Origin: Vermiphilus sp. | Lineage (GTDB): Bacteria; Ratteibacteria; UBA8468; B48-G9; DTJG01 | Direction of reading: 5' to 3' | Assembly: GCA_020722805.1 (NCBI GenBank) | Contig: DYKA01000008.1 | Location: 1-36,749 of the forward strand | DNA: 36,749 nt | Shown: positions 1-36,749 of the stretch, piece after piece | Numbering within the stretch: the stretch's first letter is position 1 | How the letters are laid out: the number at the start of each line of letters is the position of its first letter | Translations under genes and position numbers: made by a program | The notes under the pieces: generated by a model | Seen by the model: the letters and a program-made list of their open reading frames with translations, nothing else | The model's database searches: none | Told to the model about the DNA's origin: nothing

Positions 1-35
1 TCAGATCCCATAGGCACATAGTTTTTAATGCTTTT

Positions 36-123
36 AACTCTGTGCCTCTGTGCCTAAGTATCGCGCACTTTGTTGATAAGTATTAACTTTGTGCCTACGC
101 ATAACGTGCTTTATTGAGTATTT
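36..123. repeat. Degenerate direct repeat, two units
   Basis: Two imperfect copies lie head to tail, at about 36-84 and 85-123. Each starts AACTYTGTGCCT, continues with a GCACTTTGTTGA or GTGCTTTATTGA segment, and ends in GTATT. The heptamer TGTGCCT occurs at 41-47, 49-55 and 90-96, and its inverse AGGCACA at 12-18. No ORF of note covers them. They could be a decayed intergenic repeat or an edge of a mobile element; nothing here decides which. Confidence 0.5.
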
Positions 124-155
124 ACCAAATTTCACTGGATTGTATTTTAACCCAT

Positions 156-191
156 TTGACAAAAAAAGCAAAAATGGATACATTTATAGGT
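156..191 (+). promoter_or_regulatory. Sigma70-like promoter directly upstream of lipoprotein gene
   Basis: TTGACA at 156-161, a 17-base spacer and TACATT at 179-184. The next ATG is at 192, seven bases after the -10 box, where transcription would be expected to begin, so the mRNA would have little or no leader. This supports starting the lipoprotein at 192 rather than at the upstream TTG at 114. Confidence 0.55.
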
Positions 192-881
192 ATGAAAACA
201 CTCAAACTCTGTATCATTATTTCAGTTTTTGTGGCTGTTGTGGCTCTCAGTTTTTCTGGCTGCATTAGGAGTAGACAACAAACAGAAACAGGCCTTAGTG
301 ATGTTATGCTTCAGGAAGCCATTGAATATGGAAAGTCAAAGTCGGGTCTATCAGATTATGAGTTTATGGAACCATGGAGCATTTATCTTGGATATGAAAT
401 AGGAAAGGGCAGAGCTGTCTATTACACACCGTTTCTTCACGCTGCACATCTTGCAAAAAACGCAGCAGACAGACGATTGAAGCCAGATATGAACATCATA
501 AGAAAAGCAGTGTCCAGCAAAGCGAATACAATCAATTTTCTGGTCTCAATTTACGGAAATGAACCCGATTCACCAAGAAGAATTCGCACCTATCTGAAAT
601 ATAATGGCATAAAGATATCACCTGTATATAGTTATTTTCCCCCTTACGGTGAATTCAACCGCGACTATTACCAACAGATTAACGGAGAGGTAAGATTTCA
701 GAGAAAACAAATACCCGAGAATGCAAAGGTCAAACTGTGCGTTGAAATTCTGCCAAGCGAAAAAAAAGAGGAAAGCCATCTGCATGAACATAATCACCAT
801 GAATCAACAATAACAGTTGGCGAGCAGCCGCCCGCGCATATAGAAACAGAATTTGTTTTTAATCTCTCACAATACCGTTAG
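192..881 (+). CDS. Hypothetical lipoprotein with His-rich segment
   Basis: Function not recognised. With the ATG at 192 it is 229 residues. It starts with a lysine-containing n-region, a hydrophobic stretch (about residues 6-21) and a lipobox-like SFSGC ending at Cys24, so it is probably an exported lipoprotein. An upstream TTG at 114 would add 26 residues before the signal peptide and would start upstream of the promoter, so it is unlikely. The mature part has no repeat or membrane segment. Near the C-terminus a charged loop contains HLHEHNHHE, seven His or acidic residues in nine, which could bind a metal; that is inference. It has its own promoter and lies 18 bases before the folate genes. 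No functional link to them is visible. Confidence 0.7.
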   Translation: MKTLKLCIIISVFVAVVALSFSGCIRSRQQTETGLSDVMLQEAIEYGKSKSGLSDYEFMEPWSIYLGYEIGKGRAVYYTPFLHAAHLAKNAADRRLKPDMNIIRKAVSSKANTINFLVSIYGNEPDSPRRIRTYLKYNGIKISPVYSYFPPYGEFNRDYYQQINGEVRFQRKQIPENAKVKLCVEILPSEKKEESHLHEHNHHESTITVGEQPPAHIETEFVFNLSQYR

Positions 882-899
882 CCACAGGACTGATTTATA

Positions 900-1553
900 A
901 TGGAATATAAATATCTTGGAGAACCACTTGTCAATTACATTGAGAATCTTTCTGCAAAGACCCCATGCCCCGGCGGTGGTAGTGCCTCAATCCTTTCACT
1001 TTCTCTAGCGAATGCTTTAATTCTTATGGTGTGTAATTTCACCGCGGAAAGCAAAAAGGTTGATGAAACATCAAGACAGATAGCAAAAGAGATGATCAGC
1101 AAGTCAAAAACCGTTCAGCAGCACCTTAACAACGGCATTGAACAGGACAGCATAATCTACCAACACATTCAGGAAACAGCAAAACTTGCCAGAAAAAATC
1201 CCAAGAATCAAAAATCTTACCATGATGCACTAAAAGACGGAATTGACCTTCATATAAGAATGCTTGACTTCTGCGGCAAAATGCTGGAATGGAATGAAAT
1301 TCTACTTGAAAAGGGAAACCCATATCTTATAAGTGATGTTGGTGTTTCATCTTCACTGATTCTGGGAGCCATAGAAGCAACAAGAATAAACATTTTCATA
1401 AACCTGCGTGAAATTGCAGATGAAAACTATGTGTCTGAGGTTCTTGACCGGGTTGAAAATCTTTACAGGATTCTTTCAAAAAATTCACAGAGAATAATTT
1501 CATCTGTCGGGAAGAAAATTCTTTCAAACAAAGGACATACGGAGGAAAAATGA
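900..1553 (+). CDS. fchA: Methenyltetrahydrofolate cyclohydrolase (FchA, FTCD_C family)
   Basis: 217 residues, the size of a stand-alone cyclodeaminase/cyclohydrolase domain. The N-terminal TPCPGGGSAS glycine-rich segment (about residues 21-30) and the following helical region are typical of the FTCD_C fold, which in bacteria includes the methenyl-THF cyclohydrolase FchA and formimidoyl-THF cyclodeaminase. Adjacent folD and fhs favour the cyclohydrolase: 5,10-methenyl-THF plus water to 10-formyl-THF, or the reverse. The C-terminus overlaps folD, and a GGAGG for folD lies inside the end of this gene, so the two are translationally coupled. AGGA at 886-889 is a plausible ribosome site. The neighbouring FolD lacks the usual cyclohydrolase lysine, which makes this protein the likely sole cyclohydrolase of the cluster. 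A histidine-degradation role is less likely because no hut genes are seen. Confidence 0.88.
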   Translation: MEYKYLGEPLVNYIENLSAKTPCPGGGSASILSLSLANALILMVCNFTAESKKVDETSRQIAKEMISKSKTVQQHLNNGIEQDSIIYQHIQETAKLARKNPKNQKSYHDALKDGIDLHIRMLDFCGKMLEWNEILLEKGNPYLISDVGVSSSLILGAIEATRINIFINLREIADENYVSEVLDRVENLYRILSKNSQRIISSVGKKILSNKGHTEEK

Positions 1554-2413
1554 TGGGACAAATCTTATCCGGGAAAGAGATTGCAGAAAAAATCAAGCAC
1601 GAGACAAGAATAGAACTGGAAAGGATTAAGGAAAGGGGTATAAGCCCCAAGCTTGTTGCCGTGCAGGTTGGAGAAAATCCTTCTTCTCAGGTTTATCTCA
1701 ATGCGCAGAAAAAAAACTGTCAGTCAATGGGAATTCTTTATGAGACAAAAAACCTTGAGCCGGGTATCTCGGAATCCGAGCTCATCAGTTTTATTGAAAG
1801 ATTGAACGGAGACAAATCAATTACAGGAATAATTCTGCAGCTGCCACTTCCTTCAGGGATGGATGTCAGAAAGGTTCAGTCAAAGATAGCCCCTGAGAAG
1901 GATGTTGAAGGAGTGAATCCTGCCAATCTCGGCTGGATTTTGTACGGCAGACCTGTACTTGCTCCATGCACTGCACTTGCGGTGAAGGAACTGATTGACT
2001 CAACAAAAGTTGACCTTTACGGCAAAGAGGTTGTAATGGTAGGACACAGCGACATTGTTGGCAAACCAGTTGCATTATTACTTGTTGACAGGTTTGCAAC
2101 TGTCAGTATCTGCCACATTGGAACAAGTGATAAAGGCATGCTTGAACAGCATGTAAAAAGAGCAGAAATACTTATTGTGGCTGTGGGCAAGGCGCATTTA
2201 ATAAAGGGAGATTGGGTCAGGGACGGTGCCATTGTTATAGATGTTGGAATAAACAAACTCGGGGACAAGATTGTTGGAGATGTTGAGTTTGAAACAGCAA
2301 TACAACATGCAAGCTGGATTACACCTGTACCAGGCGGCGTGGGACCTGTAACCACAGCCATTTTATTGAGAAACACGATAACTGCTGCAAAATTGATATC
2401 TTTTAACCTGTGA
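1553..2413 (+). CDS. folD: Methylenetetrahydrofolate dehydrogenase FolD, likely cyclohydrolase-deficient
   Basis: Cytosolic FolD family, 286 residues, close to the usual 285-300. It shows the QLPLPSG motif (Gln96), a Rossmann segment VVMVGHSDIVGKP and the C-terminal PVPGGVGPVT signature. In bifunctional FolD the motif Y-x3-K-x-K carries the catalytic lysine (Lys54 in E. coli, Lys56 in human MTHFD1). Here the aligned segment reads YLNAQKKNC, with Gln52 at that lysine. The second Asp of KDVDG (E. coli Asp121) is Glu119. Lys to Gln at this site in the human enzyme is known to remove cyclohydrolase but spare dehydrogenase activity. The protein is therefore predicted to interconvert methylene- and methenyl-THF only, leaving hydrolysis to adjacent FchA. 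GGAGG at 1541-1545 fits the ATG at 1553 better than the ATG at 1550. Confidence 0.93.
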   Translation: MGQILSGKEIAEKIKHETRIELERIKERGISPKLVAVQVGENPSSQVYLNAQKKNCQSMGILYETKNLEPGISESELISFIERLNGDKSITGIILQLPLPSGMDVRKVQSKIAPEKDVEGVNPANLGWILYGRPVLAPCTALAVKELIDSTKVDLYGKEVVMVGHSDIVGKPVALLLVDRFATVSICHIGTSDKGMLEQHVKRAEILIVAVGKAHLIKGDWVRDGAIVIDVGINKLGDKIVGDVEFETAIQHASWITPVPGGVGPVTTAILLRNTITAAKLISFNL

Positions 2414-2425
2414 GAAAGGAGGAAT

Positions 2426-4120
2426 ATGCTGAGTGACCTGCAAATAGCACAGAAAGCAGAAATAAAGGACATCAGGGAAATTGCTTCCAGCGCAGGCATA
2501 GACGAAGAATACCTTGAACTTTACGGCAGATACAAAGCGAAAATTGACCTTGCTATTATGGAAAAAATACAGAACAACCCGATGGGAAAATACATTGATG
2601 TTACTGCCATCACGCCAACACCGCTGGGCGAAGGGAAAACTGTAACAACCATTGGATTATCGCAATCCATAAACAAACTCGGAAAAAAGGTTTTCACCTG
2701 CATCCGACAGCCTTCACTTGGCCCCGTTTTCGGAATAAAAGGCGGAGCCGCAGGCGGCGGGTATTCGCAGGTTATTCCCATGGAAGATTTCAATCTACAT
2801 CTGACTGGAGATGTCCATGCTGTTGGACTTGCCCATAATCTTCTTGCTGCATTTATAGATAACTCCCTGCTGAAAGGCAATCCATTCAATATTGACCCAC
2901 TTTCAATCACCTGGCCAAGGGTCGTTGATGTGAGCGACAGGGCACTCCGTAATATTATCATCGGCCTTGGAGGAAAGGAAAACGGCATACCAAGAGAAAC
3001 AGGTTTTGATATCACTGTTGCATCAGAAGTAATGGCAATACTTGCCCTTGCCTCTGACCTTTTTGATTTAAGAAAAAGGCTTCAGAATATTATCATCGGT
3101 ACAAGCAAGAATGGAAAGCCTGTTTCGGCTTCTGATTTGCGTGCTGCGGGTGCAATGACAGTCTTGCTCAAGGACGCGATCAAGCCAACATTGATACAAA
3201 CTCTTGAACATACTCCTGTCCTGGTTCATGCAGGTCCATTTGCAAACATCGCGCATGGAAATAGCTCAATCATTGCTGATAAGATTGCAATCCGGCTTGC
3301 TGATTATGTTGTTACAGAAAGCGGATTTGGTGCTGATTGTGGATTTGAGAAATTTGCAAATATCAAATGCAGATACAGCGGGTTGAAACCCGATTGTGTT
3401 GTTATAGTCTGCTCAATACGTGCTCTGAAGATGCACAGCGGGCAGTTTAAAGTTTTACCGGGTAAACCGCTGGACAAAAGACTTCTTGAAGAGAATCTCC
3501 CTGCAATAAGAAAGGGGGCTGAAAATCTGAGGAAACACATTGAAAATGTGGGTTATTTCGGTATCCCTGCCGTTGTGGCAATAAACAAATTCCACACTGA
3601 CACAGAAAAAGAAATAGAGATTGTAAAAGAGATTGCGCTTGAGGCAGGCGCAGAAGCAGCAGAAGCAACCGATGTCTGGGCAAAAGGCGGAAACGGCGGG
3701 TTGCGACTTGCGGAAGCGGTCTTGAATGTCTGTGAAAAAGAGCACAACTTTAGATTTCTGTATCCTCTTGAAAAACAAATAAAAGAAAAGATAGAAATTA
3801 TCGCAACAAAAATCTACGGTGCTGAAAGGGTATCTTATTCAACATCTGCAGAAGAGAAAATCAAACTTTTCACAAAATGGGGCTTTGATAAACTTCCCAT
3901 ATGTATGGCAAAAACACACCTTTCTCTTACTCATGATCCGTCCCTGAAGGGTGCTTCAAAAGGATTCACTCTTCCCGTTGAGGATGTGCGGCTTTCTGCA
4001 GGAGCAGGCTTTATTTATCCACTGTGCGGAAAAATGAGAACCATGCCAGGACTACCCACAGACCCCGCAGGTGCCCATATTGATATTGATGAAAAAGGTA
4101 GGGTTATCGGGCTTTTTTAA
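2426..4120 (+). CDS. fhs: Formate--tetrahydrofolate ligase
   Basis: Makes 10-formyl-THF from formate, THF and ATP, the entry step of the methyl branch of the Wood-Ljungdahl pathway; it can also run toward formate plus ATP. 564 residues, near the family's usual 550-560. Visible signatures are the P-loop TPLGEGKTVTT (about 64-74), the glycine-rich KGGAAGGGYSQVIPMED block with FNLHLTGD, and ATDVWAKGGNGG near residue 420. A strong AGGAGG at 2417-2422 precedes the ATG by only three bases, and the protein start MLSDLQIAQ is family-typical. Together with fchA and folD it gives a formate to methylene-THF segment. No metF, CO dehydrogenase or formate dehydrogenase is in the window, so full acetogenesis cannot be claimed. 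Confidence 0.97.
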   Translation: MLSDLQIAQKAEIKDIREIASSAGIDEEYLELYGRYKAKIDLAIMEKIQNNPMGKYIDVTAITPTPLGEGKTVTTIGLSQSINKLGKKVFTCIRQPSLGPVFGIKGGAAGGGYSQVIPMEDFNLHLTGDVHAVGLAHNLLAAFIDNSLLKGNPFNIDPLSITWPRVVDVSDRALRNIIIGLGGKENGIPRETGFDITVASEVMAILALASDLFDLRKRLQNIIIGTSKNGKPVSASDLRAAGAMTVLLKDAIKPTLIQTLEHTPVLVHAGPFANIAHGNSSIIADKIAIRLADYVVTESGFGADCGFEKFANIKCRYSGLKPDCVVIVCSIRALKMHSGQFKVLPGKPLDKRLLEENLPAIRKGAENLRKHIENVGYFGIPAVVAINKFHTDTEKEIEIVKEIALEAGAEAAEATDVWAKGGNGGLRLAEAVLNVCEKEHNFRFLYPLEKQIKEKIEIIATKIYGAERVSYSTSAEEKIKLFTKWGFDKLPICMAKTHLSLTHDPSLKGASKGFTLPVEDVRLSAGAGFIYPLCGKMRTMPGLPTDPAGAHIDIDEKGRVIGLF

Positions 4121-4126
4121 TTGAAT

Positions 4127-5563
4127 ATGACCGTAAAACCAGAAATCCTTGTTGAGCAAATAAAAGAATTCGGGAAGTTACATCGGATAACACCATACCT
4201 CGTTGGTGGTTTTCTCAGGGATAAGTTTTTGAGGAGAAGAAACCACGACATTGACATCATGGTGGAAAAAGATGCTCTTGAATTTGCCGGTAATTTCGCA
4301 AAGGCATACGGATATCCATCACCTGTATTTTATGGAAGATTTGGCACAGCAATGATTGAGGTGGGAAAGAATAAGATTGAGTTCGCAACTGCGAGAAAAG
4401 AAAGTTATGACGAAAATTCAAGAAAACCATATGTAAAACCTGCGACTGTGCTTGAGGACCTCGCCAGACGGGATTTCACCGTCAATGCGATGGCGCTGAA
4501 CCTGACAACAGGACAGTTCATAGACCCTTTCGGCGGGAAAAAAGACATCCGTTCAAGAATCATCAGAACACCTGTTGAACCTGATAGAACATTTTATGAC
4601 GACCCCCTGAGAATACTCAGGGGCATAAGATTCGCCGCTGTACTCAACTTCACAATTGAGCCGGATACAAAACGGGCAATGAAAAAAAATGCAGGGCGTC
4701 TGCTCATAGTCAGCCAGGAAAGAATCGCCGATGAAATTATCAAGATAATCTCTGCAAGAAAACCCAGTACTGGTTTTTTTCTTCTCTATGAAACAGGAGT
4801 TCTTGAAATCGTGCTGCCAGAGGTCGCGGCATTGAAGGAAAAAAGGACAGATCATCCCTGTAAGGAACTTTTTGAACACACACTTCAGGTGCTTGACAAT
4901 ACTGCAGAACTTACAAGAAGTCCTGCATTAAGGATATCTGCACTGTTGCACGACATCGGCAAGCCAAAAACATTAAGGGTTGAAAATGGTAAGGTTTCTT
5001 TCCACAGGCATGAAATGGTTGGTGAAAGAATGTCTCTCAGGATATGCGAAAGGTTGAAAATATCCCAGACAGACGCAGAAATGATAGGTCGCATTATAAG
5101 ATATCATTTGAGACCGCATCTGCTTGCAAAAGAAAATCCGACGGATAACGCACTTGCACGATTTATAAGGGAAATCGGGCCTGATATGAAAGGTCTTTTC
5201 ATAATTGCCCAGGCAGACATAACAAGCAAGAATGAAAAAAAGGTGAAACAGGCAAAAGAAAATATTTTGAAACTCTATGAAAGGATTAAGACATTAAACA
5301 GGAAAATGCGGCTTGCAAAATTCAAACTTGCCATCAATGGTTTTGATATCATGAATATACTCAAAATTCAGCCAGGTAAAGATGTTGGAAATGTGAAGAA
5401 AAAACTTGAAGAAATGGTATTGAATGGAGAACTGGAGAATAAAAAGACAGTACTCAGAACGTACCTGCAGAAAAACCATATGCAGTTTGTATCAGGAGAA
5501 AACCGAAATGAATCAACGCATAATGAATCTACTGTGGGCACCATGGAGAATAAACTTCATTAA
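4127..5563 (+). CDS. CCA tRNA nucleotidyltransferase / poly(A) polymerase family with HD domain
   Basis: Adds or repairs the 3' CCA (or A) of tRNA. About 478 residues. The N-terminal class II nucleotidyltransferase head has LVGGFLRD, the metal-binding pair in HDIDIMV and the RRDFTVNAMAL motif. An HD domain follows near residues 240-330 with ALLHDIGKPKTL and a nearby HRHE. Whether it adds CC, A or CCA cannot be told here. A TTG at 4121 directly after the fhs stop is an alternative start two codons upstream. The last 56 bases overlap the HIT gene in another frame, and the tail residues there look unconserved, so the C-terminus may be a read-on extension. Confidence 0.9.
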   Translation: MTVKPEILVEQIKEFGKLHRITPYLVGGFLRDKFLRRRNHDIDIMVEKDALEFAGNFAKAYGYPSPVFYGRFGTAMIEVGKNKIEFATARKESYDENSRKPYVKPATVLEDLARRDFTVNAMALNLTTGQFIDPFGGKKDIRSRIIRTPVEPDRTFYDDPLRILRGIRFAAVLNFTIEPDTKRAMKKNAGRLLIVSQERIADEIIKIISARKPSTGFFLLYETGVLEIVLPEVAALKEKRTDHPCKELFEHTLQVLDNTAELTRSPALRISALLHDIGKPKTLRVENGKVSFHRHEMVGERMSLRICERLKISQTDAEMIGRIIRYHLRPHLLAKENPTDNALARFIREIGPDMKGLFIIAQADITSKNEKKVKQAKENILKLYERIKTLNRKMRLAKFKLAINGFDIMNILKIQPGKDVGNVKKKLEEMVLNGELENKKTVLRTYLQKNHMQFVSGENRNESTHNESTVGTMENKLH

Positions 5564-6011
5564 AAGTAAAAAAAGCAGAAAATGTTTTCTCTGTGAAATG
5601 GTAAAGGGGAAAAAAACAAATTTCCTGATATGGAAAGGCAAATACGCAATCGTTGTTATTAATATCTATCCGTACAACAACGGACACCTGATGGTTGCGC
5701 CCATCAAACACAAAAGTGATATAATACATCTGGACCAAAAAGAAATTCAGGAAATCTTCCTTGCAGTAAAACAAAGTATTCAGGTTTTGAAAAAAACAAT
5801 GAAGCCACAGGGATTTAATATCGGCATCAATCTTGGTAAATGTGCTGGTGCAGGCCTTCCGGGACATATCCACATTCATATTGTTCCAAGGTGGAACGGA
5901 GACACAAATTTCATGCCGGTAATTTCATCAACCAAGGTAATACCGCAATCCCTTGAACAACTGGCAGATATATTAAAAACAAGTTTTTCTGAACACAGAA
6001 AGGATAGATAG
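5508..6011 (+). CDS. HIT family protein (Ap4A phosphorylase/hydrolase-like)
   Basis: Nucleotide hydrolase or transferase of the histidine-triad superfamily, about 167 residues. The family start LWAPWR is near residues 8-13, the NIYPYNNGHLMVAP segment follows, and the triad HIHIHIVPRW is near residues 125-134 with the catalytic central His. A CxxC pair (FLCEMVKG, with an earlier Cys) is seen as in some zinc-containing members. The start at 5508 is supported by AGGAG at 5494-5498; an ATG at 5523 is possible but lacks a site. It overlaps the CCA enzyme gene by 56 bases and ends immediately before the next gene, so it is operonic. The substrate, for example diadenosine polyphosphate or an adenylated phosphosugar, cannot be told. 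Confidence 0.9.
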   Translation: MNQRIMNLLWAPWRINFIKSKKSRKCFLCEMVKGKKTNFLIWKGKYAIVVINIYPYNNGHLMVAPIKHKSDIIHLDQKEIQEIFLAVKQSIQVLKKTMKPQGFNIGINLGKCAGAGLPGHIHIHIVPRWNGDTNFMPVISSTKVIPQSLEQLADILKTSFSEHRKDR

Positions 6012-7241
6012 ATGTACATCGCTGATTTTCATATTCATTCAAAATACAGCCGTGCAACAAGCAAGAACATGGATATAGAACAGTGCACTGCATGGGCAAA
6101 AACCAAAGGCATTTCATTGCTTGGAACAGGTGATATCACTCATCCCCTGTGGTTCTCAGAACTGAGGAAAAAACTGCAGATGTCAGATAGAAAAGGCATA
6201 TATTCATACAATGGTGTTGACTTTATACTGACGGGCGAGGTTAACAATATTTTTCTCAAAAATAGGTCCACAAGAAAGATTCACAACATAATCTTTTTTT
6301 CGTGCTTTGAAGGTGCTGAAAAACTTAACAAAACCCTTGAAAAATTTACTGAACTGCTGGTTGACGGCAGACCCATTCTACAGATTGACGCAAGAACGCT
6401 TAACAAAATGGTCCTGGACGCAGACCCTGATGCCTTTGTTGTGCCCGCCCACATATGGACACCCCATTTTTCACTTTTTGGTGCAAATTCAGGTTTTGAC
6501 AGGATTGAAGATTGTTTTGAAGAAGAAACATCAAACATCTTTGCCCTTGAAACAGGATTGAGCAGCGACCCGCCGATGAACTGGTTGCTTTCGTTTCTTG
6601 ACAGGTTTACACTTATTTCAAACTCTGACGCACATTCTCCACAGAAAATTGGGAGAGAAGCAAACGTATTCTCAAATCCGTTCAGTTTCTATGAACTGAA
6701 GGATATACTGAAAAATCAGGACAGGACCAGGTTTCTTTTCACAATTGAATATTTTCCTGAAGAAGGAAAATATCACTATGATGGACACAGATTGTGCAAG
6801 GTTCGCTTTGCACCTGAGGAAACCGTAAAAAACAGATTTCTCTGTCCTGTATGCGGGAAAAGAGTGACCGTAGGGGTAATGCACAGGGTTAAATCTCTCT
6901 CAGACAGAAAAAGTCCGGATGAAGCAAGAAACAGAATTGGTTACAGACATCTTGTTCCGCTGGATCAGATAATTGCCTCTGTATATCAAAAGGAGGTTGG
7001 ATCCTCTTTCACACAACAAATGTATACTCAGGCAACAGGGAAATTGGGTCCAGAATTGAAAATACTGCTTGAACTCTCAGAACAGGAACTTTTTTCAAAC
7101 CTCCCAAGAGAAGTCGCTGTGGGGATAAAACTTGTAAGGGAAGAAAAACTAACTGTTATACCCGGATATGACGGCGAATTTGGAACAGTCAAAATCAATC
7201 CTTCACTTTCCGAAAATCAGGTCCAGCAGACCCTTTTCTAA
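6012..7241 (+). CDS. Endonuclease Q family PHP-domain protein
   Basis: 409 residues matching the PHP-type family that includes endonuclease Q, which nicks DNA 5' of deaminated bases (hypoxanthine, uracil) or abasic sites. The N-terminal metal motif is DFHIHSKYSRATS (residues 4-16), followed by TGDITHP, TGEVNNIF and VVPAHIWTPHFSLFG, and then SNSDAHSP as the last PHP metal motif. A zinc-binding segment CPVCGKRVTVGVMHRV follows near residues 279-294, and the C-terminus has PGYDGEFGTVKI, also family-typical. All PHP metal motifs look intact. The gene starts on the base after the HIT stop, with AGGATAG upstream. The repair role is inferred from the family. The family is best known from Thermococcales, methanogens and a scatter of bacteria. 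Confidence 0.85.
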   Translation: MYIADFHIHSKYSRATSKNMDIEQCTAWAKTKGISLLGTGDITHPLWFSELRKKLQMSDRKGIYSYNGVDFILTGEVNNIFLKNRSTRKIHNIIFFSCFEGAEKLNKTLEKFTELLVDGRPILQIDARTLNKMVLDADPDAFVVPAHIWTPHFSLFGANSGFDRIEDCFEEETSNIFALETGLSSDPPMNWLLSFLDRFTLISNSDAHSPQKIGREANVFSNPFSFYELKDILKNQDRTRFLFTIEYFPEEGKYHYDGHRLCKVRFAPEETVKNRFLCPVCGKRVTVGVMHRVKSLSDRKSPDEARNRIGYRHLVPLDQIIASVYQKEVGSSFTQQMYTQATGKLGPELKILLELSEQELFSNLPREVAVGIKLVREEKLTVIPGYDGEFGTVKINPSLSENQVQQTLF

Positions 7242-8256
7242 AAGAATACAAAACCTGATTTTTTTTCATGAGAGAACACTCCTGAAAAAAGTGTGGTCAA
7301 TGTTGTTTTTACCTATCTCCTTATTCTGGATTCTGGGTTGTTATATCAGGATTATACTTGTCAGAAGAAAAAAACTGGATGTACCTGTTGTGTCTGCCGG
7401 CAATATTGAAGCAGGCGGAACAGGGAAAACCCCTCTGACAATTGAGATTGCAAAAATTATAAAGGAAATAAAAAGCAAGATATCAATCGTATGTTATGCA
7501 GCGGACAGAAAAAATCCAGACGAATCCCTTGTGATTTTGAAATCAGTTGGAGAGGCACTTGTGTATCACGGAAAAAACCGCAGAAAACTGGTTGACTACG
7601 CAGCCAAAAGTAACCCCGAGGTTATTATAATTGACGATGGATTCCAGTATTTTGACATAAAAAACAAGGTTGATGTTGTCCTGCTGGATCCTGAGATTCC
7701 GTTAAATCTATTGATACCTGCTGGAAGAATGCGTTTCCCTGCATCATTTCTGAAGTATGCTGATGCCATAGTTATCAGAGAAACAAAAAAAAATAAAAAA
7801 TCTTATAAAAAATTCGTGAAAAGAATAGAGAAATATCATAAGCCTATTTTTTTCGCACGATACCAGATGTTGCATCTTGTTGACCTCTCTGGCAGTGAGG
7901 TTTCTCTTTCAATACTCAGAAATAAAAGGGCAATAGCATTCTGCGGAATAGCAAAGCCGACTGGATTTATTGAAATGATTTTTCAAACAGGAGTCCGTGA
8001 AATTTACGCTGTATGGTACCCCGACCACTTTATTTATTCTCAGTCAGATGTTGATGAACTGGAAAAACTATTTTATCGTCTTAAACCCGAAGTGGTCATA
8101 ACCACTGAAAAAGATATGGTTAAGCTTAAGAAATTTCAGATTGGTATTACTGTCTATGGCCTTGTTGTTAGATTAGCAGTTGAACCCTATGAAGAATTTA
8201 AGACATATCTGGTAAGCAAGATCTTTCCAGAATACAATCACTTTCAGGAAATTTGA
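7168..8256 (+). CDS. lpxK: Tetraacyldisaccharide 4'-kinase LpxK
   Basis: Phosphorylates lipid A disaccharide at the 4' position on the inner face of the cytoplasmic membrane, so the cell makes lipid A. Evidence is a hydrophobic N-terminal membrane helix (about 45-65 in this numbering), the P-loop SAGNIEAGGTGKTP, IIIDDGFQYF, PAGRMRFPASFLKYAD and the late TTEKDMVKL motif, all characteristic. The start is uncertain. From the ATG at 7168 the protein is 362 residues, but its first 25 residues are the out-of-frame shadow of the conserved endonuclease Q tail. Family alignment suggests translation starts near GTG 7291 or ATG 7300, giving about 320 residues. No clear ribosome site exists at any candidate. 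The next gene has its own promoter inside the stop-codon region. Confidence 0.92.
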   Translation: MTANLEQSKSILHFPKIRSSRPFSKRIQNLIFFHERTLLKKVWSMLFLPISLFWILGCYIRIILVRRKKLDVPVVSAGNIEAGGTGKTPLTIEIAKIIKEIKSKISIVCYAADRKNPDESLVILKSVGEALVYHGKNRRKLVDYAAKSNPEVIIIDDGFQYFDIKNKVDVVLLDPEIPLNLLIPAGRMRFPASFLKYADAIVIRETKKNKKSYKKFVKRIEKYHKPIFFARYQMLHLVDLSGSEVSLSILRNKRAIAFCGIAKPTGFIEMIFQTGVREIYAVWYPDHFIYSQSDVDELEKLFYRLKPEVVITTEKDMVKLKKFQIGITVYGLVVRLAVEPYEEFKTYLVSKIFPEYNHFQEI

Positions 8257-8287
8257 AGATTTCAAATACTGTGTTAAAATTATAAAA
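8253..8287 (+). promoter_or_regulatory. Sigma70-like promoter abutting GMP synthetase gene
   Basis: TTGAAG at 8253-8258, overlapping the lpxK stop codon, a 16-base spacer and TAAAAT at 8275-8280. The ATG at 8288 follows the -10 box by seven bases, leaving no room for a Shine-Dalgarno site. It is the same geometry as at 156-192 and 16341-16375 and suggests a leaderless transcript. Confidence 0.5.
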
Positions 8288-9238
8288 ATGGAACGTTTTG
8301 AACCCAGAAAGTTCATAGCCAGAAAGATACAGGCGCTCCGTTCATTTGCCAGCGGGAAAAGAATTATTGTTGCTGTGTCTGGCGGTATAGATAGTATTGT
8401 TTGTTTTGAACTTGCACTGGCTGCCACAACAAAATCAAACGAAAAACCCATACCCATTATACTTGACACAGGGCTTCTGAGATTAAATGAAGTTAAAGAA
8501 ACAGAAGAGTATTTTAGAAAACAGTACGGCATTGAACTGCAAAAATGGGAGGTTCAGGACAGGTTTCTTTCGGCTCTAAAAGGAATAATCATACCGGAAG
8601 AAAAAAGAAAAATATTCAGAGAAGTGTTTTATAGAACAATGGGCCAGGCGTTGAGAAGTTATTCAGCAGAAATCCTCGTACAGGGAACCATCCTTCCGAA
8701 TATAATTGAAACCCAGAAAGAAATTAAAACCCATTTCAATGTTTTGCAGGAGGCAGGGATAGATCCCCAAAACTATGGTATCATTCTTTTTGAACCGCTG
8801 AAAGAGCTTACAAAAACTCGTGTTAGAATGCTTGCAAGGTCCCTATCAATACCTCCGAAATTTTTAAGAATTCAACCATTTCCGGGCATTGGCTTTGCTG
8901 CAAGAATTACTGGTGAGATTACAATTGACCGCATAGAAAAGATAAGACTCGCCACATCCATTGTGGAGTCAGAACTGTCAAGCCCAAAAATTTTCCAGGG
9001 TTTTCCAGTACTGTTTGTGGATAGGGTTACAGGAATTCAGAATAATGTTGCTGCGGTCGGAGATGTCATTGCAATAAGAATAGTTGAAACAAAGGACACC
9101 CTTACAGCAAAATCCTACAGGGTTCCATGGGTAAAGATTGAAAAAATCGCAAAGAGAATATTGAGCGAGGTTCCCGGAACTGTAAGAGTAGTTTATGATG
9201 TTACTCCAAAACCGCCAGGAACTATAGAGTTTGTGTAG
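8288..9238 (+). CDS. guaA: GMP synthetase subunit B (ATP-pyrophosphatase and dimerisation domains only)
   Basis: Amidates XMP to GMP using ATP and ammonia. 316 residues: an N-type ATP-pyrophosphatase P-loop SGGIDS (about 36-41), LDTGLLRLNE, a lid region, FPGIGFAARITGE and the C-terminal signature VYDVTPKPPGTIEFV. No glutamine amidotransferase domain is attached and none is fused upstream, so this matches the two-gene type known from archaea (GuaAb) and some bacteria. It would need a separate GuaAa subunit, encoded elsewhere, or free ammonia. It is followed after 45 bases by half of CarB, another ammonia-using synthetase that needs a GATase partner. A promoter ends seven bases before the ATG. 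Confidence 0.9.
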   Translation: MERFEPRKFIARKIQALRSFASGKRIIVAVSGGIDSIVCFELALAATTKSNEKPIPIILDTGLLRLNEVKETEEYFRKQYGIELQKWEVQDRFLSALKGIIIPEEKRKIFREVFYRTMGQALRSYSAEILVQGTILPNIIETQKEIKTHFNVLQEAGIDPQNYGIILFEPLKELTKTRVRMLARSLSIPPKFLRIQPFPGIGFAARITGEITIDRIEKIRLATSIVESELSSPKIFQGFPVLFVDRVTGIQNNVAAVGDVIAIRIVETKDTLTAKSYRVPWVKIEKIAKRILSEVPGTVRVVYDVTPKPPGTIEFV

Positions 9239-9283
9239 TGCATATTCAGCAGCCGACAAATCAAACCAGGCAGGGATCCCTTG

Positions 9284-10861
9284 ATGAAAGAGAACTCTTG
9301 CAACAAAAAGGTTGTGATACTTGGTGGAGGTCCGAACAGAATAGGGCAGGGCATTGAGTTTGATTACTGTTGTGTCCACGCATCTTTTGCTCTGAAAGAA
9401 GAAGGATACAAGAGCATTATGGTAAACTGCAATCCTGAAACAGTAAGTACCGACTATGACACATCCGATAAACTTTATTTTGAACCCCTTACCATTGAAG
9501 ATGTACTGAACATAATGGAAAAGGAAAATCCACTGGGGGTAATTGTTCAATTCGGCGGACAGACCCCTCTCACCATTGCCATGCCACTTAAAATGGCCGG
9601 AATAAAAGTACTCGGAACTGACCCAGACGCAATTGATATGGCCGAGGATAGAGACAGGTTCCGGCTGTTTCTTGAAAAACTCAATCTCAAACAGGCACCA
9701 GGGGATATTGTGTTCAATCCACAACAGGCGGTGCAAACAGCAGCAAAAATTGGGTATCCGGTTCTTGTCCGTCCATCTTATGTACTTGGTGGAAGAGCAA
9801 TGGAGATTGTCTATGATGAAAATTCTCTTTATGAATTTGTAAAGGAAGCAATTGAAGAGTCAGGCGAAAAAGGTGTTCTGATAGACAAATTCCTTGAAGA
9901 TGCCATTGAGGTTGATACAGATGCCATATGCGATGGAAAAACCTGTGTTATCGGAGGTATACTTGAGCATGTTGAAGAGGCAGGCATCCATTCTGGCGAC
10001 AGCGCCATGATAATGCCTCCTTATAGCCTGGGCGTGGATATTATTGAAAAAATCAGGGCTCAAACAAAAAGAATCGCTATTGAACTTGGAGTAAGAGGAT
10101 TGATGAACATACAGTTTGCCGTAAAGGATGAAGATGTCTATATTCTAGAGGTTAACCCAAGGGCTTCAAGAACCATTCCTTTTGTAAGTAAAGGGATTGG
10201 TGTTCCTCTTGCAAAACTGGCAACCAAGATAATGATTGGTTTCACTCTTGAAGAACTCGGTTTTACAAAAGAAATCATTCCTGAATATTTCTGTGCGAAA
10301 GAGTCAGTTTTTCCATTCAACAGATTTCCTGGTGTTGACTGCATCCTCGGACCTGAAATGAAATCCACGGGTGAGGTTATGGGCATTGATAAATCATTTG
10401 AAATGGCATATGCAAAGAGTCAGATTGCTGCAGGTCAGAAACTCCCGCTTGACGGAAAAATCTTCATAAGTGTCAGAGACCGTGATAAACCTGCTGTTGT
10501 TGACATTGCCAGAGAACTCCAGCAGATGGGTTTTACCCTTCTTGCAAGTACAGGCACAGGCAAGTACCTCAGTGATAGAGGCTTTAATGTTACAGTCATA
10601 CCAAAAATTTCAGAAGGTAGACCCAATATAATTGACTACATAAAAAACAATGAGGTTTCTCTCATTATAAACACACCCTCTGGCAAAAAACCAAGAAAAG
10701 ATATTCTTTCAACACGTCATTTTGCTGTTGAACACGGAATACCACTGGTAACGACCATACCGGGCGCAAGAGCCACAACAAGTGCAATAAAAAAGTTAAA
10801 AACCGGTAAACTTTCAGTTTCAAGTTTACAGATATATCATTCGCAGTTCAAGAAAAAATGA
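9284..10861 (+). CDS. carB: Carbamoyl-phosphate synthase large subunit, C-terminal half (split CarB)
   Basis: Corresponds to roughly the last 520 residues of a standard 1070-residue CarB. It begins with KKVVILGGGPNRIGQGIEFDYCCVHA, the start of the second synthetase half, and continues through VNPRASRTIPFVSKG and an ATP-grasp domain. It ends with a methylglyoxal synthase-like allosteric domain (about 390-525, FISVRDRDKP and TGTGKYL). This half phosphorylates carbamate to carbamoyl phosphate. The N-terminal half and CarA are not in the window, and upstream DNA is guaA rather than a broken carB, so the split is genuine rather than a local frameshift. Two-gene CarB is known in Aquifex and methanogens. 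AGGCAGGG at 9268-9275 supports the ATG at 9284 over the TTG at 9281. It overlaps hisH by ATGA. Confidence 0.94.
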   Translation: MKENSCNKKVVILGGGPNRIGQGIEFDYCCVHASFALKEEGYKSIMVNCNPETVSTDYDTSDKLYFEPLTIEDVLNIMEKENPLGVIVQFGGQTPLTIAMPLKMAGIKVLGTDPDAIDMAEDRDRFRLFLEKLNLKQAPGDIVFNPQQAVQTAAKIGYPVLVRPSYVLGGRAMEIVYDENSLYEFVKEAIEESGEKGVLIDKFLEDAIEVDTDAICDGKTCVIGGILEHVEEAGIHSGDSAMIMPPYSLGVDIIEKIRAQTKRIAIELGVRGLMNIQFAVKDEDVYILEVNPRASRTIPFVSKGIGVPLAKLATKIMIGFTLEELGFTKEIIPEYFCAKESVFPFNRFPGVDCILGPEMKSTGEVMGIDKSFEMAYAKSQIAAGQKLPLDGKIFISVRDRDKPAVVDIARELQQMGFTLLASTGTGKYLSDRGFNVTVIPKISEGRPNIIDYIKNNEVSLIINTPSGKKPRKDILSTRHFAVEHGIPLVTTIPGARATTSAIKKLKTGKLSVSSLQIYHSQFKKK

Positions 10862-11460
10862 CCGGTATCATACAGTACGGAGCAGGAAACATCTTCAGCG
10901 TTATAACCTGTTTTGAAAGGGCAGGAGAAAAGGTTTCTGTGGTTCATAACCCCTGTATTCTGAAAAAGGTTGACCGGCTGATACTTCCCGGGGTTGGTGC
11001 CTTTGACAGTGGAATGAGATATCTGAAAAAAATCCATCTTTATGATGCCATCAAGAATGAAGCAAAAAAGGGAAAGCCGATACTCGGGATTTGTCTCGGG
11101 CTTCAAATGTTTTTTGAAAAAAGTGAGGAGGGAAATCTGGATGGACTGGCAGTATTGCAGGGATGTGTAAAAAGATTCCCGCAAGATATGAATTTACCTG
11201 TACCTCATATGGGATGGAATACTGTTAACTCCTGCGGTAAATCAAAAATTCTAAACAGAATTTCCAGAAGGGCTTTCTTTTATTTTGCACATTCATTTTA
11301 TCCAGTACCGGATGACGGGAATATCGTTTCAGGCACCACAACATACGGAATAAGGTTTGCTTCTGTGGTTGAAAAGGACAATATTATTGGGGTACAGTTT
11401 CATCCTGAAAAAAGCGCAGAAAATGGCATGATTCTCATTCAAAATTTCCTGAAAATATAA
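10858..11460 (+). CDS. hisH: Imidazole glycerol phosphate synthase glutaminase subunit HisH
   Basis: Releases ammonia from glutamine for HisF in histidine biosynthesis, also yielding AICAR. 200 residues, a normal length. The triad-type GATase motifs are complete: nucleophile Cys in GICLGLQMFF (about residues 77-86) and His and Glu in VQFHPEKS near 181-188. YGAGN at the N-terminus and PHMGWN are family hallmarks. The ATG overlaps the carB stop in an ATGA, and hisF follows four bases after the stop. This is the only free-standing class I glutaminase in the window, but its sequence is plainly HisH and it should not be taken as the missing partner of the GMP synthetase next door. Confidence 0.96.
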   Translation: MTGIIQYGAGNIFSVITCFERAGEKVSVVHNPCILKKVDRLILPGVGAFDSGMRYLKKIHLYDAIKNEAKKGKPILGICLGLQMFFEKSEEGNLDGLAVLQGCVKRFPQDMNLPVPHMGWNTVNSCGKSKILNRISRRAFFYFAHSFYPVPDDGNIVSGTTTYGIRFASVVEKDNIIGVQFHPEKSAENGMILIQNFLKI

Positions 11461-11464
11461 GAAA

Positions 11465-12223
11465 ATGCTTGCGAAAAGAATTATCCCCTGTCTTGATATT
11501 AAGGACGGAAGGGTGGTCAAGGGCGTACATTTTGAAAACCTTAAGGATGCTGGAGACCCTGTCGCTCATGCGCAATATTATAGTGATGAAAATGCGGATG
11601 AACTCGTGTTTCTTGATATCAGTGCAACAATTGAAAAGAGAAAAACGATAAAGAGTCTTGTCAGAAACGTTGCCAGCAGCATATCCATACCATTCACGGT
11701 GGGAGGGGGCATAGGTTCAATCAACGACATATTTGTCCTCCTTGAAAGCGGCGCGGATAAGGTTTCCATAAACACGTGCGCAGTTAAAAACCCGGAAATC
11801 ATCTATCAGGGAGCAAAAAAATTCGGGAGTCAATGTATTGTCGTTGCAATAGATGCAAAAAGGCTCAGAAAAAAAACATGGCATGTTCATATTGACTCAG
11901 GAAAACTTCCAACAGACATTGATGTCAGAGATTGGGCAAAAAGGGTTGAGGACCTCGGAGCGGGTGAGATTCTTCTTACAAGCATTGACGCTGATGGAAC
12001 TCTTAAAGGGTATGATGTTGAACTGACAAGATGTATAACAGAAACCGTAAGAATCCCTGTCATAGCATCGGGTGGGGCCGGATCTCTTGAACATCTCTAC
12101 GATGCGCTGAGTAGAGGTAATGCTTCCGCAGTCCTTCTGGCATCCCTACTTCACTACAGAATACTCACAATAAAACAGATAAAAAAATTTCTTTCAATGA
12201 AAAAAATCCCTGTAAGGATGTAG
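11465..12223 (+). CDS. hisF: Imidazole glycerol phosphate synthase cyclase subunit HisF
   Basis: Uses ammonia channelled from HisH to convert PRFAR to imidazole glycerol phosphate and AICAR. 252 residues, a normal TIM barrel. Both catalytic aspartates are visible, in PCLDIKDGRVVKG near residue 11 and LTSIDADGTLKGYD near residue 130, with the phosphate-binding FTVGGGI and IASGGAG loops. No Shine-Dalgarno is evident, and coupling to hisH through the four-base gap is likely. Other his genes are absent here except hisG about 20 kb downstream. Confidence 0.97.
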   Translation: MLAKRIIPCLDIKDGRVVKGVHFENLKDAGDPVAHAQYYSDENADELVFLDISATIEKRKTIKSLVRNVASSISIPFTVGGGIGSINDIFVLLESGADKVSINTCAVKNPEIIYQGAKKFGSQCIVVAIDAKRLRKKTWHVHIDSGKLPTDIDVRDWAKRVEDLGAGEILLTSIDADGTLKGYDVELTRCITETVRIPVIASGGAGSLEHLYDALSRGNASAVLLASLLHYRILTIKQIKKFLSMKKIPVRM

Positions 12224-12231
12224 CAGAAAAT

Positions 12232-13308
12232 ATGAAAATTCTTGTTCTTGATGATGGAATACCCGGTAATACCGTTCAATCTCTTGGTATAGCTGAAGCA
12301 TTGAACCTGGAATACAGTTTATTACCTGTAAAATTGAAAGGACTATCATACAGAATACCTGGCAGGAAGGGTTCGGTCAAGATTATTTCAAAGTTGCTTG
12401 GATTATTGCTGAGTTTGAAACTTTATAATTTCTCATACATTATTCTTAAATGTTCTTCTGCAAACCCGATGCCTGAAAAAGGATTTGACGCTGTAATTTC
12501 GGCAGGTTCTTACCTTGCACCGATAAACTTAGCCATATCAAAAAAATTCAGGACAAAATCAATATGTATCATGACGCCTGAAAACATTTCACTGAAGGAG
12601 TTTGACCTTTTAATAGTGCCGCTGCACGATATGACAAGATACCCGAAGCTTAAGAAACTAAAAAACGTTTTCGTTACAATATGTGCCCCAAACCGCGTTA
12701 ATGAAGAAAAACTCAGAATCGGGAAGCAGGAAATATCAAACCACATCAGTATCCCTGATTCAAACCTGAAGATAGGCATCATCCTGGGAGGAAACGATCA
12801 GAACTATTTTATGGACAGGAGGTGGGTTGAGAAACTTTTTCAGGTGCTGCGCTTTTCGGCACCGAAAAAAAACCTTTCTTACCTGCTTACCACATCAAGA
12901 AGAACCCCTCAAGATGTTGTAGACTTTCTCATTGAAAAAACATCTGAACCAGTGTTTGTTTACAGGGAATTTGCCGGAATAAGCAGAATCTCAAACTATT
13001 TTGGGATTCTCGGAATATGTGATATCCTTCTTGTAACTGAAGATAGTGTCACTATGATATCAGAAGCCTGTTCTACCGGAAAACCAGTCATAGTTCTCGG
13101 CTCAGGGAGAAGAAAGAAGCGCCTTGTATTTGACGCAACAATTGAACGGCTTGTAAAAAACAAAAACTGTCTCTATGTACCATCTGAAAAATTCAGTGAA
13201 TTGCCTGCTGTAATCACTGAATCGCTCGGACACGATTTCTCAATTCTGGAAGATACAAAAAAATGCGCATCAAAAATATCGGAAATGCTGAATACAAGAA
13301 AATCCTGA
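12232..13308 (+). CDS. ELM1/GtrOC1 family protein (GT-B-like, glycan locus)
   Basis: 358 residues resembling the mitochondrial fission ELM1 family (formerly DUF1022), which in bacteria sits in LPS or capsule loci and is thought to be a GT-B type glycosyltransferase. Recognised from the opening LVLDDGIPGNTVQSLGIA, AGSYLAPINLAISKK, IGIILGGNDQNYFMD near the domain junction, LLTTSRRTPQDV, and TEDSVTMISEACSTGKPV near residues 265-282. No signal peptide or membrane segment, so it is presumably cytosolic. It opens the polysaccharide region, nine bases after hisF, and overlaps the following GT9 gene by 46 bases. The sugar transferred is unknown and enzymatic activity of the family is poorly established. 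Confidence 0.75.
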   Translation: MKILVLDDGIPGNTVQSLGIAEALNLEYSLLPVKLKGLSYRIPGRKGSVKIISKLLGLLLSLKLYNFSYIILKCSSANPMPEKGFDAVISAGSYLAPINLAISKKFRTKSICIMTPENISLKEFDLLIVPLHDMTRYPKLKKLKNVFVTICAPNRVNEEKLRIGKQEISNHISIPDSNLKIGIILGGNDQNYFMDRRWVEKLFQVLRFSAPKKNLSYLLTTSRRTPQDVVDFLIEKTSEPVFVYREFAGISRISNYFGILGICDILLVTEDSVTMISEACSTGKPVIVLGSGRRKKRLVFDATIERLVKNKNCLYVPSEKFSELPAVITESLGHDFSILEDTKKCASKISEMLNTRKS

Positions 13309-14276
13309 TAGTCGGAGCTACGGAACCTGAAGCAAACCTTCTTTTAATTCCGGCAATCCGACTGATAAAAGAGAAGAACAAAAATTCAAGGATTGACATT
13401 ATCGCCGGTAACGCTTCAGAAAGGATTCTTGCTGATATTGGATGGTTTGAAAGAATAATACCAAGCAATGGGATGGCTGTATTAAGAAATATCCATTCCC
13501 TGCGATCTCAGAAGTACGACCTTACCATTTCTTTTTATCCGTCATTACTGCCATTTTTGGTCAGGACAAAGAAGCGGTTTGTCCCTCTCAAAAGAACAAT
13601 GTTTACAGACCATTTTTTTACTCATGAGTGTGTCAACATACTAAAACTGGTTGAACCGATTTTTGGAAAACCGCAGGAAATAGAGTTCTATTTCCCAATC
13701 AATGAAGCTGACAAAGAAAGAGTTAAAGAATTCTGCAGAACAAACAGTATAGCAGGGGCAACCACACTTGTGGCAATTCATGCAGGCAGTATTAATGACA
13801 GGGGTAGATGGAAACCAGAAAATTACTCAATGGTTTGTGATTCAATTATTGAAGAATACAATGCAAAAATTCTATTTTTTGGGTCGCAAAAAGACCCGAT
13901 TATCAAGGAAACTGTCAGTTCCACAAAACACTCAGACAGCATTTTTGATATGTCTGACATTTCAAACCTCAGAACAATAGCAGCCTTTCTCTCAAGGGCG
14001 AATCTTGCCATAACAAGAAACGGAGTTTTTCTATACCTGGCGTGCGCGATGAAAACGCCTGTCGTTTCAATTTTTGGTGCCGGTAATCCTTACAGGTACG
14101 GTCCCATAGGAACCCGCTATACAATAGTGCATGCTGATATGCCCTGTTTCCCATGCAACAAAAAGGACCGGTGCCATAAGAATTACAGGTGCATTGAAAA
14201 CATAAGCCCACAGCAGGTTATTGAAGCATCCCGCCTTATTCTTGACGAGGGCAGACAACTCTACCTGTTTGAATGA
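13263..14276 (+). CDS. GT9 (heptosyltransferase-like) protein lacking catalytic signatures
   Basis: 337 residues with the two-lobed GT9 layout: an opening ILIVGA strand, HAGSINDRGRWKPENY (about 173-188), the IFGAGNPYRYGP loop and the Cys tail CFPCNKKDRC near 295-304, which many GT9 proteins carry. Two signatures are lost. The N-terminal GD motif (Asp13 in E. coli WaaC) aligns with Glu23-Ala24, and the C-terminal DSG-x2-H donor-site motif aligns with TRNGVFLY at 251-258. The two other GT9 genes of this window keep GD, and at the C-terminal site have DSGPMH and ESGRLH. It may be a non-catalytic partner or use a different chemistry; that is inference. It overlaps the ELM1-like gene by 46 bases. 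The start at 13263 is the only ATG that fits. Confidence 0.8.
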   Translation: MRIKNIGNAEYKKILIVGATEPEANLLLIPAIRLIKEKNKNSRIDIIAGNASERILADIGWFERIIPSNGMAVLRNIHSLRSQKYDLTISFYPSLLPFLVRTKKRFVPLKRTMFTDHFFTHECVNILKLVEPIFGKPQEIEFYFPINEADKERVKEFCRTNSIAGATTLVAIHAGSINDRGRWKPENYSMVCDSIIEEYNAKILFFGSQKDPIIKETVSSTKHSDSIFDMSDISNLRTIAAFLSRANLAITRNGVFLYLACAMKTPVVSIFGAGNPYRYGPIGTRYTIVHADMPCFPCNKKDRCHKNYRCIENISPQQVIEASRLILDEGRQLYLFE

Positions 14277-14277
14277 T

Positions 14278-15372
14278 ATGAAAGTCATTTTGATGTTGCC
14301 TGAAATGGATATTGGAGGAGTTGAAGAAGGAACATACGACCTCGCCCGCGAGATGAAAAAATCAGGAATTGAGGTTGTGGTTGTTGCAGGATATGGCAGG
14401 TATATCCCGTTGCTGAAAGAAGAAAAAATCAGATGGTTTGACTTGCCCACGTGCAGGAAAACCCCGAAGGTTTTTCTTGATGCAGTAAAAAAACTTAGGC
14501 ATATTATTGAGATTGAGAAACCCGATATTCTCCATTGCAGAAGCAGGTTCCCTGCATGGATTGGTTATTATGCACTGAGAAAAAAGTCCACAACAAAATT
14601 CGTCACAAGTATTCACGGCTACCTCAGATTTACTCCATATAGTAAGATTATTGGCAGGGGGCAGCGGATTATTGCAATCAGTGATGCCCTTGCTAAATTT
14701 GTTGTAAAAAAACTTGGAGCCGATCCTGCAAATGTACGAGTGGTACACAATGGAATAAGATTTCATCCGTATGTGAACATTCAAAAACAGAAACATCCTG
14801 GATTTGTTATTTGCGGTATTGGAAGGCTGACAAAAATTAAAGGGTTCCAGAATTTAATCCGTGCAGCAGCAGAAGCGAAAAAAAATAGACCAGACATAAA
14901 ACTCTGTATTGTTGGAGATGGCCCCTGGAAAAAAAACCTTGAACGGCTTGATAGGAAACTGAATGCAAAAACAGAGTTCCTGAGCGGTAGAGCAGCTGAA
15001 TTCTTGCCACAGGTAGATCTGCTTGTTGCCCCGCATTTGGAAACAGAGCCGCTTATAGAAGGGAAAATACCCTGGCTCGGCAGAAGCGTTTATGAGGCAC
15101 AACTGGCAGGAATACCTGTAATAAGTACTCTTCGTGGAATCAAGGAAAACAAGTTCATTAAGACCAATACTGCACTTATCGTTCCACCAGCAGATGTTGT
15201 TGCCCTGACCCAGGCCATAACATATGCCGCAAACAATCCAGAGGAAATGTTAAATCTTGCTGAGAGCGGGAGGAATTTTGTCCTGAATCATTTTTCAGTT
15301 GAAGATATGGTGAACAAAACAATACAGGTGTACCGGGAAGTTCTTCAGGATTCACAGGAACATGGCAGATAA
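14278..15372 (+). CDS. Glycosyltransferase family 4
   Basis: 364 residues, GT-B fold. N-terminal MLPEMDIGGVEEGTYDLA carries the acceptor-side GG-E-x loop common in GT4. ILHCRSRFPAW and TSIHGYL follow, then VVHNGIRF as the hinge. The C-terminal donor domain has GIGRLTKIKGFQNLI, IVGDGPWKKNLE and VYEAQLAGIPVIST, which fits the EX7E region although the first Glu is not certain. The start at 14278 lies one base after the upstream stop; the longer reading from 14221 runs inside the GT9 gene and is unlikely. Probably an LPS-core or O-chain transferase acting on the cytosolic face of the membrane. Sugar donor unknown. Confidence 0.87.
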   Translation: MKVILMLPEMDIGGVEEGTYDLAREMKKSGIEVVVVAGYGRYIPLLKEEKIRWFDLPTCRKTPKVFLDAVKKLRHIIEIEKPDILHCRSRFPAWIGYYALRKKSTTKFVTSIHGYLRFTPYSKIIGRGQRIIAISDALAKFVVKKLGADPANVRVVHNGIRFHPYVNIQKQKHPGFVICGIGRLTKIKGFQNLIRAAAEAKKNRPDIKLCIVGDGPWKKNLERLDRKLNAKTEFLSGRAAEFLPQVDLLVAPHLETEPLIEGKIPWLGRSVYEAQLAGIPVISTLRGIKENKFIKTNTALIVPPADVVALTQAITYAANNPEEMLNLAESGRNFVLNHFSVEDMVNKTIQVYREVLQDSQEHGR

Positions 15373-16354
15373 ACAGAAAATACTTTTGATAAAAACAGGT
15401 GCTTTCGGAGATGTCGTGCTTTGCTCCTTTTCAATAAATATGGTATCCAAAACCTATCCTGATGCTGATGTTTATCTTCTCACGTCTGAGCAATATTCAG
15501 AAATCCATCGTGACTGTGGTCTTCTTAAAGGAATTCTTGCGTTGCCGAACACAAGAAACATCTTCCACTTTATCCATTTCACAAAAAAATTAAGAAGAAT
15601 GAAATTTCAGAAAATTTTTGACATTCAAGGAAATCTGAAAACAAACTTTTATGCCTTTGCTTTTGGCGGTATGAAAAGAATCGGTCTGTATAAAAAAATT
15701 CTTGGAAAAATTTTCCTAACAGATGCAATTAAAAAAAAATCAGGTGTTAATCCTGTTGAGTCTCAAATGTTATTCTGGAAGAAAGCCACCGGTAGTCAAA
15801 CAGGAGGATGCCTTCAATTGTGGATTTCTGGTGAAAAAAGGAAAAATTTTTCTGTCTTTCTTGAAAAGTATAAACTGTCGCCTAAACAGTATGTTGTATT
15901 TCATACATCTGCATCAAATGAATGGGAGACGAAAAAATGGATACATAAGTACTGGGTAGGTCTCGGGGACTTCTTTTCAAAAGAGAACCTTCCAGTCGTT
16001 CTTATCGGAGACAGGAATTCAGTTGAATTGAATGGGAAAATAGGAAAACTTATCAATGGAAAAGTTGTAAATCTTGCCGGAAAAACAGATTTTTTTGAAC
16101 TTGCCCTCGTCATTCAACATGCAAAACTGTGTATAACAACCGACAGTGGTCCAATGCATGTCGCCTCTGCGGTAGGGACAGAAACTGTGGCAATTTTTGG
16201 TCCGACAAATCCATACTGGCACGCTGCACCTGGAATCAAAATTGTCAGAAGTCAGATTGACTGCAGCCCATGTTATAAAAAAAGATGCAGCCATCATTCA
16301 TGTATGAAATCAATCACCCCGAAAAAAATTATCGCTGTGATTGAAAATCAATAA
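15362..16354 (+). CDS. GT9 heptosyltransferase-family glycosyltransferase
   Basis: 330 residues. The catalytic GD (residues 16-17, KTGAFGDVVL), NEWETKKW near 186-193, the donor-site DSGPMH at 261-266 and FGPTNPYW are all present, so it should be active. A Cys tail (Cys301, 304, 309, 314) is of the kind often seen in this family and may bind a metal. The family adds heptose or related sugars from ADP-activated donors to the LPS core. No heptose synthesis genes are in the window, so the sugar is open. ACAGGA precedes the ATG, and the gene overlaps the GT4 gene by 11 bases. It ends a transcription segment: a new promoter lies across its stop codon. Confidence 0.9.
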   Translation: MADKQKILLIKTGAFGDVVLCSFSINMVSKTYPDADVYLLTSEQYSEIHRDCGLLKGILALPNTRNIFHFIHFTKKLRRMKFQKIFDIQGNLKTNFYAFAFGGMKRIGLYKKILGKIFLTDAIKKKSGVNPVESQMLFWKKATGSQTGGCLQLWISGEKRKNFSVFLEKYKLSPKQYVVFHTSASNEWETKKWIHKYWVGLGDFFSKENLPVVLIGDRNSVELNGKIGKLINGKVVNLAGKTDFFELALVIQHAKLCITTDSGPMHVASAVGTETVAIFGPTNPYWHAAPGIKIVRSQIDCSPCYKKRCSHHSCMKSITPKKIIAVIENQ

Positions 16355-16374
16355 ATTCATAGTATAATTAGTCA
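16341..16374 (+). promoter_or_regulatory. Sigma70-like promoter abutting nucleotidyltransferase gene
   Basis: TTGAAA at 16341-16346, a 16-base spacer and a consensus TATAAT at 16363-16368. The ATG is at 16375, six bases after the -10 box, so the mRNA should be leaderless or nearly so. It would drive the sugar-nucleotide and transferase genes down to 28023, all co-directional with short gaps or overlaps. Confidence 0.6.
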
Positions 16375-17118
16375 ATGAAAAAAAAGACTGCGGGCATCAT
16401 TCTTGCTGGCGGGAAAAGTTCCAGATACGGTGAAAAAAAGCACAAGTTTCTGGCCAGTTTTTCTGGAAAACCTTTAATTGTTAGAACGCTTGAAGCGATA
16501 ATACCTGTTGTTGACTGCACTGTCATTGTTACAAGTCCAGACAACTCAGAAACAAAAGAAACACTCAAGGGATTCCAGAATATCAGATATGCAATTCAAA
16601 AACAACCACTTGGAACCGGACATGCTCTCCTGTCCACTGATTATATATTTGAGAATACGGATTATACCCTGCTGGTTAGTTATGCCGACAAACCGCTTAT
16701 TACAACCAGAACCTTCAGGAAACTTGTTGTAGAACATGTTAAAAGTGGTGCAGACATCACAATTGCTACCGCTGTACTTCCCCTGCCCGGAAGCAAAGGA
16801 AGAATCATAAGAAAAAATGGGAAACTTACAGGGGTAATAGAAGCAAGGGACGCAGACCCTGAAATACTGAGAATAAAAGAGGTGAATGCCGGTTTTATCG
16901 TATGTGAGAGTCGCTCCATATACAAACAGTTGAGAAAAATAAGTAATAACAACGTGTCAAAGGAATATTACCTTACTGATGTCTATGCGGAGTATCTGAA
17001 GGATGGACTTTGCATTCATACCGTCAGAATCCAGCCAGAAGAAAGCTGTGATGTAAATACTCTTTCTGACCTGGAAAGAATTGATCAGTGGATAACATCT
17101 GTCAGAAAAGCAGAATGA
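16375..17118 (+). CDS. GlmU-type UDP-N-acetylglucosamine pyrophosphorylase domain protein
   Basis: 247 residues, a nucleotidyltransferase matching the N-terminal half of GlmU without the left-handed beta-helix acetyltransferase half. Visible are LAGGKSSRYGEKKHKF (nucleotide loop), KQPLGTGHALL, SYADKPLI, GRIIRKNGKLTGVIEARDAD, KEVNAGFIV and KEYYLTDV. The usual product is UDP-GlcNAc from UTP and GlcNAc-1-phosphate. It is first in a promoter-led run whose next four genes process UDP-GlcNAc-derived uronates, so a pathway-dedicated supply of UDP-GlcNAc is likely. Another sugar-1-phosphate substrate cannot be excluded. It overlaps the next gene by ATGA. Confidence 0.85.
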   Translation: MKKKTAGIILAGGKSSRYGEKKHKFLASFSGKPLIVRTLEAIIPVVDCTVIVTSPDNSETKETLKGFQNIRYAIQKQPLGTGHALLSTDYIFENTDYTLLVSYADKPLITTRTFRKLVVEHVKSGADITIATAVLPLPGSKGRIIRKNGKLTGVIEARDADPEILRIKEVNAGFIVCESRSIYKQLRKISNNNVSKEYYLTDVYAEYLKDGLCIHTVRIQPEESCDVNTLSDLERIDQWITSVRKAE

Positions 17119-18098
17119 ATAATGAAAAAAGAATAAGGGTTGGTGTTATTGGGGGCGGGTACTGGGGAAAGAACCTGATAAGAGTTTTCCATCAGGCTGG
17201 TGTTCTGCATGCCATATGCGACATAGACAAAAATCTCATTATAACGTATGAAAAACTCTATCCTGATGCAGACATATTTTCCAGTCCTGAAAAATTAATC
17301 AAGAGTTCTGAGATAGATGCTCTTGTTATTGCTACTCCTGCCTCAACACATTACAGTATTACAAAATCTGCCCTTGAAAACGGCAAGAATGTATTCTGTG
17401 AAAAACCCCTCGCCCTGACTGTCAAACAGGGAGAGGAACTTGTGAAGATTTCATCAGACAATAAACTCGTCTTGATGGTCGGCCACATCCTGCATTATCA
17501 TCCGGCTGTGGAAAAACTCAAGCAGGCGGTAAAACAGGGCGAACTCGGGAAGATTGAATACATTTATTCAAACCGTACCAATATCGGACGGATACGGCAT
17601 GAAGAAAACATTTTATGGAGTTTTGCGCCGCACGATATTTCCTTGATGCTTTCGCTCACTGGATCCCTGCCCGTTGAAGTATCATCGCACGGCGGCATAT
17701 TTCTGCCTCATAGTGTTGAGGATGTAACACTGACATTTTTTTCTTTTCAAAACAATATCAAAGCGCATATCTTTGTATCGTGGCTTAATCCTTTCAAGGA
17801 ACAAAAATTCGTTGTAATAGGAAACAGGAAAATGGCCGTCTTTGATGATACGGAGAAAGACAGGAAACTTGTTTTTTATCAGCACAGAATCAACTGGAAC
17901 AATAGCGAAATACCAACAATTGAAAAAGCAGAAGCAGAAGTTGCTAAAATTGAAAATGATGAGCCGTTAAGAAAGGAAGCAGAACACTTTATCAAGTGCG
18001 TGGAAAAGGGAGAAAAACCACACACTGATGGAAACGAAGCACTGAATGTTCTGAGAGTTCTGGAACAGGCAGAGAAATGTTTAAGGAGAAAAAGATGA
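17115..18098 (+). CDS. Gfo/Idh/MocA oxidoreductase, WbpB/WlbA-like
   Basis: 327 residues. N-terminal Rossmann GVIGGGYWGKN (about 9-19), IATPASTHY and the family motif VFCEKPLAL near 96-104. NRTNIGRIRHEENILW and FAPHDISLM match the UDP-GlcNAc-uronate 3-dehydrogenase type (WbpB in Pseudomonas, WlbA in Bordetella). That enzyme oxidises UDP-GlcNAcA at C3 for transamination by the WbpE-type enzyme two genes downstream. The start at ATG 17115 gives an ATGA overlap; a GTG at 17088 would add nine residues in the upstream gene. The gene order B-D-E-I follows and supports the assignment. The WbpA-type UDP-GlcNAc 6-dehydrogenase that must feed it is not in the window. Confidence 0.88.
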   Translation: MNNEKRIRVGVIGGGYWGKNLIRVFHQAGVLHAICDIDKNLIITYEKLYPDADIFSSPEKLIKSSEIDALVIATPASTHYSITKSALENGKNVFCEKPLALTVKQGEELVKISSDNKLVLMVGHILHYHPAVEKLKQAVKQGELGKIEYIYSNRTNIGRIRHEENILWSFAPHDISLMLSLTGSLPVEVSSHGGIFLPHSVEDVTLTFFSFQNNIKAHIFVSWLNPFKEQKFVVIGNRKMAVFDDTEKDRKLVFYQHRINWNNSEIPTIEKAEAEVAKIENDEPLRKEAEHFIKCVEKGEKPHTDGNEALNVLRVLEQAEKCLRRKR

Positions 18099-18679
18099 AT
18101 GATTATTTTGTTCACGAATCATCCTATGTTGACGATAATGTTGTAATCGGGAAAGGAACAAGGATATGGCATTTCTGTCATATACTTTCAAGAACCAAAA
18201 TAGGCAATAATTGTGTAATTGGACAGAATGTAATGATAGGACCTGATGTCGTGATTGGAAACAACTGCAAGATACAGAATAATGTTTCTATCTACAAAGG
18301 GGTGCTTCTTGAAGACGATGTATTTTGTGGCCCATCATGCGTTTTCACCAATGTGATAAATCCGAGAGCATTTATAGAAAGAAAAAATGAATTTAAAAAT
18401 ACCATTGTCAGAAAAGGTGCTACCATAGGCGCCAACGCCACAATTGTCTGTGGCAATACAATTGGTAGATACAGCCTTATAGGTGCAGGGGCAGTGGTCA
18501 CCCATGATGTTGTTGATTACGCACTTATGGTGGGCGTACCTGCAAGAAGGATTGGCTGGGTTTGTAAGTGTGGAACAACTCTTGGCGGAAAAGACCCTGT
18601 TCTTATCTGTAAACACTGTGGAAATCAATATATTTTTAAGGAAAATACTCTGAAAGAAATTGTTAGAGAACAGGAGTGA
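18095..18679 (+). CDS. Hexapeptide-repeat N-acetyltransferase, WbpD/WlbB-like
   Basis: 194 residues. Left-handed beta-helix hexapeptides run from about residue 10 to 150 (VVIGKG, KIGNNC, VVIGNN, IGANAT, IGAGAV). VTHDVVDYALMVGVPARRIGWVCKCG leads to a C-terminal zinc-ribbon-like CKC plus CKHC pair, common in this family. Predicted to acetylate the 3-amino group of UDP-GlcNAc3NA, giving UDP-2,3-diacetamido-2,3-dideoxy-glucuronate. AAGGAG at 18082-18087 places the start at ATG 18095, overlapping the upstream stop, rather than at ATG 18077. It lies between the predicted dehydrogenase and aminotransferase of the same pathway. Confidence 0.88.
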   Translation: MNDYFVHESSYVDDNVVIGKGTRIWHFCHILSRTKIGNNCVIGQNVMIGPDVVIGNNCKIQNNVSIYKGVLLEDDVFCGPSCVFTNVINPRAFIERKNEFKNTIVRKGATIGANATIVCGNTIGRYSLIGAGAVVTHDVVDYALMVGVPARRIGWVCKCGTTLGGKDPVLICKHCGNQYIFKENTLKEIVREQE

Positions 18680-18681
18680 TA

Positions 18682-19824
18682 ATGAACATTGCAATGCTTG
18701 ACTTAAGACGTGAATATCTTTATATGAAGAATAATATTGATGCGGCCATTGAGAGGTGTCTTGAGCATCAATCATGGATACTGGGACCCGAAGTAAAAGA
18801 ATTTGAAAAAAAATGCGCCGAATTTCTTGGGGTTAAACACTGCATTGGTTGTTCTTCAGGAACAGACGCTCTTGTTATTGCTCTTCGCGCAATTGCCATA
18901 AACAACGGGAAAGAATTTTTTACTCCTGATGAAGAAATACTTACAACCCCTTTTACTTTCACTGCGACAGGTGATGCAATACTAAGAAGCGGCGCCACGC
19001 CTGTATTTATAGACATAAACCCTGAAGATTTCAATGTCAGCATTGATGCGGTACTCAGGTATCTCAGGTTAAACGGGAAAAAAGTGAAAATAATTTTACC
19101 TGTGCATTTATACGGTTCTCCCTGCAGTATGGATGCTATTTCTGAAATTGCATCCAGTTATAATATTTTCGTCGTTGAAGATGTTGCCCAGGCATTCGGT
19201 GCCAGGTGGAAAGATAAGAAACTCGGAACAATAGGTCATACGGGGGCGTTCAGTTTTTTCCCGAGCAAGAACCTTGGTGGATTTGGAGACGGCGGAATGC
19301 TATCAACAAATGATGATCATCTTGCAGAAATAATGAGAACCCTTACAAAGCATGGAGGAAAAGACAAGTATAATGTTGACCATATTGGTTATAATGCCCG
19401 GCTTGATACTCTTCAGGCGGCAGTTCTGCTCGCAAAGATGAAATATACTGATGAATTCAACAGCAGAAGAGTAATGATTGCAAGAAGATATAACGAGCAG
19501 CTGCACGAAATAAAAGAGATTGAATTGCCCGCTATCCATGAAGGAAGTGTTTTTCATCAATATACAATAAGGATCAAAAATGGCAGAAGAACCCGGCTGC
19601 AGGAATTCCTGAAGCAGAAGGGAATTGCAACAATGGTTTATTATCCATTCTGCCTGCATCAGATGAAAGTTTTTCAGGGTAGGTCAAAAACTTTCGGAAA
19701 TCTTTCAGAAGCAGAAAAGGCATCAAGAGAGGTACTTAGCATCCCGATTGAACCGCTTATGACAGAGCAAGAGCAACACTACGTAATATCAAGTATAAAA
19801 GAATTTTTTCTTCCAAATGGATAG
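18682..19824 (+). CDS. DegT/DnrJ/EryC1 aminotransferase, WbpE-like
   Basis: PLP enzyme, 380 residues. Visible are GCSSGTDALVIAL (cofactor phosphate site), TPFTFTATGDAI, VEDVAQAFGARW, and FSFFPSKNLGGFGDGGM with the Schiff-base lysine. YNARLDTLQAAVL is also family-typical. In this gene order it should transfer an amino group from glutamate to the 3-keto sugar made by the WbpB-like enzyme. CAGGAG at 18671-18676 favours ATG 18682 over GTG 18676. The last eight bases overlap the epimerase gene. A different keto-sugar specificity is possible, but the flanking B, D and I genes make this the most economical reading. Confidence 0.9.
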   Translation: MNIAMLDLRREYLYMKNNIDAAIERCLEHQSWILGPEVKEFEKKCAEFLGVKHCIGCSSGTDALVIALRAIAINNGKEFFTPDEEILTTPFTFTATGDAILRSGATPVFIDINPEDFNVSIDAVLRYLRLNGKKVKIILPVHLYGSPCSMDAISEIASSYNIFVVEDVAQAFGARWKDKKLGTIGHTGAFSFFPSKNLGGFGDGGMLSTNDDHLAEIMRTLTKHGGKDKYNVDHIGYNARLDTLQAAVLLAKMKYTDEFNSRRVMIARRYNEQLHEIKEIELPAIHEGSVFHQYTIRIKNGRRTRLQEFLKQKGIATMVYYPFCLHQMKVFQGRSKTFGNLSEAEKASREVLSIPIEPLMTEQEQHYVISSIKEFFLPNG

Positions 19825-20941
19825 GTTCAGAATATTTTCCATTACAGGCGCAAGACCTCAATTTATCAAACTTGCCGCAATAACAAGACAGTTATATTGC
19901 TCTGAACTGCATAAGAAGATTGAACACAGGATACTTCATACCGGACAGCACTACGACTGTGAGATGTCAGAAATCTTTTTTCAGCAGCTGAAAATACCCA
20001 GACCCGATTACAATCTTGGAGTAGGTTCCCACAGCCCGGCAAAACAGATAGGTTTGATGATGAGCGGTATTGAAAAAATCTTTGTCAAAGAAAAACCAGA
20101 TCTTGTTATCGTATATGGAGATACCAATTCTACCCTTGCAGGTGCTATAACTTCTGTGCATCTGGGTATTCCTGTTGCACATGTTGAAGCAGGCTTAAGA
20201 AGTTTTAGAATGGATATGCCGGAAGAAATCAACAGGGTTCTGAGCGATAGGATTTCCACACTTTTGTTTTGTCCCACAAAAACTGCCGTGAAAAATTTAA
20301 AAAAAGAGGGTATTACAGAAAATGTCTGGATGGTGGGGGATATCATGTATGACATCTTTTTACATGCTCAAAAGTACCTGAACAACACAGAAATTTTAAA
20401 CAACTATAACCTGTCTCCAAAAAATTATCTTCTCTTAACCATCCATAGAAAGGAAAATACAGATGATCCCCGGTCTCTAATAAGAGTACTTGATGTGCTG
20501 GAACAGTCAGAAGAAAAAACTATCTTTCTGCTTCATCCGAGAACAGAAAAATTCTTAAAAGGAGTGAGGCAATTCAGATTTGAAAGATACAGGAAACTGA
20601 TGTTTTCAAAACCGGTTGGATATATTGATATGCTCATCCTTGAAAAAAACGCAAAAAAAATCATCACAGACAGTGGCGGGGTCCAGAAAGAGGCATTCTG
20701 GTTTAATGTTCCCTGCATTGTATTAAGAGAAGAAACAGAGTGGAAGGAACTGCTATTCTGGCGGCATTTTCATCTTGTCGGCAATAATGTTGTCAGATTG
20801 CAAAATTCCATAAAATCTGCCTGCAGAATCAATAAACAAAAAACCTGGACCCCTGGAAAGGGTAATACATCATTGCTGATTCTGGAAAAAATCACTAGAT
20901 GGCTGTGCTGGAAATCATCATGCACAAAAGGCCTTGAATAA
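19817..20941 (+). CDS. Non-hydrolysing UDP-GlcNAc 2-epimerase family, WbpI-like
   Basis: 374 residues, GT-B-like epimerase fold. Motifs seen: TGARPQFIKLA (about 10-20), HTGQHYD, VYGDTNSTLAGA, HVEAGLRSF, MPEEINRVL, TIHRKENTD and ITDSGGVQKEA near 288-298. The family inverts C2 of UDP-GlcNAc or of its uronate derivatives. As the last of a B-D-E-I run it is predicted to give UDP-2,3-diacetamido-2,3-dideoxy-mannuronate, the WbpI product. UDP-ManNAc formation (WecB) is the alternative. The C-terminal 30 residues after the last motif are unusually Trp, Lys and Cys-rich and may be local. Its stop shares one base with the next start (TAATG). Confidence 0.9.
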   Translation: MDRFRIFSITGARPQFIKLAAITRQLYCSELHKKIEHRILHTGQHYDCEMSEIFFQQLKIPRPDYNLGVGSHSPAKQIGLMMSGIEKIFVKEKPDLVIVYGDTNSTLAGAITSVHLGIPVAHVEAGLRSFRMDMPEEINRVLSDRISTLLFCPTKTAVKNLKKEGITENVWMVGDIMYDIFLHAQKYLNNTEILNNYNLSPKNYLLLTIHRKENTDDPRSLIRVLDVLEQSEEKTIFLLHPRTEKFLKGVRQFRFERYRKLMFSKPVGYIDMLILEKNAKKIITDSGGVQKEAFWFNVPCIVLREETEWKELLFWRHFHLVGNNVVRLQNSIKSACRINKQKTWTPGKGNTSLLILEKITRWLCWKSSCTKGLE

Positions 20942-22134
20942 TGAATATTGGAATGATACTCGACGGTGAATATCCTCCAGACATAAGGGTTGAAAAGGAA
21001 TGCAGCGCTTTATCAAAAAACGGATTAAATATTTTTGTTCTCTCCTGCATCAAGGGACAAAAACCATATATAAAAATAGAAAAAAAATATAAAAATGCAA
21101 CTGTTTGTTATACTGCATTTGATTATCCTGATAAAATAAGAAAAATCTTAAGAAGACGCACACTCCTTCAACGAAAAATACTCCAATTTATAGATGACTA
21201 TAAAATTGATGTGATTCACGCTCATGATTTGCCTGTGGCTAATGCTGCTTTGAAACCAGCAAGAATAAAAAAAATTCTACTTGTTTCAGACTTGCATGAA
21301 AATTATCCGTATTGCCAGATAATAGGCAGAAGAAAAAGTATACTGAAATTCAAAAGGTGGTTTAGAATTGAAAAAAGGGTTGTGCGCAAGTCTAACTTTG
21401 TTATTACAACCTGTGATGAAATGAAAAAAAGAATTGTTTATGACCACAGTATTAACCCACGAAAGATCATTGTGGTTTCAAATGTGTACGGGGATGAATT
21501 TGAAAATATAAAGGTTGATGAGTCCATAGTGAATAAATATAAGAATAGAAAAATGTTTCTGTATGCCGGTGTAATAAATACAAGAAAGGGATGCAAAACA
21601 TTGATAGAGGCGGCATGTTATCTCAAACAGTATCCTGAAATTTTGTTGTGCCTTGTTGGTGTTTCAAAAATAGATGAGAAAATAAGAAAACTTCAGGATA
21701 TGGTGTCTTGCAGAAAAATTGAGAATCAGGTTGAGTTTGTTCAGTGGCAGCCGTCCGACAGAATTTATTCGTATATTATGGCAAGTCATGCTTGTATTGT
21801 GCCCTTTGAAAGAAATATTCAGAATGACTGTTCTTCTCCTCACAAACTCTTTCAGTATATGGCATGCGGAAAGCCAGTAATTGTTTCTGACTGCCCTTCA
21901 ATAGCAAATATTGTAAAAAAGAATAACTGCGGGCTTGTTTTTGAAGGCGGAAACAGCAGGGACCTTGCAGAAAAAATGCTTGTTCTTTATAAGAACAGCC
22001 ATATGTGTAGTGTAATGGGGAAGAATGGCAGGGATATGGTGGAACACAGATACAACTTCAAAGTTGAGGGTGAAAAACTGTTCAATCTGTACAGGAAAAT
22101 GGTTCATTCCCTGTGTTATAATAAGAAAGAATAG
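20941..22134 (+). CDS. Glycosyltransferase family 4
   Basis: 397 residues, GT-B. Acceptor domain starts MILDGEYPPDIRVEKECSAL and has VIHAHDLPVANAAL and VSDLHENYPY, features of GT4 proteins using UDP-linked amino sugars or uronates. The donor domain has VVSNVYGDEF, FLYAGVINTRKGCKTLIEA, LVGVSKIDEKI and CSSPHKLFQYMACGKPVIVSDCPS. Directly after the WbpI-like gene, it is a candidate for transferring the diacetamido-mannuronate residue, but that is inference from position. The reading frame is visibly more A/T-rich than its neighbours, with long A runs around 21060-21190, suggesting it came in separately. Confidence 0.88.
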   Translation: MNIGMILDGEYPPDIRVEKECSALSKNGLNIFVLSCIKGQKPYIKIEKKYKNATVCYTAFDYPDKIRKILRRRTLLQRKILQFIDDYKIDVIHAHDLPVANAALKPARIKKILLVSDLHENYPYCQIIGRRKSILKFKRWFRIEKRVVRKSNFVITTCDEMKKRIVYDHSINPRKIIVVSNVYGDEFENIKVDESIVNKYKNRKMFLYAGVINTRKGCKTLIEAACYLKQYPEILLCLVGVSKIDEKIRKLQDMVSCRKIENQVEFVQWQPSDRIYSYIMASHACIVPFERNIQNDCSSPHKLFQYMACGKPVIVSDCPSIANIVKKNNCGLVFEGGNSRDLAEKMLVLYKNSHMCSVMGKNGRDMVEHRYNFKVEGEKLFNLYRKMVHSLCYNKKE

Positions 22135-22159
22135 AAACCTTGGTGAAACAGGACGGCAT

Positions 22160-23122
22160 ATGATAAAAGGAAAAAAATTTTTCATCACAGGCGGTGCAGG
22201 ATTCATTGCAACAAATCTGATAAAACAGATAATTTCTCACAACAAGATTACTGTCTATGACAACCTGTCAAGAAATTCACTTGCTCGTTCAGAATTGTGG
22301 AATCATCAGAATTTGAATGTTATCAAAGGTGATATACTTGACTACGAACTTCTGAAAAAAAGTATTCCTGAAGACACAAACATAATAATTCACATGGCAG
22401 CGATCGCCGGTGTTGACACTGTTATTAAAAATCCTGTTGCGACAATGAAAGTTAATATGATTGGAACTTACAATATATTACAGGTATTATCTGAATTGGA
22501 TATTATCAGTAAACTTGAAAGATTCATAAACTTTTCTACAAGCGAGGTTTTTGGGATAAACGCATTCAGGGTGAGTGAACTATCTTCAACAAATCTGGAA
22601 CCAGTTGGAGAAGCAAGATGGACATATTCCATAAGCAAACTCTGCGGGGAACATCTTGCATACAGTTTTCACAAACAGTATGGACTCGCGAGCACAATAA
22701 TCAGACCATTTAATGTTTATGGACCAGGACAGGTGGGAGAAGGTGCCATACATCATTTTATAACAAGAGCAATAAAAAACGAACCGGTTATTATTCACGG
22801 AGACGGTGATCAAATAAGGTCCTGGTGCTACATAGACGATATGGTGAAAGGAATAATACTGTGTATGGAAAACAATCGTGCACCCGGGGAAATTTTCAAT
22901 ATAGGTAATCCAAAAGGAACAATCACAATATTGAATCTTGCAGAAAAAATAATACAAATCGCCGGATCGTCTTCTGAAATTGTTCACGTGCCCAAACCAT
23001 ATATTGATGTTGAATTGCGTATACCAAATATTGAAAAAGCCAAGCGATTACTGGGTTTTGAACCCGAAATAGAACTTAATGAAGGAATAGAAAGAACCAT
23101 CAAGTGGTACAGAGAGAACTGA
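22160..23122 (+). CDS. NAD-dependent epimerase/dehydratase (extended SDR)
   Basis: 320 residues. Rossmann motif FITGGAGFIATNL near residues 8-20, HMAAIAGVD, NFSTSEVFG and the catalytic WTYSISKLCGEH (Tyr-x3-Lys), then RPFNVYGPGQ. It belongs with nucleotide-sugar 4-epimerases, 4,6-dehydratases and ArnA-like decarboxylases. The segment EPVGEARWTYSISK is closest in style to ArnA/UDP-glucuronate-type members, but I cannot name the substrate. The next two genes are an aminotransferase and an acyltransferase, so a keto-sugar product for amination and acylation is likely. The start at ATG 22160 fits a GGA-containing site; the longer frame from 22025 runs inside the GT4 gene and is rejected. Confidence 0.87.
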   Translation: MIKGKKFFITGGAGFIATNLIKQIISHNKITVYDNLSRNSLARSELWNHQNLNVIKGDILDYELLKKSIPEDTNIIIHMAAIAGVDTVIKNPVATMKVNMIGTYNILQVLSELDIISKLERFINFSTSEVFGINAFRVSELSSTNLEPVGEARWTYSISKLCGEHLAYSFHKQYGLASTIIRPFNVYGPGQVGEGAIHHFITRAIKNEPVIIHGDGDQIRSWCYIDDMVKGIILCMENNRAPGEIFNIGNPKGTITILNLAEKIIQIAGSSSEIVHVPKPYIDVELRIPNIEKAKRLLGFEPEIELNEGIERTIKWYREN

Positions 23123-23129
23123 AACTTCC

Positions 23130-24251
23130 ATGAAAGATATGATGAGACTTTCGAGGCCATTGATAAAAAACAGAGTGGAATTTTTCAGAATGTTGAATGA
23201 AATTCTGGATACCGGTTTTTTGACGCAGGGGAAATATGTCACACTGTTTGAAAACAAGATTGCCGAATACCTGCGGATAAAATACGCAGTGGCAGTGAGC
23301 TCGGGCACAGCCGCACTGCATCTTTCTCTCGCAGCAGTGGGGTTGCAGGAGAAAGACGAGGTCATTATCCCTGCCTATACATTTCCAGCCACTGCAAACA
23401 TAGTTGAAATGCTCAAAGCAAAACCAGTATTTGTGGATGTTGATCCATTTACATTTAACATTGACGCAGGAAAGATTGAAAAAAAGATAACTCCCAGGAC
23501 AAAAGCAATCATCCCGGTACATCTTTTCGGTAATCCTGCTGATATGGACCCCATTATGAAGATAGCACAGAAACATAACCTGGCAGTGATTGAGGATGCT
23601 GCAGGTGCTTTCGGCTCGTCGTACAGAAATAAAAAGTGCGGAACTATAGGGAACATCGGCTGCTTCAGTTTTCACCCGAGAAAAATCATTACAACATTTG
23701 AGGGCGGTATGATTGTAACAGATGACAACCTGATAAACCAGAAACTTCGCATACTTAGAAATCATGGACTGAAATCTGATGGAATATTTTCAAATCTTCT
23801 GGAGTGCGGCTATAACTACAGGATGAGTGAAGTTCAAGCAGCACTGGGAATTATTCAAATGGATATGTTTCAGGATATTGTTAGGAAACGCAAAGATCTT
23901 TTCAATATCTATGCCAGCCTTCTTATGAAAATCCCTGAGGTATTCATGCAAAAATGTTTACCTGACTCTGACCCGGTGTGGCAGGCTCTTGTGATCTATT
24001 TGCAAAATGCACATTCTCGTGAAATAATACGCTTACTGCGCGCCAGCAGAATTGAAGCGAATATCGGCACCTATGCGCTTCATCTAACTGACTATTACCG
24101 GACAAGATACAGGAATACCCGGTATCCTGTTGCACACCAATTATATGAAAGATGTGTCGCATTACCTTTTTATAATGAAATGACGCTGTCTGAAATGAAA
24201 CAGGTTGTAAAAACACTGAAAGAAAAGATATATGAAGTTCAAACCACATAA
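23130..24251 (+). CDS. DegT/DnrJ/EryC1 sugar aminotransferase
   Basis: PLP enzyme, 373 residues, the second of its family here. Motifs: AVSSGTAALHLSLAAVG, VIIPAYTFPATANIV, IEDAAGAFGSSY and CFSFHPRKIITTFEGGM carrying the Schiff-base lysine, then YNYRMSEVQAALG. It is clearly distinct from the WbpE-like paralog at 18682; the SFHPRK form is typical of 4-keto sugar aminotransferases. With the SDR before it and a hexapeptide transferase overlapping its end it makes a second amino-sugar set. The product is probably a 4-amino-4-deoxy sugar, but this is inference. ATGs at 23139 and 23142 are alternative starts. Confidence 0.88.
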   Translation: MKDMMRLSRPLIKNRVEFFRMLNEILDTGFLTQGKYVTLFENKIAEYLRIKYAVAVSSGTAALHLSLAAVGLQEKDEVIIPAYTFPATANIVEMLKAKPVFVDVDPFTFNIDAGKIEKKITPRTKAIIPVHLFGNPADMDPIMKIAQKHNLAVIEDAAGAFGSSYRNKKCGTIGNIGCFSFHPRKIITTFEGGMIVTDDNLINQKLRILRNHGLKSDGIFSNLLECGYNYRMSEVQAALGIIQMDMFQDIVRKRKDLFNIYASLLMKIPEVFMQKCLPDSDPVWQALVIYLQNAHSREIIRLLRASRIEANIGTYALHLTDYYRTRYRNTRYPVAHQLYERCVALPFYNEMTLSEMKQVVKTLKEKIYEVQTT

Positions 24252-24756
24252 GATTAACGCAAGCCATGGAACAGGCAGGTTCAGGTTAAAGGACTTTGGG
24301 TCTCTGGGCGCAAATGTTATCTTTGAAAAAGGAGTACTTGTTTTCCATCCGAAAAACATTGAAATCGGAAACAATGTCTATATAGGCCACTATACGATTC
24401 TGAAGGGTTATCATAAAAACAAAATGATAATAGGCGACCACACCTGGATAGGACAGCACTGCTTCCTTCACAGTGCCGGTGGATTGTTTGTTGGAAGAGG
24501 AGTTGGTATAGGACCAGGAGTCATAATACTGAGCTCACAGCACGAAATCATAAATCGCGATCTACCCGTGTATTTCAATCCTTTGAAGTTTGAAAAAGTG
24601 ATACTGGGAGATGGATGCGATATAGGCGCTGGAGCAATAATCCTGCCCGGAGTTGAAATTGGCAGAGGATCTGTAATAGGTGCTGGCGCTGTAGTAACAG
24701 ATAATGTTCCTGATTATGAAATATGGGCAGGGGTTCCTGCAAGAAAAATCAAATAG
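24232..24756 (+). CDS. Hexapeptide-repeat acyltransferase
   Basis: 174 residues of left-handed beta-helix: IEIGNNVYIGHY, MIIGDHTWIGQH, LFVGRGVGIGPG, VILGDGCDIGAGA, VEIGRGSVIGAGA, ending in VTDNVPDYEIWAGVPARKI. The SSQHE segment in the loop holds the usual catalytic His. It could N-acetylate the amino group installed by the preceding aminotransferase, whose end it overlaps by 20 bases, or O-acetylate the glycan. The cysE/wcaF/lacA-like family does not distinguish these. It lacks the C-terminal zinc ribbon of the WbpD-like paralog. Cytosolic by sequence. Confidence 0.88.
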   Translation: MKFKPHKINASHGTGRFRLKDFGSLGANVIFEKGVLVFHPKNIEIGNNVYIGHYTILKGYHKNKMIIGDHTWIGQHCFLHSAGGLFVGRGVGIGPGVIILSSQHEIINRDLPVYFNPLKFEKVILGDGCDIGAGAIILPGVEIGRGSVIGAGAVVTDNVPDYEIWAGVPARKIK

Positions 24757-24760
24757 AATA

Positions 24761-25804
24761 ATGCGAGTTCTTCATTTACCGGTTAATACTGCATCAATAC
24801 CTTCTCATACTGTAAGGGGACTCTGCAAAATTGGCATTGATGCACGAGGACTTGTCTATGGTTCATCAAGAATCCAATCCTTTGAAAGATTGAAAGTTAT
24901 TGGTTCAAATGCAAAACCAGCCAGATATAGTATTGCATGGTTCCTGTGGGTATATAATTTTTTCAGATGGACAATGTGGGCAGATGTCATCCACTGGTAT
25001 TGCGGTGCATCAGCACTTCTTCCATTTGACCTTGACATTCTTTTCCTTCGTTTGCTTCGCAAGAGTTGTATTGTGGAATGGCTCGGCTCAGACATAAGGA
25101 TTTCTGAAATTGAGATTAAGGACAATCCATATTTCAGAAGTATCGTTTCAAATCTGCCCGGGTACGGAAGGGCTGAAAAATCTTATAAAAAACAGACCGA
25201 ATTTGCAAAAGCAGGCTTCGTAAGCATTGTGTCAGTTGGCATGTTAAGGTATATTAAGCCGGATACTTTTCAAAAAATTTTTATCGTGCCTCAAAGACTT
25301 GTTCTATCTGATTATCAACCCGTGTATCCTGACCCGAACAAAATAAAACCTATCCTCGTACATTCTCCTTCCAATCCAGTAATCAAAGGAACTCAAAGAC
25401 TAATAAATGTAATAGAAAAACTTCAAAAAAAGTATGAATTTGATTTCAAGTTAGTCAGTGGAATTCCGCGTGAGGAAAACCTTAAAATCATTCAGAAAGC
25501 GGATATCTATTTAGACCAGTTTATAATCGGAGACTACGGCATGGCTGCCTTAGAAGCAATGGCGTTGGGTAAACCGGTCCTGTGTTATATCAAGCCATCA
25601 ATAATAGAACAGTATCCAGCTGATTTTCCTGTTGTTAATGCAAATCTTGATAACCTTGAAAGTGTGCTGGAACCTTTGATTAATGATGGTAAATTGAGGA
25701 ATAAAATAGGGAAACTGGGAAGAAAATATGTGGAAAAATACCACGATGCAGAAAAAATAGCAAAACAACTGGTCAGGATATATAATGAGTTGAAACGCAG
25801 GTGA
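24761..25804 (+). CDS. GT-B glycosyltransferase (GT4-like)
   Basis: 347 residues. The N-terminus MRVLHLPVNTASIPSHTVRG looks like a GT4 acceptor domain. The middle has DVIHWYCGASALLPFDLD and VEWLGSDIRISE, seen in a loosely defined group of surface-polysaccharide transferases. The donor domain has ILVHSPSNPVIKGTQRLI, KADIYLDQFIIGDYGMAALEAMALGKPVLCY, the latter matching the GT4 EX7E region less one residue. The start at ATG 24761 is four bases after the upstream stop; the longer frame from 24704 is a shadow of the acyltransferase. Sugar and linkage unknown. Confidence 0.82.
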   Translation: MRVLHLPVNTASIPSHTVRGLCKIGIDARGLVYGSSRIQSFERLKVIGSNAKPARYSIAWFLWVYNFFRWTMWADVIHWYCGASALLPFDLDILFLRLLRKSCIVEWLGSDIRISEIEIKDNPYFRSIVSNLPGYGRAEKSYKKQTEFAKAGFVSIVSVGMLRYIKPDTFQKIFIVPQRLVLSDYQPVYPDPNKIKPILVHSPSNPVIKGTQRLINVIEKLQKKYEFDFKLVSGIPREENLKIIQKADIYLDQFIIGDYGMAALEAMALGKPVLCYIKPSIIEQYPADFPVVNANLDNLESVLEPLINDGKLRNKIGKLGRKYVEKYHDAEKIAKQLVRIYNELKRR

Positions 25805-25832
25805 AAATTTTTTCAAAACAATCTATCGTGTC

Positions 25833-27080
25833 ATGAACAAAAGGGTATTATACATAACCTACCATTTCCCGCCGTCAAAAAAAGTGGGTGCGGTGAGAGC
25901 AAAAGGATTTGCAAAATATATGCCCGCTTTTAACTGGAAAGTTACAGTTCTTTCGCCTGTTCTTCCGGGAAATCCAGACAGCCAGTTTCACATTGTGGAA
26001 ACCCATCCGCCCTACCAGAAAATACTTCCATATATCCTTGATTCAAAACTCCGCAGACGGATGAGAAACATCCCGTCCTGTATGCCGGCGATTCACAAAA
26101 GAATCTATTCATTTTTTAGAGGAATGATAGATATCCCAGATAGCAGAATCGGCTGGCTCCCATTTGCAGTGTGTGCGGGTAAAAAAATTATTGAGAAAGA
26201 AAAACCATATGCAATTGTAAGCAATTTTGGTCCTGCTACCTGCCACATAATTGCCTCATATCTTAAAAAATCTTATCCTGAAATTTTCTGGCTTGCTGAT
26301 TTCAGAGACCCGTGGACACAATTCAGAAATCCTTCATTAAGAACCAGTTTTGAAAAGTCCCTTGAGAGTAAAACCCTCAGGCATGCCGATGCTTTATCCA
26401 TAGTTTCAGAATACCTTGCAGATGCGCTCCGTAGGGATTATCCTGATAAACGGGTTTATGTTATCCCGAACGGTTTTGACCCTGATGAGATGACAACAGA
26501 AAACAATCCTGAGACACCTATGTTCGTAATCACTCATACCGGCTCACTGCACCCGAAATTTCGAACACCAGAGATTCTTTTCAAAGCGCTGCAAAATCTC
26601 ATTAAATTGAAAAAAATCAGGAAAGAGCATATCAGGGTAATGTTTTATGGACACAACCAGTTATGGGTTTTGAAACAGGCATGCCAGTATAATCTCAAAG
26701 ATATTGTATCTTATGAGGGCACAAGAAACCGTGAGGAAATCCTTGAGATTCAAAGAAACAGTCAGATTCTTCTGCTCATCTGGCGTTCCGGAAAAGGCGA
26801 AGAGGGAACCCTGACTGGAAAAATTTTTGAATACCTTGCTGCTGGAAGATCAATAATTTCTATAGGTGAAAATGCAGGTGAGGTTGAACGACTTCTTCAA
26901 AAAACAAATGCCGGTGTGCATTGCAGAACTGTTTCAGAAATACAAGATTTACTCTACCGGGAATATCAACAGTGGCTGGCAGACGGCAGGGTAAAATATG
27001 AAGGTGTTAGGCAAGAGATAATGAAATACAGCCATATAGAAATGGCAAGAAAATTTTCACAGGCAATAGAAAATGGTTAA
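25833..27080 (+). CDS. Glycosyltransferase, GT4-like
   Basis: 415 residues. N-terminal YITYHFPPSKKVGAVRAKGFAKYM is the common GT4 opening. IVSNFGPATCHIIASYLK, WLADFRDPWTQ, ALSIVSEYLADAL and VIPNGFDPDEM follow. The donor half has THTGSLHPKFRTPEILFKAL and GTLTGKIFEYLAAGRSIISIGE near 330-350, in place of the classic EX7E. Unusually it is preceded by 28 bases with no clear ribosome site. It overlaps the deacetylase gene by eight bases. Probably cytosolic and membrane-associated. Donor and acceptor unknown. Confidence 0.85.
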   Translation: MNKRVLYITYHFPPSKKVGAVRAKGFAKYMPAFNWKVTVLSPVLPGNPDSQFHIVETHPPYQKILPYILDSKLRRRMRNIPSCMPAIHKRIYSFFRGMIDIPDSRIGWLPFAVCAGKKIIEKEKPYAIVSNFGPATCHIIASYLKKSYPEIFWLADFRDPWTQFRNPSLRTSFEKSLESKTLRHADALSIVSEYLADALRRDYPDKRVYVIPNGFDPDEMTTENNPETPMFVITHTGSLHPKFRTPEILFKALQNLIKLKKIRKEHIRVMFYGHNQLWVLKQACQYNLKDIVSYEGTRNREEILEIQRNSQILLLIWRSGKGEEGTLTGKIFEYLAAGRSIISIGENAGEVERLLQKTNAGVHCRTVSEIQDLLYREYQQWLADGRVKYEGVRQEIMKYSHIEMARKFSQAIENG

Positions 27081-28023
27081 ATTCCAGTTTATTAAGACAC
27101 TGAAGATTCTACTTGAGCCATTCAAGCCAGATAATTATGAACTTAATAAGTTCATAACTTTTATGAAGTTTGATGGATACGCTGACCACTTCTATAAAAT
27201 AAAAAAATTGTTATCCCGCAGATACAGAGAAAACCAGCAATTGATTGTTTCAAGAAAAATTTCGCTGATAAGAAAAAGATTTGCTGAATTCTCAGGAAGA
27301 CAGTTTATACCGGAAAATGACATCTATCTTGTCAGGGTTGATGACTATCCCCACTGGGAATACAAGAATGACCTTTTTGAAAAATTTGCTGAAATTTTTG
27401 AGGAAAAAGGAATAAACTTTCTTGTCGGAGTGGTTCCGGAACTGAGTGAAGACCGCCACAATACCATGAACAAAAATTTCAGGAAACTCAGCGATAGGGA
27501 TGCGATAACCTTAAAAAAGTTTTCGGTTCTTGAATTGGCATTGCATGGACTCACCCACCAAACAATCAGAAAAAAACCATATTCAGAATTTGCAGGGCTG
27601 TCCGTGAAACAAACTGCTGAAAGAATTGAAAAGGGAGTTGAAACCCTCAAACAATTCGATTTTTTCCCCGCGGGGATTATCTCCCCATTTGATACATTTA
27701 ATTCAAGGAATTTTCAGGCATTCTCCTCTTTTTTCAAAATCATATGCGGCGGCTACCCAAGTGCGTCAAGTTTCGGCTTCTGGATTTCGCCGTGCGTGAT
27801 AAACAATTCGGTTTATATTGCCTCTTACAGTCCGTTTTCAGGAAAAGCGAAAAATATTTTAAGACACCTGTCCGAGAAAAAAAATCAGTCCGAGGTGATA
27901 TCTATTACAATTCACTGGGCAAGTGAAGTGGAAAACAATTTTCTTTACGTTAAACAGATTGCAGAAATAATAAAAGGTAGAACCCTTTCGTGGAAAAGGT
28001 TTGCCGACCTTTACTGCAGATGA
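27073..28023 (+). CDS. Polysaccharide deacetylase-like protein (CE4/DUF2334 type)
   Basis: 316 residues. After a Lys-rich N-terminal 90 residues comes a NodB-like core: YLVRVDDYPHWEYKN supplies the catalytic Asp pair, and ELALHGLTHQT the H-x3-H metal motif. FPAGIISPFDTFNSR follows, and VISITIHWASE may supply the last His. It should remove N-acetyl groups from a sugar, fitting a pathway full of N-acetylated sugars, but substrate and even enzymatic activity are inferred. No signal peptide is seen, so it would act in the cytosol on a lipid-linked or monomeric substrate. It is the last + strand gene of the locus; its stop is only five bases from the stop of the convergent GT9 gene, with no terminator hairpin between. 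Confidence 0.75.
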   Translation: MVKFQFIKTLKILLEPFKPDNYELNKFITFMKFDGYADHFYKIKKLLSRRYRENQQLIVSRKISLIRKRFAEFSGRQFIPENDIYLVRVDDYPHWEYKNDLFEKFAEIFEEKGINFLVGVVPELSEDRHNTMNKNFRKLSDRDAITLKKFSVLELALHGLTHQTIRKKPYSEFAGLSVKQTAERIEKGVETLKQFDFFPAGIISPFDTFNSRNFQAFSSFFKIICGGYPSASSFGFWISPCVINNSVYIASYSPFSGKAKNILRHLSEKKNQSEVISITIHWASEVENNFLYVKQIAEIIKGRTLSWKRFADLYCR

Positions 28024-28028
28024 AAAAA

Positions 28029-28850
28029 TCAAACAATACCAAGGGAATTTTTGCCTGCTTCAATCACTTCCTCAACAGAAATATCAAGCAAACATCTGCG
28101 ATTATATGGGCACCGGGATTTTGCCCTGCGCATCTTGCAGGGAGAACACTCCAGTTCTTTGTAAATGGCTATGCTTCGCGGGCTGAGCGGGCCCCACTTC
28201 ACGGGACTTTTCAAACCAAAAATACCCACAATTGGAGTGTTGACCAGCCCTGCAAAATGCAGCCTTCCACTTTCATTACTTATGCACAGTTCGCTTTTCG
28301 CACAAAACAAGGCACCATAAACGGGATTTCTCCCAAATTCATCATCAATCAAAGCCGGAATTACAGGCTTGTGTGTCATTCTTTCTGCAACGTGCTTCAA
28401 CAATTCCATTTCCTTGTAACTTCCCAGCAGGAGCACAGAATATCCATACTCGCAGAAAGCGTCTGCGACAGCAGCAAATCTTTCGGCGGGCCAGCGTTTC
28501 ACAGGTTCAGATGCACCAGGAAAAATACAAACCCGCTTCCCTGTTAGAGAAAGGATACTGGATACTTTTTCTTCGTAATGCGCAGGGAACCTGATGTCAA
28601 CCCATGTCTTAACATCCCTTTTACCCAGCACCCTGCACAGGGCAAGCAACTGAAAAATATCATGAACATTCTTTCTTCCTCTCTGATTAAATCTCCAGTT
28701 TGAAAAAAGACATCCTGTGCCATAACCGAGCCGGTACTTAACCGGCAACAGTGCAAGTATCAGATTTATAACAGAATATCTCTGGGTATCTATCAAAAGG
28801 CCAACATTCTCTTTCAGACACAGACAAAAGAGAGAAAACCATTTCTTCAA
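28029..28850 (-). CDS. GT9 glycosyltransferase, C-terminal part of a frame-split gene
   Basis: 273 residues beginning at TTG 28850. It starts inside the fold (VGLLIDTQRY equals the third strand) and contains PGASEPVKRWPAERF, NESGRLHFAG (donor-site motif, Asp replaced by Glu), GIFGLKSPVKWGP and the Cys tail ECSPCKMRRAKSRC. The missing N-terminal third, with its GD motif, is the overlapping ORF at 28847-29143 in the +1 frame. Joining them by a -1 shift at the A7 run (28859-28865 on the + strand) gives a normal-length GT9 of about 370 residues. Translation could also restart at the TTG, whose first base lies in the stop region of the upstream ORF. This half is visibly more G/C-rich than the N-terminal part. 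Confidence 0.8.
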   Translation of the reverse strand: MKKWFSLFCLCLKENVGLLIDTQRYSVINLILALLPVKYRLGYGTGCLFSNWRFNQRGRKNVHDIFQLLALCRVLGKRDVKTWVDIRFPAHYEEKVSSILSLTGKRVCIFPGASEPVKRWPAERFAAVADAFCEYGYSVLLLGSYKEMELLKHVAERMTHKPVIPALIDDEFGRNPVYGALFCAKSELCISNESGRLHFAGLVNTPIVGIFGLKSPVKWGPLSPRSIAIYKELECSPCKMRRAKSRCPYNRRCLLDISVEEVIEAGKNSLGIV

Positions 28851-29143
28851 AACCTCTCTTTTTTTCTCATTCTCAATTCATAATAGATGTCAACAAATGG
28901 TAGAATTTCAGAAAATTTTTCAAGACCACTTAATCTGTGTCCAACAAAAATTATCCTTGATTGAGGAAACATTTCCTTCAATGTTTTGAAAAAAGGCATA
29001 GAAAGCATAAAATCGCCGTAGTGAGATTCACCAATAAAAACCATGATTGTCTTCACTCTGTTCTGAAGTTTGAGATAAGATGGATTTCTGTAAAATTTTT
29101 CAAATCTTTCAGAAGGATAATCAATGGGATGATAAAATTTCAT
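28847..29143 (-). CDS. GT9 glycosyltransferase, N-terminal part of a frame-split gene
   Basis: About 98 residues from ATG 29143 (ATG 29152 and TTG 29185 are also in frame). It carries the GT9 opening TIMVFIGESHYGDFMLSMPFF, with the GD motif that supplies the catalytic Asp, and IIFVGHRLSGLEKF, then stops right after MRKKERF. The rest of the fold is in the -1 frame at 28850. On its own it cannot be an enzyme. It starts within the end of the upstream GT4 gene, which it overlaps by 23 bases. The A-rich codons before the stop include the heptamer AAAAAAA in the phase A-AAA-AAA, which is a slippery sequence. An inactivating indel, a sequencing or assembly error and programmed frameshifting are all possible. 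Confidence 0.72.
   Translation of the reverse strand: MKFYHPIDYPSERFEKFYRNPSYLKLQNRVKTIMVFIGESHYGDFMLSMPFFKTLKEMFPQSRIIFVGHRLSGLEKFSEILPFVDIYYELRMRKKERF
28859..28865 (-). other. A7 run: candidate -1 frameshift site or homopolymer indel
   Basis: On the minus strand seven A residues read A AAA AAA in the frame of the N-terminal GT9 ORF. A -1 slip here enters the frame of the C-terminal ORF with no stop in between; the N frame ends at a TGA about ten bases further on. The -1 frame is closed by a TGA some 20 bases upstream, so the switch must occur in this short window. Confidence 0.6.
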
Positions 29144-30170
29144 AGAAAACATTTTCAAGAATTTTAGTTTGATTGGAATAATCAAATGATTTTATTTCTC
29201 TATTTCCACTAATTGCAATATCCTTCCATTTATCAGGATGTTCAATGAGATACAAAACTGCCTCTGTCAGTCCGTCAATATCACCCGGTCTGCAGATAAT
29301 GGCCGATTCATTTTGCCTGGAAAAATCCTTTATTCCACCGACATCAGTTGTAACAACACAACAGCCACAAGCCATTGCTTCCATAGGTGGATTTGGAGAC
29401 GCATCCTCAAAACTCGGAAAAATCAAAATATCAATACTTCTATAAAACAATAACATTCTATCGCTATTGATTCCATATATAAATTCCACAAAGTTAGGGA
29501 TTTGGCTTTCTTTTTTAAGTCCTGCGACAAGAAACCTTAATTCTGGAAATTTTTGTTTAATATTTTCCATAACCTTGAAACCAATGTTCATTCCTTTATG
29601 AGCAGCATTTTTACCTCCATAAAAAACCATCCCAACTGAAACTGGTTTTTCGTACTTTCTACCTCCAGGATTAAAAAAATTACAGTCAACACCATTACCA
29701 ACACGGTAAATTCTGTGCTGGGGATATAACTGTTTCAAACTTTCATAAACAAATGTTGATGATGGGATAAGAACGATATCATGCGGTATATCCACAGTTT
29801 TTTTAAGCATTTGTATGTTTGATACCCTCATCACCTTTCTCCCTATCTGTTTACTCCATGATGCAATTTCACTTATCAAATTGGCAGACCTGAAGAATGT
29901 TATGTCAGCGTTTCTTATCCATTTTTCTTTATATTCTGGTATGATAATCACAGGGGGCTTGCAATTCATCCAACAAGGATAATATCTTTTTCTTTTCAGT
30001 ATAAAACCTGCAAATTTTCTTATGGTGTATTCAAAACCTTTACTGTTTGGATTATATCCTTTGTATATCAAAACATCATGTTTTTCAGAAAGCCGATTAC
30101 AAAATTCAAGAATTGGACGGGAAGCACCACTGGGTTTTTTACCTATGTTTAAAAGTATATTGATAACCAT
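29121..30170 (-). CDS. Glycosyltransferase family 4
   Basis: 349 residues from ATG 30170, chosen because AGGAAA sits five bases upstream on the minus strand; the frame is open to 30200. GT-B fold: NIGKKPSGASRPILEF opening, ITFFRSANLISEI, YRVGNGVDCNFFNPGG hinge, GMVFYGGKNAAHKGMNI, LVAGLKKESQIPNF and the complete FPSFEDASPNPPMEAMACG (EX7E type) near 265-283. With the GT9 pieces it forms the only minus-strand transcription unit, led by its own promoter and divergent from gatC. Base composition is visibly lower in G/C than most of the window, as in the GT4 at 20941. Substrate unknown. Confidence 0.9.
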   Translation of the reverse strand: MVINILLNIGKKPSGASRPILEFCNRLSEKHDVLIYKGYNPNSKGFEYTIRKFAGFILKRKRYYPCWMNCKPPVIIIPEYKEKWIRNADITFFRSANLISEIASWSKQIGRKVMRVSNIQMLKKTVDIPHDIVLIPSSTFVYESLKQLYPQHRIYRVGNGVDCNFFNPGGRKYEKPVSVGMVFYGGKNAAHKGMNIGFKVMENIKQKFPELRFLVAGLKKESQIPNFVEFIYGINSDRMLLFYRSIDILIFPSFEDASPNPPMEAMACGCCVVTTDVGGIKDFSRQNESAIICRPGDIDGLTEAVLYLIEHPDKWKDIAISGNREIKSFDYSNQTKILENVFYEILSSH

Positions 30171-30195
30171 ATTATTTCCTGTGCAAAATTGAAAA

Positions 30196-30225
30196 ATCAT
30201 ACCATAAATTGCTGAGTTTTTACAA
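30196..30225 (-). promoter_or_regulatory. Promoter of the inverted GT4-GT9 unit
   Basis: On the minus strand TTGTAA (+ strand 30220-30225), an 18-base spacer and TATGAT (30196-30201). The expected start of transcription near 30189 leaves a leader of about 18 bases containing AGGAAA before ATG 30170. It is divergent from the gatC promoter about 50 bases away. Confidence 0.5.
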
Positions 30226-30248
30226 TATTCACCTTTCTCTTGAATATT

Positions 30249-30277
30249 TTGACCGATAACAATTTTCCATGTATAAT
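30249..30277 (+). promoter_or_regulatory. Sigma70-like promoter of the gatC-accA-hisG run
   Basis: TTGACC at 30249-30254, a 17-base spacer and consensus TATAAT at 30272-30277. Transcription from about 30284 gives a leader of roughly 13 bases with GGAG at 30288-30291 before the ATG at 30297. Best-matching promoter in the window. It is not leaderless, unlike the three others on this strand. Confidence 0.65.
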
Positions 30278-30296
30278 GTAAGGAAATGGAGAAGAC

Positions 30297-30584
30297 ATGG
30301 TAGAGATTGACAGAAAAACAGTTGAGTATCTTGTAAAACTCGCAAGAATTAAGATTGACGAAAACCAGATGGACAGAATTGTTTCTGACCTTCGCACAAT
30401 TGTTTCATATGTTTCCCAGCTCAGCCAGATTGATACAAAAGACATACAGCCCGTAAAACATGTCCTTTCCCTTTATAATATCAGCAGAAAAGACCAAGTC
30501 AGACAATCGCTTCCTGCCCAAGAAGTTCTGAAGAATGCACCCGAAAAGGCAGGAAATTTTTTCAAGGTTCCCAAGATAATCTAA
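30297..30584 (+). CDS. gatC: Asp-tRNA(Asn)/Glu-tRNA(Gln) amidotransferase subunit C
   Basis: 95 residues, normal for GatC, the small linker subunit that holds GatA and GatB together in the enzyme turning mischarged Glu-tRNA(Gln) or Asp-tRNA(Asn) into the correct species. Seen: IDRKTVEYLVKLARIKI start, DLRTIVSYVSQLSQIDT, VKHV and a C-terminal APEKAGNFFKVPKII, the standard ending. GatA and GatB, often next to gatC, are not here; accA follows one base after the stop. The gene has the clearest promoter of the window. Confidence 0.95.
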   Translation: MVEIDRKTVEYLVKLARIKIDENQMDRIVSDLRTIVSYVSQLSQIDTKDIQPVKHVLSLYNISRKDQVRQSLPAQEVLKNAPEKAGNFFKVPKII

Positions 30585-30585
30585 A

Positions 30586-31560
30586 ATGAAAAGAAAATAT
30601 CTGGACTTTGAAAAACCATTGGAGGAAATAGAGAAAAAGATTGTTCATCTTCATGAGACAAGAAAGAAAAAGAACGTGGACAACCAGCCTCAGATAACTC
30701 AAATGCAGCAACTTTTCCGTGAAACCACAAAACAGATATATTCAAATCTTACAGCATGGCAAAAGGTACTTGTTGCAAGACATCCTCAGAGACCTCATAC
30801 GAGTGACTACATTTCAAAGATGCTTGATGATTCTTATGAGCTACACGGTGATAGAATATGCAAGGACGACCCGGCGATTATAGCATCAGTGGGGAAGTTC
30901 AGAGGCAGGCCTGTTGTCATCATAGGTCATCAGAAAGGAAAGGATACGGAAGAAAATATCAAGAGAAACTTTGGTATGGCGCATCCTGAGGGATACAGAA
31001 AAGCACTCAGAATTATGAAAATGGCTGAAAAATTTTCGTTTCCAATAATAACGCTTGTTGATACTCCTGGTGCACATCCTCATATACAGGCAGAGGAAAG
31101 AAATCAGGCACTCGCGATCGCCAACAACATCTATGAAATGTCTCAGATAAGAACTCCAATCATTGTTGTGATAATAGGGGAGGGGGGCAGTGGAGGCGCA
31201 CTCGGAATAGGGGTTGGCGATGTTATTGTCATGCTTGAATTCGCAATCTATTCCGTGATATCACCTGAAGGGTGTGCCTCAATCCTGTGGAAAGATCAGA
31301 GAGCGCTGACAGAAGCTGCAGAATCATTGAAACTGACCGCACCGGAACTTTACAAACTTGGGCTGGTAGATGAAGTATTGAATGAACCATTAGGTGGTGC
31401 ACATTCTCAACCAGAGGAAATGATAAAGATACTTGGAGATTATCTTGAAAAAAAACTTGCTGAACTGTGCTCACTGAACATAAATACTCTTCTTGAAAAA
31501 AGGTATCAAAAATACAGGAATATTGGCATCTATCTGACAGAAAACCAGGAATTGTTATGA
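30586..31560 (+). CDS. accA: Acetyl-CoA carboxylase carboxyltransferase subunit alpha
   Basis: Transfers carboxyl from biotin to acetyl-CoA with AccD, giving malonyl-CoA for fatty acid synthesis. 324 residues, normal. DFEKPLEEIEKKI opens the protein; ARHPQRPHTSDYI, FGMAHPEGYRKALR, TLVDTPGAHP, IGEGGSGGALGIGVGD and SVISPEGCASILWKD are all diagnostic. In the usual PGIGAEERGQ site this protein reads PHIQAEERNQ, a modest variation. accD, accB and accC are not in the window. It is one base from gatC and overlaps hisG by ATGA, so the three are one transcript. Confidence 0.97.
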   Translation: MKRKYLDFEKPLEEIEKKIVHLHETRKKKNVDNQPQITQMQQLFRETTKQIYSNLTAWQKVLVARHPQRPHTSDYISKMLDDSYELHGDRICKDDPAIIASVGKFRGRPVVIIGHQKGKDTEENIKRNFGMAHPEGYRKALRIMKMAEKFSFPIITLVDTPGAHPHIQAEERNQALAIANNIYEMSQIRTPIIVVIIGEGGSGGALGIGVGDVIVMLEFAIYSVISPEGCASILWKDQRALTEAAESLKLTAPELYKLGLVDEVLNEPLGGAHSQPEEMIKILGDYLEKKLAELCSLNINTLLEKRYQKYRNIGIYLTENQELL

Positions 31561-32432
31561 AACAAAAACTGAAGATTGCTCTACCAAAAGGAAGCCTGCA
31601 GGAGTCCACAATTTCCTTATTTACAAATGCTGGCTTTGAGGTTTCAAACATCAGCAGAAGCTATTATCTATCCTTTGATGACCCTGAAATAGAAGCAGTG
31701 TTGATGCGGGCTCAGGAAATACCGAGATATGTTCAGTTAGGTGTTTTTGACGCCGGCATATCAGGTAAGGACTGGATAACAGAAAACAGGGCGGATGTTG
31801 AGGAAATATGCGAACTGTGCTATGCGAAACAGGGGTTGAGGCCTGTAAAAATTGTTCTCGCGGTCCCTGAAAAATCAGAAATAAAATCAGTAAAAGACCT
31901 GAACGGTAAAATTATCGCAACTGAACTTGTAAATCTTACAAGGGATTATCTTAAAAAGCACAGAGTACGATGTGATGTTGAATTTTCGTGGGGAGCAACA
32001 GAAATAAAGGCAGGTCATCTTGTTGATGCCATCGTTGAAATAACAGAAACAGGAACAACTATTTTATCTCACGGCCTGAAAATAATAGATGTGATTATGG
32101 AATCAACCCCACGTTTCTTTGCCAACAGGAATGCATGGAAAAATTCATGGAAAAAGGAAAAAATGACCAGGATCGCGCTTCTTCTTGAAGGAGCCCTGAA
32201 CGCATCAAGAAAGGTCGGACTGAAGATGAACGCTCAGAAAAAACATATACCCGCAATACTTAAGAAGCTGCCGGCAATAAAAAAACCGACAATTTCCCGC
32301 CTTTCAACCAAAAACTGGTATGCACTGGAAACAATAATAGACAAGAAGGAAGCAAAAGAGATTATACCTGAACTGAAAAAACTCGGTGCATCCGGAATAG
32401 TGGAGTATAGTATAAATAAACTTGTTTACTGA
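31557..32432 (+). CDS. hisG: ATP phosphoribosyltransferase HisG, long form
   Basis: First step of histidine synthesis, ATP plus PRPP to phosphoribosyl-ATP. 291 residues, the HisG-L type with its own C-terminal regulatory ACT-like domain (about residue 215 on), so no HisZ is needed and histidine feedback is expected. Motifs: IALPKGSLQEST, GVFDAGISGKDWI, KIATELVNLTRDYL-like segment near 115-130 and AIVEITETGTT for the PRPP loop. It overlaps accA by ATGA. hisH and hisF lie about 20 kb upstream, so his genes are dispersed. AAGGAG after its stop belongs to the next small gene. Confidence 0.95.
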   Translation: MKQKLKIALPKGSLQESTISLFTNAGFEVSNISRSYYLSFDDPEIEAVLMRAQEIPRYVQLGVFDAGISGKDWITENRADVEEICELCYAKQGLRPVKIVLAVPEKSEIKSVKDLNGKIIATELVNLTRDYLKKHRVRCDVEFSWGATEIKAGHLVDAIVEITETGTTILSHGLKIIDVIMESTPRFFANRNAWKNSWKKEKMTRIALLLEGALNASRKVGLKMNAQKKHIPAILKKLPAIKKPTISRLSTKNWYALETIIDKKEAKEIIPELKKLGASGIVEYSINKLVY

Positions 32433-32448
32433 CAGGAAGGAGAACTGC

Positions 32449-32544
32449 ATGCCCTGCGGAAGAAAAAGGAAAAAAAGAAAAATAAAAACCCATAAGAGGA
32501 AGAAGCAGCTGCGTGCATTGCGGCATAAAAAGAGAAAAAGATAA
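32449..32544 (+). CDS. COX24/AURKAIP1-like very basic 31-residue protein
   Basis: Start ATG 32449, stop TAA 32542-32544, preceded by a near-perfect AAGGAG at 32437-32442 at optimal spacing. 31 residues, more than half Lys or Arg: MPCGRKRKKRKIKTHKRKK and on to a basic tail. The order K-x-x-T/M-H-K-R-K-K-x-L-R resembles the C-terminal domain of mitochondrial mS38 (AURKAIP1, yeast Cox24) and the tiny bacterial proteins annotated with it. mS38 is a small-subunit mitoribosome protein that contacts rRNA, so a ribosome-bound peptide is likely. It ends on the base before the TPR lipoprotein start. An eL41-like basic peptide is an alternative. Confidence 0.78.
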   Translation: MPCGRKRKKRKIKTHKRKKQLRALRHKKRKR

Positions 32545-33900
32545 ATGAGACTACTGTCTTTTCTTGTAATTGCTGCCTGTTTGCTTTCAGGATGCGCAAC
32601 AATACATCAGGAATTGGCAAAGGATTCAGCGATAAAGTTTTACATTCAGGGTTTAATCTATGAAAGCTCTGGAGATTTTGATAGCGCATTGTTTTCATAT
32701 CAGAAATCCCTGAAGAAAAATCCTGAAAACACTTTTCTGCTCAGGAAAATAGGAAAAATACTTCTGAAAAACAAAAAATATAAGGAAGCAGAGATTGTAT
32801 TCAGACAGGTATCTTCCCTGAATCCTGATGAGGCAGAAAATTTTCTGAATCTCGGTATGGCGAATTTTTTTCTGAAATCATATGGAAGCGCTATTTCAAA
32901 CATTGAAAGGGGATTAAAAATAAAGGAGTACCCTTCTTACAGGGTGGTGCTCTGTGACCTTTATGTGATAACAGGGCAGTACGATAAGGCAGCCAAATCT
33001 TATAAAATTCTGCTGGAAAGTTTTCCTTCAAACTTTTTGCTTCAATACAACTATGGACTGCTCCTTGAAAGGACAGGCAAAAACATTGAGGCGGAAGCGG
33101 CATTTCTTGAAACCGTAAAACTTCAACCCAATTTTGCCGCCGCTTATTTGAAACTCGCTTCTATCTACAATGAACAGGACAACGTTGAAAGTGCTATTAA
33201 GTATTACAACAGGGCAATTGAAATTTCACCACTTGAACCGGCTGGATATGAAGGACTGGTACAACTATATATCAGCAGAAAAATGCTGGAGCAGGCAGAT
33301 CTTACACTTTCAGAAGCAGAAGCAAAAAAAATTGATTCAGCCGGAATAAACCAGATGCTCGGTCTTGTAAGATTTCAAAAGCAAAAATATGAAGATGCAG
33401 AAGTATATTTTAGAAGGGCATTGAAGTTTGGAGAAAATTCAATGTTATGGTTCAACCTCGGGATTACATACGATAAACTGAACAGAAAAGCAGATATGGA
33501 AGAATGTATGCGCAAATCAATAAAAATAGACGGAACCAACCATCTTGCTCTCAATTATCTCGGCTATTCCCTTTTGCTGGAAAACAAAAACATTGATGAA
33601 GCACTGGCTTTAATCCAGAAAGCGATTAAGATTGAACCAGAAAACGGTGCATACCTTGACAGTCTCGGCTGGGCATATTATAAGAAGGGAAAATATAAAC
33701 TGGCAGAAAAGTATCTCACCGCAGCAGAAAGGAAGGAACTTGATCCAGAAATCTACGAACATCTCGGCTACCTTTATTACAGAATGAATGACCCTGTTCG
33801 GGCAATATACTGGTGGATAAGGTGCCTGGAACTTACACCGAAACAGGAAATATCGGAAATGGTAAAAAAGGCAAAACAGCAGATATCTTCAAAGAAATGA
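32545..33900 (+). CDS. TPR-repeat lipoprotein
   Basis: 451 residues. A short signal peptide ends in LLSGC with lipidated Cys17, then about ten tetratricopeptide repeats cover the rest (for example GDFDSALFSYQKSLKKNPEN, YKEAEIVFRQVSSLNPD, VESAIKYYNRAIEISP, IDEALALIQKAIKIEPENG, GKYKLAEKYLTAAE). Such proteins are periplasmic or outer-membrane scaffolds in envelope assembly or secretion; no specific partner is identified. It starts directly after the stop of the basic 31-residue gene. dxs starts in an ATGA overlap at its end. A longer dxs frame begins inside this gene at 33813 and is rejected. Confidence 0.9.
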   Translation: MRLLSFLVIAACLLSGCATIHQELAKDSAIKFYIQGLIYESSGDFDSALFSYQKSLKKNPENTFLLRKIGKILLKNKKYKEAEIVFRQVSSLNPDEAENFLNLGMANFFLKSYGSAISNIERGLKIKEYPSYRVVLCDLYVITGQYDKAAKSYKILLESFPSNFLLQYNYGLLLERTGKNIEAEAAFLETVKLQPNFAAAYLKLASIYNEQDNVESAIKYYNRAIEISPLEPAGYEGLVQLYISRKMLEQADLTLSEAEAKKIDSAGINQMLGLVRFQKQKYEDAEVYFRRALKFGENSMLWFNLGITYDKLNRKADMEECMRKSIKIDGTNHLALNYLGYSLLLENKNIDEALALIQKAIKIEPENGAYLDSLGWAYYKKGKYKLAEKYLTAAERKELDPEIYEHLGYLYYRMNDPVRAIYWWIRCLELTPKQEISEMVKKAKQQISSKK

Positions 33901-35723
33901 AAAACCTTCTTGAAAAAATCAATCAATCTCCTGACAATCTAAAAAAACTGACAAGAATAGAACTGGAACAACTGGCAAATGAAATTAGGGAAACAATTAT
34001 AGATGTTGTTTCCAGAAATGGAGGGCACCTCGCCTCAAACCTCGGAATAGTGGAAATAACAATTGCCCTGCATTATCTTCTGAATATACCTCCGGATAAA
34101 ATCATATTTGATGTTGGACATCAGGTTTACACTCATAAGCTGCTCACAGGCAGATACAGGACTTTCAACACTCTCAGGCAGTACCGGGGCATCTCGGGTT
34201 TTCCAAACACACAGGAGAGTGAAACAGACCTTTTTACAACAGGACACGCTGGAACAGCGATATCTGCAGGCATGGGGATTCAAACCGCAGAACAAATGGA
34301 AAAAAGTTCAGCCAAAACAGTTGTAGTAATTGGCGATGGCTCCCTTACAAATGGGGTAACCTTTGAGGGACTTAACAATCTTGGCGCCTCAAAGAAAAAT
34401 CTCCTGATAGTTCTCAATGATAATAATTTTTCAATCTCAAAAACCCGCGGTGCTCTCTCATATTACCTGACGAAATTAATAACGTTGCCTGTATTGACAA
34501 AATCCAGAGAAGAAATCAAGGAAATAATTGAAAAAATACCAGGACTCGGAGAACAAATTCTCAAAGTCGGCAAGGATATAGAACAAAAAACCAGGTACCT
34601 TGTTATACCCGGAGTATTTTTTGAAAAACTCGGGATTCAGTATTTTGGGCCTATTGACGGAAATGATATACATCGTCTTATTGACGTGTTGAAAAATATT
34701 ATTGATAAAGAAGGCCCAATAATTCTGCACACTATAACACGCAAAGGAAAAGGATATAAACCTGCTGAAGAAAACCCTGAAAAATTTCACGGTATCGGGC
34801 CGTTTAATATTGATACTGGCCGCCCACTGACAGAGAGTAAATCAACTGGTTTTTTTGTTGGAAAGATTCTTGAACAAGCAGGCGAGAAAAACGATTTCTG
34901 CGTAGTCACATCTGCGATGGAATACGGGCTGGGATTTGACGATTTTGCCAGGAAATTCCCGAAGAGGTTTTTTGATGTTGGAATTGCAGAAAGCCACAGT
35001 CTGATTTTTGCAGCAGGAATCGCAAAGGCAGGTAAGAAAACTTTTGTTGGAATATACAGCACATTCCTCCAGAGAACATACGACCAGATATTTCACGACA
35101 TATGTTTACAAAAATTACCTGTTATCATTCTTGTTGACAGGGCGGGCATTGTTTCTGGAGATGGGCCAACTCATCAAGGTATTTATGATATCTCATTTCT
35201 AAGAAGCATTCCGGAAATTACAATATTTTCGCCATACTCCCTTGAAAATCTTGAAGAAATTATGAAGGCAGCATTCAACTGGCAAAAACCTGCTGTTATC
35301 AGATACCCAAGGGAACTATTGCCTGAAACCGTGCAGGAAATAAAACAAAATGGTAAAATTGTATGTATGGGACTTGGTTCAATGGCATCCACTGCAAGAC
35401 AGGCGTGCATATTTTTGAATCAGCAGGGTTTCGCGATAGACTTTTTGCCTGTAAGTCAGGTGAAACCTGTTGATGATAAAATCAAACAAGCAATTGGTAA
35501 TTATGAAAAACTTATAACATGCGAGGAAGCAGTGCTTTCGGGTGGTTTTGGAACAAGCATTCTTGAATTCTGCAGCGAAAAAAATATACCGCGAAAAATA
35601 CTGAGGATTGGCATACCTGATGCTTTTATTGAAACGGGCTCACGCGAAAAACTTCTTGAAGTTCTGGAACTTGACGCAGAAGGTATAATCAAAAAAATAA
35701 AATGGTTTTATGAAAACACATAG
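33897..35723 (+). CDS. dxs: 1-deoxy-D-xylulose-5-phosphate synthase
   Basis: Condenses pyruvate and glyceraldehyde 3-phosphate, committing step of the MEP isoprenoid pathway, using thiamine diphosphate. 608 residues from ATG 33897, near the usual 620. Present: catalytic His in NGGHLASNLG, DVGHQVYTHKLLTGR, the ThDP motif GDGSLTNGVTFEGLNN (about 145-160), FDVGIAESHS and DRAGIVSGDGPTHQG. In most Dxs the AESH site reads AEQH, a small variant. It overlaps the TPR gene by four bases and nadK by 14. No other MEP pathway gene is in view. Confidence 0.95.
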   Translation: MKNLLEKINQSPDNLKKLTRIELEQLANEIRETIIDVVSRNGGHLASNLGIVEITIALHYLLNIPPDKIIFDVGHQVYTHKLLTGRYRTFNTLRQYRGISGFPNTQESETDLFTTGHAGTAISAGMGIQTAEQMEKSSAKTVVVIGDGSLTNGVTFEGLNNLGASKKNLLIVLNDNNFSISKTRGALSYYLTKLITLPVLTKSREEIKEIIEKIPGLGEQILKVGKDIEQKTRYLVIPGVFFEKLGIQYFGPIDGNDIHRLIDVLKNIIDKEGPIILHTITRKGKGYKPAEENPEKFHGIGPFNIDTGRPLTESKSTGFFVGKILEQAGEKNDFCVVTSAMEYGLGFDDFARKFPKRFFDVGIAESHSLIFAAGIAKAGKKTFVGIYSTFLQRTYDQIFHDICLQKLPVIILVDRAGIVSGDGPTHQGIYDISFLRSIPEITIFSPYSLENLEEIMKAAFNWQKPAVIRYPRELLPETVQEIKQNGKIVCMGLGSMASTARQACIFLNQQGFAIDFLPVSQVKPVDDKIKQAIGNYEKLITCEEAVLSGGFGTSILEFCSEKNIPRKILRIGIPDAFIETGSREKLLEVLELDAEGIIKKIKWFYENT

Positions 35724-36501
35724 GATATCAATCATTATTAACTCAAAAATTCCAGGAATTGAGGAAATTGAAGAGGACTTTGAAAGAATCATTAAAGGGC
35801 AGGGGGCAGAGATTGTCCCGTGTGGAAACCAGACAGAACTTCTCATATCTCTCGGCGGAGACGGCACAGTATTGAAGGGTTTCAGAACACTGCCATCATT
35901 CAATGTTCCGCTACTTGGATTAAATTTTGGTAAGTTCGGCTTCTTAACGATTGACTGCAAGGATAGATTAAAAACCATAGAGGATGTAATGACGGGGAAA
36001 TTCCGCGTCTCTCCCAGGATATACCTGGAAGGAGAATACACAACAAACAACAGGAAATCCTTTGTGGGCAGGGCATTAAATGAGATGCTGATATTCCGCA
36101 AGGACATCCGCATAGTTGAGTTTGAATTAACCCTGGGTTCAACAACATTTTATTTCAAAGCAGATGGAATAATTATCAGCACCCCGACAGGTTCAACTGC
36201 CCATGCTTTTTCTGCTGGAGGCCCAATTGTATTTCCTGAGGACAGGTCAATGGTGGTGGTTGCATTCGCTCCCTTTACTGCAACATGGAGAAACTGCATC
36301 TATGAAGGAAGCCACATATTGCTAAAACCATCACGGGACTGCGATATTGTTATGGATGGGCAGGAAAAGTTCATTCTTCGGGAAGGCGGACAGATTGAAA
36401 TAAGGCCAGGCAATAATGTATTCAAACTCCTTGTTCCTGAGGGATGGGATTTCTGGAAAACACTTAAGGAGAAATTCTCGTGGGGAAAAGGATTATCTTA
36501 A
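35710..36501 (+). CDS. nadK: NAD kinase
   Basis: Phosphorylates NAD to NADP with ATP or polyphosphate in the cytosol. 263 residues, compact. Diagnostic GGDGT (about 50-54), LLGLNFGKFGFLT, NEMLIFR, and DGIIISTPTGSTAHAFSAGGPIV near 156-178 are intact; DGQEKF is seen near the C-terminus. It starts inside the end of dxs and its last 22 bases overlap the ferredoxin gene. The dxs-nadK pairing is consistent with NADPH demand of the MEP pathway, but neighbourhood may simply be operon packing. Confidence 0.95.
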   Translation: MKTHRISIIINSKIPGIEEIEEDFERIIKGQGAEIVPCGNQTELLISLGGDGTVLKGFRTLPSFNVPLLGLNFGKFGFLTIDCKDRLKTIEDVMTGKFRVSPRIYLEGEYTTNNRKSFVGRALNEMLIFRKDIRIVEFELTLGSTTFYFKADGIIISTPTGSTAHAFSAGGPIVFPEDRSMVVVAFAPFTATWRNCIYEGSHILLKPSRDCDIVMDGQEKFILREGGQIEIRPGNNVFKLLVPEGWDFWKTLKEKFSWGKGLS

Positions 36502-36698
36502 AGGTAAACAAAAATATATGCAAAGGGTGTGGGCTTTGTGTTGAGGTTTGTCCTCAAAAAACTTTAAGAATTTCAAAAATGTTTAACAGGTTCGGATATC
36601 ATTTTGTTGAGACATCAGAAAACGACTGTAAAGGTTGCAAAAGATGTACGATCATATGTCCTGATGCAGCCATTGAGATTTTTCTTGAAGAGGATTGA
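36480..36698 (+). CDS. 2[4Fe-4S] ferredoxin, 2-oxoacid:ferredoxin oxidoreductase delta subunit-like (KorD)
   Basis: 72 residues with two cluster motifs, CKGCGLCVEVCP (Cys at about 14, 17, 20 and 24) and CKGCKRCTIICP, separated by KTLRISKMFNRFGYHFVE. The NRFGYH segment is characteristic of KorD/VorD-type subunits that pass electrons from the 2-oxoglutarate or branched-chain oxoacid oxidoreductase to ferredoxin. The start is GTG 36480, supported by AAGGAG at 36466-36471 with eight-base spacing. Genes for the alpha and beta subunits normally follow directly; here the next bases look like a mobile-element end. The stop codon TGA may itself be the first bases of that end, although the protein looks full length. 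Confidence 0.85.
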   Translation: MGKRIILKVNKNICKGCGLCVEVCPQKTLRISKMFNRFGYHFVETSENDCKGCKRCTIICPDAAIEIFLEED

Positions 36699-36749
36699 AG
36701 TCTCCCCCAAAAACTGGACAGTCCTTATAGGTGGATTGTAAGATATAAG
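36696..36749 (+). mobile_element. Possible IS3-family terminus at window edge
   Basis: Starting with TGA at 36696, the sequence runs into CCCCCAAAAACTGGACAG at 36704-36721. A TG-initiated end with a C-run, A-run and TGGACA block is the style of IS3-family terminal inverted repeats. No transposase is inside the window and the other end is not visible. The match is by eye, from memory of family ends, and needs a search against an IS collection. Confidence 0.4.

Follow-up and report, generated by a model that had tools for sequence, protein, structure and literature searches.

A FolD protein without the catalytic lysine of the cyclohydrolase and its FchA neighbour: a probable division of labour in Ratteibacteria

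Does a FolD protein that lacks the lysine of its cyclohydrolase site leave this reaction to a neighbouring protein? In bifunctional FolD, Lys54 (E. coli numbering, used below unless stated otherwise) is described as the general acid/base in the cyclohydrolase reaction, with Gln98 positioning this lysine and Asp121 binding the pterin (PMC3338484). The stretch of DNA analysed here, 36,749 nucleotides from the Ratteibacteria member Vermiphilus sp. and hereafter called the window, carries a folD gene in which two of these three residues are replaced, flanked by genes for a candidate FchA cyclohydrolase and for the ligase Fhs. The features concerned are the following.

900-1553, + strand: fchA, methenyl-THF cyclohydrolase candidate, FTCD_C family, 217 amino acids (PF04961, E 1.9e-35)
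1550-1553, + strand: ATGA, where the fchA stop overlaps the first possible folD ATG (sequence and ORF list)
1553-2413, + strand: folD, Gln54/Glu121 type, 286 amino acids (PF00763, E 3e-35; PF02882, E 6.8e-59)
1706-1708, + strand: CAG, Gln52, equivalent to E. coli Lys54 and human Lys56 (alignment to E. coli FolD, PDB 1b0a)
1838-1840, + strand: CAG, Gln96, equivalent to E. coli Gln98, retained
1907-1909, + strand: GAA, Glu119, equivalent to E. coli Asp121, the partner change
2045-2047, + strand: CAC, His165, in the cofactor loop GHSDIVG; nearly all Lys54 FolD have Arg or Ala there
2426-4120, + strand: fhs, formate--THF ligase (PF01268, E 2.4e-262; NCBIfam NF010030, 821 bits, above the cut-off of 652)

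Translation of positions 1553-2413 gives the motif YLNAQKKNC at the site that reads Y-x3-K-x-K in bifunctional FolD; the window protein's own Lys54 aligns with E. coli Lys56. The preliminary description had read Gln at the catalytic lysine, Glu at Asp121 and a conserved Gln98, and this was confirmed by the translation and by the 1b0a alignment, with which the E. coli sequence used for the numbering is consistent. Two marks of bifunctional FolD, the catalytic lysine and Asp121, are thus absent. The protein passes both Pfam cut-offs of the FolD family (121.4 bits vs 32.8 for THF_DHG_CYH and 198.2 vs 27 for THF_DHG_CYH_C), and scores under every listed NCBIfam equivalog or subfamily cut-off for bifunctional FolD (at best 309.6 bits vs 355). 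Its two domains and its fold family are those of bifunctional FolD, MTHFD1 and MTHFD2 (1b0a, E 4.8e-71; human 1a4i, E 2.6e-58), from which it differs by the missing Y-x3-K lysine and by Glu in place of Asp121. Chance and sequencing or assembly error were ruled out as explanations, since each of the 20 Ratteibacteria genomes tested encodes a single FolD, always Gln/Glu, together with an FTCD_C protein.

The adjoining gene had been described as encoding an FTCD_C cyclohydrolase translationally coupled to folD. Its product does match PF04961, as a standalone protein without FTCD domains (122.6 bits vs a cut-off of 24.5), and coupling is plausible because of the ATGA overlap, folD having two possible in-frame starts at ATG 1550 and ATG 1553. 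This FchA is a divergent member of its family, with 96 bits vs the 275 required by the FchA equivalog NF045657. The best solved structure is the methenyltetrahydrofolate cyclohydrolase 7vg4 (E 4.7e-21), cyclodeaminases being weaker (1o5h, E 5e-11; 1tt9, E 6.6e-7), and the protein is probably a cyclohydrolase rather than a cyclodeaminase.

In the arrangement that we propose, the window FolD would act as a methylene-THF dehydrogenase no longer able to carry out the methenyl-THF cyclohydrolase step, the overlapping FchA would supply that step, and Fhs, FchA and FolD together would interconvert formate plus THF, 10-formyl-THF, 5,10-methenyl-THF and 5,10-methylene-THF, in this order. The locus may possibly serve to assimilate formate, or to release it while gaining ATP through Fhs; the suggestion in the preliminary description that a specialised FolD could help to drive the formate branch one way receives no support from the comparison. 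The source genome, a 1.79 Mb draft, carries only one FolD; at 92% completeness it gave no match to the acetyl-CoA synthase CdhC, so that nothing there points to a Wood-Ljungdahl role. Within the phylum CdhC was matched in 6 of 20 genomes and in none of the other 14, the source genome included, which makes Wood-Ljungdahl capacity patchy. The named relatives are metagenome genomes of Ratteibacteria, Omnitrophota and TA06. Peptide patterns that contain Gln52 and Glu119 retrieved 78 Gln/Glu loci, a biased set from which no frequency was derived.

The replacements at positions 54 and 121 go together. Among 289 typed FolD sequences of the main set, all 188 with Lys54 have Asp121 and all 101 with Gln54 have Glu121, without a single mixed pair; in ten further sequences position 54 is Ala, Ile, Leu or Thr. 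Gln98 is present in 188/188 Lys54 proteins and in 76/101 Gln54 proteins, a relaxation that is expected if its task of placing the lysine is gone, and Tyr50 is retained in 92 of 95 Gln54 proteins. Other marks of the Gln/Glu type are Tyr or Phe at 65, Gln at 111, Val or Met at 123 and Ala at 143 and 145. When positions 54, 98 and 121 were masked, a single branch still separated the Gln/Glu from the Lys/Asp type (support 99), as in earlier trees (support 95 and 86). The Gln/Glu side covers Ratteibacteria, Omnitrophota, Planctomycetota and Pseudomonadota, and the type has one origin on this tree, which is unrooted and from which the relative age of the two types is not readable.

The preliminary description had proposed that replacement of Lys54 should correlate with the presence of FchA, and this proved to be so in three phyla by raw genome counts, uncorrected for kinship. 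Besides the 20/20 Ratteibacteria genomes, FolD was found in 54 of 58 Omnitrophota genomes; the 50 proteins read comprise 49 with Gln54 and one with Leu54, all with Glu121, and 49 of these 50 have FchA in the same locus. The Planctomycetota sample consisted of 148 genomes with a completeness of at least 90%, 141 of them with FolD. FTCD_C occurs there in 65/67 genomes that have only Lys54-less FolD vs 38/72 genomes that have only Lys54 FolD (Fisher 7e-10, uncorrected for kinship), and the last 12 genomes typed, all bearing FTCD_C, were Lys54-less without exception.

Not every FTCD_C domain can be equated with FchA, as a check for PF02971 revealed copies fused in FTCD in Planctomycetota. Fused FTCD is usually an enzyme of histidine breakdown. 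With standalone FTCD_C only, the proportions are 34/52 Lys54-less vs 16/72 Lys54 genomes; the genomes whose FTCD_C is solely the fused form number 22 with Lys54 and 16 with Gln54. In the latter 16, which have only a Gln/Glu FolD beside fused FTCD, the cyclohydrolase step would fall either to FTCD as a second function or to a different enzyme.

Pseudomonadota led to a wider rule. FTCD_C is rare in this phylum, with 14 matches in 299 genomes, 13 of them above the cut-off, and seven of these 13 genomes have no FolD match, as expected for users of MtdA plus Fch. Among the FolD typed, at least 14 genomes have a Gln/Glu FolD and no FTCD_C. Lysine replacement in genomes devoid of FchA, which the preliminary description had named, if common, as evidence against its proposal, is therefore real, and a rule of FchA only is ruled out; yet all 14 also have a separate Lys54 FolD, directly adjoining the Gln/Glu protein in three of them. 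What such a FolD requires would thus be a cyclohydrolase from elsewhere, whichever of the two sources provides it. In 48 more genomes that have a single FolD and no FTCD_C, this FolD always retains Lys54, Gln98 and Asp121. Tandem pairs of a Lys54 and a Gln54/Glu121 FolD were seen at four loci, among them plasmid p-SCP4 of Ponticoccus alexandrii (L348:5087-6861), where the order fdhF-fhs-folD(Lys)-folD(Gln/Glu)-tdm lies in a cluster for methylated-amine catabolism.

Lys54 has also been lost elsewhere, three changes of state (about three independent losses) being needed on the tree. Collinsella aerofaciens FolD has Ala54/Phe98, with FchA 2 bp upstream; Acetoanaerobium noterae FolD has Ala54/Phe98/Asp121, with FchA elsewhere, beside fhs; and an Ala54/Phe98 FolD adjoins FTCD_C in one Pseudomonadota genome. 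Fusobacterium vincentii has a second Gln54 type, Gln54/Asn98/Asp121, with FchA in the same record; Fusobacterium, which the tree puts on the Lys54 side, is the sole break in the 54/121 pairing that we saw. Some Planctomycetota FolD have Ile, Leu, Thr or Ala at position 54, and FTCD_C is present in all of these genomes. Three Planctomycetota genomes encode very divergent FolD proteins on a long branch, with Ala54, Tyr or Phe98 and Glu121. Full-length FolD is also encoded in a phage collection, for example by giant Prevotella Lak phages.

Across these groups a Lys54-less FolD is nearly always accompanied by another candidate cyclohydrolase, either FchA/FTCD_C or a Lys54 FolD. The comparison supports the division of labour first proposed from the window, once FchA is broadened to another source of cyclohydrolase, and we consider it very probable, judging from sequence, that the window FolD is a dehydrogenase only and that FchA carries out the cyclohydrolase step. 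Loss of Lys54 would remove the cyclohydrolase activity and leave the dehydrogenase; the human K56Q enzyme has reportedly lost the former and not the latter. Several observations count against this reading, among them the 16 Planctomycetota genomes whose FTCD_C occurs solely within FTCD. The silkworm MTHFD mutant K53A keeps about 75% of its cyclohydrolase kcat/Km (0.097 vs 0.13; PMC6443876 Table 2), a simulation study of MTHFD2 left the catalytic role of the lysine open (PMC9173628), and at least four Lys54-less genomes lack FTCD_C as well as any typed Lys54 FolD, although these are drafts in which absence weighs little.

The strongest competing explanation, which we nonetheless regard as rather unlikely, is that the Gln/Glu type differs chiefly in its cofactor or substrate (NAD in place of NADP, for instance), the lysine change being secondary. 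It is favoured by the His that replaces Arg or Ala in the GHS[DE]IVG cofactor loop of 67/101 Gln54 vs 0/188 Lys54 proteins, and by the Pseudomonadota, where a Gln/Glu protein beside a Lys54 FolD must offer something besides cyclohydrolase. This His is, however, absent from a third of the Gln54 proteins, E. coli FolD itself has Ala at the position, and the link with FchA is left unexplained. A changed cofactor preference is possible all the same, and since the two changes do not exclude each other, both may be real.

That the Gln/Glu FolD is still bifunctional, Glu121 and a remodelled pocket replacing the lysine and FchA being an extra cyclohydrolase or a cyclodeaminase, appears improbable. The strict Gln54-Glu121 pairing would fit such a conserved pocket, and the residual activity of the silkworm mutant and the few genomes devoid of any other candidate point the same way; but Gln98 is relaxed in Lys54-less proteins only, another cyclohydrolase accompanies them across phyla by two different routes, and losses to Ala, Ile or Leu keep the same company. 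Least probable is shared ancestry alone, in which one old operon or lineage would carry both Gln/Glu FolD and FchA although neither depends on the other in function: the type does form one branch and its adjacency to fchA is confined to Omnitrophota, Ratteibacteria and single cases, but in the Planctomycetota genes checked FolD and FTCD_C co-occur though usually on separate contigs, the type without FchA (Pseudomonadota and genome G184) has a Lys54 FolD every time, and the pattern is repeated in the other losses of Lys54.

Splitting the two reactions between FolD and FchA is known in kind. The trio FolD, FchA and Fhs of C. perfringens (Aluri et al. 2016, Microbiology 162:145) is the same as in the window, whereas Acetoanaerobium, the member of the Clostridia read here, carries the Ala54/Phe98/Asp121 replacement, unlike that of the window. 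The C. perfringens FolD is reportedly a monofunctional dehydrogenase, with FchA as the cyclohydrolase. The MtdA plus Fch system of methylotrophs likewise places dehydrogenase and cyclohydrolase on separate proteins and uses the same FTCD_C family (7vg4) for the second step, but MtdA belongs to another dehydrogenase family, the window dehydrogenase being a FolD with both Pfam domains. Yeast Mtd1 (1edz) is a FolD-family, monofunctional, NAD-dependent methylene-THF dehydrogenase without cyclohydrolase; it is remote from the window FolD (E 7.7e-16), eukaryotic and not paired with FchA. In the open papers searched we found no description of the Gln/Glu subfamily or of the wider rule. A more far-reaching view, which we put forward only tentatively, is that Gln54/Glu121 FolD represents an old separate subfamily of dedicated dehydrogenases with a rebuilt pterin site and a changed cofactor loop, widespread in Omnitrophota, Ratteibacteria, Planctomycetota and plasmids of Alphaproteobacteria, paired with FchA or with a tandem ordinary FolD (fdhF-fhs-folD-folD-tdm), and moving methylene/methenyl-THF with a cofactor or in a direction unlike that of the bifunctional enzyme.

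For the family as a whole, the natural double variants help to ask which residues make a cyclohydrolase, where the published mutants contradict one another. The Lys54/Asp121 vs Gln54/Glu121 distinction provides a simple sequence marker for metabolic models and for the choice of C1-assimilation enzymes. As far as sequence can tell, entire groups now labelled as bifunctional FolD, comprising all 50 Omnitrophota proteins read and about half of those of Planctomycetota, probably have a single function.

Follow-up and report, generated by a model that had tools for sequence, protein, structure and literature searches.

The glycosyltransferase gene of family GT9 at positions 28029–29143 (minus strand) of the window, the whole 36,749-nucleotide stretch of DNA that was analyzed, is divided between two overlapping reading frames. 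It is very probably a normal GT9 gene with an A-run altered by a one-base slippage indel, the result of either a recent mutation or an assembly or sequencing error. The window is the entire contig C2 of a 1.79-Mb draft genome in 182 contigs (G000), and the gene was delimited by its ORFs, by Pfam searches and by alignment to orthologues.

Results

The N-terminal frame (28847–29143) starts with an ATG at 29143, its product begins MKFYHPIDYPS and contains the motif GESHYGD, and it ends with ...MRKKERF at a TGA at 28849–28847. The C-terminal frame (28029–28877), which contains the GT9 domain PF01075, has its last upstream stop at 28880–28878 and is then open until the stop at 28031–28029. Since the C-terminal frame is closed at 28880–28878 and the N-terminal frame at 28849–28847, the frame switch is confined to about 28877–28850. 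The A7 run at 28865–28859 falls within this sole stop-free interval in the phase A-AAA-AAA and, judged against the intact orthologues, is the frame-change point. The overlapping minus-strand frames and the heptamer phased for −1 slippage, as described in the original prediction, were thus confirmed.

The C-terminal part was assigned to GT9 by Pfam (PF01075, E 1.9e-24, 86.8 bits against a gathering cut-off of 22), and the N-terminal part alone gave no family match in Pfam and NCBIfam model searches. The latter part nevertheless matches the N-termini of each of five full-length orthologues from the same genus with 67–81% identity, and the C-terminal part matches the same five proteins with 70–78% identity. 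As five full-length orthologues match both parts, the split is real by homology and the proposal that the two frames together make one normal GT9 holds. The GD motif and the GT9 domain are in separate frames in the window and in a single polypeptide in all five orthologues. The closest known protein family is that of GT9/LPS heptosyltransferases (PF01075; PDB 3tov and 1psw), from which the window copy differs in being interrupted near residue 95; in searches with the NCBIfam models for heptosyltransferases I, II and III it did not reach the curated cut-offs. GT9 proteins have a GT-B fold. Alignment of the intact G004 orthologue with the GT9 structure 3tov covered residues 39–365 (E 2e-17), the GD motif of the window N-terminal part aligned with H-x-GD of 3tov, and the break corresponded to the N-terminal half of the fold.

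Gene order around the GT9 gene is common to the window and the compared orthologue contigs. Upstream lies an intact gene for a GT4-type glycosyltransferase (29121–30200, minus strand), identified by domain search and gene order as a conserved neighbor, and downstream an intact, convergent DUF2334 gene (27073–28023, plus strand), conserved as a neighbor in three of the five contigs with which the window was compared. A long series of glycan genes, several of them of the families GT9 and GT4, occupies 12232–28023; within it, no counterpart of 20941–22134 was found in the congener contigs compared. Elsewhere in the window, 9281–10861 (plus strand) encodes only the C-terminal half of the carbamoyl-phosphate synthase large subunit (NF003671 positions 549–1055) and lies between genes that directly neighbor each other in G003 and G006; the matching N-terminal half and a full-length CarB are on two other contigs of the same genome (C84:13543–15216 and C50:19552–22671, respectively). 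The ORF at 8288–9238 (plus strand) corresponds to the ATPase/C-terminal part of GMP synthase (TIGR00884, below cut-off) and has no glutaminase domain.

Orthologues were sought in 99 other genomes, among them all seven others of the same genus. Five of these seven (G002–G006) have an orthologue with 70–78% identity, in each case as one open frame of 376–397 amino acids whose translation contains no internal stop. In the remaining two, G001 and G007, the same search gave only remote GT9 matches, and a neighboring protein looked for as a marker of the locus, which we take to be accA-like, was found in neither. A search of 28 genomes of the order with a profile built from the five intact proteins gave the same picture as the protein search and added two genomes of the same family, G009 with a whole gene and G008 with a gene broken elsewhere. 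Protein scans of the genome_contigs and viral_contigs sets with the window C-terminal part gave no matches; the profile matched five records in genome_contigs, consistent with the five genomes G002–G006, and nothing in viral_contigs.

DNA alignment showed that the window has one base fewer at the A-run than all five relatives, and that its sequence 3′ of the run is one base out of their frame. A homopolymer indel or a young decaying gene, two of the options originally put forward, are therefore supported by the five whole orthologues together with the one-base deficit at the A-run. At the break point the five relatives encode M-R/K-K-K-R-E, and their zero-frame heptamers at the same codons are A-AAA-AAA (G003, G005), A-AAA-AAG (G002, G004) and G-AAA-AAA (G006). 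A heptamer of the form A-AAA-AAA or A-AAA-AAG is thus present, identically phased, in four of the five intact orthologues, and a −1 slip at these codons would append just 5–19 residues. Since these intact, straight-read relatives also carry one, the slippery heptamer is incidental and results from the conserved lysines. An unbroken frame without the heptamer in relatives had been named beforehand as counting against the prediction: the unbroken frame was found in all five same-genus orthologues, the lack of a heptamer in only one of them. In the window as a whole A7 occurs 85 times against 64 expected from shuffling, and in the 35 unsplit genes (35.4 kb) A7 is found 26 times in the −1 slippery phase seen at the break, in 16 of these genes. 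The heptamer at the break is not distinctive.

Comparison with G004, the nearest relative, gave a dN/dS of about 0.09 in both the N- and C-terminal parts, an approximate value because dS exceeds 1; both parts would accordingly have been under strong purifying selection. The alignment to G004 showed no further stop, gap or disabling change in the rest of the gene. At sites where G003 and G006 agree, 20 amino-acid changes in GT9 are unique to the window and 11 to G004, against 102 and 123, respectively, in nine neighboring genes (Fisher p = 0.055 for the contrast). This is a non-significant hint that GT9 may be relaxed, or evolving slightly faster, in the window lineage, and the count of 20 versus 11 may lean weakly to a real loss that is not brand-new. 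If real, the break would be young, and the gene has two features of a frameshift pseudogene, namely intact orthologues and one disabling indel.

Frame breaks were also scanned for by comparing congener ORFs of at least 120 amino acids with contig stretches picked for convenience, that is, a non-random sample. In this genome one of 60 testable genes was broken (171 kb examined), namely the GT9 gene. Breaks were flagged in 4/110 genes of G003 (two accepted), 1/123 of G006, 0/19 of G004, 0/16 of G005 and 0/23 of G002, and, in the same family, in 1/8 of G008 and 0/28 of G009. Two G003 candidates were left out of the accepted breaks, one (71511–71823) because it was made up of very small fragments of a short ORF, the other (119058–119604) because its G006 relative seems to end nearby. 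The flagged G006 break was an artefact, the reference being itself the broken G003 gene. The two accepted G003 genes are split at A6–A7 runs at 57409–57418 and 108370–108376 of contig C18, and encode what we take to be a glycosyltransferase and a PilB/GspE-like ATPase. The G008 orthologue (locus L012 on G008:C18) is broken by one base at about 1971–1986 in the locus, near profile residue 254, beside an A7 run other than that of the window; in the congener G009 the gene is whole. Either this break is coincidental, as expected from the background of such breaks, or it hints that the gene is dispensable; it gives no support to a conserved recoding site.

All four accepted breaks (the window gene, the G008 orthologue and the two G003 genes) coincide with a coding-strand A6–A7 run or are at most a few bases away from one, as judged by eye and in a number too small for a rate; among random 10-nt coding intervals 5–7% touch A6 or longer. 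The four breaks at A6–A7 runs therefore point to one cause, homopolymer slippage, either cellular or in sequencing.

Discussion

The results are best explained by a normal heptosyltransferase-like GT9 of a surface-glycan cluster in which a net one-base slip would have occurred in the conserved, A-rich Arg/Lys stretch. Homopolymer slippage would have produced the indel, as a recent mutation or else as an assembly or sequencing error. There is about an even chance that the indel is real and recent, the gene being then a young pseudogene or a polymorphism. In that case the main product would be a fragment of about 98 residues ending at the TGA, presumably inactive since the GT-B fold is interrupted within its N-terminal half. 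The C-terminal piece in addition has no GD motif, so that activity is to be expected of neither piece. By leaky −1 slippage the residual A7 could give traces of the complete enzyme with no selection for this effect; such low-level slippage is leakiness, not a programme.

Somewhat less probable, though a substantial branch of the same explanation, is that assembly or sequencing error alone is responsible and that the cells carry an intact gene. Both halves look fully constrained, the gene has no other break and the genome is a draft in 182 contigs; moreover, isolated frameshifts with an intact homologue are expected to be mostly sequencing errors, as stated in the relevant part of PMC3711429. 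The weak hint of faster evolution in the GT9 gene counts against pure error, however, and the assembly is not error-rich, with a break in just one of the 60 genes tested. Miscounting of A7 is rare in Illumina-type reads. Phase variation, in which slipped-strand mispairing in the A-run would switch a surface-glycan glycosyltransferase on and off, is favored by the position of the gene in a glycan cluster, by the independent break of the distant G008 orthologue at another A-run with G009 whole, and by the use of poly-A/T of at least 7 as a phase-variation indicator in a passage of PMC3711429. It is nevertheless very unlikely: the tract is short, its length is not conserved, since a G interrupts the A-run in three of the five orthologues, the G008 break is at a different place in the gene, and breaks of the same type occur in unrelated G003 genes such as the presumed PilB/GspE-like ATPase. 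Little more can be said for an out-of-frame gene that is kept because ribosome or RNA polymerase slippage at A7 supplies a small, sufficient dose of GT9, the indel being tolerated while it weakens a step in surface-glycan synthesis, possibly as a reversible contingency switch, which we consider improbable. Recurrent independent breaks, here and in G008, would fit this reading, and compensatory frameshifting is a subject of the review PMC5009743. Sections of PMC1088944 and PMC3711429 describe singleton frameshifts or 'pseudo pseudogenes' at poly-A, which the window gene resembles in its A-run break, whole orthologues and lack of a shared split site; the runs studied in PMC1088944 were of nine As, unlike the seven in the window, although slippage at shorter runs is, according to the same source, possible in some bacteria.

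Programmed −1 ribosomal frameshifting, which would fuse the frames at A-AAA-AAA and so set the ratio at which the GT9 enzyme is made, agrees with a correctly phased heptamer inside the sole possible switch interval. Heptamers of the A type readily promote frameshifting in E. coli, and A_AA.A_AA.G with stimulators is among the strongest of those treated in the pertinent part of PMC4066793, where the background lacking both motif and stimulator is roughly 0.05%. The in-phase slippery A-type heptamer is indeed a likeness to the −1 frameshifting of IS elements described there, but here a stimulator is lacking, the split is not conserved and the gene does not belong to a mobile element. Under the stimulator rules given in that part of PMC4066793, no SD-like element was found within 30 nt upstream of A7. 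The downstream stem-loop suggested for inspection was at chance level: the best hairpin beginning 4–10 nt downstream (−13.3 kcal/mol) was equalled or bettered at 24 of 60 random coding control sites in the window, and the 80 nt after A7 folded no better than shuffles (z 0.08). The programmed class, as delimited in a section of PMC3711429, needs a conserved frameshift site, and the split is present in none of the five same-genus orthologues. Because the sister species have the gene whole, the break is an ordinary one and not a programmed frameshift; with all five orthologues unsplit and no stimulator, the proposal has very little left in its favor. The remaining suggestion, that coupled restart at the TTG at 28848–28850 yields two polypeptides acting jointly as a split GT9, is scarcely credible. 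The TTG overlaps the TGA of the N-terminal frame (TTGA) and GAGAGG lies immediately upstream, but this element is just two bases ahead of the TTG, and the five orthologues have GTA, CTG, TTA, CTG and TTT at the position and in no case a start codon (ATG, GTG or TTG). Furthermore, neither piece is a complete domain, since the 3tov alignment places the break within the N-terminal half of the GT9 fold. Even taken jointly, programmed frameshifting, phase variation and split function are improbable, and the preferred reading is that of a one-base slippage indel.

Conclusions

A one-base A-run frameshift in a GT9 gene is ordinary, and the case serves mainly as a caution. In A-rich genomes codon use is enough to generate slippery heptamers, and an A-run that has lost any one base is still in phase for a compensating slip. 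A split gene with an in-phase A7 is therefore no evidence of recoding before its orthologues have been checked. For annotation, both ORFs should be regarded as one frameshifted GT9 gene.
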